From positions 1-64,000 of IMG/VR virus record IMGVR_UViG_3300027777_000001: 64,000 nt of DNA. One strand, 5' to 3'. Every line of letters begins with the position of its first letter. Position 1 is the stretch's first letter. Below are positions 1 to 64,000 of this stretch, piece by piece. The translations under genes and the position numbers were made by a program. Source of the stretch: a virus. A model generated the notes under the pieces. That model saw nothing but the letters and a program-made list of their open reading frames with translations. It made no database searches and was not told the DNA's origin.

Positions 1-1
1 G

Positions 2-553
2 AAACTTCAGATCCAAGATGCCATGCTAACGGCAGCTCTTCAACGTACAGAAGTAACAGCTCAAATTGCACAGATCAATGCACAAACTATTGGGGTGACC
101 CGACAGAACGATAACTTGTTAATTCAAGGTGCTCAGGTTACACAACAAACTTTGTTGTTAAACCAACAGACAGCGAATGCGTTGATCGAACATGACAACC
201 TGATTAAACAGGGTTGTGTCTTGGCTTCACAGTTTGATATGAATATGGGTACTGTGGCTCGGGTTGCAGCAGAGACCTTGTTGCTAACCCAGAAGAAGAT
301 CACGGAAGCCGCACAAACCACCGCACAGTCGGTAGACGATAGCAGCGTTGTGGGTTGTCAGAAAGCTCTGTACAAAGCCCAGACAGCAGGCTTTGCACGG
401 AACTCTGAGCAGGCCGCAACCAAGCTCCTGATTGATACCTGGTCGATTCGTCGTACCACGGACACAGGCACCTTGGCGGATGGAACCAATCAATTAAATG
501 ATGCCACCATTGGTCGGGCAGTCTCCAAGATGCTTGCAGGTGTTGGGGCATAG
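2..553 (+). CDS. N4-like virion structural protein, 5' truncated
   Basis: The frame is open from base 2 with no stop, so the gene begins left of the window; the first internal ATG is at 23. What remains (about 183 residues) is rich in Gln, Ala and Thr with heptad-like spacing of aliphatic residues (TAQIAQINAQT, LLLNQQTANALI), suggesting long helices. Its place directly before the 779-codon virion protein and the vRNAP gene matches the run of minor virion genes upstream of the N4 vRNAP gene. The exact N4 counterpart (gp53-gp55 region) is a guess from memory. The stop at 551-553 is followed 21 bases later by the next start, so it is co-transcribed. Confidence 0.6.
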   Translation, partial: KLQIQDAMLTAALQRTEVTAQIAQINAQTIGVTRQNDNLLIQGAQVTQQTLLLNQQTANALIEHDNLIKQGCVLASQFDMNMGTVARVAAETLLLTQKKITEAAQTTAQSVDDSSVVGCQKALYKAQTAGFARNSEQAATKLLIDTWSIRRTTDTGTLADGTNQLNDATIGRAVSKMLAGVGA

Positions 554-574
554 CCTCTTTAAATAGGGGGATGT

Positions 575-2914
575 ATGGGGTTCTTTCAGGGGCGGGAATA
601 CACCACTGTTGGAACCACCATGTCTCGAGTTATCGAGGACAAGATCCTTCCTGACTCAGGCAAGAATGGGGCGATTAAGTCTCTCTTTCAAGGTGGCAAT
701 GTCACCGACTATATCCAAGATGAATTAACCAATTCCTTGGGCATTCGTGCTAAGCGAATGTATGAGTACGCTGAGAAAGAGTATGCCTTTGGAATGCCCT
801 CAGGGGAATTCTATCTAGCCTCCCAAGGGGTGCCTGAAGTCAAGGCGATCTTGGATGCACAGACAGGCACCGATACTCAACCCGATTACACCCATTTAGG
901 GCCCATGAATACGCTGCACATGGCGTGGATCGCTTTGGTGCGTGATTATGGCTATGACTCCTCTAAGAACGAGCTCACGACCCTCTCAGCTCGAACAGGT
1001 AAGAAGTGTTATCTCACCGATATGCAGGTCATTATTCCTGCAGCAACTTTTGATATTCTGAATCCAAAGGCAATCGAGCAATGGGGAATTTCACCCAAGG
1101 CAGGGTTCATTCCGAGCAATAGCCAAGTCCCTTACTTGCCAGAGATTGGGGCATTGGTTGATCACACGCCTGTTAAGCGAGACACCACAGTTACCTTTGA
1201 ACAGGTGTTGGTGAAGTATGTCACCATCCTCTCTGACCCAGAGATCAATGTGTACACAGGGCTTTATGACGAGGAACTGGTCACAGAAGAGTTAGAACTC
1301 ACAATGCCTATTGTGGGGTTCAGTTCCTCAGCGGATTACTTTCACGCCATGTACGAGATCAGTGGGCGTAGGTATTATTGGATGTATCAACTTGGCACGG
1401 GTGGATATCCACAGTTGGATGCCATCTTCAATGTCCCACCTTCAGTAGCAGGGGAGTTCTATCCCTTTGGTTACTTTAGGTTTAATAAATACAACATATC
1501 AAACGATAAGAACTCGCCATTATATAAAACCAGTAAGGCGATGTTTAAGCATTTGCAGCTCAATTATGATGCGATTAGCAAGGCCGTGGAGGAGAATCCA
1601 AGTATTGGGGACATCGAGCAAGCCATGATGATGAGCATGGTTCCAGCCAATACTGAGAACCATGACGAGCAAGAGTATCTGTATACCTTCTTTGAACGTC
1701 TACGGCTAAACCAAGATAACACCACGGGTTCATTTACGTTAGAGAGCATTCTCTCAAGCCTGACTCGAGGAGGCGTAGGAGAAGTGGCTTCTGCCATCGT
1801 CATCCAAGATAAGATTTTCAAACTATCCGTGAGTAATTCAGGGATATTTAAGAAACGTATGGGTGGCTCGATTGGGAAACGAGGAACCTATAACAGCAGG
1901 TTCGCAGAGAGACGGGGAAGCTTTCCCGCAATAGATGGGGGTGGTGAGAAGTATCAACGGGAATACATTATCCCGTGCCACTACTACCAGTACCAAGTCT
2001 CGGACTCGATGTATGACGAGATTGAAGTCATTAATCTAACCACCCAATACTTCATCTTTGAGCGTTATACGACCATTGGCTTTGGTGTGAATACGCTTGT
2101 CATGGTGCCTCTTGATCGAAGCATTATGACGGATTATTCAATCCCTCATGCAGAGAGATTATTTTCACGATCTTTATATTATGTTTTTAATAGTCGAGTA
2201 GACACATCCCTGCCTTGGTATAGCTCGGATGCAGTGTCATTAGTATTATTTATTATTGCTGCCGTAATGATGTATTTTGGTATTGCAGAAGGAATGGAAG
2301 CATGGATTGGATTAATGGCAACTTACACAGCCATTCAAGTTGTTATTAATATTCTGATTAAATTACTGGTGGCAATTGTTATTCAATTTGCCATTCGTAA
2401 AGCCATCGAAGCAGTCGGCCCAGAGTTTGCAATTGCCATAGCAGTCTTGGCTGCAGCAGTAGCCTTATATGGTGGCTTTGGTAATACAGGCTTTGGCTCC
2501 AATATGTGTAGCGCCCCATTACCTTTTGCAGAGCAAGTATTAGCAGTGGCGACGAGTTTAGTTTCCCCTGGCAATATTGCTCTAAGTATGGCAAATGGAG
2601 TATCTGAGTATTATTCGGATAAAATAAAAGATATAGATACTGAGTTTGAAGAATTAAATATTCGAGCCTTTAAAGATAATGAATTATTTAATAATGCAGA
2701 ACAGTTATTAGCGACATCAACATTACTTTCCCCATTAACTATTATGGGTGAAGAGCCAGAAGATTATTATCGACGTACCGCACAATCTGGCAATGTTGGG
2801 GTAGCAGCGATTAATGGGATTAATAATTATGTGGAACGGGCTTTGACTCTACCCACGTTTGCACAAACGCTATACGGTGTAGACGCCAGCTTGGATGTTG
2901 AACAGACAGTTTAA
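575..2914 (+). CDS. Large N4-like virion protein with central membrane segments
   Basis: A 779-residue protein in the virion operon, at the position and size I would expect for the N4 gp52-like structural protein. Most of it is soluble, but residues about 548-640 form a cluster of very hydrophobic segments (SLVLFIIAAVMMYFG, AIQVVINILIKLLVAIVI, FAIAIAVLAAAVALYGG). In a podovirus virion protein these could insert into the host membrane during ejection; that role is inference. A ribosome site (AGGGGGATGT) precedes ATG 575. From about base 2160 to the end, codon use shifts to AT-rich third positions (TTA, ATT, AAT) relative to the first two thirds, without a frame break. It is not a recognised enzyme. 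Confidence 0.7.
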   Translation: MGFFQGREYTTVGTTMSRVIEDKILPDSGKNGAIKSLFQGGNVTDYIQDELTNSLGIRAKRMYEYAEKEYAFGMPSGEFYLASQGVPEVKAILDAQTGTDTQPDYTHLGPMNTLHMAWIALVRDYGYDSSKNELTTLSARTGKKCYLTDMQVIIPAATFDILNPKAIEQWGISPKAGFIPSNSQVPYLPEIGALVDHTPVKRDTTVTFEQVLVKYVTILSDPEINVYTGLYDEELVTEELELTMPIVGFSSSADYFHAMYEISGRRYYWMYQLGTGGYPQLDAIFNVPPSVAGEFYPFGYFRFNKYNISNDKNSPLYKTSKAMFKHLQLNYDAISKAVEENPSIGDIEQAMMMSMVPANTENHDEQEYLYTFFERLRLNQDNTTGSFTLESILSSLTRGGVGEVASAIVIQDKIFKLSVSNSGIFKKRMGGSIGKRGTYNSRFAERRGSFPAIDGGGEKYQREYIIPCHYYQYQVSDSMYDEIEVINLTTQYFIFERYTTIGFGVNTLVMVPLDRSIMTDYSIPHAERLFSRSLYYVFNSRVDTSLPWYSSDAVSLVLFIIAAVMMYFGIAEGMEAWIGLMATYTAIQVVINILIKLLVAIVIQFAIRKAIEAVGPEFAIAIAVLAAAVALYGGFGNTGFGSNMCSAPLPFAEQVLAVATSLVSPGNIALSMANGVSEYYSDKIKDIDTEFEELNIRAFKDNELFNNAEQLLATSTLLSPLTIMGEEPEDYYRRTAQSGNVGVAAINGINNYVERALTLPTFAQTLYGVDASLDVEQTV

Positions 2915-2945
2915 ATACTCTCGATGAGAGATACGGAGTTTTATT

Positions 2946-3434
2946 ATGAATATGCGTGTAAATGGAAATCAAGGGTTGCGTCTACCCGATAGTTATAGCC
3001 AACCCATTGCTACTGGATCCTTTTTGGATTCGGGAACATCCTCGGATATGAGTAGCTATTTAGACTTTGGTGGCTCGAGTGGTGGAAATGGAAACGGTAT
3101 CCGTTCAGGCCCTGTTGAAAACTATCTTCCTTCGGTAGCTGCTCCTGCAGGTGGAGGAGGAATGGGTTGGCTATTTGGTGATGCCACTCAAACAGGCCAA
3201 ATGGGGAACATTCTAGGTGGTATTGGCGCAGCAGGAAAGATGTACATGGGTATGCAGCAATACGGCTTAGCCAAGGATGCCCTGGCTCAATCCAAAGAGC
3301 AATACGCCAAGAACTATGCAGCGCAGCAGAGCATGACTAATGCCTCGCTCTCGGATCGACAGATTGCACGCAACGCAGCAGGCCCCGGCTATCAAGATAC
3401 AGCGGGCTATATGGCTCAATACGGGATTAAATAA
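2946..3434 (+). CDS. Small glycine/serine-rich virion protein
   Basis: A 162-residue protein whose first half is low-complexity Gly/Ser/Asn (GGSSGGNGNG, APAGGGGMGW) and whose second half is helical with Gln/Ala/Met. It lies between two virion genes, starts 32 bases after the preceding stop and ends 2 bases before the next ATG, so it is part of the late operon. No enzymatic motif is visible. By position it is probably a minor virion component; the Gly-rich N-terminus may be a flexible linker. Confidence 0.6.
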   Translation: MNMRVNGNQGLRLPDSYSQPIATGSFLDSGTSSDMSSYLDFGGSSGGNGNGIRSGPVENYLPSVAAPAGGGGMGWLFGDATQTGQMGNILGGIGAAGKMYMGMQQYGLAKDALAQSKEQYAKNYAAQQSMTNASLSDRQIARNAAGPGYQDTAGYMAQYGIK

Positions 3435-3436
3435 TC

Positions 3437-4861
3437 ATGGCTAACCCAATCACATGGCAGAACGTAGACACGGGTACAGGGGCAGCAACAGCCGCCTATG
3501 GTGCAGGACGGTTAATGGATTCAGCTACCACAGGTATTACAGGTGGCATGGATCAGATTAAAGGTGTTTATGACCAGTACCAAAAGGATCGCAAGGTTGA
3601 CAATACCGCAGCGTATGAAGCTGAGATTGCTAAGTACACCACCCCAGAGGCTTTGAAAGCCGCACAGGATAGTGGCGTATTGGCTAATCTAGGTAAGCAA
3701 TTTGGCTTACAGATGAATCAAGACGTACTGAAGAACGGTGTAAGGAATGCACAAACCAGTCTCCGTGGTGATGTCACTGCAGATAACGCATACACAGATA
3801 TGCTGGGTATCCGTAAAATTGAAAACCCTGTTGATACATTTGCCCGAGAAAGAATAGATGCTATTGATAATCAAAGAGTAAGAATTCGTGCAGCCGACGA
3901 TACAAGTGCAACGTCAGGATTAACACGGCAAGGGTTGCAAAATACGTTAACTGAATATGCATTGAATGCACCCTTACGTGCAATTACTAGAACAGGTCTA
4001 GAAGGTACAGCAGCTGGCGTAGTTCGAGATAATGCTTACGATTTAACGCCACAAGGTATAAAAGATAAAGCAACTAAACGTAGGGTAGCGGGCGGTATAG
4101 ACCAAGCTACAGAAGTAAAACAGAATGATGTTGTTCAGGATCGAGCTGGATTGAATTTTATGAATCAAGCCTATGCACAATTAGCAACTGATTTGCGGAG
4201 TGGTGTAGGTACCCCTGAAAGTATGAATTTAGCTGTATTGAAAGTTAAATCTGATTTAAGGGCTCAAGGTTTTTCGGATGCAAAAATTGAAGAGTTTCAC
4301 GCCGCCAATGCAGAAGGGCTCTATCCAACGACTCATTTTGCGGGAGACGCTGCTCGTCGCACCCTCGCGGCTGCTAAGGTAGTAGCACAGGATACTGTTG
4401 AAGAGCAAAAAAATCCTGTTTGGAAAGCATCGATTAATACTAAATCCAATACGGAACAAGCAGGTGATGTGCTTGCAGGATTCATGCCCAAACCTAAACC
4501 AATGGAAGGAATTGGTCAGAATGAAACTTCAGATGAGAGAAAGGGTCGCCATAATTACGAAGCTGCACAATCATTTATAACTGGTTTAATTGGTACAACG
4601 TACACTTTTGGTGGCAAAACAATGACTGTCACTTCTTACGATGTTCAAAATGCACTTGCAACCGGAGGCGCACACGATAAAGGATTATGGCAATTGTTTA
4701 CTAACCCGCTTGCCAATGAAGGTATTCAGGTTTATAAAAAAGATACTGAAGCGGCCCTTAAAAAGATAATGATGTCACCTGAACGAGTTAAGCAGCAAAC
4801 TTGGTATGACAGAAAGAATGAGGGTAATGTCCGAGCTATTACTGGGACTCCTAATAAATAA
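3437..4861 (+). CDS. Putative internal virion protein upstream of vRNAP
   Basis: A 474-residue, mostly helical and hydrophilic protein, immediately upstream of the giant RNA polymerase gene in the same orientation. It has a small Gly/Ala N-terminus (DTGTGAATAAYGAGRL) and no catalytic motif that I recognise. In N4 the gene before the vRNAP gene also encodes a virion protein, which supports the call (N4 gp51-like by position). Bases about 3830-4860 use AT-rich codons, unlike the first third. The stop is TAA at 4859-4861, followed by a 98-base AT-rich gap with a strong inverted repeat. Confidence 0.55.
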   Translation: MANPITWQNVDTGTGAATAAYGAGRLMDSATTGITGGMDQIKGVYDQYQKDRKVDNTAAYEAEIAKYTTPEALKAAQDSGVLANLGKQFGLQMNQDVLKNGVRNAQTSLRGDVTADNAYTDMLGIRKIENPVDTFARERIDAIDNQRVRIRAADDTSATSGLTRQGLQNTLTEYALNAPLRAITRTGLEGTAAGVVRDNAYDLTPQGIKDKATKRRVAGGIDQATEVKQNDVVQDRAGLNFMNQAYAQLATDLRSGVGTPESMNLAVLKVKSDLRAQGFSDAKIEEFHAANAEGLYPTTHFAGDAARRTLAAAKVVAQDTVEEQKNPVWKASINTKSNTEQAGDVLAGFMPKPKPMEGIGQNETSDERKGRHNYEAAQSFITGLIGTTYTFGGKTMTVTSYDVQNALATGGAHDKGLWQLFTNPLANEGIQVYKKDTEAALKKIMMSPERVKQQTWYDRKNEGNVRAITGTPNK

Positions 4862-4903
4862 TAACTGGCATTATAAGTATTAATAATTGTTAGTTTAAAG
4901 ATA

Positions 4904-4959
4904 ATCCCTATACAGTATAAAATAGTAATAATTAAAAACTATTCTGTATAGGGATATTA
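4904..4959 (+). promoter_or_regulatory. Inverted repeat enclosing the vRNAP ribosome-binding site
   Basis: Twelve bases at 4904-4915 (ATCCCTATACAG) are perfectly complementary to 4944-4955 (CTGTATAGGGAT). A second nested pair ATAGT/ACTAT (4922-4926 and 4938-4942) closes an AT-rich loop. The 3' arm contains the only Shine-Dalgarno candidate, AGGGA at 4950-4954, five bases before the vRNAP ATG at 4960. As RNA this hairpin would hide the ribosome site. An operator or late promoter element is an alternative reading. Confidence 0.65.
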
Positions 4960-7900
4960 ATGGCTACCTTTGATATTGACCAATATCTTGCAGACCAACA
5001 TAATGCCTCGCTAGAAGCCTCTAAGCTTGCTGCGAATATCCCAAAACCAGTTGAACCAGTTAATACTGTTCCAGAGTTTCCTGATAATTCTATATTCGGA
5101 AGTAGCCCTACCAATATTAAAGATAAATTGGCAGAAGTATATCGAGCCAGTAAACAAAAGGTTGAGCAATTAGCAACTGATATTGGCAATATTAAACTAG
5201 CTCAAAATCCTGAGACGGTCACGCTGACCGATCAATTTAAAGCATCATTAGCTGGAGTTCAGAAAGATTTAAATGGCTCGCTAACTGCACCGCTTGATCC
5301 TGATCCACAGAAAAATACGCTTGCGTATAAAAACTGGGTGGCTAACGGTAGCCCCGGATTTGAGTACGATCCCGAAAGTACGGCAGCTCAATTTAATAAT
5401 GGAGTAGCTCGAGTTGATTCTGGTATCGCTCGGTCTATTGGAAATATTAAAGCTGGGTTACTGGCTCCGGGTCTTGTGCTTGCCGATAATGCAACGACTG
5501 AACAAGAGAAAGCTGCATATAACCGTCGAGCTGCAGGGTTTGAATACGGCGATGGTCAACGTGCAAATCCAGGGGACGACGCACTATTGAACGCCCCATC
5601 TAGTGTGAACTTGTCTGCCATCACAGGGGTCGGAGACAATCCCAATTACCAGTTAGGTACTTCAGGAGGTTCTCTTAAAGAGCGAGCCACACAGATTGTT
5701 CCTGAACGTAAGGCAACCATCCTTGAATTACTGGATCATTCGAGAGCGACAAGCAAACAGATTGATGACATTGCCACTTCCCATGATCTTGGGTCTCTGG
5801 TAGATCATGCTGCGGAGGATCGAGTAACAGCGGCACAGAAAGACTGGGTTCCTCAGAATTTAAAAATGAGAGACAGTTTTAGTATCAACAGAAAGAGTGC
5901 TGCAAGTAATTTTGCAGAGGGTAATTTTAAAGAAGCTTTAATAAATGCAGAAAGTGCGTTAGCAGATGGCGCTTCAGTTACTGGACATTACGCTGCCAAT
6001 ACGGTTAGAGATCTATTTAATCACCCCGATATTATCGAAGCTGCGGTTCAAGATAACTCGCCTCAATTGGCGCTTGGTTTAATCCCTGTAGTTGGAGCGA
6101 CCGCTTTAGGCGTATTGAACGCAGGTTATGGAGCCCAGATGTACGCCAAGGGTGAGCAGAAATATACAAAAGAAACGGGTATACCGTTTGCACCACAAGG
6201 GGAAAGAAATGTACAAGCTGTTGCATCGGGAGCTGCAGCTGCAGCTGAATTTGTTGGAGATTTAATCCCTGTTGGGGGAATTACGAAAGCTGGGCAAGCT
6301 ATTAGTGGCTTGGGTAAAGATGCTGCTGCTGTTGCAGCTAAAGTCTCTGCTGAACAAGCTGCTAAGACTGCAGCTGAAGCTGGGTTTGTAAACCGAGTCA
6401 AGGCTGGAACCCTCGATACAGCAAAGGCTATGGCGGGGGAATTTACAACAGAGACATTCCAATCACCCTTAGAAAACATAGCTAACCGTGAGGCTTATGA
6501 CCCATATGGGCAAGCCTTGTCAAGTGTCATGGGTGCAGCTGGTGGTGCAGGAATGAATGGCCCGTCCTCAGTTGTCACACAACTTGGGAAAGCAGCTCAA
6601 GCTGTACAAGATAAGAAAGCAGTAGCAGAGCAAGCCAAAGCAGCACAACAAAAAGAAGCCATTGACTTCTACCAAGCCGCAGAGAAAAACGATGCTTCGA
6701 TCTACACAGATCCAACAAGCAAGACCTACGATCCAGTTAAAGCTGCAGGGGTATGGTTTACCCATAGCCAACAAGCTACGACAACCCCCGAGACAAAGGC
6801 GGAAAACTTAGCCAAGGTTACGGATCTTCAAGCACAGATGCAGGCTGACATTGAATCCGTCAAGGGTTCAGTTGAATCTAGCCAGCCTAAAGCCCAAGCA
6901 GCATTGCTCGATCAACAAGCCAAGTTACAGGCATCGTTGTCGATTGCTACTCCAGCACAGACGGAACAGATTAACCAAGCCTTGGGTGAGTTGCAGCAAA
7001 AGATTGATCAACCTGTCTTGGATACCCGAGGTCTTAAAGATGCGGGGTTACGTGCTACCAAGATGGAGAAGCAGCTAGAACAGATCACAGCCATGCGTAC
7101 AAGGCTTGATCTAGAAGCAGGTGCCCAAGGTAGTCAAGATGGGATCAACGCTCAGAGAGCCTCTACAGAGGTTCCTGTGGCACCTGTTGCAAGTACGACA
7201 AACAATCAAGATGGCAAGTCTAGCTATGATCCAAGTGGGTACATGGATACGAAAGAATGGCAAGCAATTGACGCACAGCATAGTCCTGTTGAAGCTCAAT
7301 GGATTGCTATGGAAAGTGGCCCTGAGTCTCAAGCGTTTTATGAAAAGAATGTTAAAGATTTGACAGCTCAAAAAGATGCAATTCGAGACGCTTGGCAAAA
7401 GAACGATCCAGCAAATGCATCTGTAAACCAAACTGTAAACCAGTCAGCTAATCAAAGTCCGTTACCTGCAAGCGCCAAAGACATTCCCCTTAATCCAGCT
7501 AGTCGTATTGGGGATTTACTGGATCTGGACAATCAAGACCATGAAGGGGTGTTCGACGCTATCAAAATATTGGCAATGGTAAGAAAAGGTCATCGAAGAG
7601 GAATGACAGCAGATCAATTAAAAAACGATACATTTATTAGAACCAGTTTAGCGGGACTTACCTTAAGAGCAAAGACTGATAAAACTGCCCAACAAGGTTT
7701 AGATTATTTTAATAAAAAGTTTGATGATATTGTTAGTCAATCTGATGAGTCTGCTGCATCTAATGCAATTGCAAAAGATCTTCTAGGAAATACAGTTCCA
7801 TTAAAGGATTTATTGCAGCATATTATTAATGAAAACAAAGACCCCGAACTTACTAAAATTGCTAAACAAATATTAAAAGTAGCGGGTGATGTTCCAGTAT

Positions 7901-10900
7901 CAACTCAGTCTGAACGAACTGAGGTAGGTGGGTTGTACGACATTATAAATCAAACTATAGAGATCACTGAAAGTTACTTAAATAATGGGGGTGTTGCTGA
8001 TCCTGATACAGCTGAAATTGTTTTACATGAAGGTGGACACGCTGCAACCATATATGCACTTGTAAAAAATCCAGCGCTTAGAAAACAGTTGTATGACTTA
8101 ATGGAGCACGTTGCTAAAACAAATCCAGAAATGCTGCAAGAGTATGGACTAACTGACACAGCTGAATTTTTAGCAGAAGGTTTTGCTAATCCAAAGTTTC
8201 GTGCAAAATTAAAAGAAATTGCCCCATCAGGGATTAACCGAGGAAAGTTTGCTAACGCTTGGGCAGAGTTTGTGGAGTTTATTCGTAAGGCACTTGGATT
8301 GCCTGTATCTACAAGATCTGCTTTGACGGAGCTCATGGAACTTGGTAATCAAGCCATGCGTGAAACTGGTAAAGCTAAAAATAAAAAGATAACAATAAGA
8401 GAATTTAACGATGCAACAGCAGAAGAAATTGCGCCAATTCAACAAGTAGTTGATCCATTAATTGCTATTAAAAATAATGTTTCTGACTCTAATATAAAAG
8501 ACCTTATAGATGAGGCGATAAAAAAAGCGTCGAGGCAAACAGTAGTAGCTGTTGCTGTTGTTGAAGCTCTAGAAAAATTACGTATTATTTCTGAAACTGC
8601 ACCTGAAACAATTACTTTAGACTCTTTTGACAAAGCTGTTGATTCAATGGTGTTTAAATTAAGTAGCCCAAGAAAAGAAGGCCAAGGTAATTCAACCGAA
8701 GCAGACACACAGACTACAGAGAAGACTCTAGAAGAACAGAATGCCTCAGTCCCTGAGGCTCCTACGAATAAAGATTCTAAGAAAGAAACTAATAAAGAAT
8801 CTAATGCTGGTGGTTTAGATGTTCTTAACCAACCTGTATCGCCTAAAGGTACAGCGTATAACTTACGCAATGTCATCACGGATTACTTTACCCAGAACGC
8901 AGGCAAGGATACCAACGGTACGCAAAGACCCTTGGTTAAGGTTCGTGACTTCTTGACATCACTCTTGGCTGAACCAACCCTTGCTGAACAGTTTGTGAAG
9001 GGTAAGGAGTTATCTGAGCGTCAACAAGAAGCTGTTGCTTTCTTTGCTAAGACAGCCATGGCATGGCTCCCAACGATTCAAGAAGCTTTGTTTAAGCGGG
9101 CAGATCCTACTTACTACGCGGATAACGATCCTTTGCAATTTCTCTATACCGAGGTCTTAGATGCCAACGGTAAACCTACAGGCAAGTTTGATGCAGATGA
9201 GAACTACAAGACTGCGATTGCTTATGCAGCATTTTCTACCATTCAAGACATGGCAGGAAATGGGGAGTTAAATAGTCAAGCCACAATCAATAAGATGCTG
9301 GGTCGTTTGGCTGACCATGAGGTTACGCCTGAGGAATGGAGAGCCTTGGGTAGGATCGGTACGCTTGAGGATCTACTGGCTAATGCAGCAGGGCAAGTAG
9401 CCTATGAAGCTCTTGGTTTACAAGTCAAGAATATGGAGACTTGGAATAACTTACCTGCTCAGATTAAGACATCGATGGGAGCTCATGTTATGAAGCTTCT
9501 CATCGAGCAAGGCTACATTGAACGCCATCTCCTTGATGCCACAGATATCAGTGCAATGAGGGGCTATAGCTCTACTGGTGGATCAGATACCACGACCAAT
9601 TACACAGGGCTTGAAAACCTGTCTTACTTTACTTTAGCGCGGGAAGGACAGCCCACAGATCTGCAGCGTCCATTAACAGGTGAGTTGCAACAGATCGTAG
9701 ACTCTGTGAAGGGTACGCAAGGTATCTTAGATAAAGTGTTCTCTATTGAATCAGCTACCAGATGGCCAAGCCTTGAGCCATTAGAACCCCACCAAGTCAA
9801 TGCTAAGAACTCTGATCAATTAGTTCCTGATACGTTGGGTACGATTATTGATAAGAAATTAAAAGAAGTGAATAAGTTACGGCAAGATGTCTGGCACGTT
9901 TTAGGGGGGTTCACTCGAGATTTTACCCTTGAGATGATGGGGAAAGAAGATAGTACCCAAGCGCAAAAAGGACGCAGGTTATCGGTTGAAGCCAAGAACC
10001 AGAGTCTAGAAAGAGAGTTTGATCAGTACAGGGAACTTGGTACGATTCTTTTAACCACAGGGACTAAGGACTTAGGGCAGCCGTACTTCTTGGATTACTC
10101 AGTGTGGAAACAACACCGAGTCGGAATTGCGACGAATGGCTTTAACCCTAACTCGAGTAAAGCTCAGCGTCAACAGTCGTACCAGCCTGATTGGGAAACC
10201 AAGATTGATAGGAATGACTCTGCACAAATGGATAATTTCTATTTGGGAGTTGCAGAGGGTTTTGGTATTGCAACAGACAATGTTCCAAATGCAGTAAGCC
10301 TCGTAACAATCAAAGATCGGTTTGCACAGGCCGATGTAGTAGAGGCGGTCGAGATATTGCGTCAACGTATGGTTAGTGTTGATCCAGAACCGTTTACCGA
10401 TGCTGAGCAACAGAAGATAGTTTCACTGGTTAAGAAAGGCAAAGAGAATCTTCATTCTCTGAATTCATTAATTGCTTTGGCTCATTTCTCTGAAGCGGTT
10501 AAGACTAATTCAGATACATTCACGGTTCAGATCCCCGCAGAGCGTGATGGTAAGACGAATGGCCCAATGCTGGCTAATGCCTTCTTTGGTGTGGGATCAA
10601 GCCCTGCAGAGCTCTTTAAGACCCTCAATCGTGGGGGATTCTTTGAAGTCGGTAATCCAGATACACAGTTCAATATCTGGAAAGGTAAAGGCAATCTAGA
10701 CCTGTACGAAAAAGGTACAGGGAATTTGCTTAGGACTCTTCAATGGTTGATCACAGAAAAGAAAGTCTTTGGTTTTATTAAGGATACCGTTCAGGTATTC
10801 ACCAAGAGTTTGACCGACCCTAAAACAGGGGGTGTCAATTCTGTCGGTCGAAACATGATGAAGAAGCCTACCCAAGAGGTGGTCTATGGCTCGTCTTCTA

Positions 10901-13900
10901 AAACCACCGTGGATAACATGGCACAGGTTTTCATTGAAAGCGTCTACGCCCGTATCGAGGAAGTGGCTAAAGACGATCTCTCTCACATGACGTTGGCTAA
11001 GTTGATCAAAGAATTAAACAGTCTTTTGTACGGAACAGACACAAAGTTTAACTCGAACGATACCGCACAAACAATCTTGGATAAAGACTTCAGTAGTGCG
11101 GATATAGCAGCAATGAAGGACAAGTTTATAAAGACTCTTGGCAAAGCAGTCAAAGAGACTGTGAAGAGTGACTTCCATGCATTCACATTTAGGACACAGA
11201 TCTTTACAGCCACAGCTGGCTTGACCTTTTCAATCTATAAGGCAGTCTACGATACGGCTCGCAAAGACTACATCAAGGAGCTGACTGAGCTTGGGGAATT
11301 TGATGTTAATCCCGCCTTTGAACGTAGGGGTAAGAATGGGAAAATGTCTCAAATCTCTGCTAGGCAAACACACGATTTGAATGCTGCTCAGGAAAAGGTA
11401 TTAAAAGAACGTGTCTTAGCAGTCTACCCAATCGTACATAGTTTGTTCTCTAAAGAAAGCAATCAACTAGAGGCAGGATTGTTTATTAGTAAGACTGAAA
11501 GAAAGTTATCAAAAGATCCAAACTACCAAGTTGAAGTCCAATTTGGAACCCAAATTAAAGATTTGGGTAGATCCCGCGTCAACATGGCTGCAATGCAAAC
11601 CAACCAAGTGGGCCCTGGTGTAGCAATGTTGCCTAACTTAATTCAGGCTTCAGATAGTTATATCTCGCATTCAGTACAGGCTGCGATGAATGCGCTTAAC
11701 CAACATGATGCATTGATTACAGGGCTTGGAAAGACTAAAGAAACTGCACAGCTTCTTAATGCTGCTACGTGGAAACTGTTATTGAACTATTCCCCAGCCA
11801 CAGAAATGTACGAGGCATTCGTACGTAACATTCTGGGTATGGAAAGTATGCTTGCCAAGAAGGAAGTCTCTAAAGATGTACTAGCCCTCTTTGCTGCATC
11901 TATTGTCGAGCAGACTTACCGCTTTAATGGGCCAGATACGGATGTGCCAATTGATCCCCATGAGTTTCTAGGGATCCATTTAGCCCTGATGAAGAATATG
12001 TCTTTTCGTGCTGACAGTATGAAGTTCTCTACTTTGGGTCTGACAGCATCAATTGACCAGTACACTTTTGAGGGTGGAAACTTTGCAGTGGATGAGAAGT
12101 TACGAGAAGCGGCTCTAGCCAAGAAAGCTGAGCTGGTCTCTGAGATTGATCCTGAGACACAAGCTGCTGTTGATAGTCTTGAACAACGTCTCCAAACTGC
12201 GATCACTGCAGCAACAATCGCTGCGAATAAAAAGATTGCTCAGACTCTCAATATTGAACTCGATCCTGAAGGATATGGCGTAACTGAACAACAGTTGGAA
12301 GACCTGCGTACAGAGAGCCGAGAAGATGCAAGTATCAACGACACGGTTGCTGACCATTTAACTAACGCCCAAGCCTTTGCCTTACTCTCACACGCAGTCA
12401 AGGATAAGTCTTTGGGCGAGACTGTTGTTGAGATGCTTAAAGAGGTCATGACTAAGTTGCGAGAATCCAAGGGTGCCATGAACTTGGTGACAGCCTTAAA
12501 GGTCTTACAGCCTGCTAACCGTGCAGAGATTGCTCAGTTACTCATGGATCGAGCCAGTAAGATTCCTGCTAACTTGTGGGGTATTCAAGGTACGCCAGAC
12601 ATTAAGAGTGAGGCTCACTGGGTAGACTTCTTTGAGAAACGGGGCAATGTTAAAGGCGAACAATTGGTTCGTGCTTTAAAAGATAGGTTGATTGAGCAAG
12701 GTGGCCCAAGTAACGTCAAAGACTTCAATTTGGAGATGCTTAACCGGATCAGTAAGTTGATTAGCCCAACGCTTACCATTCGTTATGTCACGCCATTCAC
12801 AGCACCTAGCCAAGTTATCCAGCAGGCCAAAGACAACGCACGGGCTTGGTACATTGCCACAACCGATGGTGTGGATACGATCTACATTCTCTCTACAGAC
12901 TTTAAACACTCTGGCTTAACCACGGAAACCCTCCTGCATGAGATTCTCCACAGTGCTGTAGCTCGAACCATTAAGTCTGAGCAAGATGCACGGAAAAGGA
13001 ATCCAACCCGTAAGACTCCATTACTTGCCATCATCGATGACTTGGAGCTTCTTCGTTATTTGGCTAAGAAACATATCGATGCTGACCCAGAGTTAGCCGC
13101 TAAATACGGGCCAGCAGTCAGTAGCATCGATGAGCTTATTGCTTGGGGAATGACAAACACAGCCTTCCAACAAGAAGTCTTAAACAAGATGCAAGGGGTT
13201 CCTTCTCGCACCAACAACAATGCAATCACTGGTTTAAAAGCCATGATTAATGCATTGGTCGCAATCCTGTTTAAGAAAACAGAAGGTCGTGAGGCAGAGA
13301 TTCTTGGTTCTGGTTTAAGTATCTTGATTACTAACGTGTCTGATTTATTTACTGAGGCCGAGAACAAGCAAAGCCAGACCATTAACGAAACCCTGAATCG
13401 AAGCCAAACCCATACGGCTCCAGATCCAGCTTTCTATACCACCGCAGAGATATACGATTCCTTGGCAGGAGTCTCTCCCGCACCCCTAGCTTTTGATAGC
13501 CAGCTGCGAGACCTACTCAGCGGGATCGTCAATAAGCTGCATGGCACAGCGGGAGTCTTGCATGAATCCTTAATGGATCGTCAAGCCTTATCTGCTCAAG
13601 ACGTATACCTCAAAGCACTGGCTACAGGACAAGCCCCCTTTGCATCAGCCACCATTGCCTCTGGCTTTCAGTTCAGCCAACAGGAAGGGTTCGTCATCGA
13701 GCAGGTTGAGGCCACAGTCAGAGCAGCGATTGATCGTAATGAGAATACCCAGAGCTTTGCCTACAAAGGCTTGGATGCTCTGTACAACGAAGCCAAAGCG
13801 AACCTTGCGCCTAAGGACTTCCATCAGGGTGACTGGAACACAGCCACGCAGGTAGAGAAGGATACAGCCCAAGAGTTGTATGACTTCTTATTTGTCATGG

Positions 13901-16900
13901 CTAAGGCTCTACCAAGCACCAACCCATCAACCGCAGGAAATACACATGCTAATTCAGATCGATTAGCCCATCTCAGCAGATTCGCTGCAATGGGTCTTGC
14001 CCATGAAGGGGTTAATAAGCTCCTGCAGGGCATGACAGGATCTGGGCTGACTACCACGGCTACCCCTGCACCAACGAGCTTTCTAGCCCGTCTGAAGGCC
14101 TTGTTTGATCAGATCTTGGCTTGGTTCAGTGACAAGCAGACTGGAATCAAACCGGGTGACAAACCTGATGCCAGGTTAGAGAAATTAGTTGATACCTTGG
14201 TTGGGATTGAAGCTAAGAAACGTGCTGCAGCCATGGCTCGACAAAATGCTCTGTTCACAGGTCTACAGAATGTGTCCAATAATGTTCTTAACGCGGCTAA
14301 CACGGGTATCAATAAAGTAGGGGCAGCCGCCGCAAGAAGCAACAATGGGGCAGTGAAAGGCGTAGGGTTTGTGATTAACGCGGTCTCTGGAGGTAGGGTT
14401 AACCAGATCATTAATAATGGCATGAACTACTACGCTACATTGAATGGTGGTAAGCCAGACCTCTTCACAGATACTGTGGCTTATGTGCGTGGGCCAACGT
14501 CTCAGATGGAGGAGTTGTTCCGTATGGGTAAGAAGCTAGAAGCGGATCGTCGAGCATTCATCGACAACACAGCTACGCTTCTCTTGGCTGCATATCGTAA
14601 TGGTGGGCAGGATCTGACACAGATCCAGAAGAAAGCCATTACTTCCTTGGTACGTTCTGATGCCCAGTCACTCTTAGCAGCAGGCTACACCATGGCTCAG
14701 TTAGCTGAGTTCTTGGGCAACGGGACACAACGCCAAGACGAGATTACGAAGCTTGAAGATAGTCTGAAATCCTTACATCCCCAGTTCTATAAACAGTTCT
14801 TGGGTCAATCCAAGCAACTTGCATTCATCTTGGCTAATGGAAAAGCCACGCATGAGAACTCTATGCTGAACGCTTTGAATATTGCACGGATGTACAACAC
14901 ACCCACAATGGGTCAGTTAACCGTAGCAGAAGAGGCTGCAGTCCAAGCCTTGGTAGATCCCTTGGTGTCTCTCTGGGCGATTGAGTATTCACCCACAGTG
15001 CTTCGTGAGACATCCAGAGATGTGTTGCTCGATGAGTCAGCACGCTCCAATGGTGAGAACGGGATTGCCGCAACCCTTGCCATGCACGCACACTTACTCA
15101 AAGATTCAAAAGATAAGCTCTTTGATGGCAGCGAGGTATTGCGTACCAAGGGCTATTTACCAGAGGTATATAACCCAAGAACAGACATCCAAGTAGCAGG
15201 TGATGTCGAGGGTCGGAACTTAATTGACAAGGGCTACTCAGTGGGGGGTGTTTTGCCCAAAGATCCTAATGACCCCGATCCTCAGACCGTAAAAAAATTG
15301 TATGTACGTGAGGACTCAGGGATGGTGGCTCATGTTACAGGGATGATTTCCTTGAAAGACATGAAAGCTAAAGGCTCTGCTCAGATTGGAAAAGAACGTA
15401 GGTTCTATAAACCTAAGGGAGATTGGAATGCCAGTGAAGTCGTAAGAGTCACTGGATCTCAAAGAAACGCCATTGCTTGGATGGCTCAAAATGGCGATAC
15501 ATTTGATCCACGAAACGTCACTGGGACGTTCATGATTCCTACACTAACAAGCGAAGGGGATATTTCTAACTATCGCTATGAAATGAGCCATGCCCGTAAG
15601 GATTCAATCCTCGAGCGAAACAATAACTTTGAACACGTACTTGGGGTATTTGCTGGCAACACATTCGATAAGATTACCTCTGCCCAACATAACGCTAAGG
15701 TTATTCAAGCCTTGCATGACCACTACTCAGTGGACTATGCAGGACGGTCTGTGTCATACGTAGAAGTAGGCCCTAATAGCCGAGACCCAGCCATGCGGGA
15801 AGTCTACCGCTTGCTTCCTGAGGCCACAAAGAAGGAGATAAGAAGAGTGTGGGGAACGGAAGCCATGCTGGTTAGAAACGACATGATGAATCTGACATTT
15901 GGGTATAGGAAATTTAGCCTGTCCGAGATGTTTGATAAAGACCCTTCTACAAGGAATGCTTATGAAGATCTGTTTGTCTCGATTGCTACCTTTGTCGTAG
16001 CAGGGTACGCTAGACTGCAACTTGGAATGGATCCAGCCCAAGCCATGCAGTATGCCAAGCGTACAGGGGTGATTGTTAAACGAGCCGAGGATGCGTGGAA
16101 GACCATCTCTGATGAAACCAAGAATGCGATTGTGGTTAAGACTGGAATCGTGATGATGGGTAATGTCTGGAGTAATGCCACGCTCTTAATGATGCACGAT
16201 ATCTCATTGGTGGATATTGCTAAGCACCATAAGACAGCATTTACCGCAGCCCGAGAGTATCAAGAGGTGAGCGAGGAGTTGTTTAAAGCTCAGACTCAAT
16301 TGGATACTAACTACAACGTGGGTAATAGGAAAGCTTTAGAACAACGGATCTTAGTCCTAAAAGACAAGATCGCCCGTAACCCAGTGACCGAACTTATGGA
16401 CTCTGGCTTGATGCCTACCATCGTGCAAGACGTTAACATTAAGGATGACACATACGCTTATGACTCTAACTTTGTGAAGAACATTAAGGCTAATGTTGCT
16501 TCCCTTAATCCAACAGTCTTAAACATCGGTAAGCAGCTCTACATGACTAAGGACACGCCACACTACAAGATGTTGGCTAACCTGACCCAGATGAGTGACT
16601 TCGTGGCTCGATACACTTTGTATCAACACTTGACCACAAAGAGCCAAGACCCCTTGAGCAAGAAAGAAGCTGCACGGGTATCTTCTGAATCCTTTGTGAA
16701 CTACGACATCCCGCTGCCTAAAGGTATCCAGTATCTAGATGACATCGGGATCTTGCCATTTACCAAGTACTTCTTATCGATGCAAAGAGTGTTGGCTTCC
16801 TTGGTTCGAGAACATCCCGTAAAGGTGCTGATGACCTTGATGGGCAATAACTATTTAAACTTAATGCCAACAGTGATGGATGGGTCAGCGTTTAGTCGCT

Positions 16901-16995
16901 TTGGGAATAACCCGTTTAGGTCAGGGCCATTACGATTCATTGGTGCGGTAGAACACATCCTACCCATCAAGTATGCGATGGGGTTATTCAGGTAA
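4960..16995 (+). CDS. Giant virion-associated RNA polymerase (N4 vRNAP-like)
   Basis: A 4011-residue protein (N4 vRNAP is about 3500) that would be packaged in the virion, ejected with the DNA and would transcribe early genes. The single-subunit polymerase motifs sit in the middle: Arg1720 of the T/DxxGR-like motif (KQHRVG), motif A Asp1863 (DGKTNGP), motif B Arg1964-Lys1968-Tyr1976-Gly1977, and motif C His2249-Asp2250. The R-D, D-K and K-D spacings (143, 105, 282) closely follow those I recall for N4 vRNAP. Long N- and C-terminal parts flank this core and include two HExxH sequences (His1023 HEGGH and His2660 HEILH). It is the last gene of the + strand virion operon, with a terminator just after it. 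The start at 4960 follows AGGGA at five bases. Confidence 0.95.
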   Translation: MATFDIDQYLADQHNASLEASKLAANIPKPVEPVNTVPEFPDNSIFGSSPTNIKDKLAEVYRASKQKVEQLATDIGNIKLAQNPETVTLTDQFKASLAGVQKDLNGSLTAPLDPDPQKNTLAYKNWVANGSPGFEYDPESTAAQFNNGVARVDSGIARSIGNIKAGLLAPGLVLADNATTEQEKAAYNRRAAGFEYGDGQRANPGDDALLNAPSSVNLSAITGVGDNPNYQLGTSGGSLKERATQIVPERKATILELLDHSRATSKQIDDIATSHDLGSLVDHAAEDRVTAAQKDWVPQNLKMRDSFSINRKSAASNFAEGNFKEALINAESALADGASVTGHYAANTVRDLFNHPDIIEAAVQDNSPQLALGLIPVVGATALGVLNAGYGAQMYAKGEQKYTKETGIPFAPQGERNVQAVASGAAAAAEFVGDLIPVGGITKAGQAISGLGKDAAAVAAKVSAEQAAKTAAEAGFVNRVKAGTLDTAKAMAGEFTTETFQSPLENIANREAYDPYGQALSSVMGAAGGAGMNGPSSVVTQLGKAAQAVQDKKAVAEQAKAAQQKEAIDFYQAAEKNDASIYTDPTSKTYDPVKAAGVWFTHSQQATTTPETKAENLAKVTDLQAQMQADIESVKGSVESSQPKAQAALLDQQAKLQASLSIATPAQTEQINQALGELQQKIDQPVLDTRGLKDAGLRATKMEKQLEQITAMRTRLDLEAGAQGSQDGINAQRASTEVPVAPVASTTNNQDGKSSYDPSGYMDTKEWQAIDAQHSPVEAQWIAMESGPESQAFYEKNVKDLTAQKDAIRDAWQKNDPANASVNQTVNQSANQSPLPASAKDIPLNPASRIGDLLDLDNQDHEGVFDAIKILAMVRKGHRRGMTADQLKNDTFIRTSLAGLTLRAKTDKTAQQGLDYFNKKFDDIVSQSDESAASNAIAKDLLGNTVPLKDLLQHIINENKDPELTKIAKQILKVAGDVPVSTQSERTEVGGLYDIINQTIEITESYLNNGGVADPDTAEIVLHEGGHAATIYALVKNPALRKQLYDLMEHVAKTNPEMLQEYGLTDTAEFLAEGFANPKFRAKLKEIAPSGINRGKFANAWAEFVEFIRKALGLPVSTRSALTELMELGNQAMRETGKAKNKKITIREFNDATAEEIAPIQQVVDPLIAIKNNVSDSNIKDLIDEAIKKASRQTVVAVAVVEALEKLRIISETAPETITLDSFDKAVDSMVFKLSSPRKEGQGNSTEADTQTTEKTLEEQNASVPEAPTNKDSKKETNKESNAGGLDVLNQPVSPKGTAYNLRNVITDYFTQNAGKDTNGTQRPLVKVRDFLTSLLAEPTLAEQFVKGKELSERQQEAVAFFAKTAMAWLPTIQEALFKRADPTYYADNDPLQFLYTEVLDANGKPTGKFDADENYKTAIAYAAFSTIQDMAGNGELNSQATINKMLGRLADHEVTPEEWRALGRIGTLEDLLANAAGQVAYEALGLQVKNMETWNNLPAQIKTSMGAHVMKLLIEQGYIERHLLDATDISAMRGYSSTGGSDTTTNYTGLENLSYFTLAREGQPTDLQRPLTGELQQIVDSVKGTQGILDKVFSIESATRWPSLEPLEPHQVNAKNSDQLVPDTLGTIIDKKLKEVNKLRQDVWHVLGGFTRDFTLEMMGKEDSTQAQKGRRLSVEAKNQSLEREFDQYRELGTILLTTGTKDLGQPYFLDYSVWKQHRVGIATNGFNPNSSKAQRQQSYQPDWETKIDRNDSAQMDNFYLGVAEGFGIATDNVPNAVSLVTIKDRFAQADVVEAVEILRQRMVSVDPEPFTDAEQQKIVSLVKKGKENLHSLNSLIALAHFSEAVKTNSDTFTVQIPAERDGKTNGPMLANAFFGVGSSPAELFKTLNRGGFFEVGNPDTQFNIWKGKGNLDLYEKGTGNLLRTLQWLITEKKVFGFIKDTVQVFTKSLTDPKTGGVNSVGRNMMKKPTQEVVYGSSSKTTVDNMAQVFIESVYARIEEVAKDDLSHMTLAKLIKELNSLLYGTDTKFNSNDTAQTILDKDFSSADIAAMKDKFIKTLGKAVKETVKSDFHAFTFRTQIFTATAGLTFSIYKAVYDTARKDYIKELTELGEFDVNPAFERRGKNGKMSQISARQTHDLNAAQEKVLKERVLAVYPIVHSLFSKESNQLEAGLFISKTERKLSKDPNYQVEVQFGTQIKDLGRSRVNMAAMQTNQVGPGVAMLPNLIQASDSYISHSVQAAMNALNQHDALITGLGKTKETAQLLNAATWKLLLNYSPATEMYEAFVRNILGMESMLAKKEVSKDVLALFAASIVEQTYRFNGPDTDVPIDPHEFLGIHLALMKNMSFRADSMKFSTLGLTASIDQYTFEGGNFAVDEKLREAALAKKAELVSEIDPETQAAVDSLEQRLQTAITAATIAANKKIAQTLNIELDPEGYGVTEQQLEDLRTESREDASINDTVADHLTNAQAFALLSHAVKDKSLGETVVEMLKEVMTKLRESKGAMNLVTALKVLQPANRAEIAQLLMDRASKIPANLWGIQGTPDIKSEAHWVDFFEKRGNVKGEQLVRALKDRLIEQGGPSNVKDFNLEMLNRISKLISPTLTIRYVTPFTAPSQVIQQAKDNARAWYIATTDGVDTIYILSTDFKHSGLTTETLLHEILHSAVARTIKSEQDARKRNPTRKTPLLAIIDDLELLRYLAKKHIDADPELAAKYGPAVSSIDELIAWGMTNTAFQQEVLNKMQGVPSRTNNNAITGLKAMINALVAILFKKTEGREAEILGSGLSILITNVSDLFTEAENKQSQTINETLNRSQTHTAPDPAFYTTAEIYDSLAGVSPAPLAFDSQLRDLLSGIVNKLHGTAGVLHESLMDRQALSAQDVYLKALATGQAPFASATIASGFQFSQQEGFVIEQVEATVRAAIDRNENTQSFAYKGLDALYNEAKANLAPKDFHQGDWNTATQVEKDTAQELYDFLFVMAKALPSTNPSTAGNTHANSDRLAHLSRFAAMGLAHEGVNKLLQGMTGSGLTTTATPAPTSFLARLKALFDQILAWFSDKQTGIKPGDKPDARLEKLVDTLVGIEAKKRAAAMARQNALFTGLQNVSNNVLNAANTGINKVGAAAARSNNGAVKGVGFVINAVSGGRVNQIINNGMNYYATLNGGKPDLFTDTVAYVRGPTSQMEELFRMGKKLEADRRAFIDNTATLLLAAYRNGGQDLTQIQKKAITSLVRSDAQSLLAAGYTMAQLAEFLGNGTQRQDEITKLEDSLKSLHPQFYKQFLGQSKQLAFILANGKATHENSMLNALNIARMYNTPTMGQLTVAEEAAVQALVDPLVSLWAIEYSPTVLRETSRDVLLDESARSNGENGIAATLAMHAHLLKDSKDKLFDGSEVLRTKGYLPEVYNPRTDIQVAGDVEGRNLIDKGYSVGGVLPKDPNDPDPQTVKKLYVREDSGMVAHVTGMISLKDMKAKGSAQIGKERRFYKPKGDWNASEVVRVTGSQRNAIAWMAQNGDTFDPRNVTGTFMIPTLTSEGDISNYRYEMSHARKDSILERNNNFEHVLGVFAGNTFDKITSAQHNAKVIQALHDHYSVDYAGRSVSYVEVGPNSRDPAMREVYRLLPEATKKEIRRVWGTEAMLVRNDMMNLTFGYRKFSLSEMFDKDPSTRNAYEDLFVSIATFVVAGYARLQLGMDPAQAMQYAKRTGVIVKRAEDAWKTISDETKNAIVVKTGIVMMGNVWSNATLLMMHDISLVDIAKHHKTAFTAAREYQEVSEELFKAQTQLDTNYNVGNRKALEQRILVLKDKIARNPVTELMDSGLMPTIVQDVNIKDDTYAYDSNFVKNIKANVASLNPTVLNIGKQLYMTKDTPHYKMLANLTQMSDFVARYTLYQHLTTKSQDPLSKKEAARVSSESFVNYDIPLPKGIQYLDDIGILPFTKYFLSMQRVLASLVREHPVKVLMTLMGNNYLNLMPTVMDGSAFSRFGNNPFRSGPLRFIGAVEHILPIKYAMGLFR

Positions 16996-17005
16996 CTAGG
17001 AATAA

Positions 17006-17030
17006 GAAAGCCCCCTTGTGAGGGGCTTTC
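17006..17030. terminator. Bidirectional terminator between vRNAP and the replication operon
   Basis: Perfect stem GAAAGCCCC (17006-17014) and GGGGCTTTC (17022-17030) with a 7-base loop, between two convergent operons: the + strand vRNAP ends at 16995 and the - strand operon ends at 17043. There are short T/A-rich flanks on both sides (CTCTT to the right, AATAA to the left). Confidence 0.85.
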
Positions 17031-17042
17031 CTCTTACCAGTT

Positions 17043-17228
17043 TTACTTCTTTTGTGATTGCATATAACCAAGAATACACAGGTAGACGATACCTCCTGCC
17101 AAGGCAATGCTTAGGATAATACGCAAGAAGAAACCGACCACAATGACGAGTGCAATGAATGCCACTCCCACTATGGTCGCTATGATGGCGAGTACAACAG
17201 CACTCGCTCCTTTAAGGGAATCCATCAT
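17043..17228 (-). CDS. Small membrane protein
   Basis: A 61-residue protein, last in the leftward replication operon. It is almost entirely hydrophobic: residues about 8-55 form two probable transmembrane segments (VVLAIIATIVGVAFIALVIV and IILSIALAGGIVYLCIL) separated by a short FFLR turn, then a basic/polar tail (QSQKK). It starts 11 bases after the preceding stop. No family is recognised. Confidence 0.6.
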   Translation of the reverse strand: MMDSLKGASAVVLAIIATIVGVAFIALVIVVGFFLRIILSIALAGGIVYLCILGYMQSQKK

Positions 17229-17238
17229 AGGGTTTTAC

Positions 17239-17577
17239 TTAACTACCGAATAAGCTGGTAGGTTTCACTGGAGGAGCATCTACTTCTGCAGGTGCATCTA
17301 GTAGGCTCTCCGCCGAGACTGCATTGTTGAAAGTATCTTGAGCAGAAGTAATGCTTCCGACCACGGTACCAACAACACCAGTTTGTACTTCTTCACTAGT
17401 GAAAACAGGAAAATCACTTGCATCATCACTGATGCACAGATCAGCACTAATTCCATTCTCTTTCCTTCCTGAAGTGAACACGATTTCAACCGAGCGACCT
17501 TGCAGGTTAATACCCTGCTTGATCACATAGTCTTTGAGGGCTGTGATGATTTCAGTTTGGTTTAATTGAATTTGCAT
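17239..17577 (-). CDS. Hypothetical protein of the replication operon
   Basis: A 112-residue protein. The N-terminal 50 residues have a mixed alpha/beta pattern (QLNQTEIITALKDYVIKQG, RSVEIVFTSGRK); the C-terminal half is acidic, Ala/Val-rich and ends in PVKPTSLFGS, resembling a flexible tail with an acidic/aromatic tip of the kind used by replication proteins to contact partners. It lies downstream of the resolvase and SSB genes, so a role at the fork is possible but unproven. Confidence 0.55.
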   Translation of the reverse strand: MQIQLNQTEIITALKDYVIKQGINLQGRSVEIVFTSGRKENGISADLCISDDASDFPVFTSEEVQTGVVGTVVGSITSAQDTFNNAVSAESLLDAPAEVDAPPVKPTSLFGS

Positions 17578-17595
17578 GGTTTATGTGTTTAAGGT

Positions 17596-18165
17596 TTATA
17601 GAAAGGGCATCATTTGTTTAAACTGATTGCTGGCTAGTCCGGCATAGATCGCCGCAGTTGCATCAGCCATGTGCTCTGCTTTGGATTCTGTGACGCACAC
17701 CTTTCCGTGTTGAATATAAGTAGGCCAGTCTGCTTCAGGGTGCTGAGCCATTGCCCAATGGATCATCTCCTGTTTAGTTGCAGTTTTCCTGCCTACGCTT
17801 ACCAACTTAACTTCCGTTGGGGTAACTTCAAAGAAGGGAATCCCTGTGGCACGTAATGCCCCAAGGATCCCCACGCAGATACCGTAAGAGGCCATCGCTC
17901 GAGCACTTTGGCTTCCTACTGGTACTTCTACGAATATTGCTTGAGCTCCCTGAGCCGCAGCCAAGGCACCCGCACAGAGTTGCTTGGCAGCTTCCAAGTC
18001 AACACTGTTTTGGCGCACCTGCTTGCCTTTGGGTAATTCAGGGTTAATGACATCCACACTCTGCAGAGTGAGTTTGCCTTGCCCATTCAAAGATAGAAGA
18101 CCTCTGACCACACCCCAATGTCTGAGTGACGGATCGAACCCGACTACCTGAATGGGATCACGCAT
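17596..18165 (-). CDS. RuvC-like Holliday junction resolvase
   Basis: A RuvC/RNase H-fold nuclease that would cut branched DNA during recombination or before packaging. The first acidic motif GFDPSLRHWG, the second EVPVGSQSARAMASYG and a C-terminal HMADATAAIYAG give the expected metal-binding D, E and D residues in order. I prefer ATG 18165 (MRDPIQVVGFD) to an upstream TTG at 18210 because the fold begins there; it overlaps the preceding gene by 8 bases, implying coupling. It is about 189 residues, normal for phage RuvC-like enzymes. Confidence 0.8.
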   Translation of the reverse strand: MRDPIQVVGFDPSLRHWGVVRGLLSLNGQGKLTLQSVDVINPELPKGKQVRQNSVDLEAAKQLCAGALAAAQGAQAIFVEVPVGSQSARAMASYGICVGILGALRATGIPFFEVTPTEVKLVSVGRKTATKQEMIHWAMAQHPEADWPTYIQHGKVCVTESKAEHMADATAAIYAGLASNQFKQMMPFL

Positions 18166-18451
18166 CAGAGGCTTCTGGTTCCAGCTCAGCCACGAAGGGT
18201 AATTTGCCAAGAATGGCTAACCCCGTGGTGATGCCGATCAAAAATCCTACTCGGACATCTCCCGTTAGTATCACGGGTTGAGACTGAGAATCGAGAGTCG
18301 CCTCTGTATCCTCGGGAATATCCATGAGCTGATTCATCTGTGCTACACGATTACCATGCCACGCTGAGAGCATCGCTACGAACTGATCAAGATCCGCAAT
18401 GCCGATCAACTCAGACTGGGCAATCTTGGTTTCTGGTATAGATTGAGTCAT
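18158..18451 (-). CDS. Hypothetical protein between SSB and resolvase
   Basis: A 97-residue acidic protein with one moderately hydrophobic stretch near the C-terminus (VGFLIGITTGLAILGKLPF), possibly a membrane anchor or a buried helix. Its stop overlaps the resolvase start (CTGATGCGTGA), so the two are probably translationally coupled. No recognised domain. Confidence 0.55.
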   Translation of the reverse strand: MTQSIPETKIAQSELIGIADLDQFVAMLSAWHGNRVAQMNQLMDIPEDTEATLDSQSQPVILTGDVRVGFLIGITTGLAILGKLPFVAELEPEASDA

Positions 18452-18482
18452 GGGTTTACCTTATTAAAGTGAGGGTGACTGC

Positions 18483-19235
18483 TTAGGCTGCGAAAAGGCT
18501 CTGTGAGGGCTTCTTAGCAATTGGAGTACCTGAGCCCTTCGGAGCATTTGCAACGCCTTGTCCTGAGCCAGGTTGAGCACCCTTGGCACGCTCCTTGGTT
18601 TTGCCAGTCCACTTAGCATCCCAAGTGTTAGCAAATACGGCTTCCGTAGACTTGGCACGGACTTCAGCTACAGTCATGCGATCAGCAGCACGAAAGAACT
18701 TATCGATCTCGTTTTCATCACGGGTCTCACCCGTTGCTTCGTACACACCTGTTTGATCATTCTTACGGGTCTTGTCAACATTCTGTTTAATCAGACCTGT
18801 GACAATCTCTTTACCCAATAGATCCATCAAGACTTCGACCTTGGTAGGGACTTCCGCCTTAGCTTCGTATGAATACACATTGACCACTTTGGTTTCTGTA
18901 TCCATGCCTGAGATCTCTTTACCCACAGCAAGTAGACACAAGCTGTTAGCCAAGTTAAAGCCGGGGAGATAGTGTTTGACACCATCTTTCTCGTAGTAGT
19001 TCTTGCCACCCTTGGCGGTGCCTGAGCTCATCCACAAGGTTTGACGCACTTCCTTGTTGTTCTGATCTTTCAGAGACAACACTAAGCCCATCGCACCACC
19101 TGCTGACTTATTCAAATAAGCCATGGCTACGGTATGGTTATAAAGACCCGATTCAACTGGGCCACCACTACCACCGACGGAGTCTTTCTCTTCGCCAATG
19201 GTTTCGTCTGAGGTCAGATTTGCAAGCATATTCAT
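18483..19235 (-). CDS. N4-type single-stranded DNA-binding protein
   Basis: A 250-residue protein, close to the size of N4 gp45 SSB. It has an OB-like central part (MGLVLSLKDQNNKEVRQTLWMSSG, VNVYSYEAKAEVPTKVEVLMDLLG) and a disordered Gly/Ala/Lys-rich C-terminus ending in SQSLFAA. In N4 the SSB covers replicating DNA and also activates the host RNA polymerase at late promoters through its C-terminal region; a similar dual role here is inference. The gene sits next to the P-loop ATPase and resolvase, as in N4-like replication clusters. Confidence 0.75.
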   Translation of the reverse strand: MNMLANLTSDETIGEEKDSVGGSGGPVESGLYNHTVAMAYLNKSAGGAMGLVLSLKDQNNKEVRQTLWMSSGTAKGGKNYYEKDGVKHYLPGFNLANSLCLLAVGKEISGMDTETKVVNVYSYEAKAEVPTKVEVLMDLLGKEIVTGLIKQNVDKTRKNDQTGVYEATGETRDENEIDKFFRAADRMTVAEVRAKSTEAVFANTWDAKWTGKTKERAKGAQPGSGQGVANAPKGSGTPIAKKPSQSLFAA

Positions 19236-19284
19236 AGTTTGTATTTCCTGTGATTAATGTTTAAGGTTTTTGGTTAGGGGTTAC

Positions 19285-20013
19285 TTACGCGTAATAGGCG
19301 TGTAAGTGGTTCAAGGCTAATTGCATATTGTTGTCCATGTAGGTCTCTTTAGTATCGAAGAGTCCTAATGGGCCACGTAGCCTTTCGTTGACTGTGTCTT
19401 TGGTGAGCTTGCACTGGAAGACATACTTGAATCCAAGTGCTTGCTCTTCAGGGGTAATGGTCAACATACTCGAGGAGTAGTCTTTCAGAACTTTGAGCTG
19501 CACCTTCTTAGAGGCAATGACGACAGAGAAGTAACTCTCGATACCATTGTTCTTTAAAGAGCCTTTCACAGGAACCTTAGTTTCCATAATCATCTCGCCC
19601 TCATTGAGGGTGTCAGCGGTATGGGCTGTAAAGATCACGTTCTTTGTAGACTTGGCTACGTACTGTTGCATCAGGTTCTTGAAGTATTGGGAGAACTGAC
19701 CCCAAGCCTGCATCGTGTTAGCTGCACCGTTGACGTAGACCGACTCGTACATATCCATGAGAAAGGTCACACTATCGACAATGATTGTGTGGATCTCTGG
19801 CTTACTCTCAGCAGACTCAAATGCTTCATACACCTGCAATGGGTCTGTGATGACGTACTCTTTGAACTTGGATCGGAAGGGAAGCTTCTTACCAGATTCA
19901 CAGTTCAGATACATCACCCCTTCTGGATTGGCTAGATCCATGAAAGAGGCTGACTTACCTGTAGCGGATTTCCCGCACAGTAAAACTAAGTGGTCGTTAA
20001 ATTGAGTTGCCAC
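19285..20013 (-). CDS. RecA/Sak4-like P-loop ATPase (N4 gp44-like)
   Basis: A 242-residue ATPase with Walker A at the N-terminus (LLCGKSATGKSASF) and a Walker B-like IIVDSVTFLMD about residue 75; the middle part TKNVIFTAHTADT resembles the sensor strand of RecA-fold proteins (Sak4 type). Located directly upstream of the SSB gene, it probably acts in recombination-dependent replication or strand annealing with SSB. The C-terminal part binds nothing I can name. Confidence 0.75.
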   Translation of the reverse strand: MATQFNDHLVLLCGKSATGKSASFMDLANPEGVMYLNCESGKKLPFRSKFKEYVITDPLQVYEAFESAESKPEIHTIIVDSVTFLMDMYESVYVNGAANTMQAWGQFSQYFKNLMQQYVAKSTKNVIFTAHTADTLNEGEMIMETKVPVKGSLKNNGIESYFSVVIASKKVQLKVLKDYSSSMLTITPEEQALGFKYVFQCKLTKDTVNERLRGPLGLFDTKETYMDNNMQLALNHLHAYYA

Positions 20014-20052
20014 TAATGGACTCCTTTATAAAAGTGTTTGTATGCCACGCAC

Positions 20053-22236
20053 CTAGCGCTTGGAAAGCGCCTTCATGGTTGTCATCATGATGGTTCCGAT
20101 GATCTCTGCTTCAGGTAACTTGTCAGGGATCTTGTCGTTCAGTGCCATCACTCGAGTGCGAATCTCTTCATGGTCATAGTTGTCATCGACCAAGATCAAA
20201 GCAAAACGCAGCAACATATTGTTACGATTCCCATCGCCAATGTTGTTGATGACCCAACGCTCCAAGTTATCCATGGATTGCTGAGAGTCGTATTTAGCCT
20301 TGTATTCCTCATTTCTTGAAGTCTTAGGAATGAAGGGCAGGGCATCTAACACTTCACCATCGTTGTACTCATAGCTCCCGTTATGGGCGAGCCACTTGCG
20401 AGAACGCTGGTTGGTGGCAGTGTCTACAGCGAACGGCAACCATTGGTAGATATGCGTCATAAAACTCTTATAGTCCTTAGCATCAAGGGCTAGTTTGTAG
20501 TTAATTGGCATAATGATTCTGAATCGGTTTTCCTGATCCGTGTGACGCTTGGTGGTATGGAGTAAGAATTTGTAATCCTTGAGAGTCTCCTTAGCGGCTT
20601 TTATACTGACGCTTCCTTCTACGTCTAAGACCACCAAGTTAAATCCTGGGATTGCATTCTCTTCATTCCTGTACCCACCCGTTAGATGGTGAGATACCCA
20701 ATGCAAGCCTTGGTGTTGGGTCAACACATGGAGCTGATCAAAGGGTGCGTACTCTGCACAGTAATCAGTAGTGATATCTGTGGAGTAACCCACAACCATC
20801 TTATTAATATCAGTCTCTTTGAGAGTCTCGCCACGAAAGAACTCGATTCCATCAGAGATTGTTTTCTTGATGATGATGTTGTTCCGGTAGCCATGAGAAA
20901 TAGCTAAGGACATCATCTCAGCTCTAGCAGGGGCTGTCCCTTTATAGAAGGGCAAGTCTTCCACTAAATCTGCTTGGGTTGCATCACAACGAATGTTGGC
21001 TAAATGCTTAGCCAGTTTCATATGATTACGATCCCGAGTGAGCATCTTGTTAAAGGCTTCACCAGATTCTTCAGCCAACTTGATTGCGTTATGGATATGG
21101 TCTGGTGTGACCGAAGGAGATTCATCTACAAAGGCATAGGCTCCTGCAAGCTTTAAGACTTTGAAATAGCGATGATAAAGTTCATGGGCATGAGACTCTT
21201 GGTTGTCGCTGTACTCTGCAGATTCCCGTTCACATTTTTGCTTGTATTCAATCAACAAGATACTAGTCTCTCTCGAGATAGTCAGGTTGCGATACATATG
21301 GATTGGATCAGCAAGGTTTTCAAATATCTCAGAAATTTGATCAATGAGTGCATCATTCGCTGGGCTAGTTTGACGATCGTAGACTTCCTCAGGCGTGAGT
21401 TGATTTTGTGAATCAATACGTGGCGAGGAGCCAAAGAAACACCGTCTTGCATAGCCTGTATCTAATAGTGAGACAAAGCCTTCCTCAGTCTTACCACCAT
21501 CAAACAATCGATTAGGTACACCAAACAACAACATATTGGTAGGCGTACGATCTGCGATCTCTTCGTTCCGAGATTTGACTGCTGTTTCTAAGCGCAACCT
21601 TGGATCCATTAAACCAAGGTCATAGAGCTCTAAGAAAGAGGCCATGGCTTCGGTTTCATTAAGAAGGTGCGAACCAATCTCATCAATCTGTAGATTGACT
21701 GAACCCGCTTTAGCCATTAACAAGATGTGACGCATCTGGTCAATACCTGCACCCGTTGCTTTGTTAAAGCTAAATAGAAACTTACCGCAGGCTTTGTATT
21801 CAGCCTGTACTTTCAGAAGGGAATCGTCAAAATCAATTCCATCTCTTGCAGCACGATACAAAGCGAGCTTGTTAAGATTGGCTTCTGCTACTTGGGGTAG
21901 GGTTTTTTCTAAGAAGCGAGTTTTAAACTTACCCAAAATATCATTCTTCATAATATTGCAGGACTTGGTTTTCCCCGTACCTGAGGGGCCAAGAGCTAAG
22001 GCAAACATACTGACGGGAAGATCTCCATTACCTTTGGTGGCAATGTTGATTCGCATCTGTGCTGCTGCCATACAGAAGAAATACCCAACAATGACTCGAA
22101 AGAATAATCGGTTTGGATTATCCGTCTTGTCGCATAGCAAGGTAACTAACTTCTCAGCCATGGGATGAAAGGTCATCTGATCAGGCGGCAGTAACATCGG
22201 AATGCGTGGTGCTACAGGTGCAAGGTTAGGTAGCAT
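20053..22236 (-). CDS. Fused P-loop ATPase and primase-like replication protein
   Basis: A 727-residue protein. The N-terminal half has Walker A LGPSGTGKTKS (about residues 85-95) and Walker B-like NLQIDEIGSHLL, with TPTNMLLFGVPN as a sensor-like segment, recalling DUF3987-type ATPases. The C-terminal half has LVVLDVEGS, LLHTTKRHTD and RFRIIMPI, which resemble motifs I-III of archaeo-eukaryotic-type primases (D-x-E, sxH-like, then a final strand). It would be a helicase/primase-like protein. N4 has replication genes of this kind (gp42/gp43 region), but I cannot assign the exact counterpart. Confidence 0.65.
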   Translation of the reverse strand: MLPNLAPVAPRIPMLLPPDQMTFHPMAEKLVTLLCDKTDNPNRLFFRVIVGYFFCMAAAQMRINIATKGNGDLPVSMFALALGPSGTGKTKSCNIMKNDILGKFKTRFLEKTLPQVAEANLNKLALYRAARDGIDFDDSLLKVQAEYKACGKFLFSFNKATGAGIDQMRHILLMAKAGSVNLQIDEIGSHLLNETEAMASFLELYDLGLMDPRLRLETAVKSRNEEIADRTPTNMLLFGVPNRLFDGGKTEEGFVSLLDTGYARRCFFGSSPRIDSQNQLTPEEVYDRQTSPANDALIDQISEIFENLADPIHMYRNLTISRETSILLIEYKQKCERESAEYSDNQESHAHELYHRYFKVLKLAGAYAFVDESPSVTPDHIHNAIKLAEESGEAFNKMLTRDRNHMKLAKHLANIRCDATQADLVEDLPFYKGTAPARAEMMSLAISHGYRNNIIIKKTISDGIEFFRGETLKETDINKMVVGYSTDITTDYCAEYAPFDQLHVLTQHQGLHWVSHHLTGGYRNEENAIPGFNLVVLDVEGSVSIKAAKETLKDYKFLLHTTKRHTDQENRFRIIMPINYKLALDAKDYKSFMTHIYQWLPFAVDTATNQRSRKWLAHNGSYEYNDGEVLDALPFIPKTSRNEEYKAKYDSQQSMDNLERWVINNIGDGNRNNMLLRFALILVDDNYDHEEIRTRVMALNDKIPDKLPEAEIIGTIMMTTMKALSKR

Positions 22237-22245
22237 TAAAGCTCC

Positions 22246-23229
22246 TTATAGAATGAGATCACCCTGAGCAATCAGGGCATCTTTTTGTGTACATACAGGG
22301 AAGGCTTGGCAATACTTGCAAGCCGTGACTTGACCAGGGACTTCTTTAACAATGCCCACACTTTTGTCTTCGATGTACATGAGCATGGCATCTTGGTAAG
22401 AAGTGAAATTTTTAGTGCTGCGAGTAGTCTTTGCTGGATTCTTGTAATACTTAAATACAGCTTCGCTTCGCCACAGATCTTCATCTGAGCACTGAGGAAT
22501 CTCATCCTCATCAGCATCCCAATATTGTTCAATCTTGTGGAGCTTGCCTCGCACAAATGCGTCTGTTTCACTAACAGTCTTTAAATCTAAGACTCGAGTG
22601 AGGATGTCATTTTGTGGGTAGGTTGGATCAGCCTTGGCTTTATGGGGTTCCCAGTTTTTAAATAGGAACTGAATCGCCATCTGATCTTCGGTAATGATGT
22701 CTGGCCTGAGCCAACGATAGATACTTCCTTGCAGGATGTAATTCGTATCGTTCGTATGTTTCATTGCAGTGTAGGTTTTGGTAGATTTGAAATCCTCTAC
22801 TCGTCCATCACCTACGAAGTCAAACTTACCTGATACGGTATATTTGCCGACTTGTTTATGTCCCCGTTGCTCGAGATACACAGGGATACAACCCTCAAAG
22901 AGATCATCATTACTTGGATTGATACGGACTCGATCAATTACCTTTAAGGGGAATCCTAGAGACTGCATCGCTGAGTGATGGTTGGTTAGCCAAGCACGCT
23001 CAATAGCGTCATGGATCGCTGAGCCAATGCGAGATGGTGCCATGCGTCTAAGATCCACAATCGAATCTGTAACAGGAACTCGAGCACCTAGGATGATCTG
23101 ACGTAAGGGTTTGATGAGGGTGGTAGCCGAGATCGTATTAGGATCTGGGTTGTAGTCATAGTTATCTGTGGCAAGGAATACCGCTAGTGATAGCGGCACC
23201 TCACTCACATTGGAGTAAAGCTGGGTCAT
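22246..23229 (-). CDS. PD-(D/E)XK nuclease with C-terminal cysteine cluster (Cas4/RecB-like)
   Basis: A 327-residue nuclease. Motifs in order: IGSAIHDAIERAW (the His/Glu of RecB/Cas4 motif I), GKFDFVGDGRVEDFKSTKTY (D...E-D-F-K catalytic core), LQGSIYRW (QxxxY motif) and a C-terminal cluster CKYCQAFPVC which, with an upstream Cys, could hold an iron-sulfur cluster. It probably resects DNA ends in phage recombination or replication. It lies upstream of the ATPase/primase gene, 9 bases apart. Confidence 0.8.
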   Translation of the reverse strand: MTQLYSNVSEVPLSLAVFLATDNYDYNPDPNTISATTLIKPLRQIILGARVPVTDSIVDLRRMAPSRIGSAIHDAIERAWLTNHHSAMQSLGFPLKVIDRVRINPSNDDLFEGCIPVYLEQRGHKQVGKYTVSGKFDFVGDGRVEDFKSTKTYTAMKHTNDTNYILQGSIYRWLRPDIITEDQMAIQFLFKNWEPHKAKADPTYPQNDILTRVLDLKTVSETDAFVRGKLHKIEQYWDADEDEIPQCSDEDLWRSEAVFKYYKNPAKTTRSTKNFTSYQDAMLMYIEDKSVGIVKEVPGQVTACKYCQAFPVCTQKDALIAQGDLIL

Positions 23230-23588
23230 TGGGTGTCCTTGCGTTGACTGTCATTGAGGTGAAGCCAACGGGTTAACGAATCCCGAGCTTCTTTGATATT
23301 TGTGTAGGTGGATTGCCCAACAGTAAGGACTCCGGATAAAAGGAGTAATTTGCTGGCGTGGTGTAAGCAGCCTGAAAAATCTTGGATTTGAAATAAGTGA
23401 TGTACGGCGAATACATCTACTTCTGTCATATCCCCCACATCCCTGTAATAGGCTGGGTAGCGTGCTGAAAGACTTCGCTCTGAGAGCGTTTCATCTGCGT
23501 TAGCAGTGTTCTCTAGGCAGGTAGTGCAGAAGTCATTGGGTGGTGTTACAGGTGTAGTACAACCCATCGATTTGCATCTGGTGGTCAT
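23226..23588 (-). CDS. DUF3310-like protein with N-terminal zinc-binding cysteines
   Basis: About 120 residues from ATG 23588 (MTTRCKSMG); a longer frame to 23705 would run into the nrdA gene and is less likely. The N-terminus has CKSMGC...CTTC, a possible zinc ribbon. The C-terminal part (DMTEVDVFAVHHLFQ, GCLHHASKLLLLSG, NIKEARDSLTRWLHL) follows the layout of DUF3310, a small phage helical domain often found by nucleotide metabolism genes. Its stop overlaps the nuclease start. Confidence 0.6.
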   Translation of the reverse strand: MTTRCKSMGCTTPVTPPNDFCTTCLENTANADETLSERSLSARYPAYYRDVGDMTEVDVFAVHHLFQIQDFSGCLHHASKLLLLSGVLTVGQSTYTNIKEARDSLTRWLHLNDSQRKDTQ

Positions 23589-23683
23589 TAGTGTCCCGGC
23601 GTCTTGGACGCTGTGTGGAGAGATCAGAATCGACCTCTCCCTTTGTTGTGCATACAAGCTCACGGAGTGAGCCTGTTTACTAA

Positions 23684-25411
23684 CTATGCTGCACAAGCAA
23701 TGCATTCATCTTTAACTACCACCCCGCTTCGGGAATAGATGTAATACTGACTCAAACAGTTTGGATCTAATAGAACAAGCGTCATTAGCTCGGCAATCAG
23801 ATCCTCGCTTCCATCCTCAGGCACATAGAAATTCAGTGACTGACCTTGGCAGGTATGGAGTTGGCGTTGGGATGCATGGCGTAGAAGAATCTTTTGATCC
23901 ATCTCGAATGCATTTAGAAAGACTAGTTTCTCTTCAGCGTTAAGCCAGAGAACGTGCTGCACACTTCCCAAGTGATCGATGATGTCTTGGATCGTGGCTT
24001 CGTTATAAACACCCTTGGTTTTCATCAGCTCATAAATGATGGGGGTGATTCGACGAAGCTCTCCAACTGAGGAGCCTGCATCAAAGACCATACCGGGGTC
24101 TGGGAACCACGATTCACTCACACCACCCATAAGTAGGGCTGTGGTCTTGGTCGGTGCATAGGCGGTTCTATGGGTGTTCCTGACCCCATAACCCACGCAC
24201 CATTCAGGCTCACCATGAAATCTGGCTAACCATTCACTAGCCTCAAGAGATTGAGTTTGAATATGTCGAGCCATCTCGGTAGACAAGAACTGGGCTTCTA
24301 GTCCGATGTAAGGTATGCCCTTGGCTTGGAGGTAGGTATGAAAACCCATTGCTCCTAGACCCACTGCACGACCTTTGATGGTGAACTCTCGAACCTTCTC
24401 CATGCCAGGGATATTTGCACTGGCTTGGATAAACTCTGAGCATAGGCAGTCTAGGAAGACCGTTGCTATAAACACAGAGTCTGTCTTTTTAATCCTGTCC
24501 CAATGCACTAGGTTCAGTGAGGACAGGATGCAAGAGTAAGTAAGCTCTTCGCTCGAGTGAAGCATGATCTCAGTACACAGGTTCGTAGCAACAATCTCTA
24601 AGCCATGGTCTTTGTACATCTGAGGACGATGACGGTTAGCCTTGTCTACGCAGAAGATATAACCCTTGCCTGTGATGAGCTTGACGTAGAGAGCCTTGGT
24701 GAATCGCTCCCGTGCTTCTGGATCATCGGCTAAGAGACGTTCGATAAACGTGTCTCGAACCACCCAGCCATAGTTACGACCATTGGGTTCAGCCACAAGT
24801 TTATCGATAGCTTCATGCCAGTCAGGGTGTTCAATGTCTAGGTAAGCTGCGAAGCTTCCACGACGATTCCCACCTTGGCTGATCTTGCTGGCGCAGGTAA
24901 AGAAGTCTTCGATAACTTCTACAGGGCCATTAGCAAAGCCACCATGACTAATAGGAGTGCCCCTAGCTCGAATGGAGGAGAACTCTCCACTGGTTCCAAA
25001 CGCTTGCTTAGATAGGAGCGCAGTCTCACGTAGGTTTGAATAAAAAGAGTCAACATCGTCTTCTACCTTTTGTCCAGAACATGAAACCATGAGGCCTCGA
25101 GTGGTGCCTGTGTTAGACAGTGCTGGTGAAGCTGGAGATAAGACCCCATCCCAGAGCTCACGAAAGAATCTCCCTTCCCAGAGTTCTTCCTCACCCACCA
25201 TATGGCGAGCCAGAGTCTTAGCAATAGTCTGGTGTCGGCCTTTGACTGCGGCCTCACCAACGACTGCGTACTTACTCTTAAACATCTGCCAGCCTTGGGT
25301 TGAATACCAGAGAGGTAAGTCACCCTTGGCTTGTAGTTCTTTACGTTCAATGCTTAGTCGTTCAAACTTATGAAGTGTTGCGGGATCTAGCCCTGTTGGA
25401 TCAAATGACAT
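23684..25411 (-). CDS. nrdA: Ribonucleotide reductase large (alpha) subunit, short form
   Basis: A 575-residue class I ribonucleotide reductase catalytic subunit that makes dNDPs for phage DNA synthesis. It shows the N-x-C-x-E active site (NLCTE), the paired redox cysteines (MVSCSG and YSCILSSLN), the substrate/helical barrel sequences (SPASPALSNTG, GNRRGSFAAYL, GLGAMGFHTYLQ) and a C-terminal CIAC thioredoxin/glutaredoxin-accessible pair. It is far shorter than E. coli NrdA (about 760) and begins near the barrel; no N-terminal ATP-cone is visible, so overall dATP feedback inhibition is probably absent. It starts 10 bases inside the end of nrdB. Confidence 0.92.
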   Translation of the reverse strand: MSFDPTGLDPATLHKFERLSIERKELQAKGDLPLWYSTQGWQMFKSKYAVVGEAAVKGRHQTIAKTLARHMVGEEELWEGRFFRELWDGVLSPASPALSNTGTTRGLMVSCSGQKVEDDVDSFYSNLRETALLSKQAFGTSGEFSSIRARGTPISHGGFANGPVEVIEDFFTCASKISQGGNRRGSFAAYLDIEHPDWHEAIDKLVAEPNGRNYGWVVRDTFIERLLADDPEARERFTKALYVKLITGKGYIFCVDKANRHRPQMYKDHGLEIVATNLCTEIMLHSSEELTYSCILSSLNLVHWDRIKKTDSVFIATVFLDCLCSEFIQASANIPGMEKVREFTIKGRAVGLGAMGFHTYLQAKGIPYIGLEAQFLSTEMARHIQTQSLEASEWLARFHGEPEWCVGYGVRNTHRTAYAPTKTTALLMGGVSESWFPDPGMVFDAGSSVGELRRITPIIYELMKTKGVYNEATIQDIIDHLGSVQHVLWLNAEEKLVFLNAFEMDQKILLRHASQRQLHTCQGQSLNFYVPEDGSEDLIAELMTLVLLDPNCLSQYYIYSRSGVVVKDECIACAA

Positions 25412-26423
25412 CAGCGAGTTCCTTCCTGAAAGTTAGACGGTGCTTAGCCCAATTACGGCTGTACTGAAGTTGGGTGGCTGCAAAGAAGTCTGGGACTTTC
25501 ACAGAAGACAGTTGTTGGTAGAACCAGTTGGAGATGACACCATTGGTGTGATCAAACATAGGTGGCATCTCTAAGCGACCCAAGACCACATTGATTCGAT
25601 CCTCTAAGAAGTGGTTGAGTTCTTCCTTAGTCACGACTCGATTACCTGGGATCTCAAAGAGCAGATCATTGATTCGACGTTCATGGTCAGTCACGGTCTG
25701 AGCCATTTCCCAGATCTTGTCGTTCAGTAAGACGTTATCTAGAAGGCTGTGATTACCCTCTGACTTACGCTCAGCTTTGCACTGGCGATGCAGGTTGGCA
25801 GAAGCGATGGAATGAAAGTTCTCATCCTTAGCTGAGCCATCGATTCCAGCTACAAAGTGAGGGATCAGGTTGAACCCTCGACTGTTGAAACCTTTGAAGT
25901 ATCCAAAGGCTGTGAACAACACAGCACCTTCAAGGAAGGCTAGAGCTGCTGTGACTTCTAATGGATTGTTACTTCCAGCAAAGCTCTTAATGAAGTCAAT
26001 CCGATCTGAAAGGATTGGGTCTTTTTTCCATTGGGTGTAGAACTCATCGGTAGCGTTACCCATGACTTCATTGCCCAAGTTATAGAAAGGAGCGTGGCTG
26101 CCCAACTCTACGTTTGCAAAGCACGCACACATCCTTTGGATCTCTGGACGAGGAAAGAGTCGGGCAATCCTGTTACCCCACATCTCTTCGCCACCGATCA
26201 TCAGCTCATATTGGGTTAGAACAGATTGAGCTGTTAATACCCCATGACGCTCAGATTCGTTTAGCCCTACACGAAAGTCCTGCTCATCGTCCTCGACACC
26301 TAACTCCTCAGCAGGCCAGAAGATGGCTTGTTGGGAGATTGCCATTTCAGTAGCCCACGGGTATCGGGCAACATAAGAATCTGTGGGAGATTCTATTTGG
26401 CTTGGATAGATTGTTTTATTCAT
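25401..26423 (-). CDS. nrdB: Ribonucleotide reductase small (beta) subunit
   Basis: A 340-residue ferritin-like radical subunit partner of NrdA. Metal-binding carboxylates and histidines are recognisable in FRVGLNESERHG, NVELGSHAPFYNL (the Tyr here is the candidate radical residue), LAFLEGAVLFTAFG and KDENFHSIASANL. It is encoded directly upstream of nrdA with an 11-base overlap and downstream of thyX, giving a thyX-nrdB-nrdA nucleotide cassette. Confidence 0.9.
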   Translation of the reverse strand: MNKTIYPSQIESPTDSYVARYPWATEMAISQQAIFWPAEELGVEDDEQDFRVGLNESERHGVLTAQSVLTQYELMIGGEEMWGNRIARLFPRPEIQRMCACFANVELGSHAPFYNLGNEVMGNATDEFYTQWKKDPILSDRIDFIKSFAGSNNPLEVTAALAFLEGAVLFTAFGYFKGFNSRGFNLIPHFVAGIDGSAKDENFHSIASANLHRQCKAERKSEGNHSLLDNVLLNDKIWEMAQTVTDHERRINDLLFEIPGNRVVTKEELNHFLEDRINVVLGRLEMPPMFDHTNGVISNWFYQQLSSVKVPDFFAATQLQYSRNWAKHRLTFRKELADVI

Positions 26424-26453
26424 ACTGCTCCTTTAGATTATTGGGTTTATTTA

Positions 26454-27191
26454 TTAATACTGTCCCTGAGTGAGGGCGTGCCAACTCACGGGATATAAAG
26501 GAGCAATAATCTCGCCTACTGAATAGGCAAGTTCTTGAATCTCTCTTTGAGCGTGGGAGTCAGTACGTTGATTAAAGAAATTAGCAAATGCGTACAGAGA
26601 ACCAGTCCAGAGCCAATTAACTTCCGTACCTTGAGGTAGGATTAATCTGGCTTGTTCTGGACAAATACCGTCTAGGATCATTTGGCTATATAGAATCAAA
26701 CTGGTTTCACAATGAGATTCATACATTTTTAAATGCCAATCACTTTGAGGGTGTATACCTGCGCTACCTTGTTTAACTGACTCGGCAGCTTGTCGAAAAT
26801 GGGTAGGAATATATATCTCTGGAGTCGAGGAAATATACCTACGACTTTCCTCAGATTCCACAAAGCCAATCTTGTGTTTAAAGGCTTGTCTAGCTATGGG
26901 AACAGGGGCTTGCATACGGATGGAGATGTGTGGATGCCCGAATGGAACCCAGTGTTCTGGGATCGATCTGAGGTACACAGCGAGCTTTCTAGCCTCGCCT
27001 TGATCATCGGTATTAACCATTTGATCAATTAATCCTTCCCAATCACCTGAAGCCATCCCTCTGGCTAGGAATCGGATTAAGTTGTTATTCTGTTTTTCTG
27101 TGAAGTTCTCAGCTAGATTAGCGAAGCTTTGCCTAGCAAAGTTAGCGACGTCGGAGTCGCTGAGATAATGATTTTGATACGTTGCTTTCAT
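26454..27191 (-). CDS. thyX: Flavin-dependent thymidylate synthase
   Basis: A 245-residue ThyX, which methylates dUMP to dTMP using FAD and methylenetetrahydrofolate. The region WVPFGHPHISIRMQAPVPIARQ and the motif that follows (RQAFKHKIGFVESEESRRY, a degenerate RHRxxSxNExSxRY ThyX signature) identify the family. It is the first gene of the leftward replication/nucleotide operon, with about 90 bases of possible leader before it containing two inverted repeats. Confidence 0.85.
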   Translation of the reverse strand: MKATYQNHYLSDSDVANFARQSFANLAENFTEKQNNNLIRFLARGMASGDWEGLIDQMVNTDDQGEARKLAVYLRSIPEHWVPFGHPHISIRMQAPVPIARQAFKHKIGFVESEESRRYISSTPEIYIPTHFRQAAESVKQGSAGIHPQSDWHLKMYESHCETSLILYSQMILDGICPEQARLILPQGTEVNWLWTGSLYAFANFFNQRTDSHAQREIQELAYSVGEIIAPLYPVSWHALTQGQY

Positions 27192-27244
27192 GGAATTTGC
27201 TCTTGAAGATAATGCTTTGGATTATTATCGAGCGAGGTTTATTG

Positions 27245-27304
27245 TATATCTATTAATATAAACAGATATACTCTATTAATCGCACAAAGCGTTCGCGGAG
27301 CGAA
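27245..27304. promoter_or_regulatory. Divergent control region with GGA-loop hairpin
   Basis: Between thyX (leftward) and the fibre gene (rightward). TATATCT (27245-27251) is complementary to AGATATA (27264-27270). A second hairpin TTCGC-GGA-GCGAA (27292-27304) has a 5-bp stem and 3-base loop, the geometry of N4 vRNAP promoters, whose template strand carries a GGA loop. If the + strand is template, it would drive thyX-nrdB-nrdA. The same loop also supplies the GGAG ribosome site for the + strand ATG at 27309, so a translational role is equally possible. Confidence 0.45.
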
Positions 27305-27308
27305 GCTA

Positions 27309-28904
27309 ATGATTAGTCAGGGCATGGTTTGTGGTACAGGTTTAAGTAATCAACCTAAACCCGGAGACCCTAGTAATTATTCAATTCTGAGAGCCAGTCC
27401 CACATTTGGTGGGATTCATGTCTCTTGGACATTCCCTTTGCTTAATCCATTTGCAGTCGCTCATACCCTGTTATATCGGGGAACGAACGCTGACTTTAAT
27501 AATGCAGCTGAATTATCTGTAGTCGCTGGAAGTTCTTATTTAGATCAATTCTCTGGTGGGGATCCAGTTCTTTATTATTATTGGATTAAGTTTGTCTCAG
27601 TCAATGGAACCTATGGGGATGTAATAGGCCCAGCCTCTTGTTGGGCTAATCCCACGGTCGATAGCATTATGGAGTTACTCACCGATAGGATTGATAACGG
27701 AGTCTTAGCTCGGGCTTTAAAGGGTGAAATCGAACGCATTACATTCCTAGCTGATGGGTTGACGCAAGAGGTTACCTACCGTCAAGAAGAGGATGCAACG
27801 CTTGCTCACGCCTATAACGGGCTTCAAGCCAGCTTTGATCAGACTGTGTCTTTGGTACTCACTGAGACCAATCTAAGGTCTACAGCAGATAGTTCCTTGG
27901 CTCAGCAGATCACCACAGTTCAATCTCAATTGGGGGATAACTTAGCCAGTGTTCAGCAATTGATGCAGACCAATGTTCAAGTGATCAACGGGAAGCTTGT
28001 TTCCATCGGTGCTCTCTATACGGTCAAGCTTTCGGTTAATGGTTTGGTAGGTGGGTTTGGAGCCTATAACGATGGACGGACTGTTGAGGCTGGATTTGAT
28101 GTAGATCTGTTCTGGATTGGTCGAACACAGGCTGATAAACGTAAGCCTTTTATTATTAATGATGGTATTGTTTATATTGATAATGCCATGATTCATCAGC
28201 TAACGGCTGACAAGATTGATACCCGTAACCTCACGGTTAAAGATAATTCAGGCAATGTCATCCTTGGTTCTGGGATTTCACTCAATCCTACTTACGCTGC
28301 TGATGGAACTCGCAATTCCGATTTGACCTCCAGTATTGCTAGTGCAGCACAACGAGCAATCTGGGCAAATGTATCGGGAGCTAATCGCCCTGAAGATAAT
28401 GCAACATGGGGGGCTGACTTCGATAGGAATATGAAGGGCAAGATCCATGCTGGCAATATCTGGACGTATATAGATGCTGCAGTCATTGGTGGAGCGTTTA
28501 TTGGGGATGCTGCCATTTCCAATGCCAAGATTGGTAATGCCGAAATATCTACTCTCAAAATTCAAGGTAATGCAGTGAGTTTTGGTGCATCAATTGGTTT
28601 AGGTGGGGCGGCAGACTTCGGTACCTCTGTTGGAGGCACATTAGTAGTTATTGGTTATTCAGACGGATCTAACAGCGAATCAAATCTAGTAATTAATACT
28701 GACGCTGGGGGAAAGGGGGTTGCTCCGGGTGCCCCTATTATAATTTTTTATGATGATGGGTACATTCATGGGCAATATGTTGATCATTGGGGGCCATGTA
28801 CGTGTGTAGCCTCTTTTAATATGGGCCCTGGAAATCATCATATTGAATTTTCACAAGATAATAATAGAGGTGGGCAAGCAATGTGGATGTTCTTCCAACG
28901 ATGA
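27309..28904 (+). CDS. Tail tip/fibre protein with DUF1983 (lambda J C-terminal-like) region
   Basis: A 531-residue protein. Residues about 25-110 look like a fibronectin III-type domain (GIHVSWTFPLLNPF, YYYWIKFVSVNGTYG). A coiled, Gln/Thr-rich segment follows, then a region typical of DUF1983 at the end of lambda J-type proteins (GALYTVKLSVNGLVGGFGAYN, FIINDGIVYIDNAMI). It is expected to take part in receptor binding or baseplate attachment. ATG 27309 is preceded by GGAG at 8 bases. First gene of the tail module. Confidence 0.75.
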   Translation: MISQGMVCGTGLSNQPKPGDPSNYSILRASPTFGGIHVSWTFPLLNPFAVAHTLLYRGTNADFNNAAELSVVAGSSYLDQFSGGDPVLYYYWIKFVSVNGTYGDVIGPASCWANPTVDSIMELLTDRIDNGVLARALKGEIERITFLADGLTQEVTYRQEEDATLAHAYNGLQASFDQTVSLVLTETNLRSTADSSLAQQITTVQSQLGDNLASVQQLMQTNVQVINGKLVSIGALYTVKLSVNGLVGGFGAYNDGRTVEAGFDVDLFWIGRTQADKRKPFIINDGIVYIDNAMIHQLTADKIDTRNLTVKDNSGNVILGSGISLNPTYAADGTRNSDLTSSIASAAQRAIWANVSGANRPEDNATWGADFDRNMKGKIHAGNIWTYIDAAVIGGAFIGDAAISNAKIGNAEISTLKIQGNAVSFGASIGLGGAADFGTSVGGTLVVIGYSDGSNSESNLVINTDAGGKGVAPGAPIIIFYDDGYIHGQYVDHWGPCTCVASFNMGPGNHHIEFSQDNNRGGQAMWMFFQR

Positions 28905-29281
28905 ATAGGTACATATCTTTCTACGACCCAACTGGCAAAATCACTGGTATGACTTGGGGAAGTGACTATGTCATGGATATGCATGACAAGTTACAAGGAA
29001 CTCGAGAAGGGCAGAAGCCCTACGTCTCAGGAGAATGGCAAGATAAGCCTGTGTATGTATTGAATGGAGAAGTTACAGATCGACCTGTTAATCCAATGGT
29101 TGTTTCCAATCACTATCTATCGGGCATGGTTCATCCCTGTACGATTGCAATTAATGGTACGGAGTACCACTGTGACTCTTCTACAGCTGACTTAGAGTTA
29201 TTTCACCCCGGTGTATATAAAGTAAAAGTCACTGCTTGGCCTTATTTAGATAGGGAGTTCACAATTGAAAATCCAGCATAA
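28901..29281 (+). CDS. Hypothetical tail-associated protein
   Basis: A 126-residue protein starting at ATG 28901, which overlaps the preceding stop (ATGA). It is beta-rich (NRYISFYDPTGKITGM, KPVYVLNGEVTDRPVNPMV, GVYKVKVTAWPYLDREFTI), similar in style to small phage tail proteins encoded next to J-like genes. No named family. Translationally coupled to the upstream tail gene. Confidence 0.6.
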   Translation: MNRYISFYDPTGKITGMTWGSDYVMDMHDKLQGTREGQKPYVSGEWQDKPVYVLNGEVTDRPVNPMVVSNHYLSGMVHPCTIAINGTEYHCDSSTADLELFHPGVYKVKVTAWPYLDREFTIENPA

Positions 29282-29453
29282 AGAAGATTATCGATTATTA
29301 AGGTCTCGTAAATATCCCAATATTGGTAATCAATTAGATGCTGTTTTAAAGCTTACTCTTAGTTTAAAAGAGCAGGGAATTAGTATTCCTGTAGAAACCC
29401 AAGACTGGTTAAACCAGTGTTTATTAGTTAAATCTACCTACAAGAAAGATTAA
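29265..29453 (+). CDS. Small hypothetical protein, TTG start
   Basis: A 62-residue basic helical protein (KIQHKEDYRLLRSRKYPNIG). The start is TTG 29265, supported by AGGGAG seven bases upstream and a 17-base overlap with the preceding gene. It ends just before a strong hairpin, so it closes this transcription unit. Similar short proteins often follow tail fibre genes, possibly as assembly factors; function unknown. Confidence 0.55.
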   Translation: MKIQHKEDYRLLRSRKYPNIGNQLDAVLKLTLSLKEQGISIPVETQDWLNQCLLVKSTYKKD

Positions 29454-29454
29454 T

Positions 29455-29490
29455 TAGATAATCCAAGTTTATTATTAACTTGATTATCTA
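29455..29490 (+). terminator. Hairpin after the first tail transcription unit
   Basis: TAGATAAT-C-CAAGTT (29455-29469) pairs with AACTTG-ATTATCTA (29477-29490), a 14-bp stem with one bulged base and a 7-base loop, right after the stop at 29453. It lacks a clear T-run, so it may be an mRNA-stability or processing hairpin. An AT-rich stretch with TATAAA-like sequence follows up to the next gene. Confidence 0.55.
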
Positions 29491-29593
29491 GGGATTATCT
29501 TGCTTAATCGTATAGAATAAGACTATTAGATTATAAAAATCTATTATTTTATTTAATGTAGGTCTCTTTACTGATATATAAAAGGGGTTTGAT

Positions 29594-29989
29594 ATGGGTG
29601 CTTTTAGCAATTACATGGAAGAGAAGATTGTTGAGCATTTCCTGCGAAACAATGCAATCACTCCTCCCGTTACTGTGTATATGGGTTTATTTGAATCCGA
29701 TCCCGGTGAGGGTACTTCGGGTACTGAGACAGCATTCTCTGGTTATGCACGCCAATCTACCGCTTGGACTGCTCTGGATGTATCAGGTCAGACTAAGAAT
29801 GTCGCAGCCTTGACTTTCCCAGCCAATGGTAATGCTTCAGCTTCGGTCACGATCTCACACATGGCTTTGTTTGATGCGTCCACTGCGGGTAATCGATTGT
29901 TCTATGCAGCACTCTCTGCCCCTAAAACCTTGAGTCCAGGGGATGTGTTGTCGTTCGCAAGTAACGCCATTGTGTTTGGTTTGGATTAA
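29594..29989 (+). CDS. Gp80-like phage tail/fibre protein
   Basis: A 131-residue protein of the small phage tail protein family often annotated as Gp80 or tail fibre protein. The recognisable parts are the N-terminal helix (AFSNYMEEKIVEHFLR), the VTVYMGLFESDPGEG strand-turn, and the beta-rich end (SHMALFDASTAGNRLFYAA, SPGDVLSFASNAI). ATG 29594 has the ribosome site AGGGG upstream. Probably a virion component of the tail. Confidence 0.7.
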   Translation: MGAFSNYMEEKIVEHFLRNNAITPPVTVYMGLFESDPGEGTSGTETAFSGYARQSTAWTALDVSGQTKNVAALTFPANGNASASVTISHMALFDASTAGNRLFYAALSAPKTLSPGDVLSFASNAIVFGLD

Positions 29990-30008
29990 TTCTCACACAG
30001 GCGCTTAA

Positions 30009-31226
30009 ATGAGAACACTCAACGGCTCCTCAATTAACAGCACGCTTGCGCCTTCATGGGTTAAGCGTGCTTTGGTTGTGGCAGTCGTTGCAGCGGCCTC
30101 AGTTGTATCCACCAATTATGTACGTACAACCTTTGGGAATGTCAGCACTAGTGCTGTAGCTTCCTATGCGATTGTTCATTCCCAGACCCATCAGGCTAGA
30201 GCTTCTGGTACGGCTTCAGCTGGAGTCTCGATTGCTCCCACATTCACAATGGCAGGGCGTGTCTCAGGACAAGCCTCTGCCTATGGTGTAGCACTAGTTC
30301 GACGCAACGTATTTGGTGAGGCAGGTGGTGATGCCAGAGCCTATGGTGAAGCCTTAACAGCTCAAGCCATTGGTAATGTATCTAACCTGACTGCATCTAG
30401 CACGGTTGTCCTAGCCAATGCTCACAGGATTCGTCCTGCGAAGGGAATCAGCTATTCAATTAATAGTTCTATCCAAGCTGTGCCACATATCATAGTGGCT
30501 GCTCGGGTAGGAACCTCTTACGGACTCTCTGCTTACACACGTGCTGAAGCCAGTGTGAAGCGATCAGGCAATACTTACTTTAATCGTGATGGCTTCGTGC
30601 CTCTTGCTAAAGCAGGAGCTACTGGATACACCCTTCAAGATCGAACCAAGATCATTGCTACCTTTGGTGCCTTTGACTTTGCTCAATCAGTCGCATCGAG
30701 TCATGCTTTTGTATATCACCATGGCTTTGCGAATACGCTGTCTACCGCTACTGGAACGATTGCCTTAAGTACTCGCTTAGCCATTGGTCGAGCCAGTGGT
30801 ACGGCTGCTGCCTCAGCTTCTTGTGTGGGAGTAAAGACTCGATACTCAGGTGCAACGTCTAACGCTACCAGCACCGCATACGCTCTTAAGAGCATCGCAC
30901 GTTACTACCCTCGCCTGAGTATGTCTGCAGGAGCTACGGCTACTGTGCAGCCTCTGCGTACAGCGTATGCGTATGTGCCTATTACCCGTGGTGAGGCCAC
31001 ATCAAATACACCAGTCACAGGAAATCAATATCGAGCTACGGTTGCAAGTGCAGCTGCAGTAAGTGTTGTGGCAAAAGCAACAGCGGTACGTCTGGGTCAA
31101 GTTCGAGCAACGGCTATGGTCATTAGCACTGAGATCTTTGCAGTGGCTAACTCGGATTCACTTGCTCCCCCATCACGTTACATGAACGTGCCCTATGCCT
31201 CTCGGAGTATGGCACTCACCAGTTAG
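30009..31226 (+). CDS. Ala/Ser/Thr-rich repetitive tail-region protein
   Basis: A 405-residue protein dominated by small residues, with irregular repeats of the form A(x)SGxAxAxxV (for example QARASGTASAGVSIA, RVSGQASAYGVAL, GRASGTAAASASCVG). One hydrophobic stretch lies near the N-terminus (ALVVAVVAAASVVS). The repetition and composition suggest a beta-structured fibre or adhesin shaft. It lies between tail proteins, which supports a virion role. No sequence family recognised. Confidence 0.6.
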   Translation: MRTLNGSSINSTLAPSWVKRALVVAVVAAASVVSTNYVRTTFGNVSTSAVASYAIVHSQTHQARASGTASAGVSIAPTFTMAGRVSGQASAYGVALVRRNVFGEAGGDARAYGEALTAQAIGNVSNLTASSTVVLANAHRIRPAKGISYSINSSIQAVPHIIVAARVGTSYGLSAYTRAEASVKRSGNTYFNRDGFVPLAKAGATGYTLQDRTKIIATFGAFDFAQSVASSHAFVYHHGFANTLSTATGTIALSTRLAIGRASGTAAASASCVGVKTRYSGATSNATSTAYALKSIARYYPRLSMSAGATATVQPLRTAYAYVPITRGEATSNTPVTGNQYRATVASAAAVSVVAKATAVRLGQVRATAMVISTEIFAVANSDSLAPPSRYMNVPYASRSMALTS

Positions 31227-31245
31227 TTTTTAAAAGGTAAGTGCG

Positions 31246-31524
31246 ATGAGACTAGGAACCTTCCCCAAGCAACCAATCGATGTATTGGATTACGACATAG
31301 ATTATGTCGCATGGTTGACTGTGGGTGACAACGTACAAAGTGCGGTGATCTTAGTTGAGCCAACAGGGTTAGTAGTGGATGCCACATTCATCAATGATCC
31401 AAGGATCAAGATCTGGCTCTCAGGTGGAGCCAACTTAGTTACCTACAAAGTCACTGTAACCATGACCACAGCTGATGGACGGATCAAGCAAGACGAGTTC
31501 CGTGTGAAAGTTAAAGACGTTTAA
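31246..31524 (+). CDS. Small Ig-like/tail accessory protein
   Basis: A 92-residue beta-rich protein (VAWLTVGDNVQSAVILVEP, NLVTYKVTVTMTTADGRIKQDEF). The pattern of alternating strands and the DGRIKQDEFRVKV end match the small Ig-like proteins found in many phage tail clusters (phage proteins with a GNLVTYKVTVxVTTxDGR-type core). Ribosome site AAGG precedes ATG 31246. Probably a structural accessory. Confidence 0.6.
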   Translation: MRLGTFPKQPIDVLDYDIDYVAWLTVGDNVQSAVILVEPTGLVVDATFINDPRIKIWLSGGANLVTYKVTVTMTTADGRIKQDEFRVKVKDV

Positions 31525-31535
31525 GGATAAAGGTA

Positions 31536-32585
31536 ATGACTCAACTCTTCACCAATAACGCTACCTCGGCTCTTGCTGCTACAACAACTACGACTGCAAC
31601 AAGCCTAGTTCTTACCACTGGCTCAGGTGTTAAGTTCCCTGTGCTTGCTGGTGCAGACTTCTTCATGCTTACCTTGGTAGGATTGAACGCTGAGTTCAAT
31701 GAATCAAGTTGGGAAGTGGTTAAGGTTACAGGTAGGTCTTCAGATACTCTGACAGTTGTACGAGCCCAAGACAACACTTCTGGTGTAGCTTGGACTTCAG
31801 GTACACGGGTTGAGCTTCGTGATACAGCAAATACTTTATCTGGCTTTGCACAGAACGTAGATAACTTATCTGGCTTAGCCAGTGCAGCCTCAGCAAGGGC
31901 AAATCTTGGTTTAGGTGCAGCTTATGGATATGCTGCTCTAGACTCAGGGAATAAGGTTCCATCAGCGAACCTTCCAAGCTATGTTGATGATGTGCTTGAG
32001 TATGCCAACCTTGCAGCATTCCCTGCGTCAGGTGAGACAGGCAAAATCTACACAGCGTTGGATACCAATAAGATCTATCGTTGGAGTGGATCTGCATACA
32101 TTGTGATCTCAGATTCCCCTGGTTCAACAGACGTTGTTCCTGAGGGCTCGACCAACCTCTACTTCAGTGCTGCGAGAGCATTGGCTGCAACGGTAGCCTC
32201 TTACCTAGGTCTTGCAGGAGGCACCCTTACAGGGGCTCTGATAGGCACAAGCATTACAGCTAAGAAGAATGTGTTGACACCTGTAGCTTTGACAAGCTCA
32301 AGCGGATCCATTGCTGTAGATATGGTGGATAGTAATTTCACCCATACCCTCACAGAAAACACAGTCCTAGCCAACCCAACCAACTTAGTCGCAGGACAAT
32401 CAGGGCGCATCAAGTTTACGAACCATGCCTCTGCACCTAAGACTCTTGCATACGGTTCTTATTGGCTACCTGTAGGCGGAGTCGTGCAAGCCCTGACAGC
32501 CTCTAATAGCGCTGTCGATCTGCTTGTGTATGAAGTGGATTCGTCTACTACGATCACGTTTAAGCTGGTGAAGGATCGCAAATAA
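31536..32585 (+). CDS. Tail fibre protein
   Basis: A 349-residue fibre-type protein. The N-terminal part (QLFTNNATSALAATTTTTATS, VKVTGRSSDTLTVVRAQDNT) is a common phage fibre head domain; the middle contains VPEGSTNLYFSAARALA, the NLYFT-type repeat seen in many trimeric fibre shafts, and GGTLTGAL. The C-terminus is beta-rich and may bind the receptor or connect to the next fibre. Its stop overlaps the next ATG. Confidence 0.75.
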   Translation: MTQLFTNNATSALAATTTTTATSLVLTTGSGVKFPVLAGADFFMLTLVGLNAEFNESSWEVVKVTGRSSDTLTVVRAQDNTSGVAWTSGTRVELRDTANTLSGFAQNVDNLSGLASAASARANLGLGAAYGYAALDSGNKVPSANLPSYVDDVLEYANLAAFPASGETGKIYTALDTNKIYRWSGSAYIVISDSPGSTDVVPEGSTNLYFSAARALAATVASYLGLAGGTLTGALIGTSITAKKNVLTPVALTSSSGSIAVDMVDSNFTHTLTENTVLANPTNLVAGQSGRIKFTNHASAPKTLAYGSYWLPVGGVVQALTASNSAVDLLVYEVDSSTTITFKLVKDRK

Positions 32586-34870
32586 TGACGCATCCTTTAT
32601 TCTTGGCTGATGATGGTGATACAGGGTACAAACTTGCACGCTCGCTTAGGACGAGGGCGAGTGCGTCTGCGTATTTAAATCGGACATTTGGTACGCCAAC
32701 CAATCAAGCAAAATGGACATGGAGTGCTTGGGTCAAACTTGGGCAATTAGGTTCGTCTCAGGTTTTATTAAGTGGTAATACAGGTTCGACAGACACTACT
32801 ACGTTTTATATGGCGTATGGTTCGGGCGGCAATTTATTTTTAAATGGTTCATCAACATCGTTTCGTCAAAGCAGTGCCGTTTACCGCGACCCTTCATCGT
32901 GGTATCACGTTGTTTTAGCTGTTGATACAACGCAAGCTACAGAAGCCAATAAATTATTGTTATGGATTAACGGTGTTGCTCAAACCTATGCTGCAACAAG
33001 TGCAATTACTACTTGCGGTTTAAACGCAAATGGTGCGACTGCAACTATTGGAAAATACTCGGCAGCAAGCAGCTCATACTTTGATGGCTACATCACCGAA
33101 GTCAACTTCATCGACGGTCAAGCCCTAACCCCCTCATCATTCGGCTCAACCAACGCTCTCACAGGCGTATGGCAACCCGCACCCTATACGGGAACGTATG
33201 GAACCAATGGCACCCATCTTGAGTTCAAAGACAATAGCTCGCTGACTACATCATCGAATGTAGGCTTGGGTAAAGACACTAGTGGCAATGGCAATTACTG
33301 GACTACAAATAACATCAGCATCACGGCTGGTGTGACGTATGACTCCATGCTCGATGTGCCTACGCTGACGAGTGCGAGTGCGAGTAATTTTTGTGTATTT
33401 AACCCGCTAGATAAAGGCAGCGCACTTACTGTTTCAAACGGTAATTTGTCTATAACGGGTAGTGCTTCAAACAACAGTATGGGAAAGAGTAGTTTTTGGG
33501 TTACTTCAGGAAAATGGTATTGGGAATCTACTGCTACCGCAGGAAGCCTTGGAGCAGTAGTTGGAATCGGAGGATTAACTTTTTCTCAAATTCCTTGGTC
33601 TGGTGATATGTATGGCTATGATGCAAACGGAAACAAAATTGTTAACGGAACATCATCTGCATACGGATCGACTTACGCAGTCAATGACGTTATTGGGGTA
33701 GCTTTAGATTTAACCGCTGGAACTATTACATTTTATAAAAACAATGTATCGCAAGGTGCTATTACAGGCGTGTCAACTTCTTTACTCTGGACTCCATTTA
33801 ATCATGCAAATAACGGAGTTACGGTTCATTGGAATATGGGTCAACGCCCTTTCACCTACACACCACCGTCAGGCTTCCTATCTTTAAACTCGTTTAATTT
33901 ACCTGATGCTGCCATCGTCAAGGGCAGCGATAGCATGAGCATCGCACTCGCTTCAGGTGCGACTATCAAAGCTACGACTGAAGCCCTGTACACAGGACAG
34001 TTTCTAGAGTGGATTAAAGACAGAGCAAACGCTAATAACCATCAGCTACTAGATGGTGTCAGAGGTTTATCCGCTGTCTTGCAATCCAATACCACGGCTG
34101 CTGAAACAACGTACACAGCACCATCAGGAAGCTCTGTAGGCTTCGCATGGAAAGCAGGGGCATCAGCGGTATCAAACACCAACGGCTCAATCACATCGAC
34201 TGTGAGCGTTAATGCGTCTGCGGGGTTTAGTGTTATAACTTTTAACGGCACAGGCGCAGCAGCTACGGTTGGGCATGGGTTGGGTGTTGCACCTGCGTTC
34301 TACATTGCTAAGTACCGTAGCGGTTCTGCACCAAACATTGCAGGGTGGGCTTGTTACCATAGCGCATTAACATCTGCCGCTTACCGTATTGATTTAAATT
34401 CAACAAGCGGTCAGATTAGCGACACCAACGCTTTTAACAGCACAGCCCCCACATCATCCGTATTAAGTATTGGTACAAACTTGTCGGTTAGCAGTACGCC
34501 AATGGTTGCCTACTGCTGGACACCCATAGCCGGATACTCAGCGTTTGGTAGCTACACGGGTAATGGATCGGCTGACGGTGCTTTTATATATTTAGGATTT
34601 AGACCAAAGTTTGTGATGATTAAGGCAGCAACTGCCGTATCCGGTGGTGATTGGGTGTTAATTGACACTGCTAGAAACCCCAACAACGTAGCTGTTAATT
34701 GGCAATTCCCAAATGCTTCGACAGCCGAATCAAACTATGTGAACGTAGCTGACATACTTTCCAACGGTTTCAAAATTAGAGCTACTTGGGACACAATTAA
34801 CGCACCTGGTGCGACATACATCTACATGGCGTTCGCAGAAAATCCCCTGAAGCACTCCCTCGCACGTTAA
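32585..34870 (+). CDS. Tail fibre with LamG-like and SPRY-like domains
   Basis: A 761-residue protein. Residues about 30-215 form a concanavalin/LamG-like domain (TWSAWVKLGQLGSSQVLLSG, SSYFDGYITEVNFIDGQALT). Residues about 300-425 are SPRY-like (SGKWYWESTATAGSLGAVVG, NDVIGVALDLTAGTITFYKN). The C-terminal 280 residues resemble the DUF7483-type region common in aquatic phage fibres (FLEWIKDRANANNHQLLDGV, VVGHGLGVAPAF-like GHGLGVAPAFYIAKY). It probably binds surface carbohydrate. The start overlaps the preceding stop. The region about 32760-33060 is noticeably richer in AT than its flanks. Confidence 0.75.
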   Translation: MTHPLFLADDGDTGYKLARSLRTRASASAYLNRTFGTPTNQAKWTWSAWVKLGQLGSSQVLLSGNTGSTDTTTFYMAYGSGGNLFLNGSSTSFRQSSAVYRDPSSWYHVVLAVDTTQATEANKLLLWINGVAQTYAATSAITTCGLNANGATATIGKYSAASSSYFDGYITEVNFIDGQALTPSSFGSTNALTGVWQPAPYTGTYGTNGTHLEFKDNSSLTTSSNVGLGKDTSGNGNYWTTNNISITAGVTYDSMLDVPTLTSASASNFCVFNPLDKGSALTVSNGNLSITGSASNNSMGKSSFWVTSGKWYWESTATAGSLGAVVGIGGLTFSQIPWSGDMYGYDANGNKIVNGTSSAYGSTYAVNDVIGVALDLTAGTITFYKNNVSQGAITGVSTSLLWTPFNHANNGVTVHWNMGQRPFTYTPPSGFLSLNSFNLPDAAIVKGSDSMSIALASGATIKATTEALYTGQFLEWIKDRANANNHQLLDGVRGLSAVLQSNTTAAETTYTAPSGSSVGFAWKAGASAVSNTNGSITSTVSVNASAGFSVITFNGTGAAATVGHGLGVAPAFYIAKYRSGSAPNIAGWACYHSALTSAAYRIDLNSTSGQISDTNAFNSTAPTSSVLSIGTNLSVSSTPMVAYCWTPIAGYSAFGSYTGNGSADGAFIYLGFRPKFVMIKAATAVSGGDWVLIDTARNPNNVAVNWQFPNASTAESNYVNVADILSNGFKIRATWDTINAPGATYIYMAFAENPLKHSLAR

Positions 34871-34880
34871 GGAAAAACAA

Positions 34881-35390
34881 ATGTTCGCAATTATTAAAGA
34901 CAACGCTATCGCCCTTTTAGTACCCGCTGGCACAGCCTTCACATGGAACGATATTTCTTATCCTTCAAATTGGCTAAACCTGTCTAGCCCCGAAGAGAAA
35001 GCAAACATCGGCATGGTCGATGTAATCCATGAAGCTCGCCCTGATGATCGCTACTACTGGATCACAGAGGCTTCCCCTGCGCTTGTAGATGGAGTCGTGA
35101 GGATTGGGTACACCTCTTCACCTAAAGAGCTTGTAGGGCTTCAGAAGCAGCTTACAGACGCTATTGATGAGAAGATTTATCTCACCCTTAAAACGAGTGA
35201 CTACATCATGGTTCGTAACTTCCAAGACGCTACCTATAAACCAGAGTGGATTGTGTGGCGTGATTCAGTCTTGAGTACAGGACGCACAGCTAAAGATGAA
35301 ATCGCAGCAGCTACAACAGTAGAAGCGCTGATCGCTGTGGCTTGGGTGATTCCGAATAATCCTGATTATGTAGGGGCAGCTAATGTTTAA
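34881..35390 (+). CDS. Tail fibre-associated / assembly protein
   Basis: A 169-residue protein following the fibre gene by 10 bases. The N-terminal region (MFAIIKDNAIALLVPAGTAF) and its C-terminal helical part (ATTVEALIAVAWVIPNNPDYV, DEIAAATTVEAL) resemble small phage proteins encoded after fibres, some of which carry a DUF4376-like tail chaperone domain. Either a fibre chaperone or a tip protein. It overlaps the next gene by 8 bases. Confidence 0.55.
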   Translation: MFAIIKDNAIALLVPAGTAFTWNDISYPSNWLNLSSPEEKANIGMVDVIHEARPDDRYYWITEASPALVDGVVRIGYTSSPKELVGLQKQLTDAIDEKIYLTLKTSDYIMVRNFQDATYKPEWIVWRDSVLSTGRTAKDEIAAATTVEALIAVAWVIPNNPDYVGAANV

Positions 35391-36003
35391 GTCAACGGTA
35401 CTCTGGTTTGTGAAGTCGGTAGCCTTGATCGTGCTGACTATTCTGGCTTATCCCTTGGCTTATATCTTCGCCCTCTTCATCGTGAAAGAAGAAGAGAGTG
35501 AAGTGACAGGCTTTCCCGCGCTTCATGTTGGTATGCCAAGAGATTTCCTAATCCCTAGCCTTCGTATCTGGCAGACCCCTGACGCACCTGTGGATGAATT
35601 ATGGTACGCACAGGACTATGACGTATGGCCTGTTAAAGGTAAGACTCAGGCTGATTATGATTCATCTGCTTGGCTTCGTTACCTATGCCGTGTGACTTGG
35701 CTACAACGTAATGCAGCCTACGGATTTGGCTCAGCATGGGGTTATGACGTTACTGGAATGGTGCCTGTAACTACTCACGATAATGAAGCCAAGTGGAGAA
35801 CAGGTAATAACTGTTTTAGTTACTGGACGGTTATCAATGCTGCAGGGGACAAAGCATGGTGCATTCGTGCTCAGCTTTATTACTGGAAGCCTCATTGCTT
35901 GGAAATCTATCTTGGTTACAAGATCCAAGGTGACACCATGGGTGGCAAGAAGTTGGTAGCGATTCAGTTCACTCCGTTTCGTTCTTATCCAGTGACAGCT
36001 TAA
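35383..36003 (+). CDS. Conserved phage protein with N-terminal membrane segment
   Basis: A 206-residue protein with one transmembrane segment near the N-terminus (SVALIVLTILAYPLAYIFALFI cut short here at residues about 10-31) followed by a Trp/Tyr-rich domain (WLRYLCRVTWLQRNAAYGFG, GNNCFSYWTV, YYWKPHCLEIYLG). Proteins with the LQRNAAYGFG motif occur in many tailed phages (DUF7338-like, from memory); the function is not known. It is encoded between the fibre and pre-lysis genes. Confidence 0.6.
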   Translation: MFKSTVLWFVKSVALIVLTILAYPLAYIFALFIVKEEESEVTGFPALHVGMPRDFLIPSLRIWQTPDAPVDELWYAQDYDVWPVKGKTQADYDSSAWLRYLCRVTWLQRNAAYGFGSAWGYDVTGMVPVTTHDNEAKWRTGNNCFSYWTVINAAGDKAWCIRAQLYYWKPHCLEIYLGYKIQGDTMGGKKLVAIQFTPFRSYPVTA

Positions 36004-36016
36004 CTAGGAGATCAAT

Positions 36017-36379
36017 ATGATCGGCAAGCTAATCGGTATCTTGTTTCTAAGTCGTGAGCTTGCTCATCGTATGCATTTGGCTACCAAGTCATATGCTCAG
36101 CATATGGCTTTAGATGGATTCTATAACGCTATCGTAGAGAACGCTGACAGCATCACAGAGGCTTACCAAGGCCGACATGGAATCATTGATAACATTCCCT
36201 TGCTTAAGGATGAAAGCGTTTACAAGGAGCCTTGCGATATGTTACGCAAGCATCTCTCTTGGTTTGAGAAGATTCGTTATGAGGCTGTCGAGAAATCAGA
36301 TAGCCCAATCCAGAACCTAATTGATGAAGCAGTGCACACTTACCTAGTTGCTTTATATAAGTTAGAAAACTTGAAGTAA
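36017..36379 (+). CDS. Small helical protein, DUF5856/ferritin-like fold candidate
   Basis: A 120-residue all-helical protein with the pattern of the phage DUF5856 family: ATKSYAQHMALDGFYNAIVENADSI-type helix with His and Glu residues (AQHMALDGFY, ENADSITEAYQGRHG). These proteins resemble Dps/ferritin-like helical bundles. Whether it binds metal is uncertain. It starts with GGAG 10 bases upstream of ATG 36017 and ends a transcription unit or precedes a promoter. Confidence 0.5.
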   Translation: MIGKLIGILFLSRELAHRMHLATKSYAQHMALDGFYNAIVENADSITEAYQGRHGIIDNIPLLKDESVYKEPCDMLRKHLSWFEKIRYEAVEKSDSPIQNLIDEAVHTYLVALYKLENLK

Positions 36380-36390
36380 TCCGCACTATC

Positions 36391-36430
36391 CCCAAGACAC
36401 GCTTGACACTTGGGAACCAGTAAAGATATT
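36391..36430 (+). promoter_or_regulatory. Candidate sigma70-type promoter before the MPE-lysis cassette
   Basis: In the 109-base gap before 36489: TTGACA at 36403-36408 matches the -35 consensus, with GATATT at 36425-36430 as a poor -10 after 16 bases. The -35 lies in the loop of CCCAAG/CTTGGG (36391-36396, 36409-36414). The exact -35 match is suggestive, but the -10 is weak. Confidence 0.35.
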
Positions 36431-36488
36431 GCACGGAATCACAGAGATGGTCTGAGGCTTCCCAAGATGCAATTCTTACTGGAACCAT

Positions 36489-36755
36489 ATGAAATTCAAA
36501 ACTCCCCAAATTGTTTTAATTGAGTGGACAGATGCTGCCCATGAATTTGGTTGGATGGAAGGTAACGATGTCAATCCAGTTGATATTGATCTGACTTGTT
36601 TATCTGTAGGTTGGGTCTTGGCTAAGACCCCTAAGTACATTAAGTTATGCCAAACATATTCTGGCGATAACCACGCACAAACAATCGTCATTCCCCGAGC
36701 CATGGTAAAGAACATTACCTCAATGAAAAAAGAGGGAGTTCACCATGTTAAGTAA
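36489..36755 (+). CDS. Small hypothetical protein
   Basis: An 88-residue protein beginning with a beta-strand and an aromatic motif (IVLIEWTDAAHEFGWMEG). Its pattern (strand, WTDA, SVGWVLAKTPKYIKLC, IVIPRAMVKNI) resembles small phage proteins with a VGxLLxETDxxI-type barrel that I have seen annotated only as hypothetical. It overlaps the metallophosphoesterase start by 11 bases, so both are co-translated. Confidence 0.6.
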   Translation: MKFKTPQIVLIEWTDAAHEFGWMEGNDVNPVDIDLTCLSVGWVLAKTPKYIKLCQTYSGDNHAQTIVIPRAMVKNITSMKKEGVHHVK

Positions 36756-37701
36756 GACTATGAAGTTACCCGTCAGTGATGAGATCTTCCTTGAAGCTTG
36801 GCAACGTCTGGGTAGCTCAGATCTTGTAGCGACTGAGCTAGGGGTAGGAAGACGCTCTGTTCAACGTAGAAAGAAAACCATGGAAGCTATTTATCCAGAG
36901 GCTCCTCGGGTTCAGACCCCTACTGTTCCTCACTTCTATCGTCGTGAGCATAATGCTCGAACAGACTGCACGTTAGAGAATGGAATCATTATTGTAGGAA
37001 GTGATGTTCATAAATGGCCGGGCCCGAATACAGTGGCTCAACAGGCATTCATAAACGTCATTGCTGAGTTACGTCCCCAGATGGTTGTCATCAATGGTGA
37101 TCTCTTTGATGGAGCTGGTGTATCACGCTGGCCTAAGTCTTCATTCGGACACAAGCTTCCAACGGTCAAAGAAGAGCTTGATGCAGTCCACAAGTATCTC
37201 TCTGAGATCGAAGCTGTAGCTCGGGGAGCTAAGCGTTGGTGGACGATAGGCAACCATGATATGCGGTTTGAATCCAGACTGGCTAACTTGGTGCCTGAGT
37301 TTGAGGGAGTCCCTGGATTCTCTTTACAAGAACAGTTCCCTCTCTGGCCTATGTCTATGTCGATGATGGTCAACGACAACGTGATGATCAAGCATCGCTT
37401 CAGGAACGGTCTTCATGCCACCTATAACAACACCTTGGTTTCAGGTAAGAACATCGTCACGGGGCATTTACACCGTCTCCAAGCCACGGTCTTTACGGAC
37501 TATGACGGAAGTAGGTGGGGTATCGATACAGGCACTCTAGGGGACACAGATGGCCCTCAGATGAGCTATGGCGAAGATAATCCTGCCAATCATTGTTCTG
37601 GTTTCGCAGTATTAACAATCGTGAATGGCAAGTTGATCCACCCTGAGTTCTGTGCAGTCCAAGGTGATCGGGCATTCTTCAGGGGCAAGGATGTGACATG
37701 A
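36745..37701 (+). CDS. Calcineurin-like metallophosphoesterase with N-terminal HTH
   Basis: A 318-residue protein. Residues about 5-45 read as a helix-turn-helix (DEIFLEAWQRLGSSDLVATE, GVGRRSVQRRKKTME). The rest carries the metallophosphoesterase motifs in order: GSDVHKWPG (D-x-H), NGDLFDG (GDxxD-like), IGNHDMRFE (GNHD), then a His in MIKHRF and TGHLHRLQ (GH-x-H). It is therefore a two-metal phosphatase or nuclease; the substrate is unknown. Similar genes occur before lysis cassettes in several phages. The stop overlaps the next ATG. Confidence 0.82.
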   Translation: MLSKTMKLPVSDEIFLEAWQRLGSSDLVATELGVGRRSVQRRKKTMEAIYPEAPRVQTPTVPHFYRREHNARTDCTLENGIIIVGSDVHKWPGPNTVAQQAFINVIAELRPQMVVINGDLFDGAGVSRWPKSSFGHKLPTVKEELDAVHKYLSEIEAVARGAKRWWTIGNHDMRFESRLANLVPEFEGVPGFSLQEQFPLWPMSMSMMVNDNVMIKHRFRNGLHATYNNTLVSGKNIVTGHLHRLQATVFTDYDGSRWGIDTGTLGDTDGPQMSYGEDNPANHCSGFAVLTIVNGKLIHPEFCAVQGDRAFFRGKDVT

Positions 37702-38024
37702 ATGATTCCTTTAATTTTCACGAAATAGGAGTCATCAAGATCATCAGCGGAGTGGTTGGCGCTCTTGTGTCTCTACGCTTCGTGCAAGGAACTTGGCTTG
37801 AGAAATCATTTATGGCATTAGGGGGAAGTTGCTTGTCTTACTTTGCAACCAGCCCTGTTGCAGCTTGGTTAGACATCAATAATACCGAGGGTCTGATTGG
37901 ATTCATCATCGGACTCTTTGGTATGTCTATCGTAGCTAAGGGCTATGAATTGATTCAAGTTGTGGATGCAAAGCAAGCCATGGGAATCTTCCTAGACTGG
38001 CTTGCTCGTAAATGGAGAGCGTAA
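37698..38024 (+). CDS. Membrane protein, holin candidate 1
   Basis: A 108-residue protein with three hydrophobic segments (VIKIISGVVGALVSLRFV, FMALGGSCLSYFATSPVAAW, GLIGFIIGLFGMSIVAKGY) and a basic C-terminus (LDWLARKWRA). It is coupled (ATGA) to the metallophosphoesterase gene and lies upstream of the spanin and endolysin genes, the usual place for a holin. Which of the three adjacent membrane proteins forms the lethal hole cannot be told from sequence. Confidence 0.65.
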   Translation: MNDSFNFHEIGVIKIISGVVGALVSLRFVQGTWLEKSFMALGGSCLSYFATSPVAAWLDINNTEGLIGFIIGLFGMSIVAKGYELIQVVDAKQAMGIFLDWLARKWRA

Positions 38025-38290
38025 TGGATGCTGTATTTATTATCGCTTTAATCATCACCTCAGCACTGACCTTTGCAGGTGTGCTAAGTAATTACTTAAA
38101 TGATTCCTTACTTCAAAGGATTGGCTTAAGTCTGATTGGCTTGGCTTCAACAGTAAGACTCTGGGATGTGATCCAAGAAGCTCAAGAGTTTGATCTTGAT
38201 CCAATCTCAGTGACCTTCCTTGTGGGTGTCGCAGTCTACGGACTTAGCACCATGGTTAAGTTAATTCGTAGACGCAGCATTGATGGATGA
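38024..38290 (+). CDS. Membrane protein, holin candidate 2
   Basis: About 88 residues from ATG 38024, which shares a base with the previous stop (TAATG) and has GGAGAG upstream; a start at 38012 would be less well placed. Three hydrophobic stretches (VFIIALIITSALTFAGVL, IGLSLIGLASTVRLW, TFLVGVAVYGLSTMVKL) and a charged end RRRSIDG. The overlaps on both sides show tight coupling. Either holin or antiholin. Confidence 0.6.
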   Translation: MDAVFIIALIITSALTFAGVLSNYLNDSLLQRIGLSLIGLASTVRLWDVIQEAQEFDLDPISVTFLVGVAVYGLSTMVKLIRRRSIDG

Positions 38291-38528
38291 CACAACAGAA
38301 GTGTTGCTTGATCCAGTCATTGAAGTGGATCGTTGGAAGAACAGACGCAAGATGTCTTGGTTAGCCATGATCGCTGGTTTGTTATTCCCGCTTCTCCTGT
38401 TTACTAACTCTCCCCACTTGGGAGTCATTGCAGGGCCCTTCTATGTTTTTGTGGGGCTCGTAGTCACAGCCTACATCGGTGGTGCAGTGATCGATGATAA
38501 ATGGAGTAGAGATAATGTTCGACATTAA
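38283..38528 (+). CDS. Membrane protein, holin/antiholin candidate 3
   Basis: An 81-residue protein from ATG 38283 with two transmembrane segments (WLAMIAGLLFPLLLF and VIAGPFYVFVGLVVTAYIGGAV) and an acidic N-terminus (DDTTEVLLDPVIEVDRW). It overlaps both neighbours. The charged N-terminus and two-TM form suggest a class II holin or its regulator; not decided. Confidence 0.6.
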   Translation: MDDTTEVLLDPVIEVDRWKNRRKMSWLAMIAGLLFPLLLFTNSPHLGVIAGPFYVFVGLVVTAYIGGAVIDDKWSRDNVRH

Positions 38529-39018
38529 GATTTTTATCATTGGCTGTGGGATTGCCTTTGTTTCCGGCACAACCCTATCTTGGTGGCTGACTGCCGACTA
38601 CAAGAATGCCAAGTTTGCAGAGACGATCTCCACCATTCGACTAGACGCTGCAGAAGCTGTACGTCTAGCAACGAATAAGGCTCGATCTATTGATGCAGAA
38701 AACTCCCGTATCGCAACCGAATTAGAGGTGGCTCATAATGAATTTAGACAGAATCTTGATACCGTTAAAGCTGACAATGCTCGTCTTGTTAGTGAGCTTG
38801 GGGGCTTGTACGACAGTCACGCCGCCGCAAGTAATAGCAACGTGCCCAGTTCCACCACCCCCTCCAGCAGCGCTCCTGTCGCCCCCACCACAGGCAAACT
38901 TTCAAGAGAACTTACGCAGCTACTTCTTTCCGAATCAGCAAGGGCAGACGAAGCTGCAGCCTACGCCCGTACCTGCTACGACTTTTTCCAAGTAAGGAAG
39001 AACAATGTACCTAACTAA
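38515..39018 (+). CDS. Rz-like inner-membrane spanin
   Basis: A 167-residue protein from ATG 38515 (GGAG 8-10 bases upstream). The N-terminal signal-anchor (IFIIGCGIAFVSGTTLSWWL) is followed by a long periplasmic helix with heptads (DAAEAVRLATNKARSIDAEN, EVAHNEFRQNLDTVKADN) as in i-spanins, and a Ser/Pro linker. It contains the Rz1 gene in another frame. With Rz1 it would fuse inner and outer membranes at lysis, implying a Gram-negative host. Confidence 0.85.
   Translation: MFDIKIFIIGCGIAFVSGTTLSWWLTADYKNAKFAETISTIRLDAAEAVRLATNKARSIDAENSRIATELEVAHNEFRQNLDTVKADNARLVSELGGLYDSHAAASNSNVPSSTTPSSSAPVAPTTGKLSRELTQLLLSESARADEAAAYARTCYDFFQVRKNNVPN
38738..38995 (+). CDS. Rz1-like outer-membrane spanin lipoprotein, nested in Rz
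   Basis: An 85-residue protein wholly inside the Rz gene in the +1 frame, as in lambda. It has a signal peptide with lipobox (LVSLGAC-T, Cys about residue 24), and the mature part is very rich in proline (CPVPPPPPAALLSPPP), the classical Rz1 composition. The nesting and the lipobox together make the call firm. Confidence 0.88.
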   Translation: MNLDRILIPLKLTMLVLLVSLGACTTVTPPQVIATCPVPPPPPAALLSPPPQANFQENLRSYFFPNQQGQTKLQPTPVPATTFSK

Positions 39019-39622
39019 AGAAATGTTAGTAGCAGCAGATCTATGTAGCACAGCCAATGCAGCCTTGTATGAAGCTCCACTCAATAACGTGTGTACTCGT
39101 TATGAGATCAATACTCCGTTAAGAATGGCAGGGTTCTTGTCTCAAATTGCACATGAATCTGGAGGCTTTACAGCTACGGTAGAAAACCTCTATTACCAAG
39201 CCTCAGCATTGAACCGGAGCTGGCCTCAGTTATTCCCTGGGGATGTGGCTCAACAGTACGCCATGCAGCCTGAGAGGATTGCAAATAGAGCTTACGGGAA
39301 CCGTATGGGTAACGGAGACGAAGCCAGTGGGGAGGGGTGGTTGTACAGAGGTCGGGGTCTTATTCAGCTGACTGGCAAAAATCAGTATCTCAATTTTGCT
39401 ATGTCTGAGGATGTAGATACCTTGGTTCATCCTGAACTAGTCGAGCTTCCAGAGTTGGCTGCAATGTCTGCAGGATGGTTCTGGCACACCAATGACTTGA
39501 ATACTCTGGCTGATTTGGGCTATGTAGAAGCCATGACCAGACGTATTAATGGAGGATTGAATGGGCTGGCTGATCGCCAAGCTAAGTACAACGCAGTCTT
39601 AAAAGTCTTAGCTTGGGAGTAG
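39005..39622 (+). CDS. Endolysin, glycoside hydrolase family 19
   Basis: A 205-residue muramidase/chitinase-like lysin. Motifs: FLSQIAHESGGFTATVENLYY (catalytic Glu in AHESGGF), YRGRGLIQLTGKNQY (the GRGxxQLTG signature of GH19) and AAMSAGWFWHTNDLNTLAD. There is no signal peptide, so it needs a holin to cross the membrane. It overlaps the end of Rz by 14 bases. Confidence 0.92.
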   Translation: MYLTKEMLVAADLCSTANAALYEAPLNNVCTRYEINTPLRMAGFLSQIAHESGGFTATVENLYYQASALNRSWPQLFPGDVAQQYAMQPERIANRAYGNRMGNGDEASGEGWLYRGRGLIQLTGKNQYLNFAMSEDVDTLVHPELVELPELAAMSAGWFWHTNDLNTLADLGYVEAMTRRINGGLNGLADRQAKYNAVLKVLAWE

Positions 39623-39626
39623 AACC

Positions 39627-39908
39627 ATGAAGATCTTGTTTGGATTACTGGTATTGCTTGGTTTAAATGTCTCAGCAGAGACGCTAGATAAGCCCGTACG
39701 GTGTGCATCCCTTGAGACCGTACAAGAGAAGATGAAAGAGTTTGGTGAGAGCGTACTCTGGACATCCCCAAGTGTCCTTGAGGAGTCTGATTACGCTTTC
39801 TACGGTAACCGTGAGACAGGCTCATGGTCACTGGTTCAGATCATTCATGGGATCGGTTGCTTGGTAGCTTTCGGTGAAGCAGGTAAGCAAGTCCGAGCAG
39901 GATCTTGA
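39627..39908 (+). CDS. Small exported protein at the end of the lysis operon
   Basis: A 93-residue protein with a clear signal peptide (KILFGLLVLLGLNVSAET, probable cleavage after SAE or VSA) and a mature domain with two cysteines (VRCASLE and IGCLVAF), probably disulfide-bonded in the periplasm. It lies between the endolysin and the attachment site, where temperate phages often carry lysogenic-conversion or superinfection-exclusion genes. Function unknown. Confidence 0.6.
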   Translation: MKILFGLLVLLGLNVSAETLDKPVRCASLETVQEKMKEFGESVLWTSPSVLEESDYAFYGNRETGSWSLVQIIHGIGCLVAFGEAGKQVRAGS

Positions 39909-39913
39909 TTAGT

Positions 39914-39947
39914 CTGTGTGAATTGCGTGTGAATCCTGTGTGAATTC
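39914..39947. repeat. Direct repeats left of the attachment core (candidate integrase arm sites)
   Basis: Three tandem copies of CTGTGTGAATT: 39914-39924 exact, 39925-39935 with changes (GCGTGTGAATC), 39936-39946 exact, followed by TCACAC that makes a partial inverted copy. Matching copies lie on the other side of the tmRNA-like core. Paired direct repeats flanking a core next to int are typical of arm-type integrase sites. Confidence 0.6.
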
Positions 39948-39987
39948 ACACACCGCTTGGTACCGTTTAGTGGGGGTAGAAAAGAAA

Positions 39988-40019
39988 AACCGCTGTGCCT
40001 TCAAGGGGCTACAGCGGTT
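39988..40019 (-). terminator. Terminator of the integrase transcript
   Basis: AACCGCTGT (39988-39996) pairs with ACAGCGGTT (40011-40019), extended by GCC/GGC inside. Read leftward, the stem is followed by TTTTCTTTT, the form of an intrinsic terminator. It sits in the attachment region downstream of int. Confidence 0.65.
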
Positions 40020-40034
40020 AAAAGCGGTTTGTAA

Positions 40035-40060
40035 TGGTGGAGCCGGGGGGAATTGAACCC
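40035..40060 (-). other. Candidate attP core: tmRNA 3'-end identity segment
   Basis: On the - strand this reads as a T-loop and acceptor end finishing in CCA: GGGTTCAATTCCC then CCCGGCTCCACCA. GGCTCCACCA is the usual proteobacterial tmRNA (ssrA) terminus. Only the 3' part is present (the left side of the T-stem does not pair fully and there is no tRNA body), as expected for an attP that restores ssrA upon integration. The int gene is 87 bases away and the core is flanked by repeats. Confidence 0.75.
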
Positions 40061-40108
40061 TGCGGTGATTTACCTGTTTATGCGGGTCTCGAGCCAGTAA
40101 AACCTAAT

Positions 40109-40131
40109 CTGTGTGAATTCTGTGTGAATTC
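40109..40131. repeat. Direct repeats right of the attachment core
   Basis: Two tandem copies of CTGTGTGAATTC at 40109-40120 and 40120-40131 (sharing one base), the same unit and orientation as the repeats at 39914-39947. Together they flank the tmRNA-like core at about 70-120 bases on either side. Confidence 0.6.
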
Positions 40132-40146
40132 ATTTTGAGAAGGGTT

Positions 40147-41364
40147 TTACGCCTCATTTCCATAGGCACTAGGCAAGGATTTCTGAAAGTTCTTGGGTAT
40201 CCATTTGCCATATCTCTTGAACACCATCTCGGCATCCACATGACCCATCTGCTGAGCCAACCAGAAAGGGTTAGCACCATTGGTCAGTAAAGTCGATGCG
40301 TAAGTATGCCTGATTTGGTAGAGGTTACGGTAGCGGATCTTAGAGCGTTCAAACAAAGGTTCCCAAAAGGTACGAACGATCTGCTGTTCTCGAGCCCATG
40401 GTTGACCGGATCGAGGGTTCATCCAGACTCTGCCATTGTCCTCATGCTCAAGCTCTTGTTGCTGAGCCAGTGCCTCAATCGCTGAGACATTCAGATCAAT
40501 CTCGCGGGCTCCTGAAGAGGTCTTAGGAGCTTTCTCAAACTGTCCCACCACATCCCCACGCCTGCCTGTGACCTCGTTGGTCGAGATCCTGACAAGCTTC
40601 TTATCCATGTCGATTGACTCCCAACGCAGAGCAATAAACTCTCCTGGTCGCAATCCTGTGGCAAACCAGAACTGAAGGGTAGAGCGTTCGTCTGACCGAC
40701 AAGCTTTAAGTAAAGCTGCAACCTCTTCATGGTCAAAGGGTTCAATGGCTCCACGTTTGGACTTGGTGCTGGTCTGGCTAAGTAGCTTCTTGAGTGCAAC
40801 ATTATCCAATGGATTGGATTCAATCAAGTCATCGTTCAGAGCATCCTCTAGTGCTGATCGAAGTGGGGTAAGCCTGTTCCTTACGGTCTTGGCAGTTACC
40901 CCAAGCCCAGCAATCCATGTTCTTAATACAGGTGCTGTCAGTTCGTTGATCGGTAGCTTGTCAAAAGCAGGGATCAAGATCGAGTTAATGATCTTGTAAT
41001 AGCCCTGATATGACGAAGGTGACAACGTATCGTTCTCAGTCTGCTTGTCATAGATCCCAAGCTGAGCCCTAAGTAAATCACCAATGGTTCGTTTGTGGAT
41101 AACCTTGACTACACCCTTAGTGACCTTGGGTGAGTCAGGGAAATACTTAGCGTATTCAAACGTACCATCAGCAATCTTTCGACGGATTTCACTTCTCAAA
41201 CTAGCTGCATAATCAATGTTTGTTTTATTGATCTTGCAGACTGGTAATAACTCACGACATTGCTGACTCTCGAAACTGAACGCAATCTGAATGCGTTGAA
41301 TCTCTCGGTCAGTCCTTATTGCTATGCCAACTGGCGTTTCAGGGGAACCTGACTCTCGACCCAT
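40147..41364 (-). CDS. int: Tyrosine recombinase integrase
   Basis: A 405-residue phage integrase. N-terminal arm-binding region (about 1-90, DUF3596-like: RIQIAFSFESQQCRELL), SAM-like core-binding region (about 95-190, SSYQGYYKIINSILIPAF), and a catalytic domain with RPGEFIALRW (first Arg), a Lys in the beta-hairpin region (GQFEKAPKTSSG), H-x-x-R as QIRHTYAS, and a final MGHVDAEMVFKRYGKW containing the Tyr nucleophile. All the key residues are visible, so it is probably active. ATG 41364 has GAGG 8 bases upstream and overlaps the excisionase-like gene. It ends beside the attP candidate. Confidence 0.93.
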   Translation of the reverse strand: MGRESGSPETPVGIAIRTDREIQRIQIAFSFESQQCRELLPVCKINKTNIDYAASLRSEIRRKIADGTFEYAKYFPDSPKVTKGVVKVIHKRTIGDLLRAQLGIYDKQTENDTLSPSSYQGYYKIINSILIPAFDKLPINELTAPVLRTWIAGLGVTAKTVRNRLTPLRSALEDALNDDLIESNPLDNVALKKLLSQTSTKSKRGAIEPFDHEEVAALLKACRSDERSTLQFWFATGLRPGEFIALRWESIDMDKKLVRISTNEVTGRRGDVVGQFEKAPKTSSGAREIDLNVSAIEALAQQQELEHEDNGRVWMNPRSGQPWAREQQIVRTFWEPLFERSKIRYRNLYQIRHTYASTLLTNGANPFWLAQQMGHVDAEMVFKRYGKWIPKNFQKSLPSAYGNEA

Positions 41365-41525
41365 TTCTCAACCTCGGTGGGATTAATCCAAATGCTACCT
41401 TCGCGTTTGACCCACTGTACTCCTTCTGTCCATTTACGGTTTCTACGCCTTGCTCGGACAGCCTCGGAGGTATCTCCTGAGAGATCACAATACTTATTGA
41501 TCTTGACCCATTTCATTGCAAGCAT
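41322..41525 (-). CDS. Excisionase-like small DNA-binding protein
   Basis: A 67-residue basic protein just upstream of and overlapping int by 43 bases. The layout WVKINKYCDLSGDTSEAVRA, RRRNRKWTEGVQWVKREG, IWINPTEVEKWVES is that of a winged/MerR-like excisionase of the type that has an HTH followed by a W-x-x-G-x-x-W wing. Its position and size support a role as recombination directionality factor. An activator of int is an alternative. Confidence 0.72.
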   Translation of the reverse strand: MLAMKWVKINKYCDLSGDTSEAVRARRRNRKWTEGVQWVKREGSIWINPTEVEKWVESQVPLKRQLA

Positions 41526-41527
41526 GG

Positions 41528-41833
41528 TTATTTTCCTCGAGTGTTAGGGTTGGTACTTGAGTTAGGGTTCTGGTTTGAGTTGGTGTCAGGAGTCGTACTT
41601 GACCCTTTAGGTGCAGCAGGCTTGGCACCATCAGCAGGGGTAATGATTGAGATACCTTTGCCAGTGTTGTTGTAGATCATGCTGGAGGTATTGTCATCGT
41701 TGATGATGAGGGAGTTCTCACCCATGGGTAAGACCATCCCACTCTTGCCCGTACGTTCATCGAAGAAGAACTGGGCTTGAACCATTGATGATGCACCAAG
41801 GCTCAAAAGTATCATTAATAGAACACGTTTCAT
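41528..41833 (-). CDS. Small exported protein
   Basis: A 101-residue protein with a signal peptide (KRVLLMILLSLGASSMVQAQ, cleavage after VQA or AQA-like site) and a mature part that ends in a low-complexity Asn/Pro/Ser/Thr tail (TPDTNSNQNPNSSTNPNT). Periplasmic or surface location is predicted. It lies directly upstream of the excisionase-like gene. Function unknown. Confidence 0.6.
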   Translation of the reverse strand: MKRVLLMILLSLGASSMVQAQFFFDERTGKSGMVLPMGENSLIINDDNTSSMIYNNTGKGISIITPADGAKPAAPKGSSTTPDTNSNQNPNSSTNPNTRGK

Positions 41834-41839
41834 TTTTAA

Positions 41840-42085
41840 CTACCTTGAAAGATTAGACAGACGCACAGCTGCACGGTGAATCCGAGCATTGAACCAGCGT
41901 CTGATTGCGTATGATCTAGCGACTGAGATCACGGTGTAGATACCTCCCATCAATAGGTTGTCAGAAAGACTGATATGCATATTGAAGAGAGGGAAGATCA
42001 AAAGATTGGCCACATAATTAATACTGAAACCAATGGCTACGTTGATCCAAGCCTCGATAAAGCTTCCCGTCTTAGTCTGAGACAT
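41840..42085 (-). CDS. Two-helix membrane protein (DUF7220-like)
   Basis: About 81 residues from ATG 42085 (MSQTKTGSFIEAWIN), with GGGAG six bases upstream. Two hydrophobic segments (VAIGFSINYVANLLIFPLF, NLLMGGIYTVISVARSYAI) and a basic end (RRWFNARIHR). Many phages and prophages encode proteins of this exact design (QTKxGSxxEAxxNxxIGFxxN), so it is a conserved small phage membrane protein of unknown role. It overlaps the end of the upstream gene. Confidence 0.7.
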   Translation of the reverse strand: MSQTKTGSFIEAWINVAIGFSINYVANLLIFPLFNMHISLSDNLLMGGIYTVISVARSYAIRRWFNARIHRAAVRLSNLSR

Positions 42086-42476
42086 TGAATACTCCCTTAG
42101 GACGATCATCCCCTTCGGGATAGAACTTTTCATAATGAGCCAACATCATCACATTGCACATCATGTGTGCTGTGTGAGGTAAGCCAGACTCAGGATCTAA
42201 GTGCTCACCATTTTGCCAAGCAGTTAGATGACGTTGAAGTGAGTCGTACGGGACAGACCAATCTGCACCCTTAGCCCAGTTCCAAGCAGCGTACTTCTTG
42301 GCTCCGTATTCCCAGACCCGAGCTGTGTCCTCGAGCAGGCTCATGGGGATGAGATGAAACTTAGGCTTACCGAAGTTGTACCTAGCGCCTGATCCTTTGG
42401 CTGTGCTCGTTACGTCACCTATACCGGAACCGTGCTTCGCATTGATGTTCACAATGCCACCGTTAATGGTACTCAT
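42072..42476 (-). CDS. dATP/dGTP diphosphohydrolase-like protein (DUF5664)
   Basis: A 134-residue protein with the conserved features of the phage DUF5664 family: GARYNFGKPKFHLIPMSLLE, RVWEYGAKKYAAWNWAKG, SLQRHLTAWQNGEHLDPESG and LPHTAHMMCNVMML. The His/Glu/Asp residues in the last three suggest a metal-dependent HD-like or MazG-like nucleotide hydrolase. Family members are annotated as dATP/dGTP diphosphohydrolases and can shape the dNTP pool. I see no PurZ gene in the window. Confidence 0.78.
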   Translation of the reverse strand: MSTINGGIVNINAKHGSGIGDVTSTAKGSGARYNFGKPKFHLIPMSLLEDTARVWEYGAKKYAAWNWAKGADWSVPYDSLQRHLTAWQNGEHLDPESGLPHTAHMMCNVMMLAHYEKFYPEGDDRPKGVFNVSD

Positions 42477-42661
42477 TGTTGTTTCTTATAACGGGTTTCA
42501 TTAGCAGCAGTCTGGGTGTTAGCAAGATGCACCACAGACTGATTCAAACGAATCTGATTCACAGCAGCATCCCATCCTGCACACCAGAAGTCATACGCCA
42601 AGACTTCATTCTTGATACCCATGTGAGCATCGTAGGTCTTGCGGTAGAGTCGATCTTTCAT
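42473..42661 (-). CDS. Small hypothetical protein
   Basis: A 62-residue protein. The core YDFWCAGWDAAVNQ resembles the FxxGWxAA motif found in many tiny phage proteins that share the pattern A-x-x-A-x-W-x-A-x-x-A. It is coupled to the diphosphohydrolase gene through a 4-base overlap (ATGA). Function unknown. Confidence 0.6.
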   Translation of the reverse strand: MKDRLYRKTYDAHMGIKNEVLAYDFWCAGWDAAVNQIRLNQSVVHLANTQTAANETRYKKQQ

Positions 42662-42664
42662 GGT

Positions 42665-43051
42665 TTAGCTCCGGTGAACGTCTTGAGCAGCCAAACTTCT
42701 AGCGGCTGATTCAGACAGGGTTTTAAGTTTCTGGGTAACATACTCTTGAGCTTGCACCCGACTGTTATCATTAAAGAGAGCTTTAATGAGAAGCAGAAAC
42801 TGATCGGGTTCAAGAACATCTCGCAGATACTCTGCAAAGCTGTCTTGGGTGTACTCAATCAAATCGAGCATCACAGACTCACGGTTCTGAGCTGCGAGGT
42901 CTAGAAGCTCATCCTTGAGCTCCTCTTGATATACGCCCACCTGGGACTCGTAATACTTTTCCTCTGCCAAGCTAAGCTCTTGTGCATCGCCCGTGCGTGA
43001 GGGGTCATCAGGACAGGCCGAGGGGCCATCCCGTTCATATACATAGGACAT
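42665..43051 (-). CDS. Acidic hypothetical protein
   Basis: A 128-residue acidic, helical protein (LSLAEEKYYESQVGVYQEEL, VMLDLIEYTQDSFAEYLRDV). It has no enzymatic motif that I recognise. It ends 4 bases before the next gene and begins after a 28-base gap. Confidence 0.55.
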   Translation of the reverse strand: MSYVYERDGPSACPDDPSRTGDAQELSLAEEKYYESQVGVYQEELKDELLDLAAQNRESVMLDLIEYTQDSFAEYLRDVLEPDQFLLLIKALFNDNSRVQAQEYVTQKLKTLSESAARSLAAQDVHRS

Positions 43052-43079
43052 GGTGTTTCTCCGATTGGAGGGTGTGGGT

Positions 43080-43325
43080 CTAGCTAGGGATGTAACCGTC
43101 TTCTTCGTCGTAAGAGGTCACTGTGAAATCCCCTTGATTGCCAAGGATGGGATCATCATGTTGGAAGTAGTAGAAGACTTCTTCATCATCTAGGATGGGG
43201 GAACTGGATTCAGAGGCATCTTGCTTGCTATCTTTACCCCAGACTACACAGCTACGATCAAAGGATTCTGATGGATGAGTGTCGTTCCAATAACACGTAA
43301 TGTAGATAATTCGATCAGTGTTCAT
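43080..43325 (-). CDS. Acidic hypothetical protein
   Basis: An 81-residue very acidic protein (SSPILDDEEVFYYFQHDDP, TSYDEEDGYIPS). Its start overlaps the stop of the 50-residue gene upstream (ATGA). Charge and size would suit a DNA mimic or inhibitor, but this is only composition-based. The central part resembles small phage proteins with a VFYYF-x-x-D core. Confidence 0.5.
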   Translation of the reverse strand: MNTDRIIYITCYWNDTHPSESFDRSCVVWGKDSKQDASESSSPILDDEEVFYYFQHDDPILGNQGDFTVTSYDEEDGYIPS

Positions 43326-43474
43326 GGTTTAAACGACTCTTGCCACGCTATAAAGATCCGATCAGCTTCAGTTAGACTCAAGCCAAACTTATTGACAAGA
43401 TATTCAGGGGCTCCCCACATATTGGTCACTCCAGAATCACGGAGCTTAACTAGGTACTCAAAATACTTATCCAT
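43322..43474 (-). CDS. Small conserved phage-type protein (50 aa)
   Basis: I translated this by hand: a 50-residue protein beginning MDKYFEYLVKLRDSGVTNMW, then GAPEYLVNKFGLSLTEADRI and FIAWQESFKP. The arrangement L-x-x-L-R-x-S-G-x-T-N-M-W-G-A is common among tiny phage proteins annotated as hypothetical. It is coupled at both ends (it overlaps the upstream and downstream genes), which supports that it is real. Confidence 0.65.
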   Translation of the reverse strand: MDKYFEYLVKLRDSGVTNMWGAPEYLVNKFGLSLTEADRIFIAWQESFKP

Positions 43475-43994
43475 GGTTTTTATTCCTTAATAAGAGTTCG
43501 ATGGCGTGGGCAATCAATAATTCATAATCTCCAGAAAAAATTTGAATTTCATCAATCAATTTTATGCATTCAACGTCCGTCAGCCCGACCCATTTACGCT
43601 TGGGTGGTGCAAGATACAGTGGCTTCATGTGGTGCTTGTCAAAGCTGTACTCGGTCAACCACTCAAACTTAGCCTCGTTCCAATTAAACCTAGCAACAGG
43701 CTCTTGCTCAGGCTTGGCTAACTCTGTAATGGGGTCGCACCAGCAAGGAGTACCGTCTGTGCTATGCACTCTCGGTTCTGTAAATAGCGTTTCAATACGC
43801 CTCGCAAGTTCTCTTCGACTTCGCTTTCCACTGCTGTCCCATCGGATAATGATCTCGTAAATTTGTTCTTGTGTTGGCTCAGGCTTGGCTAACGCTTCTT
43901 GATACTCAGCCCTAGTAATCGTGATGCGCTCAACTTCAACACTATTGCCTGAAGTAAATTTCTCGCTGATTAATTTCATAATTTCACGGCTCAT
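43467..43994 (-). CDS. Hypothetical protein, mosaic-like
   Basis: About 175 residues from ATG 43994, which overlaps the preceding stop (ATGA). The middle contains HSTDGTPCWCDPITELAKPE and QEPVARFNWNEAKFEW; segments with CxC and EPVARF are common in phage proteins that vary by insertion of such short modules. The C-terminal part (DVECIKLIDEIQIFSGDYEL) is helical. Function unknown. Confidence 0.55.
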   Translation of the reverse strand: MSREIMKLISEKFTSGNSVEVERITITRAEYQEALAKPEPTQEQIYEIIIRWDSSGKRSRRELARRIETLFTEPRVHSTDGTPCWCDPITELAKPEQEPVARFNWNEAKFEWLTEYSFDKHHMKPLYLAPPKRKWVGLTDVECIKLIDEIQIFSGDYELLIAHAIELLLRNKNHG

Positions 43995-44233
43995 TTCGTC
44001 ACCTCGTCTAGTGCGTAGAGTGGAATGCAATACTCAACATCTTTATCGGTAGTGCAATCCATAATTTGATCGTTTAAACCTTTAAACCCGTAGCCCACAG
44101 GCTTTAACTCCCGCAACTCACGGGCTGCGGTGAGGGCAACATCGTGGCGTAATTTTGTCAGCCCCAAAACGCCTGTGTCGTTTGTGTGATGTGCTGATTC
44201 AAACGCATTGATAATTAAATCAAGTTTGTTCAT
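43991..44233 (-). CDS. Hypothetical protein
   Basis: An 80-residue protein, N-terminal helices (LDLIINAFESAHHTNDTGVL, LRHDVALTAARELRELKPVG) followed by GFKGLNDQIMDC. The ALTAARELRELKPVG segment is a common linker in small phage and prophage proteins. Coupled to both neighbours by ATGA overlaps. Confidence 0.6.
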   Translation of the reverse strand: MNKLDLIINAFESAHHTNDTGVLGLTKLRHDVALTAARELRELKPVGYGFKGLNDQIMDCTTDKDVEYCIPLYALDEVTK

Positions 44234-44391
44234 GTCAAACCTTTTTCTTTTATCTTCTCAACGTATCGATTGAGAGCTTCAAGTACAGCAGGTTCTAGTG
44301 CAATCACAATATTCGTGTGATTGTTAACTGCAAGCCATACGTGATAACCATCTGTGCTTGCATAGACTCCATCACCTAAATATGTTTCCAT
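44230..44391 (-). CDS. Small protein of 53 aa
   Basis: Hand-translated: begins METYLGDGVYASTDGYHVWL, continues VNNHTNIVIALEPAVLEALN and ends with a Lys-rich helix. The pattern YLGDGVYAS-x-D-G is shared by many short phage proteins of unknown function, which makes this a real gene. The stop overlaps the next start (ATGA). Confidence 0.72.
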   Translation of the reverse strand: METYLGDGVYASTDGYHVWLAVNNHTNIVIALEPAVLEALNRYVEKIKEKGLT

Positions 44392-44394
44392 TTC

Positions 44395-44796
44395 TTACTC
44401 CAAAATTGTTTGTGCGATTAGATCTTTGTAACCAGACCAAGCAGGGTGAATACCATCAGGTTGCATGAGCTTGGTACCGATAATCTTGTCACCATAGAAA
44501 GCAGCAAGCACCATGACCATCTCTTGAATCTCTGGCTTGATGTTAGGCATGATCCAATAGACATGGTTTGATTGCACACGCTCACGGATAGCAACTAACT
44601 CAGCGTAGGTCTCAACCCCTTTATGGTCATTGGTTCCTAAGCTGATAATCACCACACCTGCTGTGAGTACGTTATTTGCGTACAGATGATTGAACTGTGA
44701 AGTGTTGATTCCAGTCTGCCCAACCAGTTGACATTGACGGGCTACCATCTGAGTACCCACAGCAATGCTGTCACCTAGGATTAAGCATTCAATCAT
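44395..44796 (-). CDS. SGNH/GDSL-like hydrolase
   Basis: A 133-residue compact SGNH hydrolase. ILGDSIAVGTQM has the nucleophile Ser in the GDS block, VVIISLGTNDHKG has the GxND block with Asn, and DGIHPAWSGYKDL has the D-x-x-H catalytic pair near the end. It would cleave an ester (for example acetylated sugars in capsule, or lipids). Phages use such enzymes on surface polysaccharide, but there is no signal peptide or fibre attached here. The start overlaps the end of the upstream gene. Confidence 0.82.
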   Translation of the reverse strand: MIECLILGDSIAVGTQMVARQCQLVGQTGINTSQFNHLYANNVLTAGVVIISLGTNDHKGVETYAELVAIRERVQSNHVYWIMPNIKPEIQEMVMVLAAFYGDKIIGTKLMQPDGIHPAWSGYKDLIAQTILE

Positions 44797-45121
44797 CAGA
44801 CACCTCGTACATAGCGCTTAACTTAACTTCTCCCCTAGTTTCTCTTGTAGCAATTAAAAGCTTCCCCATACCTTCAGCTTGTTTAAATGCATCCTCTTGG
44901 TTAAGGGCATTAATTCGATAAATCTGTTTAAAACCAAAGCAAACTTCAACGGTAAATGGCTGATGATTTAACTCGGGGAATGTTGTTTCTAATCCTTGGA
45001 TAGTTATTAGATGGGCATCCCAATCATGGAATGAATCGTGATTACCTTTCTTGTAATCCTCAAGACTACCTTGCAGATCTGCATAGGCACACTTGATAGC
45101 AAACATCTGTTCTTGGTTCAT
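44789..45121 (-). CDS. Hypothetical protein with C-terminal beta-alpha-beta unit
   Basis: A 110-residue protein. The N-terminal half (NQEQMFAIKCAYADLQGSLE, HLITIQGLETTFPEL) is helical. The C-terminal half FTVEVCFGFKQIYRINALNQ then EDAFKQAEGMGKLL resembles the repeated unit in the next three genes. Coupled to its neighbours by overlaps. Confidence 0.6.
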   Translation of the reverse strand: MNQEQMFAIKCAYADLQGSLEDYKKGNHDSFHDWDAHLITIQGLETTFPELNHQPFTVEVCFGFKQIYRINALNQEDAFKQAEGMGKLLIATRETRGEVKLSAMYEVSDD

Positions 45122-45471
45122 TCTGAAATCTCCTCAACGCCTACGACTTGAACCAAACGAATTTCGGATTCGGTTAGTCCATCGCAATTGGCTAAGTCGT
45201 GAATACTGTTCCCAGCTGACTTTTCATCTGTGCTCACAATTTCGTAGAATTTACGTCCTACGAAATCTACTTCGACTCTAAACTTTCGTTTATCATCTAG
45301 ATCTTCCACGGCATAATGTGCGTCAGAATAAAAGTCCAACTCAAGAAGCTCCTGTTTGGCTGCAAGCTCATCACCTAAAGCGCGGGCATCACAAGCGTCC
45401 TCGGCTTCAACTTCATAAGTCGTATCAGCACTGAACGTGACATGAACGGTGTATTTCTTTTTGGTTGTCAT
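45118..45471 (-). CDS. Tandem-unit hypothetical protein (two beta-alpha-beta repeats)
   Basis: A 117-residue protein made of two similar units: KYTVHVTFSADTTYEVEAED then DACDARALGDELA, and KFRVEVDFVGRKFYEIVSTD then EKSAGNSIHDLA. Each is strand, strand (with an E-x-E or E-I-x-S-x-D end), helix. The same unit occurs once in the upstream gene at 45468-45656. It overlaps both neighbours. Acidic; function unknown. Confidence 0.65.
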   Translation of the reverse strand: MTTKKKYTVHVTFSADTTYEVEAEDACDARALGDELAAKQELLELDFYSDAHYAVEDLDDKRKFRVEVDFVGRKFYEIVSTDEKSAGNSIHDLANCDGLTESEIRLVQVVGVEEISE

Positions 45472-45656
45472 CTCGTGATTTCCTGTGCGTCACCAATCTC
45501 AGTAGATACGTGAGTACCAGCAACGAAATTGATGGGGTCGTGTTGAGCTAAGTCAGCAGCAATGTCTTCAGCTTGGGTAGAGTTATCAGCCTCGATCTCA
45601 TAAGATGCATAAGCCAAGAACGTAACGTCTACTAGGTATTTCGTTTTGGTTGTCAT
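45468..45656 (-). CDS. Single-unit paralogue of the repeat protein
   Basis: A 62-residue protein whose start (MTTKTKYLVDVTFLAYASYE) is clearly related to the start of the downstream gene (MTTKKKYTVHVTFSADTTYE), followed by the acidic helix NSTQAEDIAADLA. This is a recent tandem duplication. Overlaps with both neighbours. Confidence 0.68.
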   Translation of the reverse strand: MTTKTKYLVDVTFLAYASYEIEADNSTQAEDIAADLAQHDPINFVAGTHVSTEIGDAQEITR

Positions 45657-45826
45657 TCTTTGACCTCATTCAATTCATAGATGTCAACGTCTGCCGTTTC
45701 AATATTGATGGGTGCGTCCTCATCCCATAATCCGTAAGCTTTCGTATCAGCTTCATTCCTATCTTCAGCTTCAAAGATAATTTCTTGATAATTTGTCATT
45801 ACCAGTACGACTTTAAATTTAGGCAC
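45653..45826 (-). CDS. GTG-start member of the repeat family (57 aa)
   Basis: Hand-translated from GTG 45826, with AAGGA eight bases upstream: PKFKVVLVMTNYQEIIFEAE then DRNEADTKAYGLWDEDAP. It follows the same strand-strand-helix plan (Q-E-I-x-F-E-A-E-D) as the neighbouring genes. Its TGA overlaps the ATG of the next gene. Confidence 0.6.
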   Translation of the reverse strand: MPKFKVVLVMTNYQEIIFEAEDRNEADTKAYGLWDEDAPINIETADVDIYELNEVKE

Positions 45827-45844
45827 GTTTTGTTTCCTTGGTTG

Positions 45845-46072
45845 TCATTCTGGTATCTCCACAACTTTGTAATCACTCAGGGAATAAGCTTCTTCCATAT
45901 CGCCATCTAAGACTGCTTGGCGTACATCGTTTAAGAAGCTACGCAGCTCAAGGGTGGCTGCTAGTCGGGTAGGGTAAGTTGATGGGCACTCTTTATCGTT
46001 GTCATCAATGTCTGACCAACAGTTAATAAACCCGTCACAGAGCGTGTACGTGTGAACCTCGAAATGGCTCAT
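45845..46072 (-). CDS. Acidic hypothetical protein
   Basis: A 75-residue acidic protein from ATG 46072, which overlaps the preceding stop (ATGA). The start HFEVHTYTLCDGFINCWSD and the later helix LAATLELRSFLNDVRQAVL with D-Y-K-V-V-E resemble small phage proteins that begin F-E-V-x-T-x-T-x-x-D-G-W. Function unknown. Confidence 0.6.
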   Translation of the reverse strand: MSHFEVHTYTLCDGFINCWSDIDDNDKECPSTYPTRLAATLELRSFLNDVRQAVLDGDMEEAYSLSDYKVVEIPE

Positions 46073-46287
46073 CACTTCCTCGCTTTAATCGTAGAGATTG
46101 CATCAGAAACAGTTTCCCAATTGATACCATCGTTAGCGTCAAACGTCTCAACGAGGTACTCCATGACAAGGAGTACTTGTTTCTTAGAAAGCTTCACCTC
46201 ATCCAACTCTGCTTGACTGAGAATATCTTCAACATCCCAGTCATCACGAATAAAGGTGCGACCGTTTTCAGTAACAATATGTGCCAT
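46072..46287 (-). CDS. Hypothetical protein
   Basis: A 71-residue protein, first gene after the DNA polymerase terminator. The opening HIVTENGRTFIRDDWDVEDI and the following LSKKQVLLVMEYLVETFDAN match the plan of small phage proteins thought to be DNA-binding or regulatory. GGAG is 6-10 bases before ATG 46287. Confidence 0.58.
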   Translation of the reverse strand: MAHIVTENGRTFIRDDWDVEDILSQAELDEVKLSKKQVLLVMEYLVETFDANDGINWETVSDAISTIKARK

Positions 46288-46310
46288 ATCAACTCCAATA
46301 GACGTAAAAA

Positions 46311-46329
46311 AACCAGCAGGATGCTGGTT
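46311..46329 (-). terminator. Terminator after the DNA polymerase gene
   Basis: AACCAGCA (46311-46318) and TGCTGGTT (46322-46329) form an 8-bp stem with a GGA loop. Read leftward the stem is followed by a run of seven T, the form of an intrinsic terminator. It lies 45 bases after the polymerase stop. Confidence 0.8.
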
Positions 46330-46373
46330 TGTATAAATAAGTCCCGGCCTTTCACCGGGGTGGGGCGAGTCGA

Positions 46374-48989
46374 TCAGACCAACTTATGCTCCGCCTTAGC
46401 CGCATCACAGAGCTCTCGAATGCCATCTTCGCTTGCTCCGTTAGGTAAGGTGACAGCATGAGCCCAAGAGGGCCAGTACAGGTCTAACGCTGCGCCTAGC
46501 TTGACCGTGTCATGTAAGAGCTCGGGAAGCTCTTGCCATTGCATCGATTTAATCAATTCCGTATTCGCCCAATGCACAGTTTCGGCTACATCACGAACTA
46601 GGATGTAGATAGCATCATGTATCATGGCTGTCGGTTTGATATCCAGACGATATTTAGAAGCCCAGACCTTCTGCATGAAGTCCACAGCAGCACGGTTATT
46701 CAATAAGCCATAACTCTGACCCATTGCATTACCCGCTGTGCGTCCCTCGGCCTGTGCCTCAAAAGGAATGTGAGTACTACCAAAGATCACTTGTTTAAGA
46801 AGTGGGGTACGTACTCTTAATCCAAAAGCAACTTCTACAAATCCATCTTTACTGGCTTGTTCAAGACGGGCTTGAATAAAGTCATCACTGGCTTTGTATA
46901 ACGTGTGATACCCAGCTTCGATATCTTTGGCTTTGGCTTCAGAGAAACCAAGGCTATTAACCAAGGTTCTCCAAGTGCCTTGATAAGACAATGCAAAGGT
47001 AGCAGTCTTGGATTCTTGACGAAACTCAGGATAGAGTTTCTTCATAGAATTGATTGACGCTACCGTATCCACAATGTCAGGGCACAAGTCTTTGAAGTAC
47101 GAATACGCTCTTAGACAGTGACCATCGTAGCCATCGGTATAGACCTTTAGCTTGTTTGGATCCTTGGTGGTAAGCGCAGACACATAATCCTCGAGAGAAT
47201 TAAAGTCAGCCCCTGCAAGAATCCAACCAGGTGGAGCTTGGAAACATTCCTTTACAGACTTACCAAAGGTAGAGTTTGCAGGTAGATTTTGCATATTCGG
47301 GTCTGAGCTCGATAACCTACCAGACACAGTGCCACCAAGATTGAAGCTGCCATGTAGATACCGCATCCCATCGTCTTTAACCAAGCCTCTTTCAAAGGCA
47401 GGGATAAAGGTAGACAGGATCTTAGTGACTTTCCCGTAGCCAATGATGGCTTCAAGGAGAGTCTTATAAGAAGGTATCTGTGTATGGTTCAGTAGCTTCT
47501 CAATGGTGTCAGCACCCGTAGATGGTTGCTTAGTCTCAGTCAGATCAATCACAGGTAAACGCATTTGCTCGTACAGCAAGACCTGCAGCTGAGGGTTGCT
47601 GTTAGGGTTGAACGCCACATCACTGTACTTGGACAATGGATGTTGCTTGGTCTTCAACTTAGCGTTAGCAGCTTGCATCACACTGGTTTGATGGATTAGG
47701 TTGAAAGCCTTAATCAAACCATTGTTATCAAAGACCGCTAAGTGCTTAGCCTGTTCAGCCAGCAGATCAGCTTTGACATCGATGATCGCTTGCTCAGACA
47801 TAGGCATCCCTGTGAGCTCCATCTGAATAATGAGCTTCAGACTTGGTAGCATCAAAGACTTGTACAGTTCCTCTTGGTTATCAGCTTGCATGATTGGGTA
47901 ATACTTAGCCAACACATAGTTCGTAGACAACGCATCCACCAAGTTGTATTGCAAGAGCTCAGGTAAAGGGATACGGGTGATATCTTTGATATCTTCCTTA
48001 GCCCAATTCCCTGCATACCCATGCGCCAAGGATTTCAATCCAAGCACATTACCTGCAGTAGAGTTGGTTGCAAGATAAGCCACGATCTTCGTATCATTGA
48101 AGTGTCGGGTCATAATATCTAACCCAACCAGCAAGCCTTCCGTATCCAGAGGATTCTTCATCCAAAGGGTATAAATCAGAACCTTCAAATCGTAGGTTGC
48201 ATTGTGCCAAGTGATGGTGCCTTTGTATTCGGTAAAGAACTCCTTGAGTAATCGTTTAACAGAGGGATTGTTCCAATACTCTCCGAAGCCTTGCTCTGAT
48301 GCAGCACGGACTCCAAAGTTAATATAATCACAAGCAAAGGCTATGCCATTATGTTGATCCCAAGCAAAGGCAATGGTACCAATCCCAGCCTCGTTAAATC
48401 GAAGCGAGAAGGCCTCGATGTCACAGGACAGGGATTCGTATGAGTGCAGGTGTTGCAGAGCGCTGGAGATAGCTTGGAGGGTCTCAGGGTACTGTGCAGA
48501 GTGAATGATTCCATGGCCCAACGCGACATAGGAATTATCCATGGCTGAGGCCAAGGTCGACAGACTCAGATTTAGTTTCCCAATTAAGGCTGGGTTATAA
48601 ATCAGAGCCTGATGGTTCAATCCAAGCACGACCATGAAATGTTCGTAGCCCGGATATTTACAAGGTAAGACATAGCCAAAATGTGGCTCAGTCTTGCCAA
48701 GTTTTGTGAGGATCTTAAAGTACGTGGGTTCAGCCACATAGAGGATCTTCACACCTAACCCATCGAGGACAGGCAAGAGTTGTTCAAGATAGTCTCTGGC
48801 TAACTTGTTCGGAATCGTTTTAGTCTGACCCGTTTTAAGTGTGAAAGCGATGAGTCTATTTGACGCTATCTTGGCTGCATTCAATGGCTGCACATAATTA
48901 ACCAACAGTTCATGCTGATTAAAGTTTGTATCTTTGATGAGTAAAGCAGTCTGATAAGAGGGCGCACTATCAAAGATGAAATGTCGCAT
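46374..48989 (-). CDS. DNA polymerase I family (family A) replicative polymerase
   Basis: An 871-residue polymerase, like N4 gp39. The 3'-5' exonuclease domain has SCDIEAFSLRF (about residue 188) and TWHNATYDLKVL (about 261). The polymerase domain has RLSSSDPNMQNLP, motif A AGADFNSLEDY (about 594), motif B RQESKTATFALSYQG (about 661) and motif C AMIHDAIYI (about 791). In motif A, Asn-Ser-Leu-Glu follows the Asp-Phe. It would replicate the phage DNA with the helicase encoded two genes downstream in the 49.5 kb region. Confidence 0.92.
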   Translation of the reverse strand: MRHFIFDSAPSYQTALLIKDTNFNQHELLVNYVQPLNAAKIASNRLIAFTLKTGQTKTIPNKLARDYLEQLLPVLDGLGVKILYVAEPTYFKILTKLGKTEPHFGYVLPCKYPGYEHFMVVLGLNHQALIYNPALIGKLNLSLSTLASAMDNSYVALGHGIIHSAQYPETLQAISSALQHLHSYESLSCDIEAFSLRFNEAGIGTIAFAWDQHNGIAFACDYINFGVRAASEQGFGEYWNNPSVKRLLKEFFTEYKGTITWHNATYDLKVLIYTLWMKNPLDTEGLLVGLDIMTRHFNDTKIVAYLATNSTAGNVLGLKSLAHGYAGNWAKEDIKDITRIPLPELLQYNLVDALSTNYVLAKYYPIMQADNQEELYKSLMLPSLKLIIQMELTGMPMSEQAIIDVKADLLAEQAKHLAVFDNNGLIKAFNLIHQTSVMQAANAKLKTKQHPLSKYSDVAFNPNSNPQLQVLLYEQMRLPVIDLTETKQPSTGADTIEKLLNHTQIPSYKTLLEAIIGYGKVTKILSTFIPAFERGLVKDDGMRYLHGSFNLGGTVSGRLSSSDPNMQNLPANSTFGKSVKECFQAPPGWILAGADFNSLEDYVSALTTKDPNKLKVYTDGYDGHCLRAYSYFKDLCPDIVDTVASINSMKKLYPEFRQESKTATFALSYQGTWRTLVNSLGFSEAKAKDIEAGYHTLYKASDDFIQARLEQASKDGFVEVAFGLRVRTPLLKQVIFGSTHIPFEAQAEGRTAGNAMGQSYGLLNNRAAVDFMQKVWASKYRLDIKPTAMIHDAIYILVRDVAETVHWANTELIKSMQWQELPELLHDTVKLGAALDLYWPSWAHAVTLPNGASEDGIRELCDAAKAEHKLV

Positions 48990-48997
48990 AAATACCT

Positions 48998-49516
48998 TTA
49001 AAGGATTAGGTTCTTAGCCATACGCTGACCCATGAGACTTAAGGATTCAGAGTTCTTAGCCAGTAGGGTTTCGATCTTCTCCTCAGAGGCAGTACATACC
49101 CTACAAGGACAAGTGCTAATTAACTTGTTCAAGGGTGCGTGCATATAAGTGGGAAGCATCCGAAGGTAGTCTTTCAGACTGTCAGAGCTGTTGAGCACTT
49201 GGTTAAAGAAGTTCAAGACATAGGGCAGCTCATGGTCATTGAGTACTTTGATATCTTTAAGATATGTTTCCATCACAGAACGAAGCTCAGGCACCAAGCG
49301 ATTGAATTTCACAGGTGGTTTAGAGGTCTCTAGGGTATAGAGGTCTCCCCGATAGATAAATGACCTATGAGGGCTATTGATCAAGCCACTGTTCTGAGTG
49401 ATGAGAGCATCAATACGCTTCTTAAAATGCCTATCAATAGGAGCGTATAAGGTGTTGTAAAGCAGCTCCTTGATTTGCATCTTGGTTCTGGGGTCGTACT
49501 GTAGTGGGTCTGACAT
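48998..49516 (-). CDS. Hypothetical protein between helicase and polymerase
   Basis: A 172-residue basic, mostly helical protein. A cysteine group near the C-terminus (CPCRVCTASEEKIETLL) could bind zinc. It lies between the helicase and DNA polymerase genes, where N4 also carries a small replication-region gene (gp38-like by position). A primase/clamp accessory is possible but unsupported. Confidence 0.55.
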   Translation of the reverse strand: MSDPLQYDPRTKMQIKELLYNTLYAPIDRHFKKRIDALITQNSGLINSPHRSFIYRGDLYTLETSKPPVKFNRLVPELRSVMETYLKDIKVLNDHELPYVLNFFNQVLNSSDSLKDYLRMLPTYMHAPLNKLISTCPCRVCTASEEKIETLLAKNSESLSLMGQRMAKNLIL

Positions 49517-49523
49517 ATATTGC

Positions 49524-50765
49524 CTAGGAGAAATCTCCGGTTAAGATCACTTGATGACGAGCACGACTGACTGAGACATACAGCATTCGAGCTATCTGAT
49601 CGCCTGAGTTACAGCGAGAGATATCATCAAGATCAATAAAGACACGGTCAAAGGTGGAACCCTGTGACTTATTAACGGTGCAGGCATACGCTGCACGTAG
49701 ATCGATCCATCTGTTCTCGATGGTTTCAATCAATGAGTAATCATCTTGTGCTCGAGCTAACTTAATTCGAGCACGTTTAGAAGCCAAGGTAATTGGACTA
49801 AACAAGGTAGCTGCGTTATCAAGGGTAAAGTAATGACCCATTACACCTGCCACTTCCTGTGGGTCTGAGATCTCAGTGATCTGAACCATTTGATCAGTCT
49901 TAAAGGATCGACTTCCATCACCCACGTATTTATTGCAGATAGCGTAATCACCAACTTGGAAATCAGGATCTCCTTTCACAGAGTCCCTGATAGCGTGGTT
50001 GTAATTAATGACACACTTGTTTGTCCAAGCCAAGACTTTGCTATCTTTGAAGTTCCAGTTTGGTTTGTTGAACTCGAGCTCCACAGCCGCATCAAAGTCT
50101 GCTCGAGACATATGGGTGATCGCTGTCCCATCAGGTTTAAAGCTAAAGAAGACCCCAGTGTTCACGGTCTCTCTGAACTTGGTTGAGAGATCGATAATGG
50201 GATGCCCCTCAGCTTGTCTAACCACTTGGCTCAAATGAGCCCCAGGGAAATTGCATTCAAAGACTGGAGTGTGGGTAGACCTCACAGGGGTAAGTTGAGC
50301 AGGATCGCCCATAAAGACAATCTTGCAATTCTTGGTGGTCTTAAAGATTAGATCCAAGAGGTTCTTATCGACGTAACTGGCTTCATCAATAAAGATGAGC
50401 GTGTCTTCCACAATAGCCTTGGTTCGGGCTACAAGGGTTGTGACGTTGGTTGTGTAGTCGGTCTTCACAATCAGCCCTAGGAAGGCATGGATCGTCTGTG
50501 CGGGCTGGCCTGTGACGTAGGCCAAGGCTTCTGCTGCCTTGTTAGTGGTAGCGGTTAAAGCCACACTCAAGGATTTAACCTTTGGGTTCAGTAGACGAGC
50601 TACTTTGAGAATCCCGTCATACTTTTCTAGGATGACACGGGTTAAGGTAGATTTCCCCGTGCCACTGTAGCCAGACAAGACCCACACAGGTTCTGTTGGA
50701 TCAACAAGAAAGGTGACAAACGAATCCAGTGCAGCTTGCTGGTCGGTGGTAAGGGTAATTGCCAT
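49524..50765 (-). CDS. RecD/Dda-like superfamily 1 DNA helicase
   Basis: A 413-residue SF1B helicase, like N4 gp37. Motif I SGYSGTGKSTLT (about 31-42), motif Ia LTATTNKAAEAL, motif II FIDEASYVD (about 125), motif III VFMGDPAQLTPV, and motifs V/VI near the end (CTVNKSQGSTFDRVFIDL and YVSVSRARHQVI). It unwinds DNA 5' to 3', fuelled by ATP, at the replication fork. It is four bases from its upstream neighbour. Confidence 0.9.
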   Translation of the reverse strand: MAITLTTDQQAALDSFVTFLVDPTEPVWVLSGYSGTGKSTLTRVILEKYDGILKVARLLNPKVKSLSVALTATTNKAAEALAYVTGQPAQTIHAFLGLIVKTDYTTNVTTLVARTKAIVEDTLIFIDEASYVDKNLLDLIFKTTKNCKIVFMGDPAQLTPVRSTHTPVFECNFPGAHLSQVVRQAEGHPIIDLSTKFRETVNTGVFFSFKPDGTAITHMSRADFDAAVELEFNKPNWNFKDSKVLAWTNKCVINYNHAIRDSVKGDPDFQVGDYAICNKYVGDGSRSFKTDQMVQITEISDPQEVAGVMGHYFTLDNAATLFSPITLASKRARIKLARAQDDYSLIETIENRWIDLRAAYACTVNKSQGSTFDRVFIDLDDISRCNSGDQIARMLYVSVSRARHQVILTGDFS

Positions 50766-50768
50766 GGG

Positions 50769-51092
50769 TTACTCCGTAGTCACTAATTCTGGTTGAGGGT
50801 TCTCGATTTGTTCCAACGCATCAATGGTGACATTTAATAATGCAGCCATCTTGCGTTTGCGATAATCAGATCGAGAAATAATGGTGACTCGGACATCATC
50901 TTTAGTTAATGGTCTTACTGGGCTACCAGAACCATAATCATCAATTTTCTCGGCATTAGATAATGTATCTAGTAATGCTAAGCCTTCTTTATAAGGCAAA
51001 ATAACGGATAGTGAGTAACCAAAGTTAATTGATAAATAGCCACTAATTGGTTTATTCTCGTCAACTATTTTTAATGCCTGTGCATAATCCAT
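50769..51092 (-). CDS. Hypothetical protein
   Basis: A 107-residue protein. It starts YAQALKIVDENKPISGYLS and contains GYSLSVILPYKEGLALLDTL. The segment has locally AT-rich codons and a DNA-region location between helicase and VWA protein. A short stretch TKDDVRVTIISRSDYRKRKM recalls small phage proteins of unknown function. No catalytic motif. Confidence 0.55.
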   Translation of the reverse strand: MDYAQALKIVDENKPISGYLSINFGYSLSVILPYKEGLALLDTLSNAEKIDDYGSGSPVRPLTKDDVRVTIISRSDYRKRKMAALLNVTIDALEQIENPQPELVTTE

Positions 51093-51097
51093 AATAA

Positions 51098-52201
51098 TTA
51101 ACCTTTAATTTCGTAATGAATAACTTTCCCGAATGGGGCTTTGAATTTCTTATTATTATGTATTAACCAGATAACCTTAGATTTAATAATCGGATTATCA
51201 GCATGGAAATGAAAATGACCATCGGTGAATATTAATAATAACTGTGGTTTATTAATAACTGCCCAATTTAATAATGGGCCAATCTCTGTCCCGCCTCGTC
51301 CTTCAAAGCGAACCTTGCGTAGATCATTAATAGATTTCAATACAGAAACTTCTTTAATCTTTGTATCGAATTGGATTAATGAAATCTTGCTTGGCTTCAT
51401 GGTTTTAAATATAGAAGCGGTCTCAGTAATAATCATCGAGTAATCGTGATCTGAGACTGAGCCTGACGTATCTGTACCTACAGCGATATCGAGTAACGCC
51501 TCGCTATACAGGCTAGGCAAGTAATGGTCTGGGTAATACCTACGATTAGGCTTGGCATAGCTGTAATCATTCTTGGCTAAGCTTTTGAGGTCTCGTTTGA
51601 ATATCCGGTTCCAAGGAAGCTTCGGAGTGAGTAAGTTATCCAAGAAGATTTGAACTTCCCCAGGAATAGTCCCAGGCTTATCTTCAGCCATCTTGGATTG
51701 AATGGATGCACGGATGAGGATGTCTTTAATAGCCTCATCAAAGTCCTCAGGAGGGCTTTCTAGGTCAGGCCATGGACATCCTTTGGGAATGTCTGGATCC
51801 TCTAAGAGGAGCCTGTAGACCTCCTCTGTGGACATCCCTTTATACTTGGCATCATATAGACCCATCTTAGGCATCTTGTAGCCCAGAGAGATGAGCAAAG
51901 CATTGATCACATAATCAGCAGCAATGTTCCATAATTGTGGGTCTCGATCCGCTAAGCGGCTCATATGTACCAGTACTACATGGAGCGTCTCATGAAGGAG
52001 TAGGAATAGACGTTCTTCAGCATCCAGAGACATGAAGAAGTCGGAGTTAAATTTGATGTACTTACCATTTGTGCAAGCCGTGGCTTGGGTGTTATCCCAA
52101 AGATGCACCAAGCTAAATAAGACAGTGGTAAAGAAAGTTGAATCTGGATGCAGCATCAACTGAATCTTGGCTTTATTTAATGCAAGTTGATGGGCTTCCA
52201 T
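51098..52201 (-). CDS. VWA-like metallopeptidase-type protein (N4 gp25-like)
   Basis: A 367-residue protein of the DUF2201/VWA-like type. The N-terminal part has LFLLLHETLHVVLVHMSRLA, with the HExxH of a metallopeptidase-like fold; the C-terminal VWA part has GTDTSGSVSDHDY (the MIDAS D-x-S-x-S) and LLIFTDGHFHFH. In N4 the VWA gp25 works with the MoxR ATPase gp24. Here the MoxR gene is 600 bases upstream, so the same chaperone-type pair is inferred. Confidence 0.82.
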   Translation of the reverse strand: MEAHQLALNKAKIQLMLHPDSTFFTTVLFSLVHLWDNTQATACTNGKYIKFNSDFFMSLDAEERLFLLLHETLHVVLVHMSRLADRDPQLWNIAADYVINALLISLGYKMPKMGLYDAKYKGMSTEEVYRLLLEDPDIPKGCPWPDLESPPEDFDEAIKDILIRASIQSKMAEDKPGTIPGEVQIFLDNLLTPKLPWNRIFKRDLKSLAKNDYSYAKPNRRYYPDHYLPSLYSEALLDIAVGTDTSGSVSDHDYSMIITETASIFKTMKPSKISLIQFDTKIKEVSVLKSINDLRKVRFEGRGGTEIGPLLNWAVINKPQLLLIFTDGHFHFHADNPIIKSKVIWLIHNNKKFKAPFGKVIHYEIKG

Positions 52202-52224
52202 TATGTGCTCTTTATAATAAAAAA

Positions 52225-52243
52225 AGAGAGCACTAGGCTCTCT
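52225..52243 (-). terminator. Intrinsic terminator
   Basis: AGAGAGC (52225-52231 region) and GCTCTCT (52237-52243) with a short loop ACTAG; read leftward it is followed by a run of seven T. It separates the 149-codon gene from the VWA gene. Confidence 0.75.
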
Positions 52244-52288
52244 ACGGGATTATGTGCGGGGAGCGCACCTGATTAATATTAATAATAA

Positions 52289-52738
52289 CTAACCTGTGAT
52301 TAATCGTCTGGCTCTATATATTCTGCCATATTCGATTTGATTATCCCAAGAGGGTTCTGCAACACTTTCACTGAAGGTATTAATATAATAAATTAATCCA
52401 GCGTGATCATTCTTTAATTCTTCAAGAGTATTTAAACTTGGATAACGCTCATTTTGTAGAACCATTTTTCTAATGAGTTTACCTGTACTAGAGAACCTTA
52501 CATAATGATCTTCCCCATCCATGGATCTATCACTATCGGCAGATATATTAAATGGAATACCTAATTTACATATTCTTGTACAAAGGTCGGGTTCAAGACT
52601 TTCACTATCAGAACTAAAATAATATGTATTAATACCTTGCCATGCTTGCCAACTATCTTTTCTATCACCTAATCGACTTTTAATCATAGGAAAGATAATC
52701 GGGTGTAATACAGACAACGTAGATAATGTAGTATCCAT
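52289..52738 (-). CDS. Hypothetical protein, AT-rich
   Basis: A 149-residue protein (TLSVLHPIIFPMIKSRLGDR, WQAWQGINTYYFSSDSESLE, ISADSDRSMDGEDHYVRFSS). Codon use is richer in AT than that of the flanking MoxR and VWA genes, and it has its own terminator after it and a strong hairpin before it, so it may be a separately acquired unit (moron-like). ATG 52738 has AAGGAT upstream. Function unknown. Confidence 0.55.
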   Translation of the reverse strand: MDTTLSTLSVLHPIIFPMIKSRLGDRKDSWQAWQGINTYYFSSDSESLEPDLCTRICKLGIPFNISADSDRSMDGEDHYVRFSSTGKLIRKMVLQNERYPSLNTLEELKNDHAGLIYYINTFSESVAEPSWDNQIEYGRIYRARRLITG

Positions 52739-52760
52739 AACAATCCTTATTATTAATAAT

Positions 52761-52798
52761 GGGGAATTAATAATCTATTATTAATATTATTAATCCCC
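52761..52798. promoter_or_regulatory. AT-rich hairpin upstream of the 149-codon gene
   Basis: GGGG-A-ATTAATAAT (52761-52774) pairs with ATTATTAAT-CCCC (52786-52798) with one bulged A. It lies in the 66-base gap after the MoxR gene. No T-run follows on the - strand, so it may be an operator or RNA processing site as well as a weak terminator. Confidence 0.45.
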
Positions 52799-52804
52799 AC
52801 TGTA

Positions 52805-53821
52805 TTAAGTAAATATGTCCACACTTGTTTTCTGAGACCATGTAATGATGGCGATGTGTCCAGCTAAAGCCACATTTCGTTTAATGGTTTCCCTCAGACA
52901 GACCACTTGAAACTCGGTAGGGAACCTATAGATGTAGCGCATCAAGGTGGTCAGGTTCTTATCCGTAGCGTTATGAGCCATGGAGCTACACATTGCCCAG
53001 ACAATTGAAGGCTCAGTTGGTACGGCAATCAGATCAGGGCTTGCCATGACTTCGATGATCGTAGGAATACTTGCGAACATCTTGCGATGGGACATGAATT
53101 CCCGTGCAGCACCCTCAGCAATGCAGCCTGAGATCAAGCGCAGCATATTGGGGTCATTGGGTACAGCAGTCTTTAAGACACGATCCACAAAGCCCCAAGT
53201 CCTTGGGCAAGCAAAGGTCTTGTCTGAGTGATCAGGATCAAAGTTATGCAGGATTCCGGGTTTGAACTTGATAAAGGAGGTAATACTTGGATCGATATGA
53301 TGGGTTGCTGCCCAATCCAACCATTCCAAGTGATTCCCTTCCAACTCAATGTGAACCAGCCTAGATTGCAAGGCTGTACTCATGGGTTCAACCAAGGCGT
53401 TGTCTGAATCCTTATTACCTGCACAGACGATGGCTACTTTGGAATGCAGACGCTTTTGCCCGACCATCTTATCCAAGACAATCTTGTAACTAGCTTTCTG
53501 TACGTTCTCGGTAGCCCCGTTGAACTCATCCAAGAAGAGCAGCCAACCTGAGTAACCCTCAGGAAGAGGATCACCTTCAAGAGGGAAGGTATCCATAGGC
53601 ACATAAGATGCACGATCTACGCCTAGCTTAGGAAAGCCATTGAGATCACTTGGATCACATTGGGAGAGCCTAAGATCGATGACCAGTAGGTTGAAATCAG
53701 CAGCGATCTGTTTGATCATGTCTGACTTACCCATCCCTGGGCTGCCTGTCATCATCGGCACCAAACCTGCTTTGATGTAGGTGACAAGCATTGATGATGC
53801 TTGGCTAATATAAGTTTCCAT
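52805..53821 (-). CDS. MoxR-type AAA ATPase (N4 gp24-like)
   Basis: A 338-residue AAA+ ATPase. Walker A MMTGSPGMGKSDMIK (about 22-36), Walker B GWLLFLDEFNGA (about 92-103), and sensor 1 KVAIVCAGNKDSDNA. Later NFDPDHSDKTFACPRTW contains the arginine region. It probably remodels a protein target together with the VWA protein. In N4 both are middle genes; here they lie in the same leftward operon. Confidence 0.85.
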   Translation of the reverse strand: METYISQASSMLVTYIKAGLVPMMTGSPGMGKSDMIKQIAADFNLLVIDLRLSQCDPSDLNGFPKLGVDRASYVPMDTFPLEGDPLPEGYSGWLLFLDEFNGATENVQKASYKIVLDKMVGQKRLHSKVAIVCAGNKDSDNALVEPMSTALQSRLVHIELEGNHLEWLDWAATHHIDPSITSFIKFKPGILHNFDPDHSDKTFACPRTWGFVDRVLKTAVPNDPNMLRLISGCIAEGAAREFMSHRKMFASIPTIIEVMASPDLIAVPTEPSIVWAMCSSMAHNATDKNLTTLMRYIYRFPTEFQVVCLRETIKRNVALAGHIAIITWSQKTSVDIFT

Positions 53822-53824
53822 GGT

Positions 53825-54043
53825 TTAGTCCAGATTTAATTGATGGATAACGGGGAGCTTGAGCTTTAAATTAAGCTGCAAGAAGTTGATACTGTCGGTC
53901 TTGAATTCCATGTCTTCACGGTTGCTAAGACACTGACCGAGGTAAGTGTGTAAGCCCTCGAGGTATTCCCAAGCGAGAGCGTCTGTCTTATATTTCTCAG
54001 TAATGGCTTCGTATCTGAAGCTATGGGTTACGGGCATAATCAT
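53825..54043 (-). CDS. Small hypothetical protein
   Basis: A 72-residue helical protein (FRYEAITEKYKTDALAWEYL). It starts at an ATG overlapping the upstream stop and ends 4 bases before the MoxR gene. No family recognised. Confidence 0.55.
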   Translation of the reverse strand: MIMPVTHSFRYEAITEKYKTDALAWEYLEGLHTYLGQCLSNREDMEFKTDSINFLQLNLKLKLPVIHQLNLD

Positions 54044-54210
54044 TCACCTGCATTAAGTTTGGTTAATCCACGATGCATGGCCTTGATTGCTTGGCGTTTC
54101 ATTCGACGCTTCGCACAGGCTGCATACTTGTTTCCTGATTGGGGAGCACAACAGTGACACTTCATTCCCCCCGGCCCCACTAGGGTGAAGCGTTTAAAGA
54201 GACCTTTCAT
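54040..54210 (-). CDS. Small basic zinc-finger-like protein
   Basis: A 56-residue basic protein from ATG 54210, which overlaps the preceding stop (ATGA). CHCCAPQSGNKYAACAKRRM has Cys-x-Cys-Cys and a later Cys that could bind zinc, followed by a Lys/Arg-rich helix (RRMKRQAIKAMHRGLTKL). Nucleic-acid binding is likely from composition alone. Confidence 0.55.
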   Translation of the reverse strand: MKGLFKRFTLVGPGGMKCHCCAPQSGNKYAACAKRRMKRQAIKAMHRGLTKLNAGE

Positions 54211-54542
54211 GCTTCTTGCCTTAGTTCTTGGATCATCCATTCGATCCATGCAATGCGTCCTAGCTGAAACATGAGCTCTTTGTTTGGTGATTGGTTCAGT
54301 AATGCTGGATGGTTAACTGCAATCCAATCTACATAGGTATTTTGATCTCCAAGAGACTTTAATATCCAGTCTCGTAAATACCTGTAATCAGCTAATACTC
54401 CACTAAATTCTCTTAACTCTTGCGCTGCATAGTGGAGTGCATAGCAAATGTAGAGACCCCGATTAGCCGAAATTAACTTTTTTGAGTAGTTAAGGAGGTA
54501 AATACATACCATCCTGTCGTGCTCAATAAGCTTTCGTTTCAT
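54207..54542 (-). CDS. Hypothetical helical protein
   Basis: A 111-residue protein (RKLIEHDRMVCIYLLNYSKK, GLYICYALHYAAQELREFSG, MFQLGRIAWIEWMIQELRQ). Pattern of conserved-looking Trp and Cys residues (RDWILKSLG). Coupled to the zinc-finger-like gene. The family is not known to me. Confidence 0.58.
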   Translation of the reverse strand: MKRKLIEHDRMVCIYLLNYSKKLISANRGLYICYALHYAAQELREFSGVLADYRYLRDWILKSLGDQNTYVDWIAVNHPALLNQSPNKELMFQLGRIAWIEWMIQELRQEA

Positions 54543-54550
54543 GGATCACC

Positions 54551-54715
54551 TCATTCAAAGAAAGCAACGATTCCAATCAGAGACAGGAATCCAAGGGCAA
54601 TCAAGATTCCCTGGCCAACACGGGCTACCCCTGTACTAATCTTGGATTCAAGATGGGTTTGTTGAGCGAGTCTGTCTAACTCATGCCAGCCTTGGCTATG
54701 GTGGCTGCGCTTCAT
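54551..54715 (-). CDS. Small C-terminally anchored membrane protein (54 aa)
   Basis: Hand-translated: KRSHHSQGWHELDRLAQQTH, a short basic helix, then a hydrophobic C-terminus ILIALGFLSLIGIVAFF. ATG 54715 overlaps the previous stop (ATGA), and the gene ends 8 bases before the next. A tail-anchored membrane protein; function unknown. Confidence 0.55.
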   Translation of the reverse strand: MKRSHHSQGWHELDRLAQQTHLESKISTGVARVGQGILIALGFLSLIGIVAFFE

Positions 54716-54891
54716 CGATCGATCGACTCACGACCACCCATAGAACGGGTGTAGAGCAGGCCTGTGGAGCCAATGGACATGACACTAGGTTGCGCCAGTG
54801 CAGCACGCTGGGCGTTGATCTGCATGGCTAGGTTGTGGCTATAAGCCTTTGGTGGGGAGACTGTCTGATTCAGGGCTGTGGTTGTTTTCAT
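54712..54891 (-). CDS. Small hypothetical protein
   Basis: About 59 residues from ATG 54891 (KTTTALNQTVSPPKAYSHNL), a start inside the end of the upstream gene. Longer frames start far inside the neighbour and are unlikely. The C-terminus is NAQRAALAQPSVMS then Gly/Ser-rich. No family. Confidence 0.45.
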   Translation of the reverse strand: MKTTTALNQTVSPPKAYSHNLAMQINAQRAALAQPSVMSIGSTGLLYTRSMGGRESIDR

Positions 54892-55024
54892 CTTGGACTC
54901 GAAGTAGGGTGTTGTGATAGGTGTACAGAATCGCTGCCATGTCATTGGGCTTGGCGATAGGAAGCATGGATTGAGCAAGGTCGATCACATCTTGCAACTT
55001 ATCGAGAGTCGGATAGACTCCCAT
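54839..55024 (-). CDS. Small hypothetical protein
   Basis: About 61 residues from ATG 55024 (GVYPTLDKLQDVIDLAQSML), a helical protein with a Pro/Ser acidic tail. It overlaps the next gene by about 50 bases in another frame, unusual but with helical amphipathic pattern (DKLQDVIDLAQSMLPIAKPN). Start choice is uncertain. Confidence 0.45.
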   Translation of the reverse strand: MGVYPTLDKLQDVIDLAQSMLPIAKPNDMAAILYTYHNTLLRVQDENNHSPESDSLPTKGL

Positions 55025-55040
55025 GGCATGAGGGACTGGA

Positions 55041-55472
55041 TTAGTGCTGTGTTTCAAGATGGATCTGCTCCGGTGTTGATTCAGCAGGCAAGCCTTCTTG
55101 AACACGTTGAGCTTTGATCTGCTCGATGATCTTGGCAATCCCACTGGAATAGAACAAGCCAGCCAATTGACCTGAGGTGCAACTGTTTAGATACTCTTGG
55201 ACATTTGCAGGGGTTAAGGCAGGCGTTGAGAGGGCTCTGGCAAGGCCTTCTGGCTCCAAGCTGTATTCATCCACGATAGCCATGAAAGACCGGATACGGT
55301 CTGTTATACGGTTCACAGGAGGTGGTGAGATTCCAGCCTCTACGAGCACACGGTTGACAGTCCGTTTAGAGGTCTTAAACTTTTCTGCGAGCTCGGTTTG
55401 GTTGAATATATCAGCCCGAAACCAGTCGGCAAGGAGTTGCTTTTCAGCAAGGGAAATACACTTTACGGTCAT
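55041..55472 (-). CDS. Helix-turn-helix DNA-binding protein
   Basis: A 143-residue protein. Residues about 6-48 form a helix-turn-helix (SLAEKQLLADWFRADIFNQT then ELAEKFKTSKRTVNRVLVEA, a GntR/ParB/transposase-like HTH). The rest is helical and unassigned, with a proline-rich end. As the first gene downstream of the RNAP2 terminator it might be a middle-gene regulator. It is the most regulator-like gene in this part of the window, but I see no CI/Cro-type signature. Confidence 0.65.
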   Translation of the reverse strand: MTVKCISLAEKQLLADWFRADIFNQTELAEKFKTSKRTVNRVLVEAGISPPPVNRITDRIRSFMAIVDEYSLEPEGLARALSTPALTPANVQEYLNSCTSGQLAGLFYSSGIAKIIEQIKAQRVQEGLPAESTPEQIHLETQH

Positions 55473-55592
55473 TTTGAAATCCTAGTTAGGGTATCGGTCG
55501 CTTTAGTCAAAAATCAGATTTTTGAAAAGTTAGACTATGTATTGGGGCAAAATAGAAGTCTGCTAAAACTTCTATAAATGGACAAAAAAAAA

Positions 55593-55610
55593 GAGACCCC
55601 GAAGGGTCTC
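55593..55610 (-). terminator. Terminator after the RNA polymerase genes
   Basis: GAGACCC (55593-55599) and GGGTCTC (55604-55610) with loop CGAA; read leftward it is followed by a run of nine or more T. It lies 54 bases after the stop of the RNAP2 second exon. Confidence 0.88.
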
Positions 55611-55663
55611 AATCTATATTTCACCGACTTCCCGGAGGGAAGCTCTGTGAGTACTTCTAATAG

Positions 55664-56490
55664 TTATGACAAGGCATAGTTCCCTAGCCTGATGTGTACG
55701 CCTAGGTCTTTACTCTTCTTCATCCACTTTCCCTTGTAGCCAGTGATCTGGGTAAGAACATCGGACAAGATCTCACTCTCGGCTAGATCAGCCATCACGT
55801 AGATGTACTGTTGACGAAGATGGTTCAGGTTATTAGGGTGACACTTGAACTCATCATGGATCGTCACTAGAGGGAAGGGTGCATACATCTGCATCTGGTC
55901 GATGAGAGTAGACAACTTCTCTAAGTGTGCTGTGGATAACTGATCCACAGTCTTGGTTGTTAGATGAGGCAGGATCACCACATCAGCTAACTTGCTACGG
56001 TTGAACTGCTCGATGTAATACATTGTTTTACCTGACAAGGCAGGTGAGCTGAAGTTTGGATACATTCTTCGGACATCTAATGTGTCCTTGATTAGAGCCT
56101 GAGCATTGCTGACAACTACTGGATCGTAGTTACAACGCCTGTGCATAGCCCGTAATACGTAACCATCGATGCTATGTATACAATTCGCCGCCAGTGATAA
56201 TCCCTTCTTAGTCCCTACATTGTCATAGTAGGTATAGGTGAAGGTGGCATGATCTAACTCATCAACCTCGATGCGTGCATCGATCTTGTCCATGACTTTG
56301 ACCTTGGCATCATACCCATCGGGTAATTGCCAAGCGTGCTCCAAAGCCCATGGTTGCCATGATGCAAGCAGGTCTTGGAGAAGCTCCCAAGGCCCGGGTG
56401 CCACGATCTGAGCTGCCTGATAGAAGGCATCCAGTTCAGGACTATCCTCGCCAAATATGGCTTTGGGAGTCTTTTTACTACCGTAGAAAG
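55664..56490 (-). CDS. RNA polymerase subunit 2 (N4 RNAP2-like), exon 2
   Basis: The second exon of the small T7-like RNA polymerase subunit. It opens in motif B (CT TTC TAC GGT, giving S-F-Y-G-S-K after splicing), then the fingers/thumb region, LAANCIHSIDGYVLRAMHRR (the segment before motif C in T7 RNAP) and FPLVTIHDEFKCHPNN (motif C, His-Asp). Joined to exon 1 (57327-57738) it gives 413 codons, 412 residues, very near N4 gp16 (about 404). An ORF caller would start this part at GTG 56404, which is only an internal codon. Function: middle-gene transcription with RNAP1. Confidence 0.88.
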
Positions 56491-57326
56491 CAATGTGTTC
56501 AGGATAGTTCGTTAAGCTATCCCCGCTTTATTCAAGCTGCTATGTATTCCTACATAGATCAGACTATATCTTCACCCATCACTGGGGTTCTGCGCTTCCA
56601 CCCACTTGGGTGTACTCCCTTACGGGATAGTCGTTGCACCTTTTACAACAGCTTTACACATCTGGATAAATAGTTCTTCATCCAAATCGCCTTTTGCTCT
56701 ATTAACAGCCCATGCTACCCATTGAACATTACCCTGTGTGTACCCTAATTTAGGTTGCAGTTTGTCAATTGACAATCCAGCAGGGTGTTCTTTTTCAACG
56801 AATAGTGATTGGTTGGTGTATTTACACTTCCCATTTTGCTGTTTCCAGAGGTCAAGCATATATTCCATAGTGATATTAAATGGGCGTTCGTTTCGTTTGT
56901 TGTTGGTTTTTGCTGAAGATATCCTCTGGCAAATAGCAGAAACTAACTTACGTTCGTCCCCTTTATATGGTGCAAATCGGCCTGTGCCATCGTAGCCTTT
57001 ATGTTTAGCTCGCCATTCTCTAGCTTCTTTTGCTAGACACACACGACATTCTGGTTTGAAATCAGCAATGACGTTGGCGTTGAATTGTGAGCTGTTTTTA
57101 CTTTTGGCGGGGCCGTATGCATTTAAAGGTTTAATTTCATTACAGATCCGACAGGTTTTCATCGTATTCCTATAGGTAAAGTCATAGAAGTATTTTACGA
57201 TTATTTCTACGGAATAGCTATCATAACTTGGCTCAGGATTGTCCTTATTTTTCAATAGTGGGATGTTCCCTGAGTTCACAGAATTGCGTATTTCTAGTTG
57301 CCTAGAAAGTGACCCCTTTTATTCTA
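56491..57326 (-). ncRNA. Group I intron in motif B of the RNAP2 gene
   Basis: An 836-nt self-splicing intron candidate. The exon end TGACCT pairs with the internal guide GGGTCA shortly inside the intron, giving the usual U-G wobble at the 5' splice site after 57327. The 3' splice site is after G at 56491. Core sequences of group I introns are present in order: Q-like AATCCTGAGCCAAG (57228-57241), R TGCAACGACTA (56628-56638) and S AAGATATAGTCTGA (56559-56572), with P7 pairing GACTA/TAGTC. Splicing joins MT to SFYGSK, restoring the T7-like MTLAYGSK motif B. It encodes an HNH nuclease between Q and R. Confidence 0.9.
56620..57162 (-). CDS. Intron-encoded HNH homing endonuclease
   Basis: About 180 residues from ATG 57162 (KTCRICNEIKPLNAYGPAKS), with AGGAA six bases upstream; this start, unlike the longer frame from 57279, leaves the intron Q element free. 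Two zinc-binding CxxC pairs (CRICNEIKP and CRVCLAKE) precede an HNH-type core NGKCKYTNQSLF...GLSIDKLQPKLGYTQGNV, with QWVAWAVNRAKGDL after it. It would cut intronless copies of the RNAP2 gene so that the intron spreads. Its last codons (ACGACTATC) overlap the intron R element. Confidence 0.85.
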   Translation of the reverse strand: MKTCRICNEIKPLNAYGPAKSKNSSQFNANVIADFKPECRVCLAKEAREWRAKHKGYDGTGRFAPYKGDERKLVSAICQRISSAKTNNKRNERPFNITMEYMLDLWKQQNGKCKYTNQSLFVEKEHPAGLSIDKLQPKLGYTQGNVQWVAWAVNRAKGDLDEELFIQMCKAVVKGATTIP

Positions 57327-57738
57327 AGGTCATTAGACACTTCTTGGCATCTGCTCGAGGGATTGTGATGTTGCTCCCCAAGATGGCATTCATCGTATCT
57401 GTGGTCAGGGTGTATGCGTCTGCTCGGACATTGGGGTTCGTTAAGCCCGTAGACGCAGCACCCGCAGGGCATCCTGTGATAGCAGCCATGATCTGAATGC
57501 CTGAACATACAGCATCAAATCCAACCAAGTGTCCAGAGGGTTCCCCCCTCTGTGCTGCTCGGATAGCTTGGCAAGCCTTCATGTACAAAGGCTTCTTATC
57601 AGCCTGATCTACTAGGCTCTCTAAGATATCCAAGTTAGCCTCGGCCCATGTAATACGTTCCTCGAATAGAAGTTTGTCGATACCGAATTGGTTTGCGACA
57701 TCAATGAGTAAGTACTGCCAGCCTGTGAAGGTTTGCAT
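57327..57738 (-). CDS. RNA polymerase subunit 2 (N4 RNAP2-like), exon 1
   Basis: First exon, from ATG 57738 (MQTFTGWQYLLIDVANQFGI) preceded by AAAGG. It includes motif A, LVGFDAVCSGIQIMAAITGC, the equivalent of T7 FDGSCSGIQHFSA with the catalytic Asp, and ends in the start of motif B (RADAKKCLMT, Arg and Lys at the T7 R627/K631 positions). Without splicing the frame hits a stop 3 codons into the intron (CTTAGAATAA). RNAP1 lies upstream, separated by a 72-codon gene. A longer frame start at 57867 overlaps that small gene and is rejected. Confidence 0.88.
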
Positions 57739-57748
57739 GATTAGACCT

Positions 57749-57967
57749 TTATGGGAATAGAATTGCCATGGCACGGATGTGCTTGGGTATGTTGTCGTGA
57801 TTGGGTATCCACTGCCAATCGTATCCGCCGATACCTTTATCCATACAGAGGTACCAATTTTCTCCAAATTTCTTATATGTTCCTAAAATCCGTTCGGTAC
57901 CCCAATCATCCCCATTGGGGAAGACTAGAACCTCACCGTTGGGACTGAAGTGATACTTTGATTTCAT
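57749..57967 (-). CDS. Small protein between the two RNAP subunits
   Basis: A 72-residue protein with many aromatic residues (YHFSPNGEVLVFPNGDDWGT, YKKFGENWYLCMDKGIGGYD). Beta-rich, probably a small barrel. ATG 57967 overlaps the RNAP1 stop (ATGA), and it ends 11 bases before RNAP2, so all three are likely translated together. I know no N4 counterpart between the two subunit genes. Function unknown; an RNAP cofactor is a fair guess. Confidence 0.6.
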   Translation of the reverse strand: MKSKYHFSPNGEVLVFPNGDDWGTERILGTYKKFGENWYLCMDKGIGGYDWQWIPNHDNIPKHIRAMAILFP

Positions 57968-58872
57968 GTTGGAACTCCTGTAACAACCTCTTCATTGAAG
58001 AGCTCGATGCTTGCCTTCTTGAAGGGTGTGCCTTGGGTGTTGATGTGATAGCCGCAGGAATAGATACGGCCTCTCTTGTCAACCTTGTGGGTTAACCAGA
58101 ACTTATTACCTTGGTTCACTAAGAGACTGTAGAAGCCATAAGACTGAGTCTTAAAGTCTTGCCATAGACTGATCTGCTCTTGGTTCTTGGCTACGAACGT
58201 AGGCTCCTCTTCAACACTAGATAAGAACTCAGTGTTGATCTTTAGAGGAACTTGGTTCATTAGATTCAGAACATCTAAGCAGATGTCTCCACCATGGTGA
58301 TTACCTTGACCCAGTATCAATGAATCATTGTGGGTCAAGTAACCTGAGCTGTAGTTGCTAGTGAGCTCCAGTGGACTACACACCATGGGTGGTAAGTAGC
58401 TACTGTTACGCACAAAGTCTAGAGTCTGCTTGGTTAAGAAGATCCTAGACACCACTGTTAAGCTCGCTGTCCTACCTACCTTACCAATGTCAAAGGCATC
58501 GGTTAAGCATAGTATGGCTAAGATCTCAGCGACTGTTGTGACTGCTTGTACTCGGTCACTGAACTTCAATCGACTCGCCATCTGTGCTGCAACAGAAGAC
58601 AACATCTCTTCTTTCTGGAAGTAACAGATACCTACGAAGATGTCTGTCACCAAGGTCTCGAAGTCTAGCCCTTCAAGCTGGGCTATCCTTCTATTCTTGG
58701 ATTCATAGTAGGTACCTGCTGCATACTTCTCCAGAAGTTCTACACCTTCTTGTATCTTGGCTTGAGTATCAGGGTTGTCCCTGATGTCACCAGAGATATA
58801 ACCGTCAATGAACTTACGGCTATATCTTTCCTCATTGGCTTCTTGCATGAAGATCTGCTTCAAAGTATCCAT
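57964..58872 (-). CDS. RNA polymerase subunit 1 (N4 RNAP1-like)
   Basis: A 302-residue protein (N4 gp15 about 270). The C-terminus FWLTHKVDKRGRIYSCGYHI has the T7-type DxxGR motif, which contacts the template and +1 base; this ends before motif A, which is on subunit 2. The N-terminal helical part (MDTLKQIFMQEANEERYSRK, LEGLDFETLVTDIFVGICYF) corresponds to the N-terminal domain. ATG 58872 has GGAG eight bases upstream. Together with RNAP2 it transcribes middle genes in N4-like phages. Confidence 0.85.
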   Translation of the reverse strand: MDTLKQIFMQEANEERYSRKFIDGYISGDIRDNPDTQAKIQEGVELLEKYAAGTYYESKNRRIAQLEGLDFETLVTDIFVGICYFQKEEMLSSVAAQMASRLKFSDRVQAVTTVAEILAILCLTDAFDIGKVGRTASLTVVSRIFLTKQTLDFVRNSSYLPPMVCSPLELTSNYSSGYLTHNDSLILGQGNHHGGDICLDVLNLMNQVPLKINTEFLSSVEEEPTFVAKNQEQISLWQDFKTQSYGFYSLLVNQGNKFWLTHKVDKRGRIYSCGYHINTQGTPFKKASIELFNEEVVTGVPT

Positions 58873-58885
58873 GCCTACTCCAAGA

Positions 58886-59251
58886 TTAGTAATGAACTAC
58901 GTGAACGAACTTACCGAGCTTCTTCATGGTTTGAATCATGTGGGCTGTGCCTCTTGATTTTTGATCCCAAAAGGCTACGAGACCATCTGCTGCTTTACTC
59001 ATGGCATCGTTACGGATGAACCCTGCACGCTTGCCATAGGTATCCCAATCTGCAGGGAACTTAATCAAAGGTACGTGGTATTCCTCTGCGAACAGGACAC
59101 CCAATCTGTCTGCACCTCTTGCCATGCCACTGACAATGCTCACTGAGACTTCGGCTAAAGCGTGATCCCCTAAGCCTAAGAGGACTAGTTGCATAGTCGT
59201 ATAGTCCTCAAAGTCTCTACCGCCCGCTACAATCAATTTAAAGTCATTCAT
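58886..59251 (-). CDS. DUF2493-type SLOG family protein
   Basis: About 121 residues from ATG 59251 (AGGGG eight bases upstream). The family motifs are plain: KLIVAGGRDFEDYTTM, SIVSGMARGADRLGVLFAEE, FPADWDTYGKRAGFIRNDAM and RGTAHMIQTMKKLGK, the pattern of DUF2493/YspA-like SLOG Rossmann proteins that bind nucleotide-derived ligands. It is the first gene after an early-type promoter, so an early function, perhaps host take-over or counter-defence, is inferred. Confidence 0.85.
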   Translation of the reverse strand: MNDFKLIVAGGRDFEDYTTMQLVLLGLGDHALAEVSVSIVSGMARGADRLGVLFAEEYHVPLIKFPADWDTYGKRAGFIRNDAMSKAADGLVAFWDQKSRGTAHMIQTMKKLGKFVHVVHY

Positions 59252-59295
59252 GGTACGCACCCCTTAACTGTGAATATGGAAGGCAGGAAGGCCCT

Positions 59296-59311
59296 ATACA
59301 GAGGCGTAGCC
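59296..59311 (-). promoter_or_regulatory. Early promoter hairpin copy 7
   Basis: ACA (59298-59300), GA, then GGC-GTA-GCC (59303-59311) on the + strand, the weakest stem of the set (3 bp). The inferred start is at 59296, 45 bases before the DUF2493 gene start. If the + strand is template, the loop faces the vRNAP as in N4. Confidence 0.6.
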
Positions 59312-59343
59312 CCCCATGCATCACCCGCAGCGAGGGAAAAGAA

Positions 59344-59369
59344 CCCAGCCCTCCCGAAGGAAGACTGGA
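59344..59369 (-). terminator. Intrinsic terminator before the DUF2493 unit
   Basis: Stem made of CCAGCCCTCC-type left arm and GGAAGACTGG right arm around a CGAA loop (imperfect), followed leftward by TTCTTTT. It ends the three-gene unit of 60.3-59.4 kb before the next promoter. Confidence 0.6.
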
Positions 59370-59375
59370 TTAGGT

Positions 59376-59669
59376 TTACTTTGAGCCAAGACGATTTGAT
59401 TCTTTGAGTCGGTAATAATCGTTGGTGGCAATGACTAGCTCACGTTGCAAGCTATCGACCTCTGTATTAATTATCGTGAACATCTCTTCTATGCCCAGCT
59501 GTTTGATTCTCTCAAGGCCGTAACCTAAAGTGGTTAAGATACGATGCGTACCTGTCTCAACTCGGTCATTTACCTTCCCGCATAATTCATCTACTACTTC
59601 TAGCTGGGCTTTTAAATTTGCAATAACAGCTAATGCTGTTTTGTGGTCATCGATTGCGATGTTGTTCAT
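59376..59669 (-). CDS. Small coiled-coil-like hypothetical protein
   Basis: About 97 residues from ATG 59669 (NNIAIDDHKTALAVIANLKA), with AAAGGAATCAAC upstream as in the next two genes. The whole protein is helical with heptads (KAQLEVVDELCGKVNDRVET, GIEEMFTIINTEVDSLQREL). Same design as the two upstream genes. Confidence 0.6.
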   Translation of the reverse strand: MNNIAIDDHKTALAVIANLKAQLEVVDELCGKVNDRVETGTHRILTTLGYGLERIKQLGIEEMFTIINTEVDSLQRELVIATNDYYRLKESNRLGSK

Positions 59670-59721
59670 GTTGATTCCTTTGGATTGAGCCCAATCATCT
59701 CGAAAGATGACTGGATTAGGG

Positions 59722-59934
59722 TTAAGGCGTGATGTTTCCTGCAAGTTTGAGCTCTAGCACTTCAAGACGAATCTGGTTCGCTCGGTCTTTGATGTGTGCA
59801 ACACAAGCAGGGGTGAAATCGCAAACACCAATTACCATTTCATTCTCGATCCCGAGGATGTACTCGTTGATGTATCGAATGTGTAATTTCATTGCTGAGA
59901 GATGTTCGTTCATCTGTTCGGTACGTGCGCTCAT
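59722..59934 (-). CDS. Small helical hypothetical protein
   Basis: A 70-residue helical protein (TEQMNEHLSAMKLHIRYINE, VAHIKDRANQIRLEVLELKL). The ribosome site CAAAGGAATCATT is nearly the same as upstream and downstream, suggesting duplication of the unit header. Function unknown. Confidence 0.58.
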   Translation of the reverse strand: MSARTEQMNEHLSAMKLHIRYINEYILGIENEMVIGVCDFTPACVAHIKDRANQIRLEVLELKLAGNITP

Positions 59935-59955
59935 AATGATTCCTTTGGATGTGAG

Positions 59956-60285
59956 TTACCAAATACCTCTAGTTATTAGCTTTGCAAATTCATGGTTTTC
60001 TTTTTCTAATTCTTCAGCAGTGACATCGTTTGGTGCTTGGCGACGGTAGCTTGCGTACATAGCTGCACCATCTCGTTCTTGTTGCAAGTTATCGACTTGT
60101 TCAAGGATCAAGATGAGTTTGCCCAAGGTAGTCGAATGCTCTCTGGTTTCGGCTGTGAAGTTGAGTTTGATCATGATGCGATCAATAGCTTCTTCGGTAT
60201 AGTCTCGAACAAGTGCTTCTGCTCGGTCTATCTTGGCTTGAAGACTGGCGTTAATTCGAGCTTGTTGTTCTTCGGTCAGTTTCAT
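59956..60285 (-). CDS. Small helical hypothetical protein
   Basis: A 109-residue basic/acidic helical protein (QQARINASLQAKIDRAEALV, LGKLILILEQVDNLQQERDG, DVTAEELEKENHEFAKLITR). The LxxERD and heptads suggest a coiled coil. First gene after the 60.3 kb terminator; no promoter copy lies directly in front, so it may be expressed by readthrough. Confidence 0.55.
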   Translation of the reverse strand: MKLTEEQQARINASLQAKIDRAEALVRDYTEEAIDRIMIKLNFTAETREHSTTLGKLILILEQVDNLQQERDGAAMYASYRRQAPNDVTAEELEKENHEFAKLITRGIW

Positions 60286-60324
60286 GATGGTTCCTTTGGA
60301 TTGTGTAATCGGGGATATAAAAAA

Positions 60325-60350
60325 ACCTACAACCCCGAAGGGAAGTAGGC
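60325..60350 (-). terminator. Intrinsic terminator after the duplicated-domain early gene
   Basis: ACCTAC (60325-60330) pairs with GTAGGC/T-side (60345-60350), and CCCC with GGG around CGAA; read leftward, it is followed by TTTTTTTATA. Confidence 0.8.
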
Positions 60351-60367
60351 TTATCAGTGCTGAGGCA

Positions 60368-60886
60368 TTAAGCCAGACTGAATTTAGGACGGGCTGCTTT
60401 CTCTCCGGGGCGATAATCCCAGGTGAGGTTTGTTAAGAACTCAACAATGTTCTTTGGATCAGCTTCGAGATAGTGCATCAGACCTGCGTGCTGAGTGTTA
60501 TCAGCCTTCAGTTCGATAAAGCCAAGCTTCGCTGTGCCGCCGCCCTCTGCTGGAAGGTGAAAGTTCAGATAACCCGAAGTGTTGGCTTCTGTAGCAACTG
60601 CTGGTACTGGAGAAATCATCTTGATCTGTGATTTCTGGTTGCGGCGGGGCGATTGGTAATCAACCGTCACCTTAGCTGCGAAGATAGCCAAATTAGCTGG
60701 GTTCGCTTCAAGGTATTCGCGCAACATCTTCTGGTTCTCAACAGCGTCTTTGAGACCGATAAAGCCTAACTTGTACAAACTATCTTCTTGTGCAGGAAGA
60801 TAGGAATTCAGAAAACCACTTGCTTTCCAGTCTTGGTCAGAAGATGACGATGAACGTGGAGCTTTGTTGGCATAGGGAGAAGCCAT
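60368..60886 (-). CDS. Early protein with a two-fold internal repeat
   Basis: About 172 residues from ATG 60886 (a frame to 60961 runs through the promoter hairpin). Two halves are similar: SGFLNSYLPAQ, LYKLGFIGLKD, LREYLEANPANLAIF, TVDYQ and SGYLNFHLPAEG, AKLGFIELKAD, LMHYLEADPKNIVEF, TWDYRP. Each looks like strand-loop-strand-helix, typical of small DNA- or protein-binding domains. First gene after promoter copy 6, so strongly early. No known family recognised. Confidence 0.7.
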   Translation of the reverse strand: MASPYANKAPRSSSSSDQDWKASGFLNSYLPAQEDSLYKLGFIGLKDAVENQKMLREYLEANPANLAIFAAKVTVDYQSPRRNQKSQIKMISPVPAVATEANTSGYLNFHLPAEGGGTAKLGFIELKADNTQHAGLMHYLEADPKNIVEFLTNLTWDYRPGEKAARPKFSLA

Positions 60887-60931
60887 GATGATTCCAATAT
60901 GAGAGATATGACAGGCACAGGATTTGTGCTG

Positions 60932-60947
60932 TAACAGAGGCGTAGCC
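60932..60947 (-). promoter_or_regulatory. Early promoter hairpin copy 6
   Basis: ACA (60934-60936), GA, AGGC-GTA-GCCT hairpin (60938-60948). Inferred start 60932 (template T), 46 bases before the next gene start at 60886. Confidence 0.65.
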
Positions 60948-60961
60948 TTGGTGGAGAACAC

Positions 60962-61560
60962 GCAGACGTACCGAACCGAAGCAAGGCTCGTGGCTATGCG
61001 GGCAGGAAGGTACTTGTTTGGATTATGTATAACGAAGCTTAAGTGCGGCGATGAGATAGATAACGATGATTTTGAGTAAATCGTTTCTTTGTGAAAACTT
61101 CTAACATTCCTTGGATTAGGTAGAAGACAAAGGCCTTGTCATTCTTACCTTTACAGAGTGTACGGAGTACACCTCAGTGTATTAAGTAGTACTTAGTATT
61201 AAGTAGTATATTTTAAACATTACTGTTTGGTAATGAAATGTAATCCTTAACCTTAAATGATGTATGTAAGTCCTTAAAACCTTACGTGTATTACCGAACA
61301 TATGATTATTGAGTCTATCTATATCCATACCTTCGGCCCTCTTATATAAGAGAACTAAACCTATAGGTAAATAAGGAGTTATATATAACTACTTGTAGGT
61401 ATCTATATATGTATAGATAAGTAGTATTAAGTATGTATATAAGTCTTATAAGACTATATATAAGATCGCAGGGTAGGGTCAGGGGTTTGGAACCGATGTC
61501 TGCAGTCTAGCCGATGGATTATTCAAACTATCTAATAGCCTATTTATATTAGGGGTATTA
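60962..61560. other. AT-rich intergenic region without genes
   Basis: About 600 bases with no plausible ORF on either strand. It contains repeats of AAGTAGTA/TTAAGTAGTA (61190-61215), a cluster of TATATA-type sequences with a palindrome TATATAAGTCTTATAAGACTTATA-like core (about 61435-61463), and further short palindromes near 61250-61340. Candidate uses: AT-rich promoter for RNAP1/2 (middle), or replication start. No early hairpin motif inside. Confidence 0.5.
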
Positions 61561-61570
61561 GAAAAGAAAG

Positions 61571-61590
61571 ACATACCCCGAAGGGTATGC
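61571..61590 (-). terminator. Intrinsic terminator
   Basis: ACATACCC (61571-61578) pairs with GGGTATGC-side (61583-61590) around CGAA; read leftward it is followed by TCTTTCTTTTC. It ends the transcription unit begun at promoter copy 5. Confidence 0.8.
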
Positions 61591-61594
61591 ATTG

Positions 61595-61759
61595 TTAGTA
61601 CGGTGTTTGGCTTGAGAGATACCAGGTGTAAAGATGGTGTTGGTGATCCTTTTCCAAGAACCTACTCTCCTCAGTATCTTTAGCAATTATTGCTTCCCAA
61701 CGAGCATCTTGTTGACGCTCATACTCATACTCATCGAAGTCTTCTTTAGTAGTGACCAT
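61595..61759 (-). CDS. Small acidic early protein (54 aa)
   Basis: Hand-translated from ATG 61759 (AAGGAATAACC upstream): VTTKEDFDEYEYERQQDARW, EAIIAKDTEESRFLEKDHQH then HLYTWYLSSQTPY. Very acidic in the first half, aromatic in the last. The last gene of its unit. Small acidic early proteins often bind host targets; inference only. Confidence 0.62.
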   Translation of the reverse strand: MVTTKEDFDEYEYERQQDARWEAIIAKDTEESRFLEKDHQHHLYTWYLSSQTPY

Positions 61760-61761
61760 GG

Positions 61762-61923
61762 TTATTCCTTAATTGGTTTAGAAGGCCTTAAACGGAGGCA
61801 CAAGGCGATTGCAGCTCCAAGGGTAGTAAGTAGTCCAACCCAGTAAAAGAACTGTGAGAGGGCTACTGCAAGGGCTAGGATGAGCACTAGTGTCAGTGCT
61901 CCAAGAAGGAGATAGGATTTCAT
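61762..61923 (-). CDS. Small early membrane protein
   Basis: About 53 residues from ATG 61923 (ATGA overlap with the upstream stop). Two hydrophobic helices: LLLGALTLVLILALAVAL and WVGLLTTLGAAIALCL, and a basic tail RLRPSKPIKE. Probably in the host inner membrane. Confidence 0.6.
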   Translation of the reverse strand: MKSYLLLGALTLVLILALAVALSQFFYWVGLLTTLGAAIALCLRLRPSKPIKE

Positions 61924-62105
61924 AAGGAATCCATCCAAGCATTTGCTGTAACCCAAGCTGCAAGTTCTGCATCTTGCTTGGCAAGGACACTGAGGTAATA
62001 AGCCTCAGCCTCTGCTGCATCAGCATCTGTACGATGCCAGAAGTAATGCTCCTCTCTGGAGAGGTCTTCAGCTTTAACTGTGTCGATCTCTGTGATCTGG
62101 TTCAT
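61920..62105 (-). CDS. Small acidic early protein
   Basis: A 61-residue protein (NQITEIDTVKAEDLSREEHY, WHRTDADAAEAEAYYLSVLA, KQDAELAAWVTANAWMDS), acidic and helical. Encoded between two other small genes of the same unit; overlap of 4 with the next one. Function unknown. Confidence 0.6.
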   Translation of the reverse strand: MNQITEIDTVKAEDLSREEHYFWHRTDADAAEAEAYYLSVLAKQDAELAAWVTANAWMDSL

Positions 62106-62108
62106 GGC

Positions 62109-62267
62109 TTAATCCTCAAGCATAGCTGTTGAGAACATGAGAGAAGTCTCACGCTCTTGACCCGATACTTCTAATTCGTAGAGATAGTTCTCGAGACTGA
62201 CGAGATCCGCACGGTCTTCAAACTCACCAGACCAGGCTTCTTGTTCGTGGTTGTATTGGCTAGTCAT
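62109..62267 (-). CDS. Small acidic early protein
   Basis: About 52 residues from ATG 62267 (GGAG eight bases upstream): TSQYNHEQEAWSGEFEDRAD, LVSLENYLYELEVSGQERET. First gene downstream of promoter copy 5 (leader 35 bases). Very acidic. No family recognised. Confidence 0.6.
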   Translation of the reverse strand: MTSQYNHEQEAWSGEFEDRADLVSLENYLYELEVSGQERETSLMFSTAMLED

Positions 62268-62301
62268 GGTGCTACTCCAGAGAAGTAGACAAAATTGTCT
62301 A

Positions 62302-62317
62302 TGACATACGCGTAGCG
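62302..62317 (-). promoter_or_regulatory. Early promoter hairpin copy 5
   Basis: ACA (62304-62306), TA, then CGC-GTA-GCG (62309-62317), a variant stem with compensating change (C-G swapped for G-C on both sides), which argues that the hairpin structure itself is conserved. Inferred start 62302. Confidence 0.7.
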
Positions 62318-62334
62318 AACAGCAAGGGAAAAAA

Positions 62335-62368
62335 AACACCCAACCATCCCGAAGGATGATTGAGTGTT
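62335..62368 (-). terminator. Terminator of the putative small RNA unit
   Basis: AACAC...CATCC (62335-62349 region) pairs with GGATG...GTGTT (62354-62368) around CGAA; leftward follows TTTTTTTT. Strong intrinsic terminator. Confidence 0.85.
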
Positions 62369-62484
62369 AGATGTCTGCTATCCCTAGCACATGAGTTGGA
62401 TAAGCCTCATGCTCGCTGTCTGCCATGCTACCGGGCAGACTCAGTTGGAATAGACGCAAATACTTCTTTCTTTTGCTATTCCGT
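62335..62484 (-). ncRNA. Putative structured early small RNA (about 150 nt)
   Basis: From the inferred start of promoter copy 4 (62484) to the strong terminator there is no convincing gene (best frame 19 codons with no ribosome site). Instead the RNA can fold into successive hairpins: GGAATAG/CTATTCC, GTCTGCC/GGCAGAC (a 7-bp stem, 62419-62441) and ATGAG/CTCAT, then the terminator. Confidence 0.55.
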
Positions 62485-62502
62485 TACAGAGGCGTAGCCT
62501 CT
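62484..62502 (-). promoter_or_regulatory. Early promoter hairpin copy 4
   Basis: ACA (62486-62488) and a perfect 6-bp stem AGAGGC-GTA-GCCTCT (62488-62502). One of the two strongest copies. It faces the putative small RNA. Confidence 0.75.
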
Positions 62503-62532
62503 TGGATATGTACAGGTGCATATAAAAAAAGG

Positions 62533-62554
62533 GGATAACCCATAAGGGTTATCC
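62533..62554 (-). terminator. Intrinsic terminator
   Basis: GGATAACCC (62533-62541) and GGGTTATCC (62546-62554) with a 4-base loop ATAA; read leftward followed by CCTTTTTTT. It ends the gene at 62564-62758. Confidence 0.88.
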
Positions 62555-62563
62555 ACTCTTGTG

Positions 62564-62758
62564 TTACCAATTCTTCATACGTTCTTCAAGACGAGCTAAA
62601 CGAAGCTCAAACTCTTTAGCGTAATGAGCCTCAGCTTCAGCACGACAAGCCTTTGTGTACTGACGATCTTTAATAAACTTAGGCATACTTACCTTAGGCA
62701 AGTTAAACTTAGGTAAAGTAATAGACTTAAACGACATCGTAGGGATAGTGATATTCAT
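62564..62758 (-). CDS. Early protein of the MxITxP family
   Basis: A 64-residue basic protein from ATG 62758 (GGAG eight to ten bases upstream; a longer frame from 62797 would start at the promoter). NITIPTMSFKSITLPKFNLP then KVSMPKFIKDRQYTKACRAE; alternating hydrophobic/Pro pattern. It is paralogous to the gene at 63061-63279. Confidence 0.65.
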   Translation of the reverse strand: MNITIPTMSFKSITLPKFNLPKVSMPKFIKDRQYTKACRAEAEAHYAKEFELRLARLEERMKNW

Positions 62759-62803
62759 GTGATGCTCCGAAAGGGGAAAGAGATGTCGGGACGACATCTT
62801 CTA

Positions 62804-62819
62804 TAACTGAGGCGTAGCC
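62804..62819 (-). promoter_or_regulatory. Early promoter hairpin copy 3
   Basis: ACT (62806-62808), GA, GGC-GTA-GCC (62811-62819). Inferred start 62804, 46 bases before ATG 62758. Confidence 0.65.
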
Positions 62820-62839
62820 AATAGCTTAGGAAAAAATAC

Positions 62840-62869
62840 ACACACCATCCCCTAAGAGGGATGATGTGT
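62840..62869 (-). terminator. Terminator of the second gene-less unit
   Basis: ACACACCATCCC-type left arm and GGGATGATGTGT right arm (62858-62869), about 11 bp with one mismatch; leftward followed by TATTTTTT. Confidence 0.8.
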
Positions 62870-62977
62870 TTACATCTATGGTGTTGCTGGGTTGGTTTGA
62901 GAAACCGTATACATATCTGCCATATCTCATGCACAAAACAGATAAGTGAAGAGCCTCGTAATGCATTTGCTTTCCAT
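62840..62977 (-). ncRNA. Second putative early transcript without a clear gene (about 140 nt)
   Basis: Runs from promoter copy 2 (start 62977) to the terminator. A possible 46-codon frame from ATG 62966 (only 11 bases of leader, GGAAAG in front) would continue through the terminator, so I do not call it a gene. The RNA can form TATCTG/CAGATA. Less structured than the other unit; coding of a tiny peptide is not excluded. Confidence 0.4.
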
Positions 62978-62995
62978 TACATAGGCGTAGCCTAT
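62977..62995 (-). promoter_or_regulatory. Early promoter hairpin copy 2
   Basis: ACA (62979-62981) and a perfect 6-bp stem ATAGGC-GTA-GCCTAT (62981-62995). Together with copy 4 the best stem in the set. Confidence 0.75.
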
Positions 62996-63023
62996 TAGAT
63001 GTATACGGGTATTAAAAAAGAAA

Positions 63024-63054
63024 CCAACACACACCCAGTTAGGATATGTGCTGG
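63024..63054 (-). terminator. Terminator after the first early gene
   Basis: CCAACACA (63024-63031) pairs with TGTGCTGG (63047-63054), 8 bp with one wobble; leftward followed by TTTCTTTTTTA. Confidence 0.78.
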
Positions 63055-63060
63055 TATCGA

Positions 63061-63279
63061 TTAACGAGATAACATTGACTTCAGTTCTTTGACTCGAGCT
63101 TGAGCTGATGGAGTAGACATGAACTCTTTGTACATAGACTCAGTAGTAGGAGTAACAACAGTAGCCTTAACAGTGCGAGCCTTAGTGGTACGAGTGAAGC
63201 AGCTAGGCATAGCAAGCTTAGGCAGTGTGATGTTGAATGACTTCAACGAGACTGATACAACTGGGAGTGTGATCTTCAT
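63061..63279 (-). CDS. First early protein, MxITxP family
   Basis: A 72-residue basic protein from ATG 63279 (GGAG nine bases upstream; a TTG at 63294 is less likely). KITLPVVSVSLKSFNITLPK then LAMPSCFTRTTKARTVKATV. It shares the xITxP...LKSxxITLPKxxxP pattern with the gene at 62564-62758. As the first gene read by the ejected vRNAP it may act on the host at once. Confidence 0.65.
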   Translation of the reverse strand: MKITLPVVSVSLKSFNITLPKLAMPSCFTRTTKARTVKATVVTPTTESMYKEFMSTPSAQARVKELKSMLSR

Positions 63280-63320
63280 GGTGTATTGCTCCAATGATTA
63301 AGTAGATGAACATTCATCCA

Positions 63321-63336
63321 TCACATTGGCGTAGCC
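63321..63336 (-). promoter_or_regulatory. Early promoter hairpin copy 1
   Basis: ACA (63323-63325), TT, TGGC-GTA-GCCA (63327-63337). Inferred start 63321, 42 bases before ATG 63279. The first promoter of the leftward early region. Confidence 0.65.
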
Positions 63337-63621
63337 ATGTAGTTAACTGAACTCAACTCGCTCTGAGTTAAGGAGGCAGGAGTCGAGCTGTCCTCTCCTC
63401 CCCCAGTGGACTGGGGTAAATCCAAATAAGGAAAGGTAGGGGGGGTACTTTCCTTTTTTCGTCTTTGCTGCCTCAGCCCTACACCCGTACCCATTTTATA
63501 AATTTCCTCAAAACCCTAATTAATTTTCTCTAAAAAATTATTATAAAAATAATAGAGTATTAGTTTGGATTATGGCTTTACCATATAATGTCTTTATATA
63601 ATCCTACTGGATATAAACATT
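63337..63621. other. Divergent intergenic region with nested hairpins (candidate genome-end region)
   Basis: No gene. It holds ACTCA/TGAGT (63351-63368), GGAGG-AGGA/TCCT-CCTCC (63372-63400), CCCCAG-TGGA-CTGGGG (63401-63416), and GGAAA-GTA/TAC-TTTCC followed by TTTTTT (63430-63459), then an AT-rich stretch. By N4 synteny the physical ends of the packaged genome fall between the leftmost early gene and the first late gene, that is, here. Confidence 0.5.
63561..63589 (+). promoter_or_regulatory. Candidate late promoter for the + strand operon
   Basis: TATAAT at 63584-63589 is an exact -10, 33 bases before ATG 63622; the -35 place 17 bases upstream is TAGTTT, a poor match. In N4 late promoters are read by host sigma70 RNA polymerase with help from phage SSB and have weak -35 boxes, which fits. 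Confidence 0.45.
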
Positions 63622-64000
63622 ATGTCGGTATTAACTGTTGAACAGTTTAAACAGGTACTTCCTGATAAAGTTAAGAAGTCTGTTAACCAAGAACTGATTG
63701 ATCAGGTTAATAACACCTTGTCTGATCCAGAGATGTTCGAGGCGTATAGGGATAATCTATTGTCCTATACCCGTGTCATGTCAGATGGCAGGTTTAAGAT
63801 TACTAGTTATATTGAAGCCATTAAGTATGTGAGCCATAAGTTAATGGGAGCCACGAATATCGAGGCTTATATTAAAACCTTTACAGATAAATATAATAGG
63901 TTCTTGGCTCAGGGTGTTACACCTAAAGATATTGCTAGTTATGTCACTGCTTATAATAAATCCAAGTTAGTGAACCTAATCTTTGAACAAACATTAATCC
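63622..64000 (+). CDS. First gene of the late operon, cut by the window end
   Basis: Hand-translated from ATG 63622; 126 codons remain open at the right edge. It begins SVLTVEQFKQVLPDKVKKSV and continues NQELIDQVNNTLSDPEMFEA, with MGATNIEAYIKTFTDKYNRF later; all-helical. N4-like genomes have a gene of this kind (gp69-like) just before the terminase large subunit, so a small terminase or packaging partner is likely. This is from synteny and style, not a verified match. Confidence 0.6.
   Translation, partial: MSVLTVEQFKQVLPDKVKKSVNQELIDQVNNTLSDPEMFEAYRDNLLSYTRVMSDGRFKITSYIEAIKYVSHKLMGATNIEAYIKTFTDKYNRFLAQGVTPKDIASYVTAYNKSKLVNLIFEQTLI

Follow-up and report, generated by a model that had tools for sequence, protein, structure and literature searches.

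An ssrA-targeted integration module in an N4-like phage genome

N4-like phages are widely regarded as strictly lytic, for example when phages are selected for therapy. The DNA analyzed here (the window) is a 64-kb stretch, part of a virus record of 74,079 bp, and one short segment of it raises the question of whether an N4-like phage can live as a prophage. A preliminary description of the window had recognized a complete tyrosine integrase, an excisionase-like gene and a 26-bp copy of a tmRNA 3' end within an N4-like core, and had suggested a temperate or pseudotemperate lineage. Its premise of a strictly lytic lifestyle among the relatives of N4 has been superseded, temperate N4-like viruses having been proposed in 2023 (PMC10654107). 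The questions addressed below are whether the module belongs to this genome, where it is aimed, and whether the N4-like phage itself uses it.

An N4-like genome with a resident module

The record is the complete genome of an N4-like (Schitoviridae-type) phage. Its hallmark is a giant virion RNA polymerase of 4011 amino acids (positions 4960–16995, plus strand; phrog_2206, 1526 bits), which is accompanied by the two subunits of the heterodimeric N4-like RNA polymerase, RNAP1 (57964–58872, minus strand; phrog_2166, E=8e-97) and an interrupted RNAP2 (55664–57867, minus strand; phrog_2051 in two pieces). An N4-type DNA polymerase (46374–48989, minus strand; phrog_17, E=2e-140) is also encoded, as are a primase, single-strand binding protein, tape measure protein and N4-type portal, terminase and major capsid proteins, so the N4-like core assigned in the preliminary description is well founded. 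Coliphage N4 and the lytic Schitoviridae isolates share the virion polymerase, RNAP1/RNAP2, DNA polymerase, portal and capsid with this phage; they differ in that the description of the family mentions no integrase (PMC7650795). The portal found here is less than 60% identical to that of every phage record searched and is 61–91% identical to those of the best 80 uncultivated contigs. The first 99 bases of the record are the same as the last 99, and the overlap lies inside a coding gene, indicating that the assembly closes as a circle. Circular closure hides the physical ends of the genome, the N4-like feature for comparison being a linear genome with direct terminal repeats.

The RNAP2 gene consists of two open reading frames arranged around an endonuclease VII-like gene (56620–57279), and a match to the group I intron family Intron_gpI, below the gathering cut-off, lies at 56540–56763 (E=3.5e-6). 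The N4 RNA polymerase gene is probably interrupted by a group I intron that encodes a homing endonuclease.

The preliminary description had itself named an assembly chimera, a prophage fragment joined to an N4-like genome, as the explanation that could undo its reading. Modules of this type are carried by other phages as well, which is the one point in favor of such an artifact. Another contig (L020) covers positions 34226–41777 at 99.9% identity and is contiguous across the module and into both sides. Two further contigs, L010 and L163, have the same module beside the same N4-like neighbors, with integrases 95% and 58% identical to this one; in L163 the flanks are as they are here, with genes matching 36489–38290 on one side and 41840–42476 on the other. 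The G+C content of the integrase gene (47.5%) departs from that of the genome by no more than about one standard deviation. A chimera is therefore rejected as extremely improbable, above all because L020 spans the module at near identity.

Integrase, excisionase and attachment site

The integrase gene (40147–41364, minus strand) encodes a protein of 405 amino acids with arm-binding, SAM-like core-binding and catalytic domains, recognized through Pfam (Arm-DNA-bind_2, E=5e-20; Phage_integrase, E=1.5e-17) and PHROG (E=7.5e-51). The catalytic set was placed by alignment to the solved integrases of entries such as 6en0. R239, K281, R352, H375 and Y385 are invariant in the 32 integrases compared, and the first histidine position of the R-K-H-R-H-Y set is a tyrosine, Tyr349, in all 32. 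These comparisons confirm an intact gene, in line with the complete integrase reported earlier. Its hexamer coding score falls within the range seen for the phage's other genes. Between this integrase and the 95%-identical one of L010, dN is 0.031 and dS is 0.53 (dN/dS about 0.06), which points to strong purifying selection.

Overlapping the start of the integrase gene is a gene for a 67-amino-acid excisionase-like protein, Xis (41322–41525, minus strand). This small predicted DNA-binding protein has matches to three excisionase families of PHROG, the best at E=2e-9, and, below the cut-off, to Pfam DUF1233. The two genes adjoin each other in related phages too, and the earlier call of an excisionase-like gene holds. 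Together they form the distal end of a leftward gene cluster.

The core of the attachment site, GGGTTCAATTCCCCCCGGCTCCACCA (40035–40060, minus strand), is the 26-bp 3' end of an ssrA (tmRNA) gene including its CCA. The copy of a tmRNA 3' end noted in the preliminary description is thereby confirmed; it occurs once in the genome and is identical to the ssrA ends of many Burkholderiales genomes among the matches listed. The probability that 74 kb contains a particular 26-mer by chance is of order 1e-11. The core region also gives a weak, partial match to RF00023.

Two kinds of element missed by the earlier reader, the arm repeats and a terminator, make this site a full attP. The integrase-side arm (40105–40132) has two direct repeats of TGTGTGAAT spaced 11 bp apart, and the far arm (39914–39952) has three direct repeats, TGTGTGAAT or CGTGTGAAT, with the same 11-bp spacing. 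In the forward direction, the two arms contain five copies of GTGTGAAT, and the same strand of the genome has just one more. This arrangement of two plus three repeats accompanies the N-terminal Arm-DNA-bind_2 domain of the integrase, as befits an arm-binding enzyme. Directly after the CCA of the core lies an intrinsic terminator (39978–40019, minus strand), with an RNA fold of -18.6 kcal/mol (z=-3.9) followed by TTTTTCTTTT. Along the tmRNA strand, the end of the integrase gene is followed by two ATTCACACAG repeats with 11-bp spacing, some 45 bp, the core, the hairpin, TTTTTCTTTT and three repeats of the ATTCACACAG motif, again 11 bp apart.

The layout of both arms is shared with related phages, and the repeat word differs from phage to phage: TTCGCACCGA in L163, ATCGACGAAA in L005 and ATAGCACCAG in L014. 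Within each phage both arms bear the same word, which is expected if the arms coevolve with the arm-binding domain of the integrase. A strong hairpin sits just after the core in all six phage-type sequences (five related sites and this phage), and a clear T run follows it in all except L163. Two of the six hairpin sequences have little in common with the others. We infer that the rebuilt tmRNA gene receives its new terminator from the phage; the same terminator would also end the integrase transcript. The module is real, resident in the N4-like genome, under selection and targeted to ssrA.

Evidence for integration at ssrA

In the proposed mechanism, the integrase would occupy the core together with the 11-bp arm repeats, and recombination would take place between the 26-bp phage core and the matching 3' end of the host ssrA. 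After integration the tmRNA gene would again be intact, with the phage terminator behind it, and the displaced ssrA end and the host terminator would come to lie at the far end, next to the integrase gene. Excision would be driven by Xis.

This anatomy is seen in Bordetella-like prophages that carry the same type of Int/Xis pair. G060 contains a complete ssrA prophage of about 38 kb with an integrase 53% identical to this one at its end. At its ssrA end, the core, a phage-type terminator and three arm repeats follow in that order; the other end has the integrase gene, the integrase-side arm repeats, a second copy of the core and the host's own terminator. A 46-kb ssrA prophage in the G077 chromosome has the same anatomy, and the circular record NZ_CP132331.1 carries a joined attP of this kind. 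Across this set the integrases are 51–53% identical to the one studied here, and the core, the arm layout and the terminator after the core are shared. With both host–phage junctions present in G060 and G077, integration of related modules at ssrA is established at the level of sequence. The G060 and G077 elements differ from this phage in size (38–46 kb), and a search of the two genomes gave no close N4-like portal; as far as tested, they are not N4-like. Other backbones carry the module as well, one with RecE/Bet-type recombination genes (L005) and one with a lambda-J-like tail gene (L014). In the tree, a single clade unites the ssrA-type integrases from these phages, which together with the differing backbones indicates that the module is common to several types of temperate phages.

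A junction much closer to this phage lies in a metagenome-assembled genome (MAG) of the Alcaligenaceae. Contig CANCOC010000040.1 (locus L089) opens with the final 74 codons of an integrase gene. At the protein level this stretch is 100% identical to this integrase and that of L010, except for the last residue, which is common to L010 only; it is 42–80% identical to all others. A 345-bp DNA match to this phage is 85% identical. The integrase tail is followed by two arm repeats, then by the core and then by host sequence, which is the far junction that the integration model predicts. The host sequence is 93% and 92% identical to the empty ssrA flanks of L048 and L050, respectively, and the host flank extends the core match by four bases (GTAA). 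Judged from its sequence, L089 contains a genuine att junction of the lineage to which this integrase belongs, and the hosts of the phage are likely Alcaligenaceae-type Burkholderiales. The ssrA-side junction and the remainder of the prophage were not found in the MAG, nor was the body of its ssrA gene, a tmRNA search of the MAG giving only sub-threshold matches; the ssrA-side junction pattern was likewise absent from 269 genomes of the MAG's family. The matches listed from the pattern scan of genome contigs for the core are a lower bound, and more junctions may exist.

Additional ssrA-associated sequences are present in this host group. In L089, 4.5 kb beyond the junction and past a toxin–antitoxin-like gene pair, a second phage-type left attP arm with its terminator (4850–4990) comes after a truncated ssrA end, with no phage genes following, and may be the scar of an earlier prophage event. 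In a Sheuella MAG (L110, 2679–3940), ssrA is followed by an insert of about 1.2 kb and then an ssrA-terminator flank, and the insert includes sequence common to the toxin–antitoxin-like region of L089. In these hosts ssrA appears to be a hotspot at which small islands insert.

Could the L089 junction have been left by a temperate phage that is not N4-like and happens to share this integrase, leaving the use of ssrA by the N4-like phage unproven? Only about 315 bp of the element was assembled, and L005 and L014 have the same kind of module. Against this, the 100% identity of the integrase tail is to two N4-like members, all other integrases being at most 80% identical, and such an origin is considered unlikely.

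Searches for an integrated N4-like genome add a further constraint. Portal searches of 20 records and genomes sharing the core or the integrase turned up no N4-like provirus, and those of 269 genomes from the MAG's family and 307 from the class turned up none that was complete and carried this module. A virion RNA polymerase search of 399 genomes of the order, run without a positive control, also returned no complete N4-like provirus. Otherwise, these searches gave distant portals and G953, a contig with N4-like structural genes and a portal of 38% identity that, at 29 kb, is too short for a provirus to be distinguished from a binned phage. The ssrA prophage search that the preliminary description had called for, with its attL and attR, has thus yielded the far junction in L089 and neither an N4-like provirus nor the ssrA-side junction.

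The lack of a complete provirus in the genomes searched would also fit a module that is a passenger in an obligately lytic phage, with an integrase that is active or decaying and that supports at most rare or abortive integration. No sigma-70 promoter match lies near the integrase gene, and no repressor was recognized. Such a passenger is nonetheless quite improbable, given the strong purifying selection on the integrase, the intact arms and Xis in several lineages and the host junction of the same integrase lineage in L089. It is highly probable instead that an N4-like phage acquired, and keeps under selection, a lambda-style ssrA integration module of a kind common in temperate phages of the Burkholderiales. 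We infer that the N4-like genome itself integrates at ssrA, and the module likely serves lysogeny of the N4-like phage. Of the lifestyle suggested earlier, the ssrA-directed module and the L089 junction speak for a temperate or pseudotemperate lineage; the N4-like provirus that would complete the picture was not found, and lysogeny is put forward as likely.

Possible lysogeny in N4-like phages

How would such a prophage be maintained? No CI-type repressor was recognized among the small proteins scanned, which agrees with the earlier description. The helix-turn-helix (HTH) protein at 55041–55472 (minus strand), put forward there as a candidate regulator, was rejected as a repressor, neither Pfam nor PHROG giving a match above cut-off; its only HTH match is a sub-threshold one in Pfam.

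The early genes of N4 are transcribed from hairpin promoters by an RNA polymerase injected with the virion. In the early region of this phage (59298–63337, minus strand), seven N4-type hairpins, GGCTACGCC or close to it, are each followed by TGTNATRGA or a close variant, at about 59303, 60939, 62310, 62491, 62811, 62984 and 63328. They are confined to the early region, and none is near the integrase gene. The template-strand hairpin loop is G-T-A, closed by C-G. Coliphage N4 likewise uses hairpin early promoters, and its virion polymerase requires the 5' G and 3' A of the loop and the closing pair (PMC4496689); these agree here, whereas the center of the loop is T rather than the purine of N4. 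Given that the virion carries this RNA polymerase into the cell, the default state of an integrated copy could be silence. A tentative suggestion, and one that may well prove wrong, is that the provirus needs no classical repressor and would return to lysis through renewed expression of the virion RNA polymerase. A small early gene (60368–60886, minus strand) matches a PHROG annotated as a toxin (E=6e-10).

Other N4-like viruses with integrases provide a wider setting. The 2023 proposal of temperate N4-like viruses described 54 genomes with lysogeny genes and 40 proviral regions, mainly in Moraxella; in its main text, neither a repressor nor an attachment or integration site is specified (PMC10654107). 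Those viruses resemble this one in combining an N4-like genome with an integrase and in having a temperate life deduced computationally. They differ in their link to Moraxella, whereas here the target is ssrA, a full attP is mapped and the link is to the Alcaligenaceae. In a nonrandom sample of 11 near-complete N4-like relatives picked by portal similarity, 6 carry an integrase. Two of these, G026 and G027, have the 3' half or the whole of a tRNA-Arg(ACG) gene about 0.9 kb beyond the integrase gene. Their integrases are of another type (L251, around 520–600 and 1477–2565; L253, 895–1986 and 2872–2948), and the tRNA-Arg copy in G026 is followed by a terminator-like hairpin. From these relatives, N4-like phages seem to have acquired integration modules of different kinds on several occasions.

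What is new here is the mapped attP, the ssrA target and the betaproteobacterial host link, together with the tRNA-Arg copies beside the integrases of two other N4-like relatives. The finding raises the question of how a prophage stays quiet when its early genes need an injected polymerase. With an exact attP/attB pair and a candidate host group in hand, lysogeny in the N4-like family becomes directly testable, and the existence of an N4-like branch with intact, selected integration modules changes how the lifestyle of N4-like phages is to be predicted.
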